Positions 1 to 38,629 of a stretch of DNA of 38,629 nucleotides are shown piece by piece. The notes under the pieces were generated by a model. That model was not told where the DNA came from. It made no database searches and saw only the letters and a program-made list of their open reading frames with translations. Position 1 is the first letter of the stretch; each line of letters opens with the position of its first letter. The translations under genes were made by a program, and so were the position numbers. Source of the stretch: a virus; IMG/VR virus record IMGVR_UViG_3300048445_000038, positions 1-38,629 of that record; one strand, given 5' to 3'.

Positions 1-136
1 TCTCCGCTTGTACCTGCTCACCGTTACCGTTGGCATATGAGCCTTCGATAAACAGGCGGAAGTATCTGCGAACTACTGAGTTGCTATCGTTTACATCAAG
101 ACCTGCTAGGTCACGTGTGATTTGCTCTTTGATTGT
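1..136. repeat. Terminal overlap, left copy
   Basis: Bases 1-136 match 38494-38629 at every position except one (C at 127, G at 38620). A gene is continuous across the join, so this is an assembly overlap of a circular or terminally redundant phage genome, not a gene duplication. The mismatch changes codon 7 of the joined gene from Glu to Gln. Confidence 0.95.
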
Positions 137-145
137 GTAAGTCAT
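1..145 (-). CDS. Hypothetical early protein, N-terminal part (gene crosses the genome join)
   Basis: ATG at 145-143 begins MTYTIKEQITRDLAGLDV and stays open to base 1. It continues in frame from 38493 down to the stop at 38260-38258, giving about 126 aa. A GGAG Shine-Dalgarno lies 9 nt upstream, inside a hairpin (147-183). I do not recognise the family. The sequence looks soluble, with two cysteines and a Trp-containing middle section, and shows no membrane segment. It is the first protein gene of the leftward early unit, directly after the tRNA-like element, a position usually held by early host-interaction proteins. That role is inference only. Confidence 0.8.
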   Translation of the reverse strand, partial: MTYTIKEQITRDLAGLDVNDSNSVVRRYFRLFIEGSYANGNGEQVQAE

Positions 146-146
146 T

Positions 147-183
147 CTGACTGTCTCCGTTTGTTGCGGAGGTATTCAGTCAG
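147..183 (-). promoter_or_regulatory. Hairpin over the ribosome binding site of the first early gene
   Basis: CTGACTG (147-153) pairs with CAGTCAG (177-183), and CTCCG (155-159) pairs with CGGAG (167-171), leaving a 7-nt loop and a small internal loop. On the minus strand the GGAG that serves as Shine-Dalgarno for the gene starting at 145 is inside this stem. Folding would hide the site from ribosomes. Regulation is inferred; the pairing is read directly. Confidence 0.5.
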
Positions 184-199
184 GAAGTCTCTTGCTAAG

Positions 200-274
200 T
201 GGTGGGCGACCTAGGAATCGAACCTAGCGTGCGTCTCCGCGAGGGAGTTACAGTCCCCTCGAACTAGAGCCACC
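200..274 (-). tRNA. tRNA-Tyr(GTA)-like element: 3' portion intact, 5' quarter degenerate; candidate attP
   Basis: On the minus strand an anticodon arm (stem GGGGA/TCCCT, loop CTGTAAC, anticodon GTA, 242-258) is followed by a 14-nt class II variable arm (228-241). A perfect T arm comes next (CTAGG, loop TTCGATT, CCTAG, 211-227), then acceptor strand GTCGCCC, discriminator A and encoded CCA (200-202). The 5' side does not match: only about 16 nt resemble a tRNA start, there is no proper D arm, and GGTGGCT cannot pair with GTCGCCC. Either it is a damaged or atypical tRNA-Tyr gene, or it is the 3' tRNA segment a phage carries as attP. The second reading fits the integrase at 35342-36169. Confidence 0.5.
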
Positions 275-305
275 ATGTAAACAACAGAAGCCCCGACAGC
301 CTCCG

Positions 306-342
306 TACCCACACTATGTTCATATCGGAAATCCCCTGTCAA
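306..342 (-). promoter_or_regulatory. Putative host sigma70 promoter for the leftward early unit
   Basis: On the minus strand a perfect -35 TTGACA (342-337) is followed after 18 nt by CATAGT (318-313), which matches TATAAT at four of six positions. The start would be near 306, about 30 nt before the tRNA-like element and 160 nt before the first early gene. A host-type promoter is expected here, because early genes must be transcribed before the phage polymerase is made. Confidence 0.5.
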
Positions 343-370
343 ACATTTTGTGTCCTTCAGATGCATTTTG

Positions 371-396
371 TTGACTTCTGCCCCCCTATAGAGAGG
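371..396 (+). promoter_or_regulatory. Putative phage RNA polymerase promoter of the late (structural) unit
   Basis: The plus strand reads ACTTCTGCCCCCCTAT (374-389) followed by AGAGAGGAAG. The 20 bases 370-389 recur as the inverse complement at 32610-32629 and, in part, at 35277-35291. The CTATAGAGAGG end resembles SP6 (CTATAGAAG) and T7 (CTATAGGGAGA) promoters, so the start is probably G391. In this orientation every copy points at the genes it would serve. The leader to the first recognised structural gene is long (about 880 nt) and contains two small genes. Confidence 0.65.
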
Positions 397-509
397 AAGC
401 GGACACCACCGCCGCCGAGGGACACTAGAGATACTAGAGTGACTGAAGCGACAAGAACTCCCACCTCCGCAATACACAATAGAAAAGATACTAAGGATGA
501 CCTGAGTAA

Positions 510-526
510 CTATAGTCTGACTATAG
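510..526. other. 17-bp palindrome, operator-like
   Basis: CTATAGTCTGACTATAG is a perfect 8-bp inverted repeat around one central base, in the non-coding part of the divergent control region. Close by, ACTAGAG is repeated at 424-430 and 433-439. The rest of 277-644 holds only the two promoters described here. A dimeric repressor site is possible, but no repressor gene is evident. Confidence 0.4.
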
Positions 527-644
527 CGGCTCGGTCTGGTGTGGTTGACCCCAGAGACCTCCCGACAAAACAAGGACGCTCACAGCGGCCTTTAGTCTCT
601 CAGGTGGTCCCACGCCTACTATAAGTAGTAAGGTAAGGTAGAGG

Positions 645-872
645 ATGCTGACGATACTTACACGAATGCGATGCATTCTTAAGAAGACCGTAAGAACACT
701 GGAACGCTTGGTGTTGCTTCTAGCGGCTTATGAATACCATTGCAGGGCTAACCGTGCCGTCGGTCAACTAAGGCTGCACAGTGATGACCAGTTGAAAGAC
801 ATGGGTATCAACAAGGGTACGATACATGAGGCGGCTCATCGTGACTGTGGATGGTGTCACCGTGGCGGCTGA
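645..872 (+). CDS. DUF1127-like small protein
   Basis: A 75-aa protein. Residues about 34-66 (RANRAVGQLRLHSDD, then QLKDMGINKGTIHEAAH) match the DUF1127 pattern: an R-x-L-x-x-L-(S/D)-D-x-x-L-x-D-(I/M)-G core followed by an (I/L)-x-x-A helix. DUF1127 proteins are small and Arg-rich, common in Alphaproteobacteria, where some act as post-transcriptional or metabolic regulators; their presence in phages is less usual. A hydrophobic stretch (LVLLLAA) precedes the domain. The start has AAGG 6 nt upstream. It is the first gene after the late promoter, so it would be made with the virion proteins. The C-terminal tail (RDCGWCHRGG) overlaps the next ORF. Confidence 0.6.
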   Translation: MLTILTRMRCILKKTVRTLERLVLLLAAYEYHCRANRAVGQLRLHSDDQLKDMGINKGTIHEAAHRDCGWCHRGG

Positions 873-1023
873 AGCGAGGGCTGCTGTGTTGCTGATGGGG
901 CTGATGGTCTCTTGTTTACTGGTGTATCTGGTGTTGACTGAAGTGTCCCTATCCGTGTCGAAAAGCCAAGGCTCTCAGCCAGATAAAAATCTCAAGGCTA
1001 ATGTCACCGAGGTAGACCACTGA
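826..1023 (+). CDS. Small single-span membrane protein
   Basis: A 65-aa ORF with one clear membrane segment at residues about 19-38 (AAVLLMGLMVSCLLVYLVL), a basic N-terminus and a polar C-terminal tail. AAGGG lies about 8 nt before the ATG. It overlaps the DUF1127 gene by 47 nt in another frame, which lowers confidence, but its second half is outside any other gene. Family unknown. It sits far from the lysis cassette, so a holin role is not supported. Confidence 0.45.
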   Translation: MRRLIVTVDGVTVAAEARAAVLLMGLMVSCLLVYLVLTEVSLSVSKSQGSQPDKNLKANVTEVDH

Positions 1024-1274
1024 TACCCCCGCCCCCTCGTGGGATACTATATCCCCTACCATAGAAACCTATAGAAAACAGTAGGTTAGCAAGCGGACTC
1101 CGTAGAAACTTAGGTTCCCTAGTCAGAATCGACCCCCCGCTACCCCAAGAAACAACTCAATTTCAAAAAGTAGGCTAAAGGTTTTTGTTGTTGTTGTTGT
1201 TGTCGGGCCTTTGCAAGCAGAGGTCCACCCCAGCAACTAAAGCCACTCCAGCCACCAAAAGAGGAACGTCCGAC
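1024..1274 (+). other. Non-coding leader before the first tail-fibre gene
   Basis: No convincing gene in this 251-nt stretch. It contains a perfect 6-bp hairpin (GGGATA, CTA, TATCCC; 1041-1055) and six tandem TTG triplets (1185-1202). The reading frame of the downstream fibre gene stays open back to 1185, but the only well-placed ribosome site (AGAGGAA, 1260-1266) serves the ATG at 1275. Confidence 0.5.
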
Positions 1275-1940
1275 ATGGGCTTAGAAACTTCGACATACGT
1301 TGACGGTTTGAACACATCGAACCCCGCAGCAACTGACGGTCTAGCGCAAGCGGACGACCACATCCGTCTCATAAAGACAGTCTTAAAGAACACCTTTCCC
1401 AACCTGACAGGTGCAGTGACTGCCACCCAAGCCAACCTGAATAACACCACAGCAATCCCTAGCACCCTAACAGACCTAGGCATTACAGACGGGTCAAATG
1501 GTCAGGTATTAAGAACAGACGGTAATGGCAATTATAGTTTCTTTACGCTACCCGCAGGGTCCACGGACACAAACTACTATGTAAGTGGTGGTAATTTTAG
1601 TGGCTCCACATTGACCTTGTACCGTAGTGGCTTAAGTAACATAAGCATCTCAGGATTCCCTACTGCTATCACGAACAACACTCAGATCGCCAATGGTCGT
1701 GGCTACATTACTGCGTCGGCTATACCAGCCGCACAGTCAACATCATTAGCCGCTGTGGGCACTTACACTTTTGCACTTGCTAGTGGCGTAAGTAGCCCAG
1801 GACAGACAACATCGGGTGGTAACCTGACGTATTCTGACGGTTCAGGGACTAACAATGTAGGCACCAGCCCGAATGTAGGCACATGGCGTCTAATGGCACA
1901 CTACATTAACCGCGCTTCGCTCTTTGTACGTGTGTCATAG
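1275..1940 (+). CDS. Tail fibre-like protein
   Basis: A 221-aa protein beginning MGLETSTYVDGLNTSNPA followed by TDGLAQADDHIRLIKTVLKN. This N-terminal pattern recurs in fibre and fibre-base proteins of podoviruses and of many prophages, where it anchors the fibre to the particle. The rest is rich in Gly, Ser, Thr and Asn, with short beta repeats such as ITDGSNGQVLRTDGNG and GGNFSGSTLTLY, as expected for a trimeric beta-structured shaft or tip. It is much shorter than a T7 fibre. The next gene encodes a fibre-assembly chaperone-like protein, supporting the call. ATG 1275 is chosen over 1185 because of its Shine-Dalgarno. Confidence 0.7.
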   Translation: MGLETSTYVDGLNTSNPAATDGLAQADDHIRLIKTVLKNTFPNLTGAVTATQANLNNTTAIPSTLTDLGITDGSNGQVLRTDGNGNYSFFTLPAGSTDTNYYVSGGNFSGSTLTLYRSGLSNISISGFPTAITNNTQIANGRGYITASAIPAAQSTSLAAVGTYTFALASGVSSPGQTTSGGNLTYSDGSGTNNVGTSPNVGTWRLMAHYINRASLFVRVS

Positions 1941-1950
1941 GAGACATTAG

Positions 1951-2364
1951 ATGAGTATAGAAATCACACAATACCGTAATGCTCAGTCGATGAACGCTGA
2001 GAACACACAGTTTGACGTAGAGATTAACCACCCAGACTACGGATGGATACCTTACTCTATACACCCTTCAGACACAGACATGACTATAGACAACTCAGAA
2101 CTTTTGGCTCTCATTGGTTCTGACTATGCGCCATTCTCTCAGGCTGAACATGATGCACGTGTTGCCACTATGGTCAGGGTCCAACGTGACTCTAAGTTAG
2201 CCAACGAGGTGGACCCTGTTGTGGGCAACCCACTGCGCTGGGGTGACCTAAGTTCACAAGAGCAAGCTGACGTCTCGGCGTATCGCTTGGCTCTACTTGA
2301 TGTACCCCAGCAGCAAGGGTTCCCTAACACAATCTCGTGGCCCACAAAGCCTACCTGTCTGTAA
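1951..2364 (+). CDS. Tail fibre assembly chaperone-like protein (Phage_tail_APC type)
   Basis: A 137-aa protein. The C-terminal half has the signature of the small tail-assembly chaperones found next to fibre genes: RDSKLA, then LRWGDLSSQEQADVSAYRL, then DVPQQQGFPNTISWPTKP. In that family this block (R-D-x-x-L, W, L-S-x-E-Q-x-x-x-x-x-Y-R, P-Q-Q-x-G-F-P) is the conserved core. It lies 10 nt after the fibre gene, with a GGAG site before ATG. Such proteins help fold or trimerise the neighbouring fibre and are not usually in the virion. Confidence 0.7.
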   Translation: MSIEITQYRNAQSMNAENTQFDVEINHPDYGWIPYSIHPSDTDMTIDNSELLALIGSDYAPFSQAEHDARVATMVRVQRDSKLANEVDPVVGNPLRWGDLSSQEQADVSAYRLALLDVPQQQGFPNTISWPTKPTCL

Positions 2365-2391
2365 CGTAAAGCACAGAAAGACACATAAGAC

Positions 2392-3993
2392 ATGACTAAC
2401 TTACCTATCCGAGGCTTAGGGGCTGTGGGTGTGGTGACAGATGTAGACCCCTACAACTTGCCGATAGGTGGTTTCACACGTGCTAAGAACGTAAGATTCA
2501 ACGAAGGCAAAGTGACTGCTGGTCCTGTGTACCGTAAGGTATCAGATGTATTCACTTGGAATCCTAAGTTTTCTTACGGACTCACCTCGACCTCTGGTTA
2601 TGATACTGTGTTGGTGGTGGATGATACACTTACGATACGTGAGTTCTCCAATGGCACTTTCACTACAGTCTACACAGGTTCATCCTCTTCGCCTTCTAAA
2701 GAAATCACAGTGACTACTTTAGCGGACGTAGAGTACGTCAACAGATCAGACACTGCGCCTCTCCACAGAACTAGCAGTGCCTCAAACTTCACCACACTCC
2801 CAAACTGGCCTAGTAACCACACAACAGGCGCACTCCGTTCTTACGGTGACTTCTTGTTGGCCCTAGGCACAGTAGAGAATGGTGTGACCTATCCTAACCG
2901 TGTGCGTTTCTCTGACCCTGCGTTGGCAAACTCTGTGCCTTCCACATGGGACGAAACGGACCTCACGGCATCTGCTGGTTTCAACGACATTGTGCAGATG
3001 AAAACCCCGATTATCGACGGTGCAACTTTAGGCTCTAACTTCATTGTGTACTCACAGGACCAAGTGTGGCTTGTAGAGTTCGTGGGTGGTACGTTTATCT
3101 TTAACTTCCGCAAACTTTTCGATGACGCTGGAGTAATCAACAAGAACTGCATCTCAGAGATTGAGGGCAAGCACTACGTCTTTGACCGTGATGACATCTA
3201 TGTGACTGACGGCAACACACGCCAATCTATCTGTGACGGACGTGTCCGAGACTACATCTTTAGGGGCATTGACATGTCCAAGTCTGACCAGTGTTTCGTT
3301 ATGCACAACAGTGACCTAGAAGAAGTGTACTTCTGCTACCACACTGGTGACGATATGTCTGTGTACCCAGATGGTGACTCCTGTAACCGTGCAGCAGTCT
3401 ACAACTACAAAGAAGACCTCTGGACATTCCAAGACCTTCCTAACGTAGTCGGCGGTGCCATTGCCAACGTAAACACAGTTAGTGACTATGCGTCAGCAAC
3501 AGAAACCTATGCCACTATTGGCGGCTCATACCATGACCAAGAGAGTCAGTTCGGCAGAGGAATCCTACTTGTATCTGATGCGGGTGGAGGTGTTGTTGAT
3601 AGGCGTATCTATGGCTTAGACCTAGTGGACCAAGGTTCTCTAGCAGCCGAGGTAGATACAACCGTTTCGCAGTTGCCATTCTTAGAACGCACAGGGATTG
3701 ACCTAGATGAACAAGGGATACCTCTGACAGGCTACAAAGTTATAACAAAGGTTACACCGCAGATTTCTACCCCGAACTCAGACGGTGACTTTAACTTTAC
3801 TTTTGGTGCCTCGACGTTGCCTACAGCCGACCCAAACTACGGCACCAGTCAGGTCTTTGATGCACTAAGCGACTACAAGGTAGATACACGTATCTCTGGT
3901 CGTTACCTTTCATACAAACTGACAAGTGATAATCTCAAGGACTTTGCCTTTTCAGGTATGGACGTGGAGGTAGCAGTCACTGGTCGCAGGTGA
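2392..3993 (+). CDS. Putative tail nozzle/stabilisation protein
   Basis: A 533-aa protein, beta-rich throughout, with no membrane segment and no enzyme motif. The N-terminus (PYNLPIGGFTRAKNVRFNEG) is of the kind found in large podovirus tail proteins with a beta-propeller fold that form the nozzle or plug below the adaptor ring (the role of T7 gp12 or P22 gp10). The middle contains repeated W/Y-rich propeller-like strands (for example AAVYNYKEDLWTFQDLP). It lies between the fibre module and the ejection proteins. Structural role is likely; the exact part is inference from order and size. Confidence 0.5.
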   Translation: MTNLPIRGLGAVGVVTDVDPYNLPIGGFTRAKNVRFNEGKVTAGPVYRKVSDVFTWNPKFSYGLTSTSGYDTVLVVDDTLTIREFSNGTFTTVYTGSSSSPSKEITVTTLADVEYVNRSDTAPLHRTSSASNFTTLPNWPSNHTTGALRSYGDFLLALGTVENGVTYPNRVRFSDPALANSVPSTWDETDLTASAGFNDIVQMKTPIIDGATLGSNFIVYSQDQVWLVEFVGGTFIFNFRKLFDDAGVINKNCISEIEGKHYVFDRDDIYVTDGNTRQSICDGRVRDYIFRGIDMSKSDQCFVMHNSDLEEVYFCYHTGDDMSVYPDGDSCNRAAVYNYKEDLWTFQDLPNVVGGAIANVNTVSDYASATETYATIGGSYHDQESQFGRGILLVSDAGGGVVDRRIYGLDLVDQGSLAAEVDTTVSQLPFLERTGIDLDEQGIPLTGYKVITKVTPQISTPNSDGDFNFTFGASTLPTADPNYGTSQVFDALSDYKVDTRISGRYLSYKLTSDNLKDFAFSGMDVEVAVTGRR

Positions 3994-3999
3994 TTCAGA

Positions 4000-4281
4000 A
4001 TGGCTCTATCAGACAAAATTAACTTACTGGTGTCGCGTTATGTTCGACGCCAGATACCACGACTATCAGTAGATAACTTGGGTCCGTACATCCAAGAGGA
4101 ACTACGCGAACTAGAGGCCGTTATACGGTCCCTATCTGAAGCTTCTGTACAAGTTGCAGAAAAAGAACCTGAGGGTGTCCGCAAGGGCATGATTAGGTAC
4201 GCGGTTTCTCCTTGGAACCCACTTGGCAACGGCTTCACTGGTCTTGTCGTGTACAACGGCACGTCTTGGGTAGCCGTGTAA
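4000..4281 (+). CDS. Small virion-associated hypothetical protein
   Basis: A 93-aa protein starting 6 nt after the previous stop. The N-terminal half is helical and charged; the C-terminal half ends in a short beta motif (GMIRYAVSP, then GLVVYNGTSWVAV) like those at the ends of phage fibre subunits. Family unrecognised. Its placement between the nozzle candidate and the ejection proteins suggests a minor tail or fibre-connector component. Confidence 0.6.
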   Translation: MALSDKINLLVSRYVRRQIPRLSVDNLGPYIQEELRELEAVIRSLSEASVQVAEKEPEGVRKGMIRYAVSPWNPLGNGFTGLVVYNGTSWVAV

Positions 4282-4305
4282 GCAAAAAATCAAAAGGAAT
4301 TTAAC

Positions 4306-5352
4306 ATGTGGGGCGCAATAATCGGCGGCGCAATGGGCCTAATGGGTGCCAACAAGCAAGCCAAAGCACAAGACCGTGCAAATGAGGCCAATATGGCTTC
4401 TTTCAACCAATACAAACCCTATGTAGACGCTAACCTAGCGGGTGCATCTGGCGCACTTGACGGTGTTTTAGCTACAGGTGCCTACGATGGTCAAACATAC
4501 GCAGGTCCAAACCAGTTCCAATTAGACACAGCAAACACAATGGGACAGTTCGGTGGCGCAATGATGAACGCTGGCAACAATATGATGGCAAATAGCAATC
4601 AATTTGGTGCCAATGCGAACTCTTTGTACAACCAGTTCCAAGGTTTGTCTGAAGAAGCCAAGCGTGACCGCCTATCGACAGCGATGGACTACGCAGCAAA
4701 CAACGGTTCTTCCCTTGTTGACGCTGCAATGCGTGATGACCGTCGTAACCTAGAGGAAAACACGCTCACAGGCATCAATATGAACGCCTCAGGCACTGGT
4801 AACATGAACTCAAGCCGTGCAGGTGTCGCAGAAGCAGTCGCAAACCGTGCTTATGATGACCGCCGCGCTGATGTCGCCGCAGGTATTCAGGACCGCCTGA
4901 TTGACCGCAGCCTTGCGCAGCAGTCTCAGCAGTTCATCGACCAAGGTTCAGCCCTAAACTCTGCGGGTAACGCCAACCAGCAGGTCATGAGTGCCTATAA
5001 CACTGGCCTAAATACGCTAGGTGAGGGTGCAAACTTCGGTATGAACGCAGGTAATGCACTGCAAGGCTACGATCAGGCACGTTTGAACGATGACCGTCAG
5101 CGTTTCGAGGACGCACGTGACTTTGAGATGCGCCAACGCATGAACTACCAGTCTGGTATCCTAGGACGTGCGCCTTCGACCAATAACACAGCCCAAGTAA
5201 ACCGTGTTGACCCAATGCAGGGTGCGCTGGGCGGTGCGATGCAGGGCTTTGGTTTCCAACAGAAGTATGGTGACCAGATTAGCAGTGCTATCGGCAACAG
5301 CAAAGTCTTTAACCCACTCTTCGGCGGCTCTGGTCTCGGAGGATTTAACTAA
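4306..5352 (+). CDS. Putative internal virion / DNA ejection protein
   Basis: A 348-aa protein with a Gly/Ala-rich amphipathic N-terminus (MWGAIIGGAMGLMGANKQ), followed by a long Ala-, Asn- and Gln-rich helical body and a Gly-rich tail. A small glycine-zipper-like N-terminal helix on an otherwise soluble, helical protein is typical of podovirus ejection proteins (T7 gp14 or P22 gp7 role), which leave the capsid with the DNA and line a channel across the envelope. It is the first of three consecutive genes in the usual ejection-protein order of increasing size. The AAGGA site is well placed. Confidence 0.55.
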   Translation: MWGAIIGGAMGLMGANKQAKAQDRANEANMASFNQYKPYVDANLAGASGALDGVLATGAYDGQTYAGPNQFQLDTANTMGQFGGAMMNAGNNMMANSNQFGANANSLYNQFQGLSEEAKRDRLSTAMDYAANNGSSLVDAAMRDDRRNLEENTLTGINMNASGTGNMNSSRAGVAEAVANRAYDDRRADVAAGIQDRLIDRSLAQQSQQFIDQGSALNSAGNANQQVMSAYNTGLNTLGEGANFGMNAGNALQGYDQARLNDDRQRFEDARDFEMRQRMNYQSGILGRAPSTNNTAQVNRVDPMQGALGGAMQGFGFQQKYGDQISSAIGNSKVFNPLFGGSGLGGFN

Positions 5353-6800
5353 TGTGGGAAGTAATTAGTCAAAACCCTAAGTTCCAAGAGGCGTTTGGCG
5401 GCTATATGACCGAAGAGTTGTATAACCAGATGCCTCAGGACGCAAAAGACAACATTGCGCGTGTATACGGATCAGTAGGCACACCTAGTCCTGTGTTGGA
5501 CATCAAGCCTATGGAGATTTCTCCAGCGACAAACCCAAGTAATCAAAATCCTGTCTTAAACACACAGCCTAATCCGTACTTCCCACCTAATCAGGAAGCA
5601 CCAGCGGCTGCACCAGTCCCGACAGGCTATGAAGACTACAGTGTCCAAGACTTTATTAACGCTGGTAACACCCTGAACACAAATCCTGTGCTATCTGGTG
5701 ACATGAACCGTGGCGTCGAGCCTGTCGCACCTATTATGCAAGACCCGCAGCGCAGCGATGCATACCTAGGTACACTATCTAAAGAGAAACTACGTGAACT
5801 TGCAGACGCAGGTAACGTACAGGCCGCAGCATTGCTTCAGGCAAACATTCCTGATCCAGTTGCACCGCCAGTCGTTGACCCAGCGCAACCAGCAGCACCT
5901 GTTTTGGCCCCGAATGTACCTGACGTTGACTACAGTGACCCGACTTTGGCACCTATGCCGCAGCCTGTCCTTGTAGATACAACTCAGCCCAAAACTGAGA
6001 CTACAACTACGGAATCCGATCCTGTGTTGAAGTCTGGTGGTCAAGGCCGTTCTACAGGCGCACTAAGTGCAGGTAGCATCACAAGTTCATCTGGTCCTAA
6101 GACAAGCAACGCGCGTGGCTCTCAGATGCCACAGATGCTGGTTGACCGTAACGAGGCATTGATCCGCATTGGTGGCGCAATGTACTCAGGTGCGCTGAAA
6201 GGCGATGGTATCGGCGCAGCCACAACAGAGTACGGACGTATCCAAGACGCAAACCGTGAGCAAGCACGTAAAATGGCTGAAGCGGAACAAAAGCGTCAGA
6301 TGGAAATGGCTAAACTACGTGCCAAAGGTGCGGGTGGCGGCAAAGGTAGTAAGAAAGACGGTGAGTTACTTACTGCTACAAACGCAGCGATGTCTAACTA
6401 CCAAGATGCACTTACAGCAATCCGTGACAGCCGTGCAGCAGGTGGTAACCTGACTGGTATCGGTGGTATCGCAAAGTCTCTAGTTGATAACTTCACTGGT
6501 GACGAAGACGCCGCAAGACGCCTCATTCTTAAACGAGTCAAAGTTGACGATGCTCTTTTACGTGTTGCTGAAACCAAGGGTGCTATCTCTAACGCAGAGA
6601 TGAAGTTGTTCTTGGACCCAGCACCTAAAGACTGGCAAGACGAGGCAATCTGGGAACAGTGGATTATCGACCGCATGGAAGCCTTACAGCGCGTTCAGCA
6701 GCGTTTGAGTCAAGGCGGAACAGTACCAGTGAATCAGCGACCTACAGGTTCTACAGCATCAGGACTGTCTGACGACGACTTGGCCTACATCAATAATTAG
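5352..6800 (+). CDS. Putative internal virion protein
   Basis: A 482-aa protein whose ATG overlaps the previous stop by one base (TAATG), implying translational coupling. The N-terminal 220 residues are Pro-, Asn- and Gln-rich and low in complexity. The C-terminal 200 contain a charged helical region (REQARKMAEAEQKRQMEM) and a predicted helical domain ending near DDDLAYINN. No enzyme motif seen. Position between two ejection-protein candidates suggests the middle component of the ejection set; family not recognised. Confidence 0.55.
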   Translation: MWEVISQNPKFQEAFGGYMTEELYNQMPQDAKDNIARVYGSVGTPSPVLDIKPMEISPATNPSNQNPVLNTQPNPYFPPNQEAPAAAPVPTGYEDYSVQDFINAGNTLNTNPVLSGDMNRGVEPVAPIMQDPQRSDAYLGTLSKEKLRELADAGNVQAAALLQANIPDPVAPPVVDPAQPAAPVLAPNVPDVDYSDPTLAPMPQPVLVDTTQPKTETTTTESDPVLKSGGQGRSTGALSAGSITSSSGPKTSNARGSQMPQMLVDRNEALIRIGGAMYSGALKGDGIGAATTEYGRIQDANREQARKMAEAEQKRQMEMAKLRAKGAGGGKGSKKDGELLTATNAAMSNYQDALTAIRDSRAAGGNLTGIGGIAKSLVDNFTGDEDAARRLILKRVKVDDALLRVAETKGAISNAEMKLFLDPAPKDWQDEAIWEQWIIDRMEALQRVQQRLSQGGTVPVNQRPTGSTASGLSDDDLAYINN

Positions 6801-6809
6801 AGGTAAGAG

Positions 6810-9800
6810 ATGGCTGAATACACCATTGAAGACTATAAACGTGGAGCGAGAGCCGCACACGCCGCTGGCGATATAGAGGCTGCAAAACGCCTTATCGCAG
6901 CAGCAAAGGCACTCGAAGGTAATCAGCCAACAACACCCTCACAACCGCAAGGCCCAGACGAAAGTGTCAGCGGTGCTTTAGGCTACGGTGTAGACAACGC
7001 ACAAAAGATGCTTGGTAAAGGTATCCAAAGTGTCGGTGAACTAACTGGTATGGAGGGTGTTGAGCAATACGGTGCAGATGTCGCCCAGCGCAACCAAGCG
7101 GAACTAGATGCATCTACATACCAACGCCCTGAAGGCGCAGACGGTATCGTTAAGAACATCCGAGAGGGTGACTATGCAGACGCAGGTCGCTCTTTGCTCT
7201 ACGGTGCGGCTGAGGCTGCCCCACAAGTAGGTGCGGGTGTCGCAGCATCTGTTGGCGCAGGTCTGGCAGCAACCACAGCACCTGTCGTGGGTGCAGGTCT
7301 TGCAGCAGCGGGTACAGTCGCAGGTTCCACAATGTCTCTTGGTGCTACACGAGACGAAAAGGAACAGCAGGGGCTTGACCCAACTGCAACTGGTACTGAC
7401 CTAGCGACAGCAATTGCCTCAGGTCTTATCGAACTTACGCCACTGAAGGGTGGCGGTGCTACACTCAAGGTTTTACGTGAAGGTCTACAAGAGGCTGGAC
7501 AAGAAGGCTTGATTATTGGTGGTACAGCAGTCCAAGGCGGCGAGTATGTACCTCAAGAAGTCGTAGACCGTATCGGTGACGCAGCAGCCATTGGTGCCAC
7601 AGTTTCTGGTGCAGCCAATGTCGGCATCTCGACGGTGAGTAAGACTGGTGAGCGTATCTTGAAACCACGTGAGTCCCTAGACCCTGAGACAGATCAGGCG
7701 GCAGGTGACGTGGCACGTATGTTCCAAGAGATTGCTACAGACGAAGGCTTAAACATAAAGGACATTGACCCATCGTCACAGAAGGGTGCGAATGCTGTCC
7801 TGAATGCTGCACGTAGTAAGATGCGTGAAGAGATTGACGCTAACTACAAGGTTCTCAGTAAAGAGGTGTTGAAGGACGCAGATGCGGCAACAAAAGCCAA
7901 ATTTGCAGAGACACTACGCCAAGCGCGAAACAAAGTGTCCACTACAGTCACCAAAGAGAACCTCGACTTCGTCCAACAACAGGTAGGTAACACTAGAGAA
8001 GGACAAGCGTTACTAAATGCACTTCGTAAGTCCAATATTGTAACGGAAGTCTACTCAGGCGGTCTGAAAGGCGGCATCTCGCAGTTCACAGACACCTTCA
8101 ACCCACTTCCATCCTTTGGACGTTCCTATAATCCAGCAGGTATCATTGGTGGCAACATCAACACTGGTGCAGCACTTGCAACTGGTGGTCAGTCCTTGGC
8201 TGTCCAGATTCCTACGGTCATTGCAGGTCGTGGTATTGACGCAATCACAGGACGCAGATCGAAACTCAACACGTTCATCAAAAAGAACAAAGGTCGAGAC
8301 GGTCTAGCAGACCCAACTGGTCCCGCAGTCGAAGGGCGTACAGCACGTCTGAAGGCCGCACAGCAAGCACAGGCAATCAAGGCCAAGGATGATGCAGCAG
8401 CCAAGAAGAAGTCAGAAATCGAAGCACGTGCAGCAGCAAAGCAACAGGCCGCTGAAGCGAAAGCGAAAGCCAAAGCGGACGACTTGGCAGCAAAACAACG
8501 TGCCAAAGACGAAGAAGCAGCGCGTAGGGCAGCGACCTATGTCCGTTTGTATAACGAAGGTGCGCCACCCAAGTCGAACTCGCCGCGTGGTAAAATGTTC
8601 GCAGGTGTTGCCGAAGCCTATCCGAAGTTTGCTAAAGACAAAATGCCTACTGATATTGATGCGAAGGTCGAAGAAGTCCTACAGCGTATAGAAGCACGCG
8701 ATATTGCTTCTGAGACACGCCGTGCGATTGCAGAGTACCGCAGAATGCAGAAGACAGGTGTAATGTCATCTGAAGGTGCGCCTCTGACTGAAGTCATTGG
8801 TTTGGTGAAACTCGAACTACTCAAAGACAAGGCTGTCGATAAAGCAGCAGCTAAGACAAAGAGTAAGCGAGGACAGACAACCGCACCAGACGGTACACCA
8901 GTACAACCGCGTTCAGCAGCCGTTCAAGATGGTATTGATGCTAACAAGGCGTTTCTACAGTCACTTCGTGATGACATGAACAACGACAAGAGCATTGCTT
9001 CAAGTGACCGTGCAGTTTTGACTAAGGCACTAGACGAACTTGGATTGAACTTAGGTTCAGACCCTGTGTTTAAGGCAACTGAGATTGTAGATGGTGCGCG
9101 TGTGAGCCTAACATCCATGTCACTTGCAGATAAGTACCTTACTCCCTATCTAAATAGGATTAAGATGCAGCAAGCGGCAGTAAAGGCCAAAGCATCTAAG
9201 GCAAAGCCAAAGGCAAAGAAGACAGATGACGGACCAGATGAAACCCCTCCCACCACACCTGCGCCAGTTGTTGGACCAAGTGGATCAGGAGATACAGGAG
9301 GGCAAAGCGGACAAGCTGGAACTGGACCCACACAACTGGCCCAGCCTCCATTGGTCAGCCCCAAGCCTGAACCCAAGCCCACCAAGCCTGAACTCAAAAA
9401 GCCGAAGACACCAACCGTAAAGAAGAACATACCTGAAGCCAAAGCAATCATTGAGATTGGCAAGAAGGGTTCTAAGTACGAGAACGGTATCCAAGACGTA
9501 GACACAGCACTCGAAGTTGCAAAACTTCTTGGTATTACCGCTCAACTTATGAACAGTGGTACTGCGCTTCAGAAGGCAACCAAGTCTGGCAAAGGTACAA
9601 TGGGTGTTCACCAATGGAACCCTGACATGAAGGGTTTTGGTAGTAGTGTATTTGGGATTAGACCGAAAGGTTCCTTCCAAGGTGAAAAGATAACCACACT
9701 GAAGTCGCTTCACACCTTACTACACGAGATGGGCCATTCTCTTACCCAAGGTAACATGGATGGTAAAGGTCGTTTCGGAATGGGTGGTGTCCAAAACAAA

Positions 9801-10328
9801 GGTACTGGTGAGTATGACACGGTAGGTCGAAACAGTTACAACTTCTCTGTGATGAAACCTATCCTTGAGTCTAAAGGTTTAGACCACCCTGCAATTAAGG
9901 AAATCATTGCGTTCCAAGAAGCAGGTAAGGCGTACCTTGAGAGTAATCCAAGTGAAACTCAGGCACCTCGTCGTTCTCTGACGTATTTACTAGATGAACT
10001 CAACAAAGCCGTGCAGAACAACGATGCGGGTACAATGGTGAGTTTCAGAAACCGTTTGCGTAACTTCCGAGCCTACACGAACAGTGCGCCTGAACTTTCA
10101 GTTGACCCAATGTGGCTGTATCTGATGAACCCGCGTCTCGCTAAGGAACTTATGCCTATCAACACAAAGATGATTAAGGCTGAGTTTGACAAAGCGAACA
10201 ACGGTAAGATCAAGTTCTACTCACATCCATTCGCAACCATACTCGCTGTCGCTATGGCGATGGGCCTAGTCGCTGCCGCTGGTGGCGATGAAGAACCACC
10301 CATGCCTGATGGTGTTCTAACAGCATAG
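6810..10328 (+). CDS. Large internal virion protein with zincin (HEXXH) motif
   Basis: A 1172-aa protein, the largest here. Residues 1-35 (YTIEDYKRGARAAHAAGD and following) form a helical repeat common at the start of podovirus ejection proteins. A long Gly/Ala/Val hydrophobic segment spans about 138-178. A charged Ala/Lys coiled-coil region spans about 500-590, and a Pro-rich linker about 810-870. HEMGH at 972-976 fits a zinc metallopeptidase site, and E1095 (in APELSVD) is a plausible third ligand. A hydrophobic helix lies near 1149-1162. I infer a DNA-ejection protein that may cut peptide bonds in the envelope or in other virion proteins. No transglycosylase motif of the T7 gp16 kind was found. 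Confidence 0.65.
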   Translation: MAEYTIEDYKRGARAAHAAGDIEAAKRLIAAAKALEGNQPTTPSQPQGPDESVSGALGYGVDNAQKMLGKGIQSVGELTGMEGVEQYGADVAQRNQAELDASTYQRPEGADGIVKNIREGDYADAGRSLLYGAAEAAPQVGAGVAASVGAGLAATTAPVVGAGLAAAGTVAGSTMSLGATRDEKEQQGLDPTATGTDLATAIASGLIELTPLKGGGATLKVLREGLQEAGQEGLIIGGTAVQGGEYVPQEVVDRIGDAAAIGATVSGAANVGISTVSKTGERILKPRESLDPETDQAAGDVARMFQEIATDEGLNIKDIDPSSQKGANAVLNAARSKMREEIDANYKVLSKEVLKDADAATKAKFAETLRQARNKVSTTVTKENLDFVQQQVGNTREGQALLNALRKSNIVTEVYSGGLKGGISQFTDTFNPLPSFGRSYNPAGIIGGNINTGAALATGGQSLAVQIPTVIAGRGIDAITGRRSKLNTFIKKNKGRDGLADPTGPAVEGRTARLKAAQQAQAIKAKDDAAAKKKSEIEARAAAKQQAAEAKAKAKADDLAAKQRAKDEEAARRAATYVRLYNEGAPPKSNSPRGKMFAGVAEAYPKFAKDKMPTDIDAKVEEVLQRIEARDIASETRRAIAEYRRMQKTGVMSSEGAPLTEVIGLVKLELLKDKAVDKAAAKTKSKRGQTTAPDGTPVQPRSAAVQDGIDANKAFLQSLRDDMNNDKSIASSDRAVLTKALDELGLNLGSDPVFKATEIVDGARVSLTSMSLADKYLTPYLNRIKMQQAAVKAKASKAKPKAKKTDDGPDETPPTTPAPVVGPSGSGDTGGQSGQAGTGPTQLAQPPLVSPKPEPKPTKPELKKPKTPTVKKNIPEAKAIIEIGKKGSKYENGIQDVDTALEVAKLLGITAQLMNSGTALQKATKSGKGTMGVHQWNPDMKGFGSSVFGIRPKGSFQGEKITTLKSLHTLLHEMGHSLTQGNMDGKGRFGMGGVQNKGTGEYDTVGRNSYNFSVMKPILESKGLDHPAIKEIIAFQEAGKAYLESNPSETQAPRRSLTYLLDELNKAVQNNDAGTMVSFRNRLRNFRAYTNSAPELSVDPMWLYLMNPRLAKELMPINTKMIKAEFDKANNGKIKFYSHPFATILAVAMAMGLVAAAGGDEEPPMPDGVLTA

Positions 10329-10349
10329 GGTGTCCCTTCGGGGGCATCC
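10328..10349 (+). other. UUCG hairpin after the ejection-protein genes
   Basis: GGGTGTCCC and GGGGCATCC pair over 9 bp (two G-U pairs) around a TTCG tetraloop, beginning at the last base of the stop codon. No T run follows, so it is not a standard intrinsic terminator. An mRNA processing or 3'-end stabilising element is more likely. Confidence 0.55.
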
Positions 10350-10373
10350 ACAACCCCCAAAGAGAGCAAACCC

Positions 10374-10721
10374 ATGAATAAAACCGCTTTTGACTTGATG
10401 CCTCTGCTGCAATGCATACAGGCCGTGAAGTCATCTGGACTGACGAAGGCCCAAAAAGATTCAATCTTGCAAGAAATGGCTGCACAACTACCAGCCCCTG
10501 TGTTTTGCAAAGCGTGTCCAGAGACACTTGAAATCATCGGAAGTCTATTAGGAGTAAAAAGTAATGGGCGCACCCAAGAACCCAAGAAAGAAGAGTCCCA
10601 AAAAGGAACTAACGATGCCGCAGAAGGCACATCAGGCGGGGAAGACAAACTACTTCGCAAAACTGATGCAAACCGAGGAAGGTCGCGCTCTAAGAAAGCA
10701 GTGGTCAACAAAGCCTCGTAA
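10374..10721 (+). CDS. Hypothetical protein overlapping terminase small subunit
   Basis: A 115-aa ORF with a good AGAGAG site before its ATG. Only the first about 63 residues (MNKTAFDLMPLLQCIQAVKS, then a CKAC motif and a short helix) lie in otherwise empty sequence. The last 158 nt overlap the terminase small-subunit gene in another frame and encode a low-complexity K/S/G-rich tail. It may be a real short gene with an unusually long overlap, or its true end may be altered by a sequencing error. Function unknown. Confidence 0.5.
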   Translation: MNKTAFDLMPLLQCIQAVKSSGLTKAQKDSILQEMAAQLPAPVFCKACPETLEIIGSLLGVKSNGRTQEPKKEESQKGTNDAAEGTSGGEDKLLRKTDANRGRSRSKKAVVNKAS

Positions 10722-11064
10722 GAATGCGGGACGTCCTAAAGGGACACGAGATGGGTACACCTTGGAAGCCATTACACCAATCAGAGAACAGGCGAAAAAA
10801 GATGCCGAAAGGATTGTTGCTAAGATGACCAAAGATAACAACATCGACGACGAATACGCAATTGAGGCTCTAAAAGCAGCCGTAGAAATCATGCGAGAGC
10901 CGTGTCAAAATCGTGACCGTTTGACAGCCGCGCGTATGGTCTTGGACTTTACTAAGACAAAACCCGCTGCAAAAAGCGAAGTTACTATTGGCAAGGCTGA
11001 AGCCTTCTTGGAGTCGCTTTTAGTTAGCGATGACGAAGAAGAGCAAGATGGATCAGAAACTTAG
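10564..11064 (+). CDS. Terminase small subunit (putative)
   Basis: A 166-aa protein. The basic N-terminus contains KPRKNAGRPKGTRDG, an AT-hook-like GRPKG element as seen in DNA-binding small terminases. A helical domain (about 80-140) and an acidic tail (SDDEEEQDGSET) follow. It immediately precedes and overlaps the large subunit, the standard arrangement. Small subunits recognise the packaging site and load the large subunit on DNA. The ATG has AGGAG 9 nt upstream. Homology to a named family is not certain; the call rests on size, charge pattern and context. Confidence 0.7.
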   Translation: MGAPKNPRKKSPKKELTMPQKAHQAGKTNYFAKLMQTEEGRALRKQWSTKPRKNAGRPKGTRDGYTLEAITPIREQAKKDAERIVAKMTKDNNIDDEYAIEALKAAVEIMREPCQNRDRLTAARMVLDFTKTKPAAKSEVTIGKAEAFLESLLVSDDEEEQDGSET

Positions 11065-12619
11065 AGAAGTACGCAAGCGTCTCTACGACGACTTCACCTT
11101 CTACGCTAAATCAGCACTCAAGATTAGAACCAAAGACGGCGACATCAGCCCTTTGGTACTCAAACCTGCCCAGCGCATTTTGCAGACGGCAGTAGAGAAG
11201 CAACTAGTAGAAGAGGGTAAGGTCCGTATCATCATCCTCAAGGCACGACAGCAAGGTCTGTCTACCTATGTCGGTGGTTACCTGTATCACAACGTGTCCC
11301 AGCGCAAAGCGTGTAAGGCAATGGTGATTACGCACCACAGTGACAGTACGCGAGCCTTGTTCGATATGACCAAGCGTTACCACGAGAACTGCCCTGAACT
11401 ACTAAAACCACACACCAAGTATTCATCACGTCGAGAACTTACGTTTGACGTATTGGATAGTTCGTATGTGGTTGCTACGGCAGGTGGTGAGAGTATTGGT
11501 CGAGGTGAGACGCTTACGCACGTACACGCCTCGGAACTTGCGTTCTGGTCGAAGTCTACAGCACTTGAGAACTGGAATGGTCTTACACAGGCTGTGCCTA
11601 ACAAAAAGGGTACGGCTATCTTTGTCGAGAGTACGGCTAACGGTGTCTCTGGCATCTTTTACGACCTATGGAAGGGTGCAGTAGAAGGAACCAACGGTTA
11701 CACACCTGTGTTCATACCTTGGTTTATGGACCCTGAGTACCGTGAGAATGTCCCAGAGAACTTCGAGCGTACACCTGAAGAGGAAGAGTTGTGTGAGAAG
11801 TATGAGTTGGACGATGGTCAACTTATGTTCCGTAGACGCAAGATTGCCCAGAACGGCATCGACCTCTTCAAGCAAGAATACCCAGCAGAACCAGAAGAAG
11901 CCTTCTTGACCACAGGTCGCCCTGTGTTCAACCCAGAGGCACTTCAGGAACGTCTAGGTGACACACGTGACCCTGTAGCAAACTTGGCCTTAGAGGGCGA
12001 AGAGTGGCTAGAGAATGTCAGAGGTGAACTCACCTTGTACCGCAAGTATGACTCAGGCGAGAGATACACAATCGGTGCTGACGTTGCGATGGGTGTCAGA
12101 GGTGGAGACTGGTCCGTGGCGCAAGTCTTGGACAGTAAGAAACGACAGGTCGCATCTTATCGTGCGCAAGTACACCCAGACTACTTCGCTGAGGTACTCT
12201 ACAGACTAGGCGAGTTCTTTAACTTCGCTTTGATAATCGTAGAGAACAACAGCCACGGTATCCTTACGTGTACACGCCTCGGCAAGGACATGGCGTACCC
12301 TAATTTCTACACTGAGATACAGGTAGACAAACTGACGGACAAAGAGACCGTCAAGTTGGGCTTTACCACCACATCCAAGACAAAGCCGTTAGTCATTGAT
12401 GAACTTAGGGCGGCGGTTCGTGAGGGAACTATCGAACTTAATGACAAAGTAACTATCCGAGAGATGCTGACATACATCGTGAATACCACTGGTGGCATGG
12501 AGGCAGAGTCTGGATGCTTCGATGACTGTGTAATGAGTTTGGCATTAGCCAACCACATCCATGAGGGTGCTTGGGAACCAATAGAGGCAGTCGATGATCT
12601 ATATATTGAGATGGTTTAA
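11048..12619 (+). CDS. Terminase large subunit
   Basis: A 523-aa packaging ATPase-nuclease. The Walker A-like motif is KARQQGLST (65-73), the Walker B acidic pair lies in VHASELAFW (E163), and coupling-motif residues follow (FVESTANG). The C-terminal RNase H-like nuclease starts with YTIGADVAMG, with metal-binding Asp in the first strand and DDCVMSLALA near the end. These are the standard features of terminases that cut and translocate DNA into proheads. The ATG at 11048 follows a purine-rich AAGAAGAG site. An in-frame ATG at 11030 has no such site. It overlaps the small subunit by 17 nt. Confidence 0.93.
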   Translation: MDQKLREVRKRLYDDFTFYAKSALKIRTKDGDISPLVLKPAQRILQTAVEKQLVEEGKVRIIILKARQQGLSTYVGGYLYHNVSQRKACKAMVITHHSDSTRALFDMTKRYHENCPELLKPHTKYSSRRELTFDVLDSSYVVATAGGESIGRGETLTHVHASELAFWSKSTALENWNGLTQAVPNKKGTAIFVESTANGVSGIFYDLWKGAVEGTNGYTPVFIPWFMDPEYRENVPENFERTPEEEELCEKYELDDGQLMFRRRKIAQNGIDLFKQEYPAEPEEAFLTTGRPVFNPEALQERLGDTRDPVANLALEGEEWLENVRGELTLYRKYDSGERYTIGADVAMGVRGGDWSVAQVLDSKKRQVASYRAQVHPDYFAEVLYRLGEFFNFALIIVENNSHGILTCTRLGKDMAYPNFYTEIQVDKLTDKETVKLGFTTTSKTKPLVIDELRAAVREGTIELNDKVTIREMLTYIVNTTGGMEAESGCFDDCVMSLALANHIHEGAWEPIEAVDDLYIEMV

Positions 12620-12621
12620 CG

Positions 12622-14646
12622 ATGAAAGAACTTAAAGAACTTGATGACGATAAAATCGTCTCAATCGTAGATAGCAGCCTACGAATGTCCATTGGATATG
12701 CGGATAGTGAACTGAGCCGTGAACGTTCGCGTGTTATGGACTACTACTCGGCAAAACTTCCGAAACCAGTGCATGACGGAAACAGCAAGTATGTGTCTCA
12801 GGACGTCTACGATGCTGTGGAAAGCATGAAGGCTGCACTTCTCGAAACATTCAGCACAGGCAACCGCACTCTACGCTTCTCACCGCAAGGACCAGAAGAC
12901 GTGATGATGGCTGAAGTCTGTACAGAGTACACCGACTACGTCCTCCACCGTCAGAACAACTTGTTCGAGGTGATGCAGACAGTCATTCATGATGGTCTGA
13001 TTGCAAGGGCAGGGGTAGCCAAAGTCTACTGGCAACAGCAGACTGATAGTTACCTTGAGTATGTCGAAGACCTAACCGAAGAGGAACTTGATGCAGTCTT
13101 GTCTGATGACATGGTTGAGATTGAGGAAATCGTAGAGGATGAGTTTGGTCTGTACACTGGTGAACTTCGTGTTTTCCGTGACACCTCACAGGTCAAGATT
13201 GAATCCGTTGCGCCTGAAGAGTTCCTAATCGAACCACAGTGTCGTTCACTGGAATCTGCATCTTTCGTTGCTCACCGCACACGTAAGACAATCGCAGAAC
13301 TGATTGAGATGGGCTATGACGAAGACCTTGTCATGGACATCAGTGACGAAGACAACGACTTTGACACAGACCCAGAGGTTCTATCTCGTTTTGATGACAT
13401 TGGTGCTGGACGTGGCTTCACGGCTGGCAAGGGTCACCAAAAACAAACACGTCAAGTGACAGTCGTTGAAGCGTACTTGCCTCTGGATGTAGACGCAAAA
13501 GGGACTACAGACCTATACCGTGTCGTCAAAGTAGGTAACGTCATGCTGTCTAAAGACATCGTGACACGTATGCCATTTGTTGCATTCGTACCTCTGCCAA
13601 TCCCACACGCATTCCACGGTAACAACTTCGCAGACAAGTTGATTGCCATTCAGAATGCACGGACTGTGTTGACACGCTCAATCCTTGACCACGCGATGGT
13701 TACAAACAACCCTCGCTACACTGTGGTCAAAGGTGGACTGACGAACCCACGTGAACTTATTGACAACCGTGTCGGCGGTATCGTGAACGTCACACGTCCA
13801 GATGCAATCAACCCAATGCCTCAGGCATCCCTCAACCCCTTCATATTCCAGACCATACAGATGCTGGATGAAGACAAAGAGGACACTTCAGGTGTCTCAC
13901 GTCTATCTCAGGGCTTGAACAAGGATGCTATTAGTAAACAGAACTCAGCAGCGATGGTTGAGCAACTGGCGACCATGTCCCAGCAGCGTCAAAAGATTAT
14001 CGCACGTAACTTCGCTAACAACTTCCTGAAACCATTGTTCAACCTTGTCTACCAGTTGTGTGTAGAGAACGAGACGATGGAAAAGATAGTCGAACTAGCG
14101 GGTACTTACGTCAAAATCACACCAGCACAATGGTCTGATAAGCGTGACGTGATGGTTGAGTTCAACCTTGGTTACGGTGAACAAGAGACACAGATTCAGA
14201 AGTATCTTGCGTTCCACCAGTTGTTTAGTGCCGACCCATCTCTACAGCAGATGTACGGTCCACAGCAAAAGTTCAAAATGCTTGGTGCTATCTTAGACAA
14301 GAGTGGAATTAAGAATGTTGCTGACTATCTACTCGATCCTTCTCAAGTACCACCCAAACAACCAGACCCAGCCTCACAGATGCAGATGCAAATGGCGCAG
14401 AAGCAACTTGAGGTACAAGAACGTCAGACAGCAGTTGCTGAACTTAAAGCACAGACTGACGCAGAGATTGCGAAGATGAAACTGCAACTTGAGCAACTCA
14501 AGTCACAGCAAGACTTCGCACTGAAGTCGGACAAGTTGGACCTACAAGAGTCTCAACAGGCACACAAAGAAGCAGTCAACTACGAAGAGTTGGAGATTGC
14601 AAAACGTGCTGAGGATGTCCGAGCAATCGCAAGCCCTAATGGGTAA
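12622..14646 (+). CDS. Portal protein
   Basis: A 674-aa protein directly after the large terminase, the typical portal position and size for P22-like podovirus portals. The N-terminal region has the family-like stretch LSRERSRVMDYYSAKLPK and SKYVSQDVYDAVESMKAALL, followed by a mixed wing/stem core. The C-terminal 100 residues form a Gln/Lys-rich coiled coil (from about QMQMQMAQKQLEVQE to the end), matching the barrel helix of long portals. Portals form the dodecameric ring through which DNA enters and leaves. Confidence 0.85.
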   Translation: MKELKELDDDKIVSIVDSSLRMSIGYADSELSRERSRVMDYYSAKLPKPVHDGNSKYVSQDVYDAVESMKAALLETFSTGNRTLRFSPQGPEDVMMAEVCTEYTDYVLHRQNNLFEVMQTVIHDGLIARAGVAKVYWQQQTDSYLEYVEDLTEEELDAVLSDDMVEIEEIVEDEFGLYTGELRVFRDTSQVKIESVAPEEFLIEPQCRSLESASFVAHRTRKTIAELIEMGYDEDLVMDISDEDNDFDTDPEVLSRFDDIGAGRGFTAGKGHQKQTRQVTVVEAYLPLDVDAKGTTDLYRVVKVGNVMLSKDIVTRMPFVAFVPLPIPHAFHGNNFADKLIAIQNARTVLTRSILDHAMVTNNPRYTVVKGGLTNPRELIDNRVGGIVNVTRPDAINPMPQASLNPFIFQTIQMLDEDKEDTSGVSRLSQGLNKDAISKQNSAAMVEQLATMSQQRQKIIARNFANNFLKPLFNLVYQLCVENETMEKIVELAGTYVKITPAQWSDKRDVMVEFNLGYGEQETQIQKYLAFHQLFSADPSLQQMYGPQQKFKMLGAILDKSGIKNVADYLLDPSQVPPKQPDPASQMQMQMAQKQLEVQERQTAVAELKAQTDAEIAKMKLQLEQLKSQQDFALKSDKLDLQESQQAHKEAVNYEELEIAKRAEDVRAIASPNG

Positions 14647-14663
14647 ATAACAAAAGGTTCAAT

Positions 14664-14936
14664 ATGCCTACACAAGAAGAGCAACTTGTGACGGCAGGGG
14701 ATGAAGCAGAGGTACTACTAAAGTCCTCTGCATTTTCTTCTGTTGTCGATTCAATCGTGGAGAGTGCTTTCTCTACCTTTGTAAACTCACAGCCCGACGA
14801 ACAGTCGAAACGTGAATCAGCATACCACCACTATCGCGGACTAGCAGACGTGGTGAACACCCTAAAGCAGAGAGTTGAAGTGCGTGACAACATTTTGGCT
14901 CAAGGCGACAATAGCCAAGAGGAACTAGGTCTATGA
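14664..14936 (+). CDS. Hypothetical protein between portal and scaffold
   Basis: A 90-aa acidic, helical protein without cysteines or membrane segments. It starts 17 nt after the portal stop with an AAAAGG site, and its stop overlaps the scaffold start (ATGA), so the two are probably translationally coupled. Small genes in this place are common in podoviruses and often encode minor head proteins. No family recognised. Confidence 0.7.
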   Translation: MPTQEEQLVTAGDEAEVLLKSSAFSSVVDSIVESAFSTFVNSQPDEQSKRESAYHHYRGLADVVNTLKQRVEVRDNILAQGDNSQEELGL

Positions 14937-15997
14937 CAGACGACCCAAACAGTAACTCAGAACCCCGCGCGTTAGATTTAGATGACGCCGCAGATGCAAT
15001 CTTAGGTCGGTGGGATGACGGTGAAAACCTATCTGAACCCGAAGACGAAGATGCGACACCCGAAGAGGTCGAAGAGACAGACCTTGAAGAGGGTGCTTAT
15101 GAAGATGACGATGACGACCTTGAAGAAGAAGTAGAGGACGACACGGACCCTGAAGAAACTGATGAAGCCGAAGAAGACGACGAAGAAGAGGTCGAAGAAG
15201 ACGATACAGAGGAACCAACCACTGTGTCCGAAGACGCCCTTGTCGAAGTCAACGTAAAAGGTGAAAACAAACAGGTATCCGTGAAGGAACTGAAAAGACT
15301 TTATGGTCAAGAAGCATCTTTAACACAAAAGTCTCAAGATTTAGCATCCCAGCGCAAAGTTGCGGAACACGAGTTCCAAAGAACGCAATTAGCATACCAA
15401 AAGATGTTAGAACGTGCAGAGGCCCGACTAGCCCCATATTCAGAGATGGATATGTTACTAGCAGCCCAGCAGATGGACGCTGAAACATTCGCCCAACTCA
15501 GACAAGATGCACGTCAGGCCGAAGACGATGTGAAGTTCCTCAAAGAGGAAAGCAACTCATTACTTCAAGAACTACAGGGCAATCAGCAGCAAGCGATTCA
15601 AAAGGCAGCCACAGACTGTGTGCGTGTCCTCGAAGAGAACCTGCCAGATTGGGGCAACGAATTGTACAATGACATTCGTGCCTACGCTGTAAAATCAGGT
15701 CTGCCTCAAGAGCAAGTTGATCAATACACAGACCCTACGGTTATCATGTTGATCAACAAAGCGAGACTTTACGATGAGTCAAAGAAGTCAGCGCAATCAA
15801 AGAAAGCGAAGGCTAAAGTGACAAAGTCAAAGTCTACCAGAACAAAGGTCTTGAGTTCTAAGAAGTCCCCACCCTCCAAAACAACATTGAAGGCTAAACG
15901 CGCAGCAGACGCTCAAGCAAAACTGCGTAGCAACCCTCGTTATGGTGGTGACACGGATGATATTGCCGCAGCCCTTATGGCTCGCTGGGAAGAGTAA
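14933..15997 (+). CDS. Scaffolding protein
   Basis: A 354-aa protein placed between portal and capsid. Residues about 20-105 are extremely acidic (long D/E runs), then a coiled-coil middle (about 115-220). The C-terminal part is strongly basic (KSKSTRTKVLSSKKS, then LKAKRAADAQAKLR). An acidic N-terminus, central coiled coil and basic, capsid-binding C-terminus are the usual features of phage scaffolds, which template the prohead and leave before packaging. No protease motif is visible, so the scaffold is probably released whole. Confidence 0.85.
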   Translation: MTDDPNSNSEPRALDLDDAADAILGRWDDGENLSEPEDEDATPEEVEETDLEEGAYEDDDDDLEEEVEDDTDPEETDEAEEDDEEEVEEDDTEEPTTVSEDALVEVNVKGENKQVSVKELKRLYGQEASLTQKSQDLASQRKVAEHEFQRTQLAYQKMLERAEARLAPYSEMDMLLAAQQMDAETFAQLRQDARQAEDDVKFLKEESNSLLQELQGNQQQAIQKAATDCVRVLEENLPDWGNELYNDIRAYAVKSGLPQEQVDQYTDPTVIMLINKARLYDESKKSAQSKKAKAKVTKSKSTRTKVLSSKKSPPSKTTLKAKRAADAQAKLRSNPRYGGDTDDIAAALMARWEE

Positions 15998-16026
15998 ACT
16001 CTTGCCTAATAGAAGGATTCATACCA

Positions 16027-16911
16027 ATGGCAACATATACAACATACGATCAGGTCGGTAAGAAGGAATCGGTTGCAGATATTATAACCGACATTACGCC
16101 CTTCGATACGCCCGCATTTACGATGTTCAAAGACGAAAAAGTCTCTGCACGTACATTCTCATGGCTTGAGGATTCACTTGCAGCGGCTGGATCAAACGCA
16201 GCAGTTGAAGGCGCGGACGCCGTAATGGGTACATTGATTGACGCCGTAGAGCGTACAAACAACACCCAGATTCTGACCAAAGGTTTCCAAGTTTCTGCAA
16301 CAGCAGACGCGATTGCAACCTATGGGCGAGCGAAAGAGACCGCTCATCAGTTGGCGAAAGCCCTTAAAGAAATCAAGCGCGATGCAGAATTTGCTCTAGT
16401 TGGTGCAGACCAAGCAGCCGTGACTGGTTCTGGTTCTACGGCACGTCAAATGGCTTCTGCAATCAACCAGATTTCTACAGCAGTAGACGCTGGTGCAAAC
16501 GCAAGCGACCCATTGACTGAAGCGAAACTGTTGGAAGCAGGTGAAACTGCATACAACAACGGTTCAGACGTTGACACACTTATGATTAAGCCAGGTGATG
16601 CACAAATCGTCGCTGGTTTCTCTGCGTCAGCAGGTCGTAACCGTGAGATTGCGCAAGGCAAAACATTGGTCAACGCAATCGACCTATACGTGTCTCCATA
16701 CGGTGAGTACCGTGTAATTTTGAACCGTCACCTAGAGTCATCACACGCTCTATTGATTGACCCATCAATGTTCAAAACATGTACTCTACGTCCGTTCACT
16801 CGCACACTTTTGGCTAAAAATGGCGACTCAGACCGCCACCAAATCGTCGGCGAGATGTCCGTCAAGCACATGAACTTTGCAGACTCAGTGAAAATCACTG
16901 GTTTGTCATAA
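16027..16911 (+). CDS. Major capsid protein (DUF5309 / HK97-fold)
   Basis: A 294-aa protein. The N-terminus (KKESVADIITDITPFDTPAF, then RTFSWLEDSLAAAGSNAAVEG) and the following NNTQILTKGFQVSATADAI and AKALKEIKRDAEFAL match the DUF5309 capsid family known from phage SU10 and relatives, not the T7 gp10 family. It forms the icosahedral shell. A strong terminator pair follows the gene, as often seen after the most highly expressed late gene. An AAGGA site precedes the ATG. Confidence 0.9.
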   Translation: MATYTTYDQVGKKESVADIITDITPFDTPAFTMFKDEKVSARTFSWLEDSLAAAGSNAAVEGADAVMGTLIDAVERTNNTQILTKGFQVSATADAIATYGRAKETAHQLAKALKEIKRDAEFALVGADQAAVTGSGSTARQMASAINQISTAVDAGANASDPLTEAKLLEAGETAYNNGSDVDTLMIKPGDAQIVAGFSASAGRNREIAQGKTLVNAIDLYVSPYGEYRVILNRHLESSHALLIDPSMFKTCTLRPFTRTLLAKNGDSDRHQIVGEMSVKHMNFADSVKITGLS

Positions 16912-16920
16912 GCCCTCTTT

Positions 16921-17005
16921 AGAACCCTAGCGGTTCTTTAGATTAGGCCGCCCTCGGTAACACAGGTTTTGCTCTCCTTACTGTGTCGCCTTGGGTGGCC
17001 TTTTT
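16921..17005 (+). terminator. Tandem hairpins and intrinsic terminator after the capsid gene
   Basis: First hairpin: AGAACC (16921-16926) with GGTTCT (16932-16937). Second: GGCCGCCC (16946-16953) pairs with GGGTGGCC (16993-17000), with an inner ACACAG/CTGTGT stem, followed directly by TTTTT (17001-17005). This is a good rho-independent terminator. It probably sets a high capsid-to-downstream expression ratio, with read-through into the adaptor, fibre and lysis genes. Confidence 0.8.
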
Positions 17006-17073
17006 GATTCAAGGAAGTACAGAATGACTACAAAAAAAACATCCCCAACCTGATTCAATCGGACACAGACTTC

Positions 17074-17334
17074 ATGCAGCAAGCAGGGGAAACTGTCCGT
17101 AAGCACACACAGCATATCTCACAGGCTTTCCTAGACGACCTCAAGGACGCACGTAACGAAAGTACACAGAAGCCTATGGGCGAGTTTCACCGTGTCGCCT
17201 CTATTCCCACTGCGGTGGTCGAGAAGTGGCTGCGCGAAGGCTTTGACATTTGGGAAGCATCTGGACCTGAGATAGTCAAAAAACTACAGGCCGAAGACTT
17301 ACACATGTTCATGGCGACCGAGAGGAAAGTCTAA
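17074..17334 (+). CDS. Hypothetical protein with a likely disrupted start (-1 frameshift in poly-A)
   Basis: An 86-aa reading frame whose own ATG has only a weak ribosome site. A much better start exists at 17024 (AAGGAAG, 7 nt, ATG), but that frame stops after nine codons. A -1 shift in the run of eight A (17032-17039) would join it to this frame, giving about 103 aa starting MTTKKNIPNLIQ. Either a programmed slip on A AAA AAA or a one-base error in the homopolymer explains this. The protein is helical and charged (MGEFHRVASIPTAVVEKWL); function unknown. Its stop overlaps the next ATG (TAATG). Confidence 0.75.
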   Translation: MQQAGETVRKHTQHISQAFLDDLKDARNESTQKPMGEFHRVASIPTAVVEKWLREGFDIWEASGPEIVKKLQAEDLHMFMATERKV

Positions 17335-17588
17335 TGGCTACACCTTCCAAAGGTAAAGCGCGTGTCAAAGTGACCAAGTCTGGCAAACGTGTCAGTTACG
17401 GTCAGGCTGGCAAAGCGAAAGACGGTGGACCACGTGTCCGCGCTGGGACAGCGAAAGGTGACGCATACTGCGCACGTTCAGCAGCCCAGAAGAAAAGATT
17501 TCCGAAGGCGGCTAAAGACCCCAACAGCCCCCTCAACCTATCACGTAAACGCTGGAAGTGTTCTGGCACAAAGTCGAAGAGGACGTAG
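17334..17588 (+). CDS. Small basic hypothetical protein
   Basis: An 84-aa, very Lys/Arg-rich protein. The core GQAGKAKDGGPRVRAGTAKG, then DAYCARSAAQKKRFPKAAKD and NLSRKRWKCSGTKSK, is a pattern I associate with small proteins of marine phages of unknown function. It has two cysteines. The strong positive charge suggests nucleic-acid or capsid binding. Translationally coupled to the upstream gene by a one-base overlap. Confidence 0.75.
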   Translation: MATPSKGKARVKVTKSGKRVSYGQAGKAKDGGPRVRAGTAKGDAYCARSAAQKKRFPKAAKDPNSPLNLSRKRWKCSGTKSKRT

Positions 17589-17590
17589 CA

Positions 17591-17680
17591 ATGTACGGAA
17601 ACAAAAAGTCCAAACCATGCAATGGCTGTAAGACACCAATGACATGTAGCAAGTTCGGCTGCCAGAAGCAGGGCGACTGA
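17591..17680 (+). CDS. 29-aa cysteine-rich peptide
   Basis: MYGNKKSKPCNGCKTPM then TCSKFGCQKQGD. Four cysteines in a CxxC-x5-C-x4-C arrangement could bind one zinc ion. AGAGG lies upstream of the ATG, and the gene is packed between two others with gaps of 2 nt and 1 nt, which supports it despite its size. Function unknown. Confidence 0.65.
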   Translation: MYGNKKSKPCNGCKTPMTCSKFGCQKQGD

Positions 17681-17681
17681 T

Positions 17682-17837
17682 ATGGGCAGAGGTCTTTACG
17701 CTAACATCCACGCAAATCAAAAGGCTGGCAAAAAGCCACGCAAGAAAGGTCAGAAGGGCGCACCGACTGACGCTGACTTTGCACGTGCCGCTAAGACAGC
17801 CAAAAACAAACCTGAGCCTAAAACCAGAAGGGCATAA
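17682..17837 (+). CDS. 51-aa basic protein (MGRGLYANIHA type)
   Basis: Starts MGRGLYANIHANQKAGKKPR and continues KKGQKGAPTDADFARAAKTA, strongly basic. The MGRGLYANIHA start is one I recognise from short marine phage proteins of unknown role. It follows the cysteine-rich peptide by 1 nt and precedes the adaptor by 3 nt. AGCAGGG acts as ribosome site. The basic charge suggests contact with packaged DNA or RNA. Confidence 0.7.
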   Translation: MGRGLYANIHANQKAGKKPRKKGQKGAPTDADFARAAKTAKNKPEPKTRRA

Positions 17838-17840
17838 GAA

Positions 17841-18449
17841 ATGAACAAAGGTGAAATCAGGGCGCACTTTAAAGCCCTACTAAACCGCACAGACTGTAGT
17901 GATGCCTTGGCTGACACCTTTATTGACCAGAGTATTGCACGTGCGCAACGTGTCTTGCGTATTCCTCCGATGGAAACGACGCAGACTTACACCATCCAGT
18001 CATCCACGTCATATGTCACTATCCCGATTGACTTCTTGGAGATAACTGATTTCTACTATGACAGCACCAATTTGACCCGAGTACCTCTGGCTAAGATGGT
18101 GGAGATGTCTGAGGGTAATGACACTGGTACACCTCGTTACTTCTCTCGGGAAGGTGAGGTCATGAAGGTCTACCCTTATCCCACAAGCGGCACACTGACC
18201 ATGAACTACTATGCGTCTTTCCCTGTCATGACATCAGACACTGATGAGAATGACTTGGCAATCATTGCGTCTGACCTAATCACTTACGGCGCACTTGGTT
18301 ACGCCAGTGATTACTTCCTAGATGAACGTGGACCTTTGTTTGAAACAAAGTTCGTACAGTTCTTATCGGAAATACAGGAACAAGCAAATGATGCGGAGGT
18401 GTCAGGGACCGTACAGGCTATGCAGCCTACTGCAACATATCAAGACTGA
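17841..18449 (+). CDS. Head-tail adaptor protein (putative)
   Basis: A 202-aa protein. The N-terminus is helical (RAHFKALLNRTDCSDALADT, then FIDQSIARAQRVLRIPPME). It is followed by a beta segment with YVTIPIDFLEITDFYYD and PRYFSREGEVMKVYPYPTSG. The IPxDFLE-containing core and size fit the podovirus adaptor/tail tubular A proteins (T7 gp11 role) that ring the portal exit and hold the nozzle and fibres. Context after capsid and before fibres agrees. Confidence 0.7.
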   Translation: MNKGEIRAHFKALLNRTDCSDALADTFIDQSIARAQRVLRIPPMETTQTYTIQSSTSYVTIPIDFLEITDFYYDSTNLTRVPLAKMVEMSEGNDTGTPRYFSREGEVMKVYPYPTSGTLTMNYYASFPVMTSDTDENDLAIIASDLITYGALGYASDYFLDERGPLFETKFVQFLSEIQEQANDAEVSGTVQAMQPTATYQD

Positions 18450-18460
18450 GGATTTGACTA

Positions 18461-18955
18461 ATGGCTAAGACATCGTTTTACTCTGGAACTGGTCTGACGA
18501 ATAACGACCAAAATTCCATCGATGGCGCAAAGAACGCTGCCGAGGCCGCACAAGCAGCCGCTGAAGCAGCACGTGATGCTGCACAGGCGTCACAAGCAGC
18601 GGCGGCATCGGATGCGGCAGGTATCGCATCAAATGTATCAGCCGCTGCAACCTCTGCAACAAATGCAGCGTCTTCAGCAAGTGCATCGGAGACATCTAGA
18701 TTAGCTTCAGAAGCTGCACAAGCAGCCGCTGAACTAGCAGAGACAAATGCAGCGGCAAGCGAAACGGCAGCGGGGGCATCTGAATCCTTAGTGGCTGCTT
18801 CAGCCACGGCAGCGGCAGCTTCGGCTACAGCGGCGGCGGCAAGCGAAACGGCAGCGGGGGCATCAGCCACGGCGGCAGCGGCCTCTGAGGCTACGTCTGA
18901 GGCTACTCGGGATGCAATACTCTTGGTTAAATACGCAGCCTTCGCGGCTCTATAG
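18461..18955 (+). CDS. Alanine-rich fibre-base protein
   Basis: A 164-aa protein starting MAKTSFYSGTGLTNNDQNSI, a particle-anchoring motif seen at the start of podovirus fibres. Then come more than 110 residues of Ala-, Ser- and Glu-rich heptad-like repeats predicted to form a trimeric coiled coil. It ends with RDAILLVKYAAFAAL. There is no receptor-binding domain, so it probably forms a stalk that connects to the proteins encoded just downstream. The repeats are supported by internal DNA direct repeats. Confidence 0.7.
   Translation: MAKTSFYSGTGLTNNDQNSIDGAKNAAEAAQAAAEAARDAAQASQAAAASDAAGIASNVSAAATSATNAASSASASETSRLASEAAQAAAELAETNAAASETAAGASESLVAASATAAAASATAAAASETAAGASATAAAASEATSEATRDAILLVKYAAFAAL
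18752..18864 (+). repeat. Direct repeat inside the Ala-rich stalk gene
   Basis: A 29-nt unit containing GGCAAGCGAAACGGCAG occurs at 18752-18780 and 18836-18864, 84 nt (28 codons) apart and in frame. Recombination between copies would shorten or lengthen the stalk by whole coiled-coil turns. Confidence 0.8.
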
Positions 18956-18977
18956 ATAATAGACTGGACATTCTACA

Positions 18978-19715
18978 ATGACGATCAATACATCCACCTT
19001 TGAAACAAACCTGACCTCGGTCATCAATGCGACAACTAGCGGTACCCCAGCCGAAACATACCTACTGTTGGCAAAGGCGGTACAGGCGTCAAATGAAGCG
19101 AGTGCGACTGGTTCGCCTCTGTTAGCTAACAACAACCTAAGTGACGTCGATGATGCAGCAACAACACGTACAAACCTAGGTCTAGGTACTATGGCTGTAG
19201 AAACCGCCACAGACTACCTATTGAACTCTACAGCGACATCTACATACATGCCGTTGGCTGGTGGTACGATTACTGGCGATGTCACAATCTCTGGTGACGT
19301 AAACATTGCTGGTGTCACTACACTAGACGAGATCAAAGAGAACATATCTTTAAGTAACACGACGACAGGTGGTATCGCCTTCTATGCTAAAGACAGTTCT
19401 GTTGTTTACTTCAACAGTGACCAAACGACTGACCGTGGCATCAACTTCACTGGTGACGTTAGCACTACTTTAAACAGTATGATGGATGTCAATGAGGTGA
19501 TGAACTGTGTTGTCCTAATGAAACAGGGTTCTACAGCATATAGGATTAATTCTATCTCTATTGATAACGTCTCAATAACCCCAAAGTGGCTTTACGCTAA
19601 TACCAACCTTGTTGGTTACAACGTACCTAACAGCATATTGTCATACTCTTTTACAATCATCAAAGAGGCTACAAGCACGTGGACTGTGCTGGGTAGTCTT
19701 GTTGCCTTTGAATAA
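18978..19715 (+). CDS. Tail fibre protein
   Basis: A 245-aa protein. The N-terminal part is helical, followed by LLANNNLSDVDDAATTRTNL and GLGTMAVETATD, a phage tail-fibre repeat motif. A beta-helix-like section follows (GGTITGDVTISGDVNIAGVT). The C-terminal 100 residues form a beta domain (YRINSISIDNVSITPKWLY) resembling fibre tip domains of marine podoviruses. It probably binds the host surface or carries the Gly-rich adhesin encoded next. Ribosome site weak, so it may depend on coupling to the stalk gene. Confidence 0.75.
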   Translation: MTINTSTFETNLTSVINATTSGTPAETYLLLAKAVQASNEASATGSPLLANNNLSDVDDAATTRTNLGLGTMAVETATDYLLNSTATSTYMPLAGGTITGDVTISGDVNIAGVTTLDEIKENISLSNTTTGGIAFYAKDSSVVYFNSDQTTDRGINFTGDVSTTLNSMMDVNEVMNCVVLMKQGSTAYRINSISIDNVSITPKWLYANTNLVGYNVPNSILSYSFTIIKEATSTWTVLGSLVAFE

Positions 19716-19729
19716 AGGAGAACTTCATA

Positions 19730-20932
19730 ATGCCTTTATTTCAAATGACAGGTGGACTGGGCCTGAAGACCTATGGTTCACATGTTACTGGTCCCTATTG
19801 GCCCAATTTAGTGACAACGTTCAACCTAACACCCCAAGGCGCACAAGGTTCCTTAGGGCCGACATCCACAAATTACCCGACTGGGTACCCGAGTGTCGAT
19901 CTATTGAATGGTGTTCAGCGTATTACCTTCCCCTTTGACTGCATGATCGAAGCAGACGTCATGGGTGCTAATGGTATGGGTTATCAATACGCTTCTCAGG
20001 GTGGTAGGGGCCGCGGTATGCGGATTAACTTTAAGTATCAAGCTGGACAGTACCTAATGTGTCTTGTTGGTCAGGGCGGTCACCGAACAGGTAATGGTGG
20101 CGGCGGCGGCGGCGGGTCATACCTATGGGAGGGTTCAGTATATGCTGGTTCTGCATCTGCCGCCCTCCTCGCAATCGGGGGTGGTGGAGGAGGCTCAGGG
20201 TCTTGGTATATGAATGGTGGAGATGGATGCCGATACACCTATTATAGTACTGACGTCACCTATGGTAACACTCCAAGGAACTACTACGGCACCAGCTATA
20301 ACCGCACCGTCGCGAGTACCCCTTCTAATACATATGGCGGTAACCACGGACCTTACACTCAGGAAGACAACTATAGCAGTTGGAACTCCTACTGGAATGG
20401 CCCAGCATCGGGTGGCGCGGGATGGAACTCAAACGCCAATAACATGCGCGGTAAGAACATCAAAGACACCACAAGCCTTTATTATACTTATTATCCAACA
20501 GGGGGCGGTGAACGCTCTGGGTATGGTATTGTAGGTGGTGTACGCTACTTTAGTCAAAGTAATACTATTTATACGGGGCAACCTATCGGTAGCTTATACA
20601 CTAGCCAAGGCGGCTTCGGCGGCGGTGGAGGCGGTGGGGGAAATGGTATTTCAGGCGGCGGCGGTAGTGGCTACACAGGCGGCAACGGCGGTGGAAACTG
20701 GCAGGGTGGTGGTACTAATGGTCGGTATGGTCACGGTGCGGGCCACGGTGGCACCAGTTATATACGCTCAGGCACATACAATGGTGTAACTGTAACAAGA
20801 AATGACACTATATTAGGAAGAAACAGTGGTACAAGATATGGCAATGCAGGTGACTTGGCTGCCGACGGTTACATCACGCTAAGGATATATGACCTCCCCG
20901 CTGGTGGTACTAAAATGCTTAATTGGGTATAA
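19730..20932 (+). CDS. Glycine-rich adhesin-like tail protein
   Basis: A 400-aa protein. The N-terminal 120 residues form a beta domain ending QAGQYLMCLVGQGGHRTGNG. Then come runs of Gly (about 123-129, 150-155, 296-345) separated by Tyr/Ser/Asn-rich loops, ending with a beta segment (GDLAADGYITLRIYDLPAGG). The pattern resembles the Gly-rich domain of animal ALK/LTK proteins and polyglycine-sandwich phage adhesins, where loops between Gly helices bind receptors. The variable Tyr-rich loops are the likely host-range determinants. The GGAG site and 15-nt spacing put it in the fibre operon. Confidence 0.7.
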   Translation: MPLFQMTGGLGLKTYGSHVTGPYWPNLVTTFNLTPQGAQGSLGPTSTNYPTGYPSVDLLNGVQRITFPFDCMIEADVMGANGMGYQYASQGGRGRGMRINFKYQAGQYLMCLVGQGGHRTGNGGGGGGGSYLWEGSVYAGSASAALLAIGGGGGGSGSWYMNGGDGCRYTYYSTDVTYGNTPRNYYGTSYNRTVASTPSNTYGGNHGPYTQEDNYSSWNSYWNGPASGGAGWNSNANNMRGKNIKDTTSLYYTYYPTGGGERSGYGIVGGVRYFSQSNTIYTGQPIGSLYTSQGGFGGGGGGGGNGISGGGGSGYTGGNGGGNWQGGGTNGRYGHGAGHGGTSYIRSGTYNGVTVTRNDTILGRNSGTRYGNAGDLAADGYITLRIYDLPAGGTKMLNWV

Positions 20933-20944
20933 GGAGATGTCTCT

Positions 20945-21193
20945 ATGATTATTAAAATAAGCACAGCTTCAGGCATCACAGAGTTGTTTGAGATGCCTAC
21001 AGAAAGCGAACTAGAGGAACCGAATGTATCTGACGTTCAAGAGTATGAGACAGAAAGCAACTTTAGTGACCTTACCCGAGAAGACCTAATAAATGCCTTT
21101 GGTGATAGCCAAGTAACCTATCTACTTAGTGAGAGCATCCAATCGCAACTAGAGTCTGGCTCTACAGTAGGTGAGGTGATGGCAAATGGCTAA
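20945..21193 (+). CDS. Hypothetical acidic protein
   Basis: An 82-aa, strongly acidic protein with a short beta N-terminus (MIIKISTASGITELFEMP) and a helical C-terminus. Its TAAGGAGATG site is excellent. It overlaps the next gene by 8 nt. No family recognised; its place between adhesin and lysis genes gives no clear role. Confidence 0.7.
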   Translation: MIIKISTASGITELFEMPTESELEEPNVSDVQEYETESNFSDLTREDLINAFGDSQVTYLLSESIQSQLESGSTVGEVMANG

Positions 21194-21485
21194 GGACGAA
21201 CCTACAGACAGTTGGCACCTGTCTAAGTCTGTCCCTATCACTTTGATCTTCGGTCTTCTAGTCCAAGCTGGTGCCATAGTTTGGACCGTCAGTATGATGA
21301 TGTCAGACATCGAAGCAAACATGCGAGACATCATGGTACTGGAGATTAGCTTCAATGAACTTGAAGACGTTGTACAGACACAGCAAGTCTCACTGGCGCG
21401 TATCGATGAGAACATAAAGGCAATCCGCGACGCCGTCGAATACATGATGGACCGCCAAAGAGAAAGTCACCAACAGAACCCCTAA
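21186..21485 (+). CDS. Membrane-anchored coiled-coil protein
   Basis: A 99-aa protein with one membrane segment at residues about 15-36 (VPITLIFGLLVQAGAIVWTV), preceded by WHLSKS, and a heptad-rich soluble C-terminus. This layout occurs in small phage proteins of lysis regions. It may be a holin partner, a spanin-like accessory or a superinfection protein. It starts the block of membrane proteins before the endolysin. AAGGA-type site absent; translation may be coupled to the overlapping upstream gene. Confidence 0.65.
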   Translation: MAKDEPTDSWHLSKSVPITLIFGLLVQAGAIVWTVSMMMSDIEANMRDIMVLEISFNELEDVVQTQQVSLARIDENIKAIRDAVEYMMDRQRESHQQNP

Positions 21486-21502
21486 GGAGAGCAGACCTTA
21501 GG
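21481..21502 (+). promoter_or_regulatory. Stop-codon/ribosome-site hairpin
   Basis: CCTAAGG (21481-21487) pairs with CCTTAGG (21496-21502) around an 8-nt loop. The stem contains the stop codon of the upstream gene and touches the GGAG site of the next. Ribosomes finishing the first gene would open it, a simple coupling device (inference). Confidence 0.45.
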
Positions 21503-21509
21503 AGTTACT

Positions 21510-21953
21510 ATGGACCCGCTGACAGCATTAGCGGCGATCAAGACAGGTGTGGCTGCGGGTAAGCAGTTGCACAACCTGTCTAAGGAAATCGCTGGGTTCT
21601 TCGATGCCACTGACAGTGCCAAGAAGGCCCACGCAAAAAAGAAGAACAGTGTGTTTTCCTCGGCTAACGAGGAAGCAATGGCAACTTGGACTCTGGCTCA
21701 GAACGCTAAGACAGCGGAGACTGAACTGCGAGAGTTCATTGTGAACACCAAGGGCTTTAGTGCCTACCAAGACCTACTAAAGGTAAGACGTGAGGTTATT
21801 GCCCAGCGCAAGGAAGCCGAGAAACAGGCGGCCTTAGAGGCTGAAGAACGGCAAGAACTCATTGTGTCTATCTTGGTCATCCTCCTCATTGTTATAGCAG
21901 TGGTGGGTGGCTTTGGTTTCTGGTTGCAAATGAAAGGTTACATTGACCTATGA
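21510..21953 (+). CDS. C-terminally anchored membrane protein
   Basis: A 147-aa protein. A long charged helical region (Lys/Glu-rich, about 30-115) precedes one C-terminal membrane segment (IVSILVILLIVIAVVGGFGF, about 120-140). This tail-anchored layout is seen in several lysis-region proteins of marine podoviruses; function unassigned. GGAG lies 5 nt before the ATG. The stop overlaps the following holin candidate by 4 nt (ATGA). Confidence 0.65.
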   Translation: MDPLTALAAIKTGVAAGKQLHNLSKEIAGFFDATDSAKKAHAKKKNSVFSSANEEAMATWTLAQNAKTAETELREFIVNTKGFSAYQDLLKVRREVIAQRKEAEKQAALEAEERQELIVSILVILLIVIAVVGGFGFWLQMKGYIDL

Positions 21954-22198
21954 ACGAAATGATACCCGACAAGATAGCCTACCAGACCAACAAGAGACGC
22001 ATGGCATGGACTGCGCTGGGGATGATGATTGTGTCCACAGCCGCTGTACTATTAGACCCTGCAAGAATGGCTGAGGCTGACGCTGTACTCATGATGATGT
22101 ACGGCTCTCTATCAGCACTGGTTGGTGCGTACTTCGGTTTCTCTACAGCCCAGACGACTAAGTCTACATCTACAGAAACCTACAAGGATGATTACTAG
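21950..22198 (+). CDS. Holin candidate, two membrane spans
   Basis: An 82-aa protein with two hydrophobic segments (about 18-36, AWTALGMMIVSTAAVLLD; and about 44-65, AVLMMMYGSLSALVGAYFGF) and a polar, charged C-terminal tail. Size, two spans and the place just before a spanin candidate and an endolysin fit a class II holin, which opens the inner membrane at lysis time. Family not identified with certainty. Confidence 0.6.
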   Translation: MNEMIPDKIAYQTNKRRMAWTALGMMIVSTAAVLLDPARMAEADAVLMMMYGSLSALVGAYFGFSTAQTTKSTSTETYKDDY

Positions 22199-22565
22199 GG
22201 CAGCCGCTCTGGTCGTCATGAGTATTACACTAGCATCCTGTAGTTCACTTCCTTCTCTACTAGGCGGCGGCGGTCCATCAGTGACCGCTGTCGGCACACA
22301 ACTAGCCAAGGAAGCGAACCAGCAAGTCGTAAACGACCAGTCTAACATCAGGACTGAAGACGGAGACATACAGGTCACGGAACTCAAAGAGACCGTCCAG
22401 ACCAGAGATGTCGAGAGAATTAACATCAAGAACCAAGACATACCGCCGTGGGTAATCATTGCTCTTATCCTCGGTTGGCTACTGCCTTCACCAAGTGAGA
22501 TGGGCAGGGGGCTGTTGTCTATGGTCACAAGCATACGCACAAGGAAGCAGACTAATGGCATTTAG
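22188..22565 (+). CDS. Lipoprotein, candidate unimolecular spanin (u-spanin)
   Basis: A 125-aa protein from ATG 22188. It has a lipoprotein signal (MITRAAALVVMSITLASC; lipobox LASC, Cys18), then a charged periplasmic stretch with heptad-like spacing (about 60-85). A short hydrophobic segment follows (PPWVIIALILGWLLP, about 86-100) and a basic tail. An outer-membrane lipid anchor at the N-terminus and an inner-membrane anchor at the C-terminus define u-spanins such as T1 gp11, which fuse the two membranes at the end of lysis. It overlaps the holin candidate by 11 nt and the endolysin by 11 nt. An upstream in-frame start (22122) would destroy the signal peptide. Confidence 0.65.
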   Translation: MITRAAALVVMSITLASCSSLPSLLGGGGPSVTAVGTQLAKEANQQVVNDQSNIRTEDGDIQVTELKETVQTRDVERINIKNQDIPPWVIIALILGWLLPSPSEMGRGLLSMVTSIRTRKQTNGI

Positions 22566-23031
22566 ACTCGGTAAGAAAAGCCTCTCTAGGTTAGAGGGTG
22601 TGGATGAAAGACTTGTCGCTGTAGTCAAGAAGGCTATCAGCATATCTGAAGCCGACTTCACGGTACTGGAAGGACTACGGTCCATAGAACGTCAGCGTGA
22701 GTTGGTGTCAAAAGGTAACAGTCAGACCATGAAGTCTAAGCACTTGGATGGTCTAGCCGTTGACCTAGGTGCCTATGACAGTGTCACAGGTATCCGCTGG
22801 GAAGAGGCGGCCTACTTTCCGATTGCAGACGCTATGCAAAAGGCAGCACAGGAATGCGGTGTTGCTCTGTGCTGGGGTGCTGCATGGGCTGTGCCTGAAC
22901 ATAAGTACCCATTTGATTGTCGTAAGTGGGACGGTGACATGAAGTCCTGTTGGAAAGCCTACCACACCCTACGCAGACAGCAGGGTCGGATAGGATTCAA
23001 CGATATGCCACACTTCGAATTGGTGGTCTGA
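22555..23031 (+). CDS. Endolysin, M15 family peptidase
   Basis: A 158-aa protein with the M15 zinc-peptidase motifs SKHLDGLAVDL (H63, D70) and HFEL (H153, E155). The upstream LRSIERQRELVSKGNSQT block is typical of phage L-alanyl-D-glutamate endopeptidases. It should cut peptidoglycan cross-links. No signal peptide, so it needs the holin for release. The ATG at 22555 has AAGGAAG about 7 nt upstream and overlaps the spanin candidate. Confidence 0.85.
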   Translation: MAFRLGKKSLSRLEGVDERLVAVVKKAISISEADFTVLEGLRSIERQRELVSKGNSQTMKSKHLDGLAVDLGAYDSVTGIRWEEAAYFPIADAMQKAAQECGVALCWGAAWAVPEHKYPFDCRKWDGDMKSCWKAYHTLRRQQGRIGFNDMPHFELVV

Positions 23032-23065
23032 GGTAAACACAAAAAACACAGATCGCACCTTAACC

Positions 23066-23121
23066 CTGTTGCCCCAACTGGCAGCAGCCGCGCAGTCGTA
23101 GGGCGGCTTTGGGTTCCTACG
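23066..23121 (+). promoter_or_regulatory. Two tandem hairpins in the leader of the 27-aa peptide
   Basis: CTGTTGCC (23066-23073) pairs with GGCAGCAG (23080-23087) around 6 nt. CGTAGG (23097-23102) pairs with CCTACG (23116-23121) around 13 nt. No T tracts follow, so these are not terminators. They lie between the endolysin stop and the perfect ribosome site of the next small gene. Confidence 0.45.
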
Positions 23122-23145
23122 GCCTACCGAAAGGAGGTTGGTCCC

Positions 23146-23229
23146 ATGATTACTGGAATCGGTTTCCCCATAAGCGAACTTATAATAGTTGGATTACTGG
23201 TCGCCATAATGCTTCGCCAAAACAAGTGA
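23146..23229 (+). CDS. 27-aa membrane peptide
   Basis: MITGIGFPISELII then VGLLVAIMLRQNK: one hydrophobic helix with a basic C-terminus. It is preceded by AAAGGAGG with 9-nt spacing, the strongest ribosome site in the window, and followed 16 nt later by a terminator. Last gene of the late unit, after the endolysin. Small single-span peptides here may tune lysis or act on the host envelope; function unknown. Confidence 0.7.
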   Translation: MITGIGFPISELIIVGLLVAIMLRQNK

Positions 23230-23245
23230 AGAAGGCGACCCACTG

Positions 23246-23289
23246 AACACTGGTTAGAGACTACTAAGCGTCCCTGATCAGTGTTTTTT
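23246..23289 (+). terminator. Intrinsic terminator of the late unit
   Basis: AACACTG (23246-23252) pairs with CAGTGTT (23279-23285), extended by weaker pairs and followed by further Ts to give a six-T run. It ends the rightward transcript 16 nt after the last small gene. Confidence 0.75.
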
Positions 23290-23321
23290 CGTTTTGTTCT
23301 CTAAATGTTCACGTAGTAAAA

Positions 23322-23361
23322 GAGTACACCAAGTCTTACATTAGGTGCACTCAAGTTTTTT
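23322..23361. terminator. Bidirectional terminator between convergent units
   Basis: GAGTACACC (23322-23330) pairs with GGTGCACTC (23344-23352), with one mismatch. TTTTTT follows on the plus strand (23356-23361), and on the minus strand the stem is followed by TTTTA. It can stop transcripts arriving from either side. Confidence 0.6.
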
Positions 23362-23387
23362 GTCTAGCAACAGTAAACGAGAGTTAC

Positions 23388-23435
23388 GGAAGTGTCTGAG
23401 CATACCTAGCAACCGCAGGGTTACCAGACACTTCC
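23388..23435. repeat. 11-bp perfect inverted repeat at the convergence point
   Basis: GGAAGTGTCTG (23388-23398) and CAGACACTTCC (23425-23435) flank 26 nt that can form a small inner CCT/AGG pair. Neither side has a T run, so it is not an intrinsic terminator. It could be a protein-binding site, a replication element or a 3'-end stabiliser for the leftward transcript. Confidence 0.55.
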
Positions 23436-23502
23436 ACACCACCAAAACAATCAGAAACTTGAAAGTATCAAAACGATACATGTGGTCAATAGTAAAATTG
23501 GT

Positions 23503-23745
23503 CTATTCTACTTGTTTTCGCAACTCAGTCTCGAACATGCCCTCTGGAGAGTCCAAAGCGGCTATCAGATCAAGGAGTTGGTGGTAGGAAACTATCAGTA
23601 TCTCATGCGCATTATTCTTTTCGTCGAACTGGCGTATATACACACGACCATCGTTCTCTAAGAACATGTCGATGTCTTCATGTCGCGCGTGGTCATCAAC
23701 CACAACAATCTTGGTGTAGTTGTCCTCATGTTCTACTGTGAACAT
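23503..23745 (-). CDS. Hypothetical protein at the end of the leftward unit
   Basis: An 80-aa protein starting MFTVEHEDNYTKIVVVDDH. ATG 23745 is preferred over 23763 because AGAGGA lies 6 nt before it. Mixed alpha/beta, acidic, no membrane segment: residues VVVDDHARHEDIDMFLEN and then VYIRQFDEKNNAHEILIVS. I do not know a function; similar short proteins occur near the end of replication modules in marine podoviruses. Confidence 0.7.
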   Translation of the reverse strand: MFTVEHEDNYTKIVVVDDHARHEDIDMFLENDGRVYIRQFDEKNNAHEILIVSYHQLLDLIAALDSPEGMFETELRKQVE

Positions 23746-23785
23746 TGGTATTCCTCTTAGCATTGGTAAGGGTAGTGGGTGAGGC

Positions 23786-23799
23786 GGCCCCGAAGGGCC
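23786..23799 (-). other. UUCG hairpin after nrdJ
   Basis: On the minus strand GGCCC and GGGCC pair around TTCG, 6 nt after the nrdJ stop. No T run follows. Like the hairpin at 10328-10349, it is probably an mRNA processing or stabilising element between cistrons. Confidence 0.5.
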
Positions 23800-23804
23800 A
23801 ACTC

Positions 23805-25775
23805 TTAGGCTGTAAGGTCTACAAGTTCACAAGTACCTCCAGTACACGCGAGAGTCTGAGACGCCTTAGTCCCATCCTCTTTCTCGTAGTCCGATAGTTT
23901 GGACCAGTCGATACGCTTAGGCATCTCTCTGAGTGCCGCTAGATACTCTTCCATCGTGCAGTCTTGATACGGTGCTTGAGCATACGTGTGTTCAAACCGT
24001 GGCAAGAAGGACACCCCTGACATTTCGTCGAAGTGCTTGTAGACAAATGCACCTACCTCAGGCCATTCGTCCTCGCCCACAGAGACCGTCACAGAGGGCT
24101 TGTGGCACGTATAGAAGCGTTGGTACATCAGCCACATTTGCAGTTGCTCTACGGCCCCCATATCGTTTCTAGTGATAGAACCGACAGCGGACATAGGGAA
24201 ACTGAAGACTGTGGTAGTCTCAGGCTTCATGGCACATGGTTCCGCAGGGATACCTTGGTCCTTCATGAACTGCGTTAGTGGGTCTTTGTTGTCACCACGG
24301 ACTGTACGGATGTAGTAGTCGTTGTGACGCGCATGGATTCCACTAGCAGAGTCTACAAGTTGACTTACCGTGCCCGATGGTTTCACCGCCGTGACAGCCG
24401 CCGCCTTGTTGATGCCTAACTTCTTCGACCAGTTCTCGTTTGTCTCCACAGCAATCCTACGGAACATCTGTAGACGTGGCACAAGACCTTCCTTCTTACC
24501 GTTGGTCAAAGCGTTGTCCATGATGCCTGTCATAGAGACACCAAGGAGAGCCTCTTCGTCCGTGTTCTGTTTCCAGCATTCACGGAGGTAGGGGAAGTAG
24601 GTCATAGTCGCCTGAATGGTGCCTAGGATAGACGCTAGTCGTATCTTGCGACAGATAGCATCCATAGTATCCGTAGACTTAATCACGGCCTCCGTAAGGT
24701 TACAGAACTGACCGCCTGTGCCGACTACTGGTTTCAATTCGTATTCGCCAGTTTCCAGATTCTTGACTTTCTCTAGGCGACTTCCGCGCAACACGATTTC
24801 CGAACATGGGTTGGTCCCGAACTCGTAGTTAGTCGCACGGATACCTTCGCGCATGGCTTTGTCTGTGGCTGCCTTACGATTAAAGATACCACGCTCACCT
24901 GAGCCACTTGCAGCCAAGGCTGTCCATTCGCGCATGAAGGTAACTGCGTCTGGTTTACCATCGTAGGCCACGGAGTTGTTGGCGAGTCTAAAGTGGTCAT
25001 TCTCCACCCACCATTCGCCTGACTTGGCATCACGCATCTCTTCGTCTGTAAGGTCACTCAGGCTAATCATGGCACTACGGCGCACACCACCCACAACAAC
25101 AATGTTACCAATCATGCACATGATGCTGTGGACCTCTAGTGAGGTAAGTTGACGACCCTGTGCTTTGATAAAACTGTCGATGGTGAACTTAAAGAGTTCT
25201 ATGAGTGGCTCTGGTCCAGACGCACGGCCCCCAAAGGTCTTTAGTCTGGCACCCGCAGGGCGCACCTTAGACACGTCCCACTTCGGTATTGTACCATCGT
25301 ACAACTCTTCGATTAACTGACGGTAGGCATCAGCCCAACCTTCCTTACTGTCCTCCACGACAATCGTGATGTCACGGTGGCTGATGATACGAGGTACTGG
25401 TGGTAGGCTGTTCACGTACTTTTGTTCACATGAGTACCCTACGCCAGTTCCGTTAAGGAGGATGTAGAGGACTTCATCAAAGCAACGCTTGTGGTCTATT
25501 GGTGTGTAGGAACAGTTGTACCCTGCGACATTGTCTCTATCCAATGCCACACCAGCGGTCATCATTGCTCTCATAGAGGGCATCACTTCGAGGCTAAGGA
25601 TTGCTTCCTCAATCTCCTGTGCTGTCTCTGCATCGACCTTAGGTGCCACAACATTCTTGATGTAGCGACCCACAGTCTCGGACCACGTTTCCCTGCGGCC
25701 TTCTTCCTCAATCCATCGTGCGTATCGTGATGTGTGGATGAACGCTTGATAGTCTGTTGGCAGATAATTATTCAT
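23805..25775 (-). CDS. nrdJ: Adenosylcobalamin-dependent (class II) ribonucleotide reductase
   Basis: A 656-aa enzyme that converts ribonucleotides to deoxyribonucleotides with a B12-generated thiyl radical. Seen: C88 in AGYNCSYTPI (redox Cys), active-site NPCSEI (322-327, thiyl Cys324 and Glu326), a second redox Cys in GGQFCNLTE, and the C-terminal Cys pair in ACTGGTCEL (644, 649) that exchanges with thioredoxin. Length and the single chain without an NrdB partner fit class II. ATG 25775 overlaps the previous stop by 8 nt; an in-frame ATG at 25799 is also possible. It supplies dNTPs for phage replication and implies B12 is available in the host. Confidence 0.93.
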   Translation of the reverse strand: MNNYLPTDYQAFIHTSRYARWIEEEGRRETWSETVGRYIKNVVAPKVDAETAQEIEEAILSLEVMPSMRAMMTAGVALDRDNVAGYNCSYTPIDHKRCFDEVLYILLNGTGVGYSCEQKYVNSLPPVPRIISHRDITIVVEDSKEGWADAYRQLIEELYDGTIPKWDVSKVRPAGARLKTFGGRASGPEPLIELFKFTIDSFIKAQGRQLTSLEVHSIMCMIGNIVVVGGVRRSAMISLSDLTDEEMRDAKSGEWWVENDHFRLANNSVAYDGKPDAVTFMREWTALAASGSGERGIFNRKAATDKAMREGIRATNYEFGTNPCSEIVLRGSRLEKVKNLETGEYELKPVVGTGGQFCNLTEAVIKSTDTMDAICRKIRLASILGTIQATMTYFPYLRECWKQNTDEEALLGVSMTGIMDNALTNGKKEGLVPRLQMFRRIAVETNENWSKKLGINKAAAVTAVKPSGTVSQLVDSASGIHARHNDYYIRTVRGDNKDPLTQFMKDQGIPAEPCAMKPETTTVFSFPMSAVGSITRNDMGAVEQLQMWLMYQRFYTCHKPSVTVSVGEDEWPEVGAFVYKHFDEMSGVSFLPRFEHTYAQAPYQDCTMEEYLAALREMPKRIDWSKLSDYEKEDGTKASQTLACTGGTCELVDLTA

Positions 25776-26022
25776 TAGGTTTCTTTCCCTCAAGTTCATT
25801 GATCCGCATTTCGCAGTACCTAATTGCTTTGCGGAGATCGGTGATTTCTGATTGTTCGGGTGATTGTCCGTAGTATTCCTTGGACCCTGCGCGGCTTGCG
25901 TATTTTATTATGTTGCCCCGCCAGAACTCGAACTTATTGCTCATGATGAACACGATTGGTTCTATCGCCCATTGTGCGTAATGCTCTGGGCGTTCAATCA
26001 GGTCTTTAGGTCTCAAGGCCAC
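25768..26022 (-). CDS. DUF3310 family protein
   Basis: An 84-aa protein with the DUF3310 core: RPEHYAQWAIEPI, then FWRGNIIKYASRAGSK and DLRKAIRYCEMRINEL. The family is widespread in phages and is linked to nucleotide metabolism (it is found fused or next to nucleotide-modifying enzymes), but no activity is proven. The start is GTG, with AAGGAG just upstream. It overlaps the upstream wHTH gene by 17 nt and nrdJ by 8 nt, consistent with one nucleotide-metabolism operon. Confidence 0.8.
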   Translation of the reverse strand: MALRPKDLIERPEHYAQWAIEPIVFIMSNKFEFWRGNIIKYASRAGSKEYYGQSPEQSEITDLRKAIRYCEMRINELEGKKPNE

Positions 26023-26440
26023 ACCACTCCTTCAACTTGTTATGTTGGTAAGGATTCATGGTGTACTGCTTGTAACCATTGTTCCCTTTCAAGAAGTGTT
26101 CTGTGATTATCTCAGCAGCCGATAGACGCTGAAAGTGGTCACGGATTGTGGACCTAGGAACCCCTAGTTCAATTAGAGGCATTCCTGAGAAGACGTTGTG
26201 CGCTGGGTTCTGCATTAGCCACAGGTTTATCTTTTGGCGGCTGCCGCTTTGTTGTGTCCCAGCGTATACCTCTGGTGCTGAACGGTGACGCAGAGGCTGT
26301 CTCTCGCCGTGTAGGTAATTACGGTCTATACGCTTCTCATGCTCTTCCATTTCGTACCTGATGATTTCTTGGATTTCATCTGGGTACATGGGTAGCCTGA
26401 AGGCACTCTTTACTATGTTTTTGTACTGTTCTGGTGTCAT
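26006..26440 (-). CDS. Winged helix-turn-helix-like protein
   Basis: A 144-aa protein from ATG 26440, which overlaps the exonuclease stop (ATGA). The N-terminal half has a charged helix (PDEIQEIIRYEMEEHEKRID). The C-terminal half contains a probable HTH (LIELGVPRSTIRDHFQRL) followed by a wing-like SAAEIITEHFLKGNNGYKQY. This may be a DNA-binding regulator or a replication accessory. Position among replication genes is not typical for a lysogeny repressor. Confidence 0.6.
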   Translation of the reverse strand: MTPEQYKNIVKSAFRLPMYPDEIQEIIRYEMEEHEKRIDRNYLHGERQPLRHRSAPEVYAGTQQSGSRQKINLWLMQNPAHNVFSGMPLIELGVPRSTIRDHFQRLSAAEIITEHFLKGNNGYKQYTMNPYQHNKLKEWCGLET

Positions 26441-27192
26441 CTTGTGGGTTCCCAAAGTTTGACCGCTTGTGTCTCTTCGTCCCAATCTGGGTCTCTAAGA
26501 ATCCTTGCTAATCGCGCTTGGGTCAGCGCGTAGTCTGCGGTTAGGTTTTCTTTTTGATAGGCGTTGACCACAGCGTTCCATGTCGCATGGCTGCCCAACA
26601 CTTTCTCGGCTGTCTTAGGTCCAATCTTTGGACACCCTGAGTAACCGTCAGTTACGTCACCTGTGAGGGTTTGGGTGTAGAAGTACCTGTCAGCCTCGGC
26701 CTCACTAATGTGCAACCGTTCTTCACTTGCGGGTCTATAGAGACGACAAGGAACAGACTTCATGTCCTTATCATCAGACACAACAATCGCTCTGGTCTGA
26801 GGTACAGACCCTAGGATTCCCATGACGTCATCTGCTTCTAAGCAGTCAACTTGGATGGTCTCATAGGTTTCCTTGACCCACTCAGTAAGTGCCCTGTACC
26901 CGACAGGCTTACGTGTCTTCTTACGTGCTGCCTTGTACGAAGGTTCTACTGATTTCCTGAAGTTGCTGTGTCCTGACAGAGTGACCACGATGTCTTTAGC
27001 ATCTAGGTCTTTAGCGAAGTCAGAAACCGTGGCTGCAAAGGCTGCCTTGGCTTGTTTCAGGTCTGTCGAGAGTGACCACACATCATCACCCCAATCTGTC
27101 TCCTCTTCACAAGAGGCTGCACAGCGATAGAGGTACAAGTCACCATCAATGACTATTGTGGTGCGGGGGTAACAGTTCTTTAAGAACATCAT
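26437..27192 (-). CDS. 5'-3' exonuclease, FEN-like (T7 gp6 type)
   Basis: A 251-aa nuclease. Metal ligands appear in order: IDGDLYLYR near the N-terminus, LEADDVMGI and VSDDKDMKSVP in the middle, and GDVTDGYSGCPKIGPKTAEK with the helix-3-turn-helix DNA-binding element. This is the pattern of FEN/PIN-like 5' nucleases, which remove RNA primers and degrade host DNA for nucleotide reuse. AAAGGAG lies 6 nt before the ATG. The start overlaps the end of the upstream gene by 47 nt. Confidence 0.88.
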   Translation of the reverse strand: MMFLKNCYPRTTIVIDGDLYLYRCAASCEEETDWGDDVWSLSTDLKQAKAAFAATVSDFAKDLDAKDIVVTLSGHSNFRKSVEPSYKAARKKTRKPVGYRALTEWVKETYETIQVDCLEADDVMGILGSVPQTRAIVVSDDKDMKSVPCRLYRPASEERLHISEAEADRYFYTQTLTGDVTDGYSGCPKIGPKTAEKVLGSHATWNAVVNAYQKENLTADYALTQARLARILRDPDWDEETQAVKLWEPTR

Positions 27193-27523
27193 CTATTTCT
27201 CCTTTGACCTCCATTCCGACATCCGTAATGCACCAACGGCTGCCCCATGAATCGACGTCTACTTTGGTTGTGATGAAGCCCTCTGATGCAGCGATTGCCA
27301 CGTGCATTGCGCCCTTGCGGGAAAAGTCGGACTTAACTGTGAAAGGTGACCGCCACGCACGGTCTAGCACCACGTAGAGTGCCACAAGGTTTTCTATGTA
27401 TTCGTCAACCTCAGTGCGTGTCAGCCCAAGTTGTTCCCACGGAATATTCTGCGGCGATGGGGATTTTAATTCCGAGAGCAACGCCTGACGCTTCCGCCAT
27501 TCGTCGAGAGATATTACCGACAT
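27146..27523 (-). CDS. Hypothetical protein overlapping the DNA polymerase 3' end
   Basis: A 125-aa protein from ATG 27523 (MSVISLDEWRKRQALLSEL), chosen because AAGGAAG lies 9 nt upstream; longer in-frame starts (27565, 27601) lack a site. It overlaps the polymerase gene by 113 nt in another frame. The N-terminal half is helical (GLTRTEVDEYIENLVALYVV). The C-terminal half resembles a small mixed domain (VKSDFSRKGAMHVAIAASEG, ITDVGMEVKGEIDDVL). Function unknown; position suggests a replication accessory. Confidence 0.65.
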   Translation of the reverse strand: MSVISLDEWRKRQALLSELKSPSPQNIPWEQLGLTRTEVDEYIENLVALYVVLDRAWRSPFTVKSDFSRKGAMHVAIAASEGFITTKVDVDSWGSRWCITDVGMEVKGEIDDVLKELLPPHHNSH

Positions 27524-29177
27524 GTTCAGCAACTTCCTTAGTTCTACAGGCGACTTGAATTTCATCGTGGACCCAGCCCACAATGTACGCATCGTCGCCA
27601 TGTTGTTTCTTGATTTCGTCGTAGGTCATCATGACCCACTGCTTACTCACGATGCTGCCGCATGACTGAAGCAACTGTGAGAGACAGCGGTGTTCGGAAC
27701 GTATCTTTAGTTTCCGTCCGTCAATCGCCTTGATGTACCCACGCTTGTAAGCGGTCTTCAGGTTCTTCTTGAGTGTCGCAAACGCTGGAACTGCCTTGTC
27801 GTAGTTTGCTTTGAGTTCACGCCCTCGCTGTACACCACCACCTGCTATCTGACCGATGAGTGCATCGCCTCCACCGTAGAGCGTAGCGTAAAGCCATGTC
27901 TTCGCCTGTGGGCGTGTCTCCAGACCTGTAGCGCGTTGGTTATAGGAGTGTATGTCACCCTCAAGTATCTGCTGTGCATACTCGCCCTTGTCATAAGGGT
28001 AGAGGTAAGAGGCGAGACAGCGAACTTCGATTCCTGAAAGGTCACTACCGCACAACCACCAACCCTCAGGCACGGTGAACAACTCACGACACTCTCTGCC
28101 ATACTCGGACCCTGTGCTAGGCACTTGACCTAAATTTGGCGATTGATGAGCCGCGCGGGACGAGGTAGTCCCATTTGACACCAAGCGGTGACGTAGGCGA
28201 CCATCAGCATCAACCTTCTTCATCCACGCACCCTTACCTTCAGCAAGCATTCCGATACGCTTCTGTAACAAGAAGAACTCGGCTAGTTCCTTGGACTCAG
28301 GGTAGGGCAGTGCGGCTAGTATCTTTTCGTCAATCTTAGCCTGACCACTTTCTGTGAAACTCTTAGGCTTCCACTTGTACTTATCGACTAAGCATTTGTG
28401 GATGTGTTGCCTTGAGCTGGGGTTGAAGTAGATGGTCTTGGACTTAACGAACACCTCACCCGCAACGTAACCTTTGGTCTTGTTGTCACGTTTAGGCACG
28501 AAGTCCTCGTGTACTTCCCAAGGTGGAAACAAGTCCTTCAGTTTGTCTTCGATGGTGTGACGCTTTTGGGCTAGGTGCGCATATAAATCCGCTGCCTTCT
28601 TTTCGTCAAAAGTCCAACCGTTGCTACCAATCTCTTTACAGATGACAGCCATGCGGTGTTCAAGCATCATTGACTGTTCCGAAGGTTCGGTACTCATGAA
28701 ATGCTTGTAGAGAGTGTCGGTGACTTTGGTGTCCTGAATACAGTAAGAAAGCATCTCTTCGCTAAATGCTTCCCAACCACCATCATAGTCATCTTTGAAG
28801 TCGCTGAGACGGAGTCCCCACGCCTTTAGGCTATGGGAACCCCAAAGACGCTTCGGAAAGTCCGCTTGTGAAAAACCTCTTTCAGCGTCTTCATTGAACA
28901 ACTCGTGCTTGATCAGCCTAGACATGACCAAGGTATCCGTCACCTTACCTGAAGGTACGAAGTCGGGATAAACAAGTTGTATTGCAGGGATGTCGAAGTC
29001 GAGGATGTTGTGTCCGATTATTTCTTCGGCTTGTACAAGAAGTTGTACGCCTTCAGAGATATTATCAGGACGGAAAGCCCTTACTTCGTCTGTGTCTGGG
29101 TTGCGAAGGACCAAGCAGTGAATGCGGTCCATCTTGTCCAGTAGTCCGTTGGATTCTAGGTCAAAGACCCATCTCAA
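27411..29177 (-). CDS. DNA polymerase, family A (T7-like)
   Basis: A 588-aa polymerase with a 3'-5' exonuclease domain. Exonuclease motifs: D6/E8 in VFDLESNGLL, HNILDFD, and YCIQD (D149). Polymerase motif A is SDLSGIEVR (D379), motif B is KTWLYATLYGGG with Y430 at the site of E. coli Phe762/T7 Tyr526, and motif C is VHDEI (537-539). The start is TTG at 29177, overlapping the MazG-like stop; the next ATG would remove the exonuclease motif. Tyr at position 762 is the residue usually linked with fast, lytic phages. It replicates the genome with the primase-helicase and SSB. Confidence 0.95.
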   Translation of the reverse strand: MRWVFDLESNGLLDKMDRIHCLVLRNPDTDEVRAFRPDNISEGVQLLVQAEEIIGHNILDFDIPAIQLVYPDFVPSGKVTDTLVMSRLIKHELFNEDAERGFSQADFPKRLWGSHSLKAWGLRLSDFKDDYDGGWEAFSEEMLSYCIQDTKVTDTLYKHFMSTEPSEQSMMLEHRMAVICKEIGSNGWTFDEKKAADLYAHLAQKRHTIEDKLKDLFPPWEVHEDFVPKRDNKTKGYVAGEVFVKSKTIYFNPSSRQHIHKCLVDKYKWKPKSFTESGQAKIDEKILAALPYPESKELAEFFLLQKRIGMLAEGKGAWMKKVDADGRLRHRLVSNGTTSSRAAHQSPNLGQVPSTGSEYGRECRELFTVPEGWWLCGSDLSGIEVRCLASYLYPYDKGEYAQQILEGDIHSYNQRATGLETRPQAKTWLYATLYGGGDALIGQIAGGGVQRGRELKANYDKAVPAFATLKKNLKTAYKRGYIKAIDGRKLKIRSEHRCLSQLLQSCGSIVSKQWVMMTYDEIKKQHGDDAYIVGWVHDEIQVACRTKEVAEHVGNISRRMAEASGVALGIKIPIAAEYSVGTTWADTH

Positions 29178-29527
29178 CGGTTGTCGCCAGAACCACCAAT
29201 GACCCCACGCTCTTTGCGGGAGTTCAGTTTCTCAATGTTCATGGCTGCGATTGAGTTTAGCGAGATGTCTAAGTCACGCGCAAGGCTTGCGACATACCAC
29301 AGTACATCACCAAGTTCCGCACCGATGTCTGCACGTTGCTTGTCGCTCAACACAATCTTTCCATCGAAACGGATGTTGTCATCGCGGATCAACTTCTTGA
29401 TCTTACCGCCTACCTCACCCGCCTCATTGGCAAGACCAAGGGCAGGGTAGATGACCTTCCACTTATAGATTGCTGTAGCGGCTGTATCAGCCTGATAGTC
29501 ATTCATTGTGTACATGTGATTAACCAT
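29174..29527 (-). CDS. MazG-like NTP pyrophosphohydrolase
   Basis: A 117-aa protein with the MazG/all-alpha NTPase signature: GLANEAGEVGGKIKKLI (EExxE-like metal site) and GAELGDVLWYVASLARDLDI (ExxxD second site). Such phage enzymes hydrolyse nucleoside triphosphates, including non-canonical or alarmone-related ones, and have been proposed to keep the host in a growth-like state. AGGAGAGG lies upstream of the ATG. It overlaps the polymerase start by 4 nt, placing it in the replication operon. Confidence 0.85.
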   Translation of the reverse strand: MVNHMYTMNDYQADTAATAIYKWKVIYPALGLANEAGEVGGKIKKLIRDDNIRFDGKIVLSDKQRADIGAELGDVLWYVASLARDLDISLNSIAAMNIEKLNSRKERGVIGGSGDNR

Positions 29528-29541
29528 AGTAATACCTCTCC

Positions 29542-29865
29542 TTAGGCGTAGTCATATTGACGTTTGCCAGTGCCAAAACTTGTGTGACGCCAGATAGTTT
29601 GCATCCGTCCAGTTGGACCCTTACGTTTACCTATGGCTTCGATGTGCCCACCCGCTTCGAGTGACTTGAATTTGCTTGTGACTGTGCCGTATGGCATGTG
29701 CTTCAGTTTTTTGCATATTTCCGACGCAATGATGCCTGAAGCCTTTGATAAAAATATGACGTTTAGAACCTTTTGTTCCGACTTTCTGATACGTGTTCTT
29801 GGTGTTTCTTTTTGTTCGTTTGCGAACTTCATTTCTGTCTGCTGCATGTTTTCTTTAGTCTCCAT
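29542..29865 (-). CDS. Small winged-helix-like DNA-binding protein
   Basis: A 107-aa basic protein. The core TRIRKSEQKVLNVIFLSKAS, ASEICKKLKHMPYGTVTSKF and LEAGGHIEAIGKRKGPTGRM reads as a winged helix (recognition helix about 58-72, wing about 80-95). The stop of the primase-helicase and its ATG share one base. It could be a transcription regulator or a primer/replication accessory; MarR-like fold is inferred only. Confidence 0.65.
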   Translation of the reverse strand: METKENMQQTEMKFANEQKETPRTRIRKSEQKVLNVIFLSKASGIIASEICKKLKHMPYGTVTSKFKSLEAGGHIEAIGKRKGPTGRMQTIWRHTSFGTGKRQYDYA

Positions 29866-31466
29866 TAGAAGGGCATGAAGTTATCTGCTGACATGAGACG
29901 CCCTTTGTCTCTGTCATACTGAAGTTGACCTGCGGGACCGACCTCACCTGTAAATCGGTTCTTCAAGACAACTAAGTTCCTAAGACCCGCTGTCGGGTCT
30001 TCAGCGTCCACCTCAAGGCCAACACAGGCGTCTGAGAGTTGGACCAAACCGTGGCTTCCTCTGAACTGATTGAGCGACACTCTATCGCCGTTCTCATGCC
30101 CTCTATCGCCACTTGGGCGGCGTAGGTGAGACACGAGGATTAGCGGAAGGTCTAGTTCAGAACACAGGACACGTAGTCTGTGGACGATTGAGTCTATGAG
30201 TGTCCGTTCATTGGACGTCTCAGCGGTCAATCCACTGACCAAGATACTAACGTGATCTAAGAAGACTACGTCACACCCAAGACCGTGCTTCATGTAGCGA
30301 ATACGGTTTTCAATGGTGTCCATGTCAGTGCTACCAAAGTGGTCAAAGAGATAGATTGGGCTTTTAGACATTAGGTCATCGAACCCTGTGGTTATCTCTT
30401 CGTCTGTGGCTGCCTCATTATCTATGGTGATGTTCTTGTTGATGTGGATGCCTACAAGCCCCTGTGCGGTACGCTTAGTGCTTTCCTCCAACATCATCAT
30501 CCCCACAGTGAAGCCGTCTTGGTGTATCCTATAAGCCAACTCCCGAACTAAGGTTGACTTACCGACCCCAGACCCTGCCGCAATCGTCACGAGACCAGTG
30601 CGTATGCCTTTCAGCATTTCGTTCAGTTTGGGGTAGGGGTACTTGATAGGACTTTCAGCATCCTTGGCTGCCACCACGTCACGCATGTCTGCCATAGCCA
30701 CAATGCCGTCTGGCCTGTATTGCTGCGCTTGGTGAATGGCTGTGATGATTGCACCTGCCTCACCTTTCATCAGACACTCATTAGCGTCCTTGTGGGGCAA
30801 CACGGCAATCTTTGTTTTACCAAGAGGCAAGACTTCGGCACAGGCTTTGGCTGCCTCAATACCTGCTGTGTCTTGGTCAAACATGAGGATGATTTCCTCA
30901 AAGTTGCTGAGGTAATCTATCTCTTTCAGTAGATGCTTCTTAGCACTCTGTGCGCCGTGGGGAACGCTGCATGTAGCAAATTTATGCCCTTGGACTTGCG
31001 ATATTGTCATGGCGTCTACTTCGCCTTCTGCAACTACCAGTTTCTTTCCAGAGGACCACAAGTGCCAACCGAACAGACCCATCTGGTCCTTGTCGCCAAC
31101 CACGGAAAACTTCTTGTCTTTGGTGCGTACTTTCTGTGCCACGGCTTGGCCTTGGCGCGTCTTGTATGTCGCCAGATGCACAGGTTGACCATTCACCTCA
31201 CCCACCATGTAGCCAAACTTGCGGCAGGTGGCTTCGGTCAGACCACGGCTCCGTAGTTCCACGTAGTCACCTTCGATTAGGTCACGCTTCACTTTGGTTT
31301 GAACGGTGGTCTCAAAACTATCGTCATCTGATGGTTTGTAAGTCTGGCATGAGAAACACCACATACTACCATCGCTGTACAGCGCGTTTGCATCCGAAGA
31401 GCCACAAGCCTCGCATGGCTCATGACTAACGAACTCCGCGTCTGTCTCGTTAATCTCTTTGTTCAT
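29865..31466 (-). CDS. Primase-helicase (T7 gp4-like)
   Basis: A 533-aa protein with a zinc finger (C18, C21, C37, C40), TOPRIM primase core (VAEGEVDAM, E148/D151, and MFDQD, 198-200) and a C-terminal DnaB-like helicase (Walker A GSGVGKST, 298-305; MMLEESTKRT; VVFLDHVSIL as Walker B). It unwinds DNA and makes primers for the family A polymerase. ATG 31466 with AAGGA 8 nt upstream is preferred over an ATG at 31532 that would begin inside a terminator hairpin region. Confidence 0.93.
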   Translation of the reverse strand: MNKEINETDAEFVSHEPCEACGSSDANALYSDGSMWCFSCQTYKPSDDDSFETTVQTKVKRDLIEGDYVELRSRGLTEATCRKFGYMVGEVNGQPVHLATYKTRQGQAVAQKVRTKDKKFSVVGDKDQMGLFGWHLWSSGKKLVVAEGEVDAMTISQVQGHKFATCSVPHGAQSAKKHLLKEIDYLSNFEEIILMFDQDTAGIEAAKACAEVLPLGKTKIAVLPHKDANECLMKGEAGAIITAIHQAQQYRPDGIVAMADMRDVVAAKDAESPIKYPYPKLNEMLKGIRTGLVTIAAGSGVGKSTLVRELAYRIHQDGFTVGMMMLEESTKRTAQGLVGIHINKNITIDNEAATDEEITTGFDDLMSKSPIYLFDHFGSTDMDTIENRIRYMKHGLGCDVVFLDHVSILVSGLTAETSNERTLIDSIVHRLRVLCSELDLPLILVSHLRRPSGDRGHENGDRVSLNQFRGSHGLVQLSDACVGLEVDAEDPTAGLRNLVVLKNRFTGEVGPAGQLQYDRDKGRLMSADNFMPF

Positions 31467-31487
31467 TTCGCTGTCCTTGGGAAATAG

Positions 31488-31513
31488 AAAAAGGGGCGAC
31501 CTTAGCCGCCCCT
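31488..31513 (-). terminator. Intrinsic terminator / attenuator before primase-helicase
   Basis: On the minus strand AGGGGCG (31513-31507) pairs with CGCCCCT (31498-31492) around an 8-nt loop and runs into TTTTT (31492-31488). It lies 21 nt before the primase-helicase ATG and shares the sequence CCCCTTTTTCTAT with the terminator before SSB. Confidence 0.75.
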
Positions 31514-31516
31514 CGC

Positions 31517-31957
31517 TCACCTTTGTAGGCACTCTTCAATCCAGTCATCAGGGATGACCTTGTGTGCCCATAAGAAACCATGCTTCTCGCAGTAGTCCGC
31601 GTAGGTAGTCTTGCTACCTTTGTAGAGTTTGGACCGCGCATTGCTGAACACAAATCGAATGTCGATGTCTGTGTGCTGCTTCTTGATCAAGAGGTGTTTG
31701 GCACGGTCTTGGACCGCCCAAATGCCTTTCGACTCAAGATACCAAAATCCATCCTTCTTCGGCAGTTTGAAATCGGGGGTGTATCTCGCTTGCCGCGCTG
31801 GGATTTCATAGTGGATACGGTCAGTCTCATACAATACTTCAATCGAATGTGACTGAAGTTGCTCCGCTATGGTTTCTTCGAGGCCCGAACGGTAACCCGC
31901 CGCCAAGCCTCTGTAGAATGCTTTGTTCTTCTTTGGGAGGTTAGAAGTCAAAGTCAT
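31517..31957 (-). CDS. Endonuclease I, Holliday junction resolvase (T7 gp3-like)
   Basis: A 146-aa protein. The catalytic residues of T7 endonuclease I are matched: Glu in SGLEETIAEQL, Asp in ARYTPDFKL, and the E-x-K pair in FWYLESKGIW. It resolves branched DNA before packaging and helps break down host DNA. The gene starts within the last 17 nt of the SSB gene, so translation is probably coupled, and ends just before the terminator at 31488-31513. Confidence 0.92.
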   Translation of the reverse strand: MTLTSNLPKKNKAFYRGLAAGYRSGLEETIAEQLQSHSIEVLYETDRIHYEIPARQARYTPDFKLPKKDGFWYLESKGIWAVQDRAKHLLIKKQHTDIDIRFVFSNARSKLYKGSKTTYADYCEKHGFLWAHKVIPDDWIEECLQR

Positions 31958-32492
31958 CCTTGGTCACGTCTGTCTTGAGGGTGTCAGACGTGGCCTCCAT
32001 TGACGCATCGACGACAAAAGAGCCTTCGACCTCGTCAAATCCTGTTTCATCCCCACCGAAACCAACGACATCAACTACCTGAATCTTGTCCAGCATCATT
32101 GAGACACCAGATGAACCTGAGACAGTATAAAGGTTGAGAATACCGCCACCTTTTAGTTGGCTTCCGCCACCAATGTTCGGTAGTGCGCTGGGTGCGATTA
32201 CTTGACCCTTGGTGTCGTAAAACTTTGGTTGGTACTTTGACTGAACCTTGAAAGAAACCTCACCAGTCTCTTCGTCTACGCTGAAGGGCATACGAAGGTT
32301 CTTCTTAGATGCACCAAACTCTTCCGCTGCTGCTTCTTTGATCTTGGCGACCAAATGCTTTGCGTCTTCTTGTGACATCACAAGTTCCGTTTTGTACTTC
32401 GGGTTGTCCGTGTTGAAAGCAGTGTCTGGTTTGTTCAGGTGCGGATATTTCGCGCGGCCTACGTTAGTCAAGAATTGTATCTTTTTTGCCAT
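31941..32492 (-). CDS. Single-stranded DNA-binding protein (T7 gp2.5-like)
   Basis: A 183-aa protein with a beta-rich OB-like body (KIQFLTNVGRAKYPHLNKPD, LNLYTVSGSSGVSMMLDKIQ) and an acidic C-terminal tail ending VTKDDFDF. An acidic tail with terminal Phe is the hallmark of gp2.5-type SSBs and docks on the polymerase and helicase. AAAGGA lies about 10 nt before the ATG. First gene after a phage-type promoter and an intrinsic terminator. Confidence 0.88.
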   Translation of the reverse strand: MAKKIQFLTNVGRAKYPHLNKPDTAFNTDNPKYKTELVMSQEDAKHLVAKIKEAAAEEFGASKKNLRMPFSVDEETGEVSFKVQSKYQPKFYDTKGQVIAPSALPNIGGGSQLKGGGILNLYTVSGSSGVSMMLDKIQVVDVVGFGGDETGFDEVEGSFVVDASMEATSDTLKTDVTKDDFDF

Positions 32493-32519
32493 TCTTTAGT
32501 CGTTCCTTTGTGCTGATAG

Positions 32520-32546
32520 AAAAAGGGGTGACCCGAAGGCCACCCC
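32520..32546 (-). terminator. Intrinsic terminator before SSB
   Basis: On the minus strand GGGGTGGCC (32546-32538), TTCG loop and GGTCACCCC (32533-32525) form a 9-bp stem (one G-U), followed by TTTTT (32524-32520). A textbook terminator, 27 nt upstream of the SSB start and only about 62 nt downstream of the predicted phage promoter start. Confidence 0.85.
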
Positions 32547-32608
32547 AGAGGACAGGAAAAGAGTTTGAAAGTCAGCGGCAAATAGGGAGGAGAAAACCGC
32601 TGTCCTTC
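32520..32608 (-). ncRNA. Candidate short leader RNA between phage promoter and terminator
   Basis: If transcription starts at G32608 and stops at the T run ending 32520, an 89-nt RNA results. It contains AGGACAG (32606-32600... paired region) complementary to CTGTCCT (32555-32549), CAGCGG complementary to CCGCTG (32578-32573), and the terminator stem. The two upstream pairings compete for the same bases, which is what an attenuator or structured small RNA would show. No ORF of note inside. Existence is inferred. Confidence 0.4.
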
Positions 32609-32629
32609 GATAGGGGGGCAGAAGTCAAC
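32603..32629 (-). promoter_or_regulatory. Putative phage RNA polymerase promoter of the replication unit
   Basis: The minus strand reads ACTTCTGCCCCCCTAT (32625-32610) then CGAAGGACAG. It shares 25 bp with the copy before the RNA polymerase gene (35267-35291) and 20 bp with the late copy (370-389). It overlaps the RNA polymerase stop codon (32627-32625). CTATCGAAGG compares with CTATAGAAGG of SP6. Reads toward SSB and the replication genes. Confidence 0.65.
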
Positions 32630-35249
32630 TGAAGCAAAATTGACTCAATCTGATGGACTGTAAGTCCAGTGTCCCTTTCTCTGGAATATTCCTGTCGAAC
32701 TCATGTGCAGGGTTAGACAACTGTTGCCGAACCTCGTTTTCAAACCGTTCAAACACACACTCACCATTGTACATGTCGATGAATGTTTCTCGCACAGTAT
32801 CAAACAAGTCCCACACGTCACCACTCACAGAAAAACTGTCATGAATCATAAAGAAGTCCTCGGCAGTCCCTTCCTCCAACATTCTGACTATGCATAGGTG
32901 CATATGCCCTGAGTCACACCCATGAATCATGTTGGGGGCTATGCCGTTTGTGGCCTTCTTTACGTCACTCTGGTCTATCTCTTCGCGTAGTGACATCTTA
33001 GTGCGCCCACGTTGCTTGATTGCTCTGTCGTACAGGAAAATCTGAATCTCTTTGCGCTTCGTCTTCCTGTAGTCTTGGACAATCGGAAAGCCACTCGGTG
33101 ATGTCCACCTTATCGGCTTGTTCTCTCGTGCTAGAGCCTCGGTCACGTGCTGTAGGTACTCCATTGCTTCAGACACCTTGGGCAGGGTGTCCTGAATGGC
33201 GTCATAGCATACCTGAGCCATGAACCTTGCAGCATCGAACTGTTCCTCCTCGGTAGACCCAAGAGGGTGCGTGTCGATTTCCTTATAGGCAACTTTACGC
33301 TGCAAAGGCTGCATAAAGTCTTCCACGAACTGTGCGGACATTCCGACAGGCTTGGAACTGTATCCAAAGGTCATTACTGACCTCTTAAGAACGCTTCGGG
33401 TGACCCCATAGTCCAACCAAGTCTTTGCAAGTTCACCCACCGTCTTGCTGTTGTCGCGTCTGGCGTTGAAGGGTGTTTCGTCCTCAAGTTTACCTTCGAG
33501 AACCTTGACCACTCGCTCTGCATTGGTGCGGTAGATGTCGGCCATTTCTTCGCTAGGGACGAGGTTGACCAACGCACCTTCGCGTTTGCTTCGGTTGATG
33601 CCGCTGTAGTGCTGCACACCACTGTTAGTTCCGTCGAGGCTGATAGGGACGTAGGAAACGAAGTCTTCGCCCTCTGCCTCAAGCCTTGCGTACTCGAAGA
33701 CAGCCGCAAGAAACTGGAACGGTTTGTCAGCCTTGGACCAGAGGTCAAAAGTTGACTTGAAGTCTTGAGCGACCTCTAACAACCACTCCCGATTATCCTC
33801 AACCCACTGCACACGGTCATCCAGTGGACGCTTGGACACTTTGTCAAAGTCCCCTACGTTTGCTAAATGTACCTTTAACCAAAAGGCGTTATTACCGTCA
33901 ACTTTGTAGCCTCTGAAGTAAGTGAAGAGTGCCTTAATGTGGTCATCTCTGTGGTAGTTGAAGGTAGGTACAAAGTACAAGCGTCCCCTGAAGTCCATAT
34001 AGACTGGCAAATAGAACTTGTCGTGAACTGCCAGTTCATGCGCTGTCTGTAAGTCCTGACGCATAACCTCAGCGGCCCCTTTGACCTGTGACTCTAGTTT
34101 CTGGTGTCTCCTTATGTCTGCTTTGATTTCCGCAATGACCTCACGGTCCAACTCTTGCCAGTTCTCTGGCATCCGTGGTCTTTCTGGCAGTTTTGCGGTG
34201 GGAAACTTACCGAATTGCTTTTGTTCATCCCAACACCACTGGACTACCTCCAGAATAGCCTCATTGATCGACAGAGGAGTCGCCTGAAGCGCGTTAACTG
34301 CCTTGACGTAGGTAGGGGTGCCCTGAGTGAAAGCGTAGCGTATGGCGGCTTCCTGCTCCGCTGTGGCCCCTCTGACCAATTTGACTGAGGAGGCTAGGAA
34401 GTCGTCATGGTAACACCCTGTGTCAAAGTCCACCCAAGGCTTAGGCTCCGCAAGCATTGGCTTGTAGATCGGGGCCATCCAAGAGAGGTATCTTTCAGAC
34501 TTCTCTAGTTGCTCTTGTGCTTCATCCGTAAAGGTCAACTTCAGGCTGGTATTGTTCTTACCTTCGACCACAAGCACCTTGTCGAACACATCAGAGAACT
34601 CAAGCACATTAGACAGCACAGGTGCCGCTAGTTTGGCTCTGCGTTCTTTAAGTGCCTGACGTTCTGCACGTGTCTTAGCTATGCCGAAGTTCAAAGACCG
34701 CATACCGTTCTTCTCTGCGATAATCCGCAGGGCTTTCAGTCTGTATGCAGGGCTGGTGTGCGCCTCTGTTACTTGGTCAATTAGTCGCTTGTTTGTGTTG
34801 AGTGGCTTTGGTCTCTCAAGTCCAAGTTCTTCGGCTTGCTGTACGGCTGCACGATGCTTGGCCTTGTCGTCTAGCATTAGGTCATGCTTGAGCAACTCTT
34901 TCTCCACAAGTTCGCCTATCTTTTGGGTGACTTGAGTGACCGACTCCGTCTTCAACACCCCATTAAAGGAACACAAAAGACCAATGTAAGCTAAAGTGCT
35001 TGAGTCTACTTGTGACAACTCCTCCACCCACATAGGCAAACGGCCTTTGGTGGCTTTAGCTGACTTTAGTGACTGTAGTATTCCTTCAGCTACCTTTGGT
35101 AATGCTTCTTTTAGTTTGTTGAAGTGGTGGGGGCTATCTGTCGCTTCAGTCTGCTCAGAGTGCTTTTGGTCCCACTTGTCCTTCCCTTGTTCCCTCATGC
35201 TCCACTCATAGGCGGCATTAGTATCCTTAGCATCTATAGTTTTATTCAT
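32625..35249 (-). CDS. Single-subunit DNA-dependent RNA polymerase (T7-like)
   Basis: An 874-aa enzyme, close to T7 RNAP (883 aa). Catalytic motifs: motif A SLDGTNSGVQHYSG (D539), motif B RSVLKRSVMTFGYSSKPVG (R618, K622, Y630), motif C MIHDSFSV (D804). The C-terminus ends in LSQFCFS, with the terminal aromatic pattern of this family. It takes over transcription of middle and late phage genes from its own promoters, probably the three repeated elements described here, one of which lies directly upstream of this gene and would make it self-amplifying. ATG 35249. Confidence 0.95.
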   Translation of the reverse strand: MNKTIDAKDTNAAYEWSMREQGKDKWDQKHSEQTEATDSPHHFNKLKEALPKVAEGILQSLKSAKATKGRLPMWVEELSQVDSSTLAYIGLLCSFNGVLKTESVTQVTQKIGELVEKELLKHDLMLDDKAKHRAAVQQAEELGLERPKPLNTNKRLIDQVTEAHTSPAYRLKALRIIAEKNGMRSLNFGIAKTRAERQALKERRAKLAAPVLSNVLEFSDVFDKVLVVEGKNNTSLKLTFTDEAQEQLEKSERYLSWMAPIYKPMLAEPKPWVDFDTGCYHDDFLASSVKLVRGATAEQEAAIRYAFTQGTPTYVKAVNALQATPLSINEAILEVVQWCWDEQKQFGKFPTAKLPERPRMPENWQELDREVIAEIKADIRRHQKLESQVKGAAEVMRQDLQTAHELAVHDKFYLPVYMDFRGRLYFVPTFNYHRDDHIKALFTYFRGYKVDGNNAFWLKVHLANVGDFDKVSKRPLDDRVQWVEDNREWLLEVAQDFKSTFDLWSKADKPFQFLAAVFEYARLEAEGEDFVSYVPISLDGTNSGVQHYSGINRSKREGALVNLVPSEEMADIYRTNAERVVKVLEGKLEDETPFNARRDNSKTVGELAKTWLDYGVTRSVLKRSVMTFGYSSKPVGMSAQFVEDFMQPLQRKVAYKEIDTHPLGSTEEEQFDAARFMAQVCYDAIQDTLPKVSEAMEYLQHVTEALARENKPIRWTSPSGFPIVQDYRKTKRKEIQIFLYDRAIKQRGRTKMSLREEIDQSDVKKATNGIAPNMIHGCDSGHMHLCIVRMLEEGTAEDFFMIHDSFSVSGDVWDLFDTVRETFIDMYNGECVFERFENEVRQQLSNPAHEFDRNIPEKGTLDLQSIRLSQFCFS

Positions 35250-35266
35250 TTGTTGGCTTTTCCTGT

Positions 35267-35292
35267 TGTCCTTCGATAGGGGGGCAGAAGTA
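35267..35292 (-). promoter_or_regulatory. Putative phage RNA polymerase promoter of the RNA polymerase gene
   Basis: The minus strand reads ACTTCTGCCCCCCTAT (35292... region) then CGAAGGACAAC. The 25-bp block 35267-35291 is identical to 32601-32625. Predicted start G35274, 25 nt before the polymerase ATG. It would give positive self-regulation. The remainder of 35293-35341 shows nothing else of note. Confidence 0.65.
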
Positions 35293-35341
35293 TTTTTAGC
35301 TGCTCAACCTGCCTCAAGCCCCATCGTGTTGCGTCAATTGT

Positions 35342-36169
35342 TTACCCTGCCATTTGCGCTGCCAGTGCTTGAAGTGCGCTGGGTTTGGCTTTGATGTACT
35401 TGCGGGTGGTCTTCTCGCTCTTATGCCCTAAGAGCATCCCTATGACCGCTGTGTTAGCCTTGAGGTCATTCGCCATGACTGTCGCGGCTGTGTGTCTCAG
35501 CGTGTGGAACACATAGCGGCTGTCGTTGCCTAGGATGTCTCTACGCATGGCACCCCAAGCACGGTAGAACCGCGTGTGTTCAAAGAAGCCACGACAGTCA
35601 AAACCTAAGGCTTCTAATGCGCTGTATGCTCTGGCGTTCACTGGTACAAACCGTTCCTCTCCGTTCTTGGTTTTCTCAAGGTGAATCCATGTGTCACCGT
35701 TGTCATCCTCGGTGATGCTGTGAGGTGCCACTTGGCATATTTCACCGAGCCTCATGCCTGTCTGGTGACCAATTACAACGAAGTGTTCCACCCAAGGTTC
35801 ACTGGAATCCCTGAACCATGCTTCCACACGCTCCAACTGTGCTTTGGTGAAGTAGAGTGGACGCTGTGTGTTTTCCACGGTTTTCCATGTGAACTGTGGT
35901 GCGTGGGTGATTACCTCCTCCTTCACCGCTTGCTTGAAAACCTTGGTCAGCATGGCTGCGTAGTGGTTCACTGTGTTGTCGCTCAGTCCCTGCGCTGTAA
36001 GGCTGTCAAAGTAGGCGTGGATGTCGGAAGGCTTGAAGTCGCCTATGTGCCGTGTGCTGTGGTCAGCAAAGGCAGCGAACTTCTCACCCTTGGCAATCGA
36101 GCGGCGTTTGTGGTCCCCACGCCACAGACGGTCAGCCTCTTGGTTCATAAAGTCAGCAAAAGTAATCAT
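35342..36169 (-). CDS. Tyrosine integrase/recombinase
   Basis: A 275-aa protein with a core-binding N-terminal domain (about 1-100) and a catalytic domain. Catalytic residues: R140 in HQTGMRLGEI, HTLRH (H222, R225), GHK (H249), and nucleophile Y258 in TTRKYIK. All are present, so the enzyme looks active. It lacks the extra N-terminal arm-binding domain of lambda Int, as do several integrases of marine podoviruses, where int also sits directly before the RNA polymerase. No excisionase or repressor gene is evident. Its start overlaps the previous stop (ATGA). Confidence 0.93.
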   Translation of the reverse strand: MITFADFMNQEADRLWRGDHKRRSIAKGEKFAAFADHSTRHIGDFKPSDIHAYFDSLTAQGLSDNTVNHYAAMLTKVFKQAVKEEVITHAPQFTWKTVENTQRPLYFTKAQLERVEAWFRDSSEPWVEHFVVIGHQTGMRLGEICQVAPHSITEDDNGDTWIHLEKTKNGEERFVPVNARAYSALEALGFDCRGFFEHTRFYRAWGAMRRDILGNDSRYVFHTLRHTAATVMANDLKANTAVIGMLLGHKSEKTTRKYIKAKPSALQALAAQMAG

Positions 36170-36342
36170 GACGTGGCCTCCTCCAGTACAGTGACATCTA
36201 CAGATTCATCGACGTCTGCATGTTTAGTCTTGATGAACCCCTCGCCGCGCTTGACCAACTTCAGGGCTTCGGCTTCGGATGCTGCACGAACCTCGTAGAA
36301 GTCCGCACACCAGTAGTTTCGGATGATGCTGTAGCGTTTCAT
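36166..36342 (-). CDS. 58-aa hypothetical early protein
   Basis: MKRYSIIRNYWCADFYEVRA, then SEAEALKLVKRGEGF and an acidic tail. The alternating beta start and EAEAL helix resemble small phage proteins of unknown role; an excisionase is possible from position beside int but no HTH is seen. AAGGAG lies 8 nt before the ATG, and both ends overlap neighbours by 4 nt, which strongly supports it. Confidence 0.7.
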   Translation of the reverse strand: MKRYSIIRNYWCADFYEVRAASEAEALKLVKRGEGFIKTKHADVDESVDVTVLEEATS

Positions 36343-36671
36343 TGCGCTGTCTCCTTGTCGGCTAGTTCATCCATGCGGTTCATGATGACCGCCAACACCA
36401 CACCCAAGTCCTTGAGCGAGGCACTCTCTGCCATTTCGCGGACTGACTGCCACGGGTGCGGTCTTGTGCTGCTGCTGCGCGTTGGTACAGCGGTGCGGAT
36501 GCTGTCGCTGTCGATTGGTGGGACATATGAACTGCCCACGGCATGGAAGTTAAGCCACTCAAGTAACGCTGCCTTGTCGGTTGGTACGTCAACCAGATTG
36601 ACCTCGCCGTGTTCACGCTTGGCCTCGGCCTGTGTGCCTACCCAGTGTCCGTTTTGTGTGTAAAGTCTCAT
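36339..36671 (-). CDS. Hypothetical early protein
   Basis: A 110-aa protein starting MRLYTQNGHWVGTQAEAKRE, with a short beta/helix N-terminal domain (KAALLEWLNFHA), a Ser/Arg/Pro linker and a C-terminal helix (KDLGVVLAVIMNRMDELADK). GAGGGAGGG lies 8 nt upstream of the ATG. Family unknown. Coupled to both neighbours by 4-nt overlaps. Confidence 0.7.
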   Translation of the reverse strand: MRLYTQNGHWVGTQAEAKREHGEVNLVDVPTDKAALLEWLNFHAVGSSYVPPIDSDSIRTAVPTRSSSTRPHPWQSVREMAESASLKDLGVVLAVIMNRMDELADKETAQ

Positions 36672-36844
36672 GGCTTCAACCCTCCCTCTTCCTCTAGTTT
36701 CTCCTTTAATGCGGCAATGCCGCTAAGGCGCACCAGCCAGTCCAAATTTCTGATGTCTTCACTGCTGAAGCCATGCTCTGCGTAGTCTTGCGCCTCCTCA
36801 CAGAGGCTCAAGATTAGGTCCAATTCGTCTATTGTGAATTTCAT
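36668..36844 (-). CDS. 58-aa hypothetical early protein
   Basis: MKFTIDELDLILSLCEEAQD then YAEHGFSSEDIRNLDWLVRL and a Lys/Glu-rich end. All-helical and acidic, unknown family. GGGGAG lies 8 nt before the ATG, and the stop overlaps the next gene by 4 nt. Confidence 0.7.
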   Translation of the reverse strand: MKFTIDELDLILSLCEEAQDYAEHGFSSEDIRNLDWLVRLSGIAALKEKLEEEGGLKP

Positions 36845-36848
36845 GTTC

Positions 36849-37229
36849 TTAACTCCCCAAGAAAAAGCGAACTGTCGGTGTGTCGCTGTTGTTTACAATT
36901 TCGACTGACTCGATGAACGAGTGCCAATCACCTGTGCGGTTCAGGAACTCAGCGACAGCCTCTTTGCACGATTGGACATCAACACGCCCATCACGAACCT
37001 TGATCTTTTGCTTCATGACTTGGCGTGACCAATGCTGCTCAAACTTACCCTCAGCGTCTCTCGTTAGGCGCAAGTGTGGTTGCACTAGCCAATAGTCACC
37101 GTCTGGTAACTCTGCGATTGTGTCGTGACCTACACGGTCCTCGTCTTCCCACTGTTCCACTGGTCCATCAGTGTTCTTGTAGATTGACCATGTGATGCGG
37201 TCTGCGGTGTAGTTTTCTTCGTGTGACAT
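36849..37229 (-). CDS. Hypothetical early protein
   Basis: A 126-aa acidic protein from ATG 37229 (MSHEENYTADRITWSIYKN). An in-frame GTG at 37238 is less likely because it overlaps the upstream stop and has no spaced ribosome site; AGGGTGAG serves the ATG. Trp-rich mixed alpha/beta (GDYWLVQPHLRLTRDAEGKF), no membrane segment, no recognised family. Confidence 0.7.
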   Translation of the reverse strand: MSHEENYTADRITWSIYKNTDGPVEQWEDEDRVGHDTIAELPDGDYWLVQPHLRLTRDAEGKFEQHWSRQVMKQKIKVRDGRVDVQSCKEAVAEFLNRTGDWHSFIESVEIVNNSDTPTVRFFLGS

Positions 37230-37234
37230 TTCGC

Positions 37235-37513
37235 TCACCCTAACTTTTTGATTTCAATTCCGAACAACAGCAATTCTTTGGTGCTGTGTCCTCCGCGTAT
37301 CATTTGCTCAATCCACCACTGCGGCGGGTCTAGCGGCTCTAGTTCAACACCTAGGTAACCGTTCTCCGTGAAGTACCCTGTAACCTTGGCGTTGCCCCAA
37401 GAGCCTGTGCCAACCACATCGCCAAGCATCGGCATGAAGTCTCCAGACCACACCAAGCCGTAGGCGTTTGTTCCAATGTTCTCTTTTCTGTATTCTGCTG
37501 TATTTAAAGTCAT
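37235..37513 (-). CDS. Hypothetical early protein
   Basis: A 92-aa protein from ATG 37513 (MTLNTAEYRKENIGTNAYGL), with AAAGGAGA 8 nt upstream. Longer in-frame starts would run over the preceding small gene. The central part is beta-rich (MLGDVVGTGSWGNAKVTGYF, GYLGVELEPLDPPQWWIEQM). Unknown family. Confidence 0.7.
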   Translation of the reverse strand: MTLNTAEYRKENIGTNAYGLVWSGDFMPMLGDVVGTGSWGNAKVTGYFTENGYLGVELEPLDPPQWWIEQMIRGGHSTKELLLFGIEIKKLG

Positions 37514-37526
37514 TCGACTGTCTCCT

Positions 37527-37649
37527 TTAGAAGGGCGGTTCGTCTGTGGGCTTCTCTGGCTTCCACACAACATCCACCCCATGCATGATAAGAATGTAAG
37601 CCTCTAAGGTGTGTCCCCAGAGGCTCAGGGGTTTAGTAGATTGAGCCAA
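37527..37649 (-). CDS. Possible 40-aa protein with TTG start
   Basis: An open frame ending in TAA at 37529, 13 nt before the next ATG. From TTG 37649 it reads MAQSTKPLSLWGHTLEAYI, then LIMHGVDVVWKPEKPTDEPPF split as LIMHGVDVVW and KPEKPTDEPPF. The composition is protein-like (Trp, Pro/Glu/Lys tail), but the ribosome site is weak; ATG 37586 would give 19 aa. It fills an otherwise empty gap. An inverted repeat (AGCCTCT 37599-37605 / AGAGGCT 37619-37625) lies inside. Confidence 0.4.
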   Translation of the reverse strand: MAQSTKPLSLWGHTLEAYILIMHGVDVVWKPEKPTDEPPF

Positions 37650-37728
37650 AGACAAGGCCGCCGTAGAGGATGAAGAAGAGGCACAGAACGCCCACTAGAT
37701 CGCCTAGAATTTCTTTCCAGTTCCACAT
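37633..37728 (-). CDS. 31-aa membrane peptide
   Basis: MWNWKEILGDLVGVLC then LFFILYGGLVFGSIY: one hydrophobic helix covering most of the peptide. Its ATG shares a base with the preceding stop (TGATG), and GGAGGTG lies 7 nt upstream, so it is almost certainly translated. Early expression and membrane location suggest an effect on the host envelope or superinfection, but no function is known. Confidence 0.7.
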   Translation of the reverse strand: MWNWKEILGDLVGVLCLFFILYGGLVFGSIY

Positions 37729-38255
37729 CACGCCACCTCCTTCGTGTAAGTCAGGAGACAGTCGCGGCGTTCCATTGCTGCTTCATATGCCTCCTCAAGT
37801 GAGGCAAACTTTGGGCGGCCTTGACCACGTGTCCACAAATCGAAACGGTCACCGACACGTGCGCGGTAGTCTGCCAAGGCTTCCATTTGGTCTTCACCAA
37901 AGTAATGGCTGTAATAGAAACCTTTGCAGTCGTTGTTGAACACTGCGCTGAGGAACTGACCATTGAAGTGGCCTAGAATGTGGTAGAGGTGGGTGTCACC
38001 CTCATGTGGAAACTGTGTGGCCTGAAAGATAACAAGGTCTTTCTCATGTGGGTGTAGGTCTTGCACACGCTGCCCTAGTTCCGCGTAGTTCTTCATTAGT
38101 CCTACGTGGGTTCCGTCACTCTTCAGGATGTGCTTGCGCTGCCCGAAGTACTCTTGGCCCTCTTCGACACATTCAGCGCGAGTGGTTGCCCCGAAGACAT
38201 CCACCCACTTGTCAGCGGTCTTATCGAATACGAATAGTGTGTAATAGACTGACAT
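37728..38255 (-). CDS. Hypothetical early protein
   Basis: A 175-aa protein (MSVYYTLFVFDKTADKWVDV). Mixed alpha/beta with many His and Tyr (HLYHILGHFNGQF, GFYYSHYFGEDQM), no membrane segment and no known catalytic motif. GAGGAGGTG lies before the ATG. Second protein of the leftward early unit. Family not recognised. Confidence 0.75.
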   Translation of the reverse strand: MSVYYTLFVFDKTADKWVDVFGATTRAECVEEGQEYFGQRKHILKSDGTHVGLMKNYAELGQRVQDLHPHEKDLVIFQATQFPHEGDTHLYHILGHFNGQFLSAVFNNDCKGFYYSHYFGEDQMEALADYRARVGDRFDLWTRGQGRPKFASLEEAYEAAMERRDCLLTYTKEVA

Positions 38256-38257
38256 GA

Positions 38258-38629
38258 TTACACCTCCTCACGGCAGGACAACATCCATTCGATGCTGTCG
38301 TTGACCAATGCTTCCGTTAGACCTGCTAAGTCTTTCTCTGGCATTGCCTCGACGATGCACTTTTGCACGTGTGAGTATGAGCCACCGTAGTCAGCCATGC
38401 AGTTGCGAACGAACTGGTTGATTGCCCATGAACGCAACTGGCGTTGTGTGGTGTTGGTGAAGGGGGACCAGATACCCTCAAGGTTCTGTAAGTTCTCCGC
38501 TTGTACCTGCTCACCGTTACCGTTGGCATATGAGCCTTCGATAAACAGGCGGAAGTATCTGCGAACTACTGAGTTGCTATCGTTTACATCAAGACCTGCT
38601 AGGTCACGTGTGATTTGCTGTTTGATTGT
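38258..38629 (-). CDS. Hypothetical early protein, C-terminal part (gene crosses the genome join)
   Basis: The 3' part of the gene whose start is at 145. The non-redundant portion is 38258-38493; 38494-38629 duplicates 1-136. It encodes GIWSPFTNTTQRQLRSWAIN, QFVRNCMADYGGSYSHVQKC and ends SIEWMLSCREEV. The stop is 2 nt before the next gene's ATG, and the end of the gene (GAGGAGGTG) doubles as that gene's ribosome site. Confidence 0.8.
   Translation of the reverse strand, partial: TIKQQITRDLAGLDVNDSNSVVRRYFRLFIEGSYANGNGEQVQAENLQNLEGIWSPFTNTTQRQLRSWAINQFVRNCMADYGGSYSHVQKCIVEAMPEKDLAGLTEALVNDSIEWMLSCREEV
38494..38629. repeat. Terminal overlap, right copy
   Basis: Same 136 bp as the left end with one substitution (G38620 against C127). 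See the left copy. Confidence 0.95.

Follow-up and report, generated by a model that had tools for sequence, protein, structure and literature searches.

Three sites in a marine phage genome are very probably promoters of its own T7-family RNA polymerase

Introduction

From which sites does a phage that encodes its own RNA polymerase transcribe its genes? The question is raised by the window analyzed here, the whole 38,629 bases of an IMG/VR virus record, in which one short element recurs at three places. A sequence-only reading of this DNA had taken the three copies for promoters of the phage RNA polymerase and their recognition block for a new specificity, unlike that of T7 or SP6 promoters. 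Our computational analysis covers the elements, their conservation, their polarity and their co-change with the polymerase. We conclude that the three elements, from -17 to +6, are very probably promoters of the T7-family RNA polymerase of the phage, and that they likely represent a new specificity within the T7-class promoters.

Results

The ends of the window repeat each other over 136 nt, 135 of them identical, as expected when a near-complete phage genome has been assembled as a circle. The leftward genes extend from about position 145 across the end of the window and down to 23.8 kb. The early genes, for which the scans made gave no family matches, come first; they are followed by the integrase (35342-36169), the RNA polymerase (32625-35249), the Gp2.5-like single-stranded DNA-binding protein (SSB), endonuclease I, primase-helicase, MazG, DNA polymerase, exonuclease and, last, ribonucleotide reductase. 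Between about 0.6 and 23 kb the genes point rightward and encode an SU10-type capsid protein besides tail, portal and terminase; the terminase is nearest to that of Roseobacter phage CRP-7 (40.6%), then to those of non-T7 podoviruses. The phage thus has the single-subunit RNA polymerase and the T7-like replication genes of the Autographiviridae. However, that family also carries a T7-like structural and packaging module with all genes on one strand, whereas the structural module here is not T7-like and lies on the opposite strand, and for this reason we do not file the phage under Autographiviridae. The structural and packaging genes at 11030-16911 form a mosaic with the T7-like replication and transcription genes. 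A rightward reading frame contains tandem alanine-rich repeats of about 21-36 nt (18536-18885), comparable to the tandem repeats of a tail structural gene of CRP-7.

The motif ACTTCTGCCCCCCTAT is found at 374-389 on the plus strand and at 32610-32625 and 35276-35291 on the minus strand, with no further match in the window at up to three mismatches; in 100 dinucleotide shuffles, the mean number of matches at this threshold was 0.26. The longer identities noted earlier proved exact: 370-389 (GTTGACTTCTGCCCCCCTAT) is the reverse complement of 32610-32629, and 32601-32625 is identical to 35267-35291. In a repeat search, this 25-nt family and its two inverted partners were conspicuous among the short repeats in non-coding DNA, the remaining short repeats lying mostly inside coding sequence. 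We also scored the window blindly, with a matrix made of 25 sites from relatives, the 90% clade of the window being left out. The three copies came out on top, with 26.4 at 35290(-), 26.4 at 32624(-) and 22.4 at 375(+). No other site of the window exceeded 10.7, and the highest score in eight shuffles was 12.9. A fourth candidate at 31924-31948, 72% alike, scored 8.5, inside the shuffle range, and was rejected.

The element spans about 23 bp, with a recognition block from -17 to -5 and an initiation block from -4 to +6, and lies on the strand of the genes downstream, along which each copy points, as had been claimed. The predicted promoter L (374-396, plus strand, ACTTCTGCCCCCC-TATA-GAGAGG, predicted +1 at 391) stands before the late (structural) module. 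The predicted promoter D (32603-32625, minus strand, -17 at 32625) would have its +1 at 32608; it overlaps the RNA polymerase stop codon and precedes the unit that leads from SSB (31941-32492, minus strand, PHROG 112), its first gene, through endonuclease I, primase-helicase, DNA polymerase and exonuclease to ribonucleotide reductase. The predicted promoter U (35269-35291, minus strand, -17 at 35291, predicted +1 at 35274) has a 25-nt leader to the ATG of the RNA polymerase gene. All show a TATAG-like melting and start region and a purine-rich initial transcript, TATAGAGAGG in L and TATCGAAGG in D and U; relatives have TATTGAAG or TCTTAGAG, and in some clades this region is less A+T-rich (TACCAGAGG).

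The gene at 32625-35249 (minus strand) encodes a T7-family single-subunit RNA polymerase of 874 aa (PHROG 414, E=3e-183; T7 RNA polymerase in the PDB, E=6e-83). T7 RNA polymerase is its best solved relative by sequence and by fold, its AlphaFold model (mean pLDDT 82.6) giving a Foldseek TM of 0.71 against the T7 polymerase-promoter complex 1cez. Its catalytic residues are intact, and the T7 residues K472, D537, R627, K631, Y639, H784, H811 and D812 are all kept in the alignment. The specificity loop corresponds to a beta-hairpin of residues 728-761 (32967-33068, minus strand), as indicated by the alignment, by the model (strands 728-741 and 746-761) and by covariation with promoter bases. E734 and Q736 align with T7 R746 and N748. 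The alignment of the second strand is ambiguous because of insertion and length differences in the loop; the turn of the model at 742-745 would set Q736 opposite K751, and K751 would then occupy the place of T7 R756.

Relatives comprised about 80 IMG/VR loci with polymerase identities of 41-100%, to which four further scans added more. A search of such relatives for the block near homologous units, proposed earlier as a check, found copies at the U, D and L positions. An element of the D kind directly follows the polymerase stop codon in about 65 relatives, with the variants CTTCTGTCCCCC, CTTCTGTCACCC, CTTCTGTCCACC, CTTCTACAACCC, CTTCTGCACCAC, CTTATGTCACCC, GATCAGGTACCC, ATTATGTCCCTT, AAGGGACCCCC and others. 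U is kept in the 70-100% and 55% clades and in the distant clades of loci L022, L159, L160 and L176, and the copy before the late module in L005, L010, L019, L020, L049, L057, L061 and L085; in L010 and L061 it precedes the same structural genes. No copy was found at the U position in the L036, L042 and L046-L066 clades, nor any element at the D position in clades L070-L080. The positions are kept down to about 40% polymerase identity, the sequence differs between clades, and the spacing from the recognition block to +1 varies by one base between clades. Where U or L copies are present, they are nearly always of the same variant as D of that genome. In the core from -11 to -5, which has nine distinct variants, we counted one within-genome mismatch versus 23.5 expected with shuffled partners, an agreement matched by one in 200,000 partner shuffles. 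L087 (IMG/VR, 28,999 bases) also has the exact 16-mer, once and next to a different +1 region; we treated this match as chance.

Does the polymerase change along with its presumed sites? For each promoter base we ranked 268 polymerase columns (T7 numbering) by normalised mutual information over 37 non-redundant relatives, L041 being left out for its broken reading frame; since all columns share one phylogeny, this ranking controls for relatedness. Base -10 had 748 as its top column and 746 as the second, and base -9 the same two in reverse order. The top column for base -7 was a second-strand position occupied by K or Q, the association being complete, and that for base -11 was the column aligned with 758; for base -8, no loop residue was the best correlate in this set. 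The pairs of residue 748 and base -10 were K-T (27), Q-C (5), Y-C (3), R-G (1) and K-G (1), those of residue 746 and base -9 were E-C (28), P-A (4) and Q-A (2), and those of the second-strand residue and base -7 were K-C (33) and Q-A (4). Within the 92-93% clade of the window, L006 has K748 with T at -10 in both copies, and the window and L005 have Q with C.

We then placed the changes on the branches of a tree built without the loop. For 748 and -10, five of the six residue changes and five of the seven base changes fall on common branches (p~9e-6); for 746 and -9, this is so for four of six residue changes and four of five base changes (p=7e-5). All three changes of the second-strand residue fall on branches where -7 changes too, with p=2e-5, a value to be multiplied by 268 because the column was picked after the scan. 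The T7 loop 739-770 reads bases -11 to -7, N748 contacting -10 and -11, R756 contacting -9 and Q758 contacting -8 (PMC5937735), so that the link between 748 and -10 could have been predicted beforehand. In T7 it is R756 that goes with -9, whereas in the family of the window the second-strand residue co-varies with -7. Altogether, this covariation indicates that the elements are recognized by the specificity loop, as T7-class promoters are.

Finally, we examined the leader that would follow D. The predicted transcript could form a 5' stem-loop (32567-32608, minus strand, GAAGGACAGCGG ... CCGCTGACTTTC) directly from the predicted +1. In most clades a stem-loop likewise starts there despite wide sequence divergence and with compensatory change, the arms being GAAGGACAGCGG/CCGCTGACTTTC in the window, GAAGAACAGGAG/CTCTTGTTCTTC in L008, GAAGACCCTT/AAGGGTCTTC in L176, GAAGCCCCTAGAGTC/GACTCTAGGGACTTC in L061 and GAGGAACC/GGTTCCTC in L026; compared with shuffles, part of these stem-loops are individually not significant. 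By this comparison, the stem-loop places the +1 of D at 32608. A terminator-like hairpin with a T-run (GGGGTGGCCTTCGGGTCACCCC TTTTTCT; 32525-32546, minus strand) lies between D and the SSB gene; it was found in the core relatives, and not in L198 and L160. The early terminator of T7 stops the host polymerase after the polymerase gene. In our reading the hairpin of the window would act in the same way on the host polymerase, and the phage enzyme would read through it; the hairpin may instead be an attenuator or give rise to a short RNA.

Discussion

The proposal that the three elements are promoters of the phage RNA polymerase finds support in their conserved positions, in the agreement of the copies within a genome, in the co-change with the specificity loop and in the 5' stem-loop that starts at a predicted +1. 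Counting against it are the link of the second-strand residue with -7 in place of -9, the lack of a loop residue as best correlate of -8, the clades in which no copy was found at the U position and the one-base variation in spacing between clades. Other readings have to explain the same data. With CTTC and GAAG as its arms, the element is a loose inverted repeat, and it stands before three units of a possibly temperate phage that has an integrase and a likely attP; one could thus imagine operators bound by a phage repressor or another dimeric regulator. We hold this to be very unlikely, as the middle of the element, TGCCCCCC, is asymmetric and its polarity relative to the downstream genes is constant, position -13 varies freely (A, C, G or T) against a partner arm that is constantly GAAG, and element bases co-change with the specificity hairpin of the polymerase; moreover, no repressor gene was identified in the phage. 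The same arms could pair in RNA, and a stem-loop does begin at the 3' end of the D element, so that the elements might be signals such as processing hairpins in read-through transcripts. The arms of the element do not co-vary, however, which led us to reject the hairpin reading of CTTC...GAAG. The recognition block is not part of the conserved stem-loop, which starts at the predicted +1 and is lacking in U, and the co-change with polymerase loop residues would stay unexplained. RNA signals in place of promoters are therefore most improbable.

Recognition by the host polymerase, with TTGACTT as a sigma-70 -35 box, has a practically negligible probability in our view. TTGACT is indeed present at the upstream edge of L and D, but U has ATACTT at that place, the TATAGA-like part is 10 nt away instead of the 16-18 required, and the sigma-70 scans listed none of the three sites. 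A different account of D alone would make it a conserved control leader, in which the stem-loop is followed about 80 nt further on by the terminator-like hairpin; the product would mostly be a short structured RNA, and read-through to the replication genes would be regulated. The two structures are indeed combined before the SSB gene in the core clades; we nevertheless regard this account as rather doubtful.

How new are these predicted phage promoters? The claim that they are unlike those of T7 or SP6 holds for the CTTCTG upstream half, for the C-run and for the number of three sites per genome, which set the window apart from the T7, T3, SP6 and K11 class. It does not hold for the layout, since the 23-bp arrangement and its register are the same, and G-11, C-9, C-7, C-5 and the TATAG of L are as in T7. 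Moreover, the validated T7-type promoter of CD23823, AATGTATACCCCTATATACAC, has a C-run before TATA as in the window, its upstream half and start region being different (PMC12272871). With the T7 register shared and such a C-run promoter already validated experimentally, we take the element for a specificity variant of the T7-class promoters and for no new kind of element. Placement is also familiar: like D, annotated promoters directly follow the polymerase gene in T7 and T3 (promoters compared: phi1.1A of T7; phi1.05, phi1.1 and phi1.3 of T3), and the T3 stem-loops R1.1 and R1.3 begin at promoter ends, as does the stem-loop of D. On the other hand, the polymerase of the window is only about 27% identical to that of T7 over aligned residues, and its specificity loop is longer.

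Parallels can be drawn with other phages. Syn5, a marine T7-like phage with an integrase, uses ATTGGGCACCCGTAAGGG, and only two promoters were reported, one of them within the polymerase gene (PMC3950665). The distant relatives L159 and L160 (AAGGGACCCCC) approach its core GGGCACCC; however, the polymerase of Syn5 is 24% identical to that of the window, the region from -4 to +1 differs, and its listed genes are all on one strand. LUZ100, also T7-like with an integrase, has a phage-specific promoter phi1 before its polymerase gene, for which positive feedback was proposed, but eight promoters with another motif (PMC10134795); the MarR-like regulator proposed there was not identified in the phage of the window. 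Roseobacter phage CRP-7 (MK613349, our L113) shares with the window a T7-like polymerase and a structural module on the opposite strand. It contains AGTCC(CC/AT)TATTAAAAGG four times, at 2028+, 7149+, 14766+ and 38278- (repeated motif AGTCCCCTATTAAAAGG), with one copy just before the polymerase gene and one on the other strand, and these are likely promoters of the CRP-7 RNA polymerase, which is 26% identical to that of the window; the CRP-7 motif is A+T-richer, with a shorter C-run. A paper on autographivirus roseophages does not mention promoters (PMC11092137).

We propose the following scheme. Inferred in it are that transcription does start at these sites, at which nucleotide it starts, in which order the units are expressed and that the hairpin after D is read through. 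Host RNA polymerase would transcribe the leftward early region first, and with it the gene of the phage polymerase. The phage enzyme would then act on U, in positive feedback on its own gene, on D for the replication and nucleotide genes and on L for the rightward structural genes, so that three sites could serve the whole genome. Within the loop, Q736 (equivalent to T7 N748) would read base -10, E734 (T7 746) would go with base -9 and K751 (T7 R756) with base -7, and the start nucleotide would be the G of GAAGG or GAGAGG.

These sites define a family of RNA polymerases from uncultured, mostly marine phages whose promoters are readable. The natural co-changes in this family (K748 with T-10, Q748 with C-10, E746 with C-9, second-strand K/Q with C/A at -7) amount to an evolutionary data set on the T7 promoter-recognition code beyond the T7/T3/SP6 group, and provide candidate polymerase-promoter pairs, possibly orthogonal.

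The first transcripts could come from a putative host sigma-70 promoter at 313-342 (minus strand, TTGACA-18-CATAGT), directed towards the early genes. Its TTGAC(A/G)GGGGAT is conserved in relatives, and it is on this conservation that the case is based, the chance expectation in the scan being about one. At 196-259 (minus strand), 64 nt are identical to the 3' part of Rhodobacteraceae tRNA-Tyr(GTA), which here reaches from the anticodon arm through CCA; ARAGORN found no intact tRNA, and a search of Rfam gave no match. This segment is likely the attP of the integrase, and the match points to a marine Rhodobacteraceae host. Within 145-342, the likely attP falls between the putative leftward promoter and the early genes, which start at 145, so that integration would cut the integrase and polymerase genes off from the early promoter. 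Such a placement is possibly a lysogeny switch.

L005, L020 and L085 carry a tRNA-Tyr 3' part similar to that of the window, whereas L010, L019, L049 and L066 have in its place the 5' half of this tRNA, which extends as far as the anticodon stem; two opposite att designs thus occur at one site. An uncultured Roseovarius (L249) has the tRNA-Tyr 3' part twice, at 6244-6271(-) and 6405-6432(-), 161 bp apart, possibly as an integration scar. In T7, reiterations of CCTAAAG adjoin the terminal repeat. Scattered heptamers reminiscent of them (ACTATAG, ACTAAAG, ACTAGAG, ACTGAAG) occur in the leader after L (386-526), which by this analogy may contain the physical end of the genome, and such heptamers are also present in the region after L of L010, L049, L057, L061 and L085.

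Follow-up and report, generated by a model that had tools for sequence, protein, structure and literature searches.

Several described systems resemble parts of the arrangement reported here. The alpha-R8 small RNAs (sRNAs) of alphaproteobacteria (MmgR of Sinorhizobium and SisA-D of Caulobacter; 'suhB/mmgR', RF00519, in Rfam) combine sequence-variable hairpins with a UUUCCUCCCU core, a single-stranded anti-Shine-Dalgarno (anti-SD) sequence, and a Rho-independent terminator (PMC12559287). The cuckoo RNAs, CcsR1-4 and alpha-r14 (NfeR1) carry CCUCCUCCC loops on sequence-variable stems (PMC10746234, PMC3927594). In Rhodobacter sphaeroides, the 5'-UTR sRNA UpsM is made by a leaky terminator, past which transcription can continue into an essential operon (PMC5089854).

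Most of the known phage-encoded sRNAs come from temperate phages of enterobacteria. The Pseudomonas phage LUZ100, which is T7-like with an integrase, has phage promoters before its RNA polymerase (RNAP) and SSB genes, and one measured phage promoter, phi4, runs directly into a predicted terminator, T6. In T7, host polymerase stops at the terminator TE, which closes the early region and has the promoters phi1.1 and phi1.3 upstream. TE follows gene 1.3, and no conserved leader RNA is known to end at it.

The stretch of DNA analyzed here, which we call the window, comprises positions 1-38,629 (38.6 kb) of IMG/VR virus record IMGVR_UViG_3300048445_000038 and belongs to a marine T7-like phage that has an integrase. 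The minus strand carries the early genes, RNAP, SSB, endonuclease I, primase-helicase, DNA polymerase, exonuclease and ribonucleotide reductase, and the plus strand carries the structural genes. A sequence of approximately 136 bases, nearly identical in its two copies, is common to both ends of the record (window 1-136 and 38494-38629, a direct terminal overlap). Because the ends share these bases, the record is probably a complete genome, either circularly assembled or terminally redundant. The features that concern us are the following.

35342-36169, minus strand: integrase gene, with ribosome site GGAGGAGG.
35266-35290, minus strand: phage promoter, second copy, upstream of the RNAP gene, with a leader that has no 5' hairpin.
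32625-35249, minus strand: T7-type single-subunit RNA polymerase, the last early gene (PHROG 414, E 3e-183).
32627-32625, minus strand: RNAP stop codon, TGA.
32603-32624, minus strand: phage RNA polymerase promoter CTTCTGCCCCCCTATCGAAGGA, abutting or overlapping the RNAP stop codon.
32520-32608, minus strand: predicted 89-nt small RNA, alpha-R8/cuckoo-like, with its predicted +1 G at 32608 and its 3' end in the T5 tract.
32567-32608, minus strand: 5'-terminal hairpin, GAAGG.A.CAGCGGU / GCCGCUG.A.CUUUC (P>0.99).
32580-32595, minus strand: apical loop UUUCUCCUCCCUAUUU, holding the anti-SD motif CUCCUCCC (32592-32585).
32547-32566, minus strand: single-stranded, C/U-rich and G-poor linker AAACUCUUUUCCUGUCCUCU, which carries CUCCC in many relatives.
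32520-32546, minus strand: intrinsic terminator, with a 9-bp stem (32546-32525), a UUCG loop and T5 at 32524-32520.
31941-32492, minus strand: SSB (gp2.5-like), the first gene of the middle operon (PHROG 112, E 3e-29), with its ATG at 32492.
375-396, plus strand: third, weaker phage promoter, facing the structural genes (PWM 16.7 bits, against at most 11.6 in shuffles).
342-313, minus strand: best sigma-70-like site, TTGACA-18-CATAGT, a consensus match only, which lies beside the late promoter and points into the early region.

The sequence CTGCCCCCCTATCGAAGGACA occurs exactly twice in the window, at the RNAP/SSB junction and before the RNAP gene (35287-35267), where none would be expected in shuffles, and relatives have the promoter motif in the corresponding position (consensus CTTCTGTCCCCCTTTTGAAGGA). 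The sequence-only reading of this DNA had described a promoter facing a 9-bp UUCG hairpin with T5 before any gene begins. We recovered the same arrangement, and its coordinates and the 89-nt figure are correct; SSB is predicted to be reached by read-through only. Such a hairpin alone is nothing special, as the window contains 13 terminator-like hairpins against 13.5 expected; the terminator at the junction, however, recurs in the same position in every relative with the leader. As in the early terminators of T7-type phages, it is an intrinsic terminator between the early and the middle genes, and the host promoter upstream of it is a consensus match only, from a scan of positions 1-20,000 and 25,000-38,629. 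Another strong terminator is found at 31514-31491 (minus strand), directly after endonuclease I and before primase-helicase, and is kept in most of the relatives checked; the middle promoter and the helicase gene are thus separated by two terminators.

RNAP-based searches of IMG/VR yielded 130 loci with a readable junction, among which were 45 unique leaders of this type; leaders less than 80% alike gave a set of 19 representatives. The relatives with this leader have RNAPs 46-100% identical, and all 45 leaders keep a fixed order of promoter, +1 hairpin, unpaired C/U-rich stretch, terminator and SSB. The hairpin begins at the first or second transcribed base of these leaders, or at the third in the fold of L005. 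Compared with shuffles in which the first 6 nt were fixed and the remainder was permuted with dinucleotides kept, the leaders fold better (mean z of -3.2 for the 45 leaders and -3.0 for the 19 representatives), and 8.8 of the first 10 bases are paired in the representatives versus 5.9 in their shuffles. The pairs of the 5' arm are kept through different bases; for example, the pair at +5 is G-C, A-U or C-G in our table of 5' arms. The complement CAGCGG/CCGCTG, which had been noted from the sequence alone, sits in a hairpin of 12-13 bp that starts at +1 and that recurs, with its sequence changed, in all relatives. In other words, when the leader is compared across related phages, as had been suggested, this hairpin both covaries and is conserved. 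The unpaired parts of the leaders are 7% G and 76% C+U, and the leader is almost certainly a real conserved RNA element.

The hairpin is specific to this position. By folding, no comparable hairpin starts at +1 in the RNAP leaders or the late leaders of these phages, the leader of the promoter at 375 included. Because these leaders lack one, the hairpin is not general to phage transcripts, and we rejected the idea of a generic 5' stabilizer carried by every phage transcript. The leader is likewise a feature of the window's side of the family, because in a clade at approximately 44% RNAP identity this place is taken by a bare terminator (L069, L075 and L076) or by another gene (L071-L073 and L077-L079). 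No hairpin leader with CUCCC was seen in the cultured phages examined (Pelagibacter phages and LUZ100), nor in the MedDCM and Limnohabitans phages; the Limnohabitans phage stretch has a CTCCC in a different layout. Seven leaders (L005, L020, L011, L012, L037, L112 and L113) contain insertions of approximately 40-60 nt, often with one more large hairpin and in some cases with CTCCTC in its loop, and keep the +1 hairpin, the motif and the terminator.

While the stems vary, one short motif is retained. CTCCC is present in 19 of the 19 representative leaders, against 0.44 expected when stretches of equal length are taken from the same contigs. It is unpaired in 18 of the 19, where composition predicts 3.1; none of 1,000 shuffles reached this value, and no shuffle had any unpaired 5-mer in more than 11 representatives. 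Counting either CTCCC or CCTCC, the motif lies in the hairpin loop in 5 representatives, in the linker in 9 and in both in 5. The alpha-R8 10-mer UUUCCUCCCU is present, allowing for one mismatch, in 8 of the 19 representatives, against 0.00 expected, and L140 has it exactly. The core of the window leader, UCUCCUCCCU, is one mismatch from UUUCCUCCCU and lies in the hairpin loop. This loop also contains UCUCCUCCC within its 16 unpaired nucleotides, which matches 8 of the 9 letters of the cuckoo motif, and it holds the only copy of CTCCTCCC in the whole window.

RNA family models were also applied. In blind scans of the loci of 17 relatives with all 4,227 Rfam families, the models that scored highest were those of alphaproteobacterial sRNAs, and they matched at this leader: MmgR in L120 (34.4 bits, E 0.002), L043, L134 and L129, and both SorX (26.4 bits) and SorY (24.6 bits) in L137. 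The other matches were to two eukaryotic families at chance level, with one more in a repeat scan. A directed search with RF00519 placed its best match on the leader in eight contigs (G404, G409, G009, G014, G406, G407, G006 and G010). It found nothing in G017 and G018, which are contigs without such a leader, and nothing in several contigs that have one, the window included. No leader reaches the RF00519 gathering score of 41 bits, the best relative being at 34.4; in two of four bacterial genomes matched through the phage attachment site (see below), the best RF00519 scores were 36.0 and 33.4 bits, also below 41. The Rfam scan of the window gave no match at gathering scores, and the best sub-threshold ones were AniS and ncS025 at E values of 1-3. 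With a covariance model built solely from 14 cuckoo hairpins of bacterial genomes matched in this way, the leader ranks first in the window (18.8 bits, E 0.023), ahead of the next match at 9.3 bits (E 5.8), a score that rests largely on the loop motif. The RF00519 matches support a kinship of design with alpha-R8/MmgR but fall short of establishing membership of the family. In L035, a second sub-threshold MmgR match (6334-6401) falls at the terminator after endonuclease I, where the similarity is probably limited to the terminator part.

The comparison with the systems introduced above is one of parts. Like the alpha-R8 sRNAs, the window leader has a hairpin with a Rho-independent terminator directly downstream, and its anti-SD core is one letter away from theirs; it differs in having a phage promoter, in being the 5' UTR of SSB, in a hairpin flush with +1, in the placement of UCUCCUCCCU in the hairpin loop and in the lack of an RF00519 match. 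The cuckoo, CcsR and alpha-r14 RNAs present CCUCCUCCC or CUCCUCCC in a loop on a variable stem; the window leader has CUCCUCCC and eight of the nine letters of CCUCCUCCC in its loop, but it consists of one motif hairpin and a terminator rather than three or four hairpins in tandem and, unlike CcsR, it has no DUF1127 gene and is predicted to be transcribed by the phage. Two defining features of membership, an alpha-R8 model score at the gathering level and a cuckoo tandem array, were looked for in the window itself and are absent. SorX and SorY match one relative below their gathering scores and have a different genomic origin. The closest working precedent for an sRNA released by a leaky terminator ahead of an essential operon is UpsM, which shares the order of promoter, 5'-UTR sRNA and intrinsic terminator, but is a host RNA of 206 nt that lies upstream of mraZ and is unrelated in sequence. 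Among phages, TE resembles the window terminator as a stop for host polymerase where the early region ends, downstream of phage promoters, and LUZ100 resembles the window in its promoters; neither its phi2 nor its phi4-T6-phi5 stretch has a CUCCC hairpin leader. The earlier statement that no system of this kind had been described is only partly right, since phi4-T6 of LUZ100 and UpsM of Rhodobacter are described systems that share part of the design.

From these observations we propose the following mechanism. Host RNA polymerase would transcribe the early region and the phage RNAP gene and stop at the early terminator. Phage polymerase would then start at the promoter that overlaps the stop codon of RNAP. 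The same terminator hairpin would end a fraction of its rounds, and each of these would release a stable RNA of 89 nt in which both ends are hairpins and CUCCUCCC is exposed. This RNA may pair with G-rich Shine-Dalgarno sequences, as do the alpha-R8 (MmgR, SisA-D) and cuckoo/CcsR sRNAs, and could lower translation from host mRNAs and from early mRNAs of the phage itself, those of the integrase and its neighbors, which have GGAGG-type sites. SSB and most replication genes would escape through their weak sites, their mRNA being made by the rounds that read through. Intrinsic terminators release 12-86% of the transcripts of T7-type polymerases, with 54% at T-phi (PMC11347151), and with partial termination of this kind both a short RNA and a read-through mRNA are to be expected.

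We consider it probable, though well short of certain, that the leader yields an anti-SD sRNA acting in trans. What the sequences show is its anatomy, its conservation despite changing sequence, the enrichment of the motif, the family-model matches in relatives, the link to alphaproteobacterial hosts and the asymmetry of ribosome sites; that the RNA is made and accumulates, that phage polymerase terminates in part, and that the RNA acts in trans on these targets is what we infer. Against it, the leader of the window has no Rfam match and no leader attains the MmgR gathering score, and the conserved terminator after endonuclease I makes clear that an sRNA is not a necessary product of terminators in these phages. 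Whether the main role would be to silence early and host genes at the switch is a more tentative matter. It is possible that the arrival of phage polymerase opens the replication operon and at the same time silences, in trans, the translation of host and early phage genes, including the integrase. A host-mimicking anti-SD sRNA built into the early terminator might then serve as an RNA switch from the early or lysogenic to the lytic program in what may be a family of uncultured, marine, T7-like temperate phages. If true, this would be a new coupling of a transcription switch to translational takeover, by way of the hosts' own anti-SD motif, and would give a function to a recurrent and so far unannotated element of many marine phage genomes.

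The sequence-only reading had left the choice between a structured small RNA and an attenuator, and its two halves fared differently. The covarying +1 hairpin, the conserved unpaired anti-SD motif, the terminator and the Rfam sRNA matches in relatives argue for a predicted small RNA. An attenuator or riboswitch acting in cis, in which a signal, a protein or an alternative pairing would choose between termination and read-through into SSB, has in its favor a terminator directly after a promoter and the two pairings that had been noted in the leader. Both pairings do exist as sequence, but they do not form a switch, and to call them mutually exclusive is of little use. While CAGCGG/CCGCTG pairs with P>0.99 in the window, AGGACAG/CTGTCCT has a probability of 0.0005-0.005 (0.05-0.5%), is 5.8 kcal/mol worse, and is conserved only in the closest relatives (L004, L005 and L020); a 7-nt complement arises in 5% of 2,000 shuffled leaders. 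No conserved alternative pairing that excludes the terminator was found, and in each of 56 folds the hairpin and the terminator are both present. Antitermination by pairing of the leader with the terminator arms gave no signal either, as these duplexes are no better than with shuffled leaders (z of 0.38 and -0.23), and the leader does not sequester the SSB ribosome site, which is less paired than with shuffled leaders (0.53 versus 0.61). We give a cis attenuator almost no credence.

A simpler account is that the junction has an ordinary early terminator, at which host polymerase stops and which phage polymerase mostly reads through, and a 5' hairpin that stabilizes the SSB/replication mRNA, as the hairpin of the T7 gene 10 leader protects its mRNA; any short RNA would be a by-product. 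The location where the early region ends, the terminator-only version in the distant clade, and stems that vary freely while a hairpin is kept all fit this account. It leaves unexplained the unpaired CUCCC conserved in 19 of 19 representatives and the MmgR and SorX matches, and gives no reason why the late and RNAP leaders have no hairpin; we regard it as unlikely, though deserving of some weight. The element might instead act as DNA, as a transcription-primed replication origin with CTCCC/GGGAG as a primase or loading site. The primary origin of T7 lies just downstream of gene 1, which is the same genomic position, and a single conserved short motif would suit such a site, but an origin would account neither for a covarying RNA hairpin with the motif kept at unpaired RNA positions nor for the RNA-family matches, and seems extremely improbable. 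Finally, an anti-SD sRNA might be processed mainly from the 3' UTR of the early RNAP transcript, and so be present early and independent of the phage promoter. The leader does double as the 3' UTR of the RNAP mRNA, and several Rhodobacter sRNAs are reported to arise from 3' UTRs (PMC8625941, PMC9779115). In all clades, however, the hairpin starts exactly at the predicted phage +1, as for a primary transcript, and we think processing a distinctly poor prospect.

The strength of ribosome sites differs along the genome in the direction that a trans-acting anti-SD sRNA would exploit. Across loci L003-L160, with gene starts chosen by a script and therefore approximate, GGAGG-type sites precede 41% of the genes before RNAP (n=138) but 9% of those after SSB (n=131), and predicted pairing with the window loop is -8.8 kcal/mol for early versus -6.0 kcal/mol for middle genes (p 8e-11). 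In the window itself, the predicted values are -14.0 kcal/mol for the integrase site, -15.3 for the open reading frame at 36671 and -4.4 for SSB. From site strength it follows in these models that the motif would favor early phage genes, as well as host genes with strong initiation, and would spare replication genes; the asymmetry is no proof of targeting, because strong sites pair better with any anti-SD sequence.

We took the host from the attachment site because relatives in named bacterial genomes amounted to one distant match. At 199-273 (minus strand) the window contains a 3' portion, approximately 60 nt, of a tRNA-Tyr gene, which ARAGORN does not call and which is presumably the attP of the integrase at 35342-36169. 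Aligned against 385 alphaproteobacterial genomes, this segment has its best match, 97% over 60 nt, in one genome and matches three others at 93%, in each case at a complete, intact tRNA-Tyr gene. All four of these genomes carry cuckoo arrays, and the one with the best match has a run of eight CTCCTCCC hairpins. Judged by the attachment site only, the hosts are presumably alphaproteobacteria.

Two minor observations concern proteins. L103, a Rhizobiales contig, encodes a T7-type RNA polymerase 25% identical to the query and is a possible prophage. Between MazG and primase-helicase, the window (29542-29865, minus strand) encodes a small protein with weak, below-cut-off matches to RPA_C and Rpc34.
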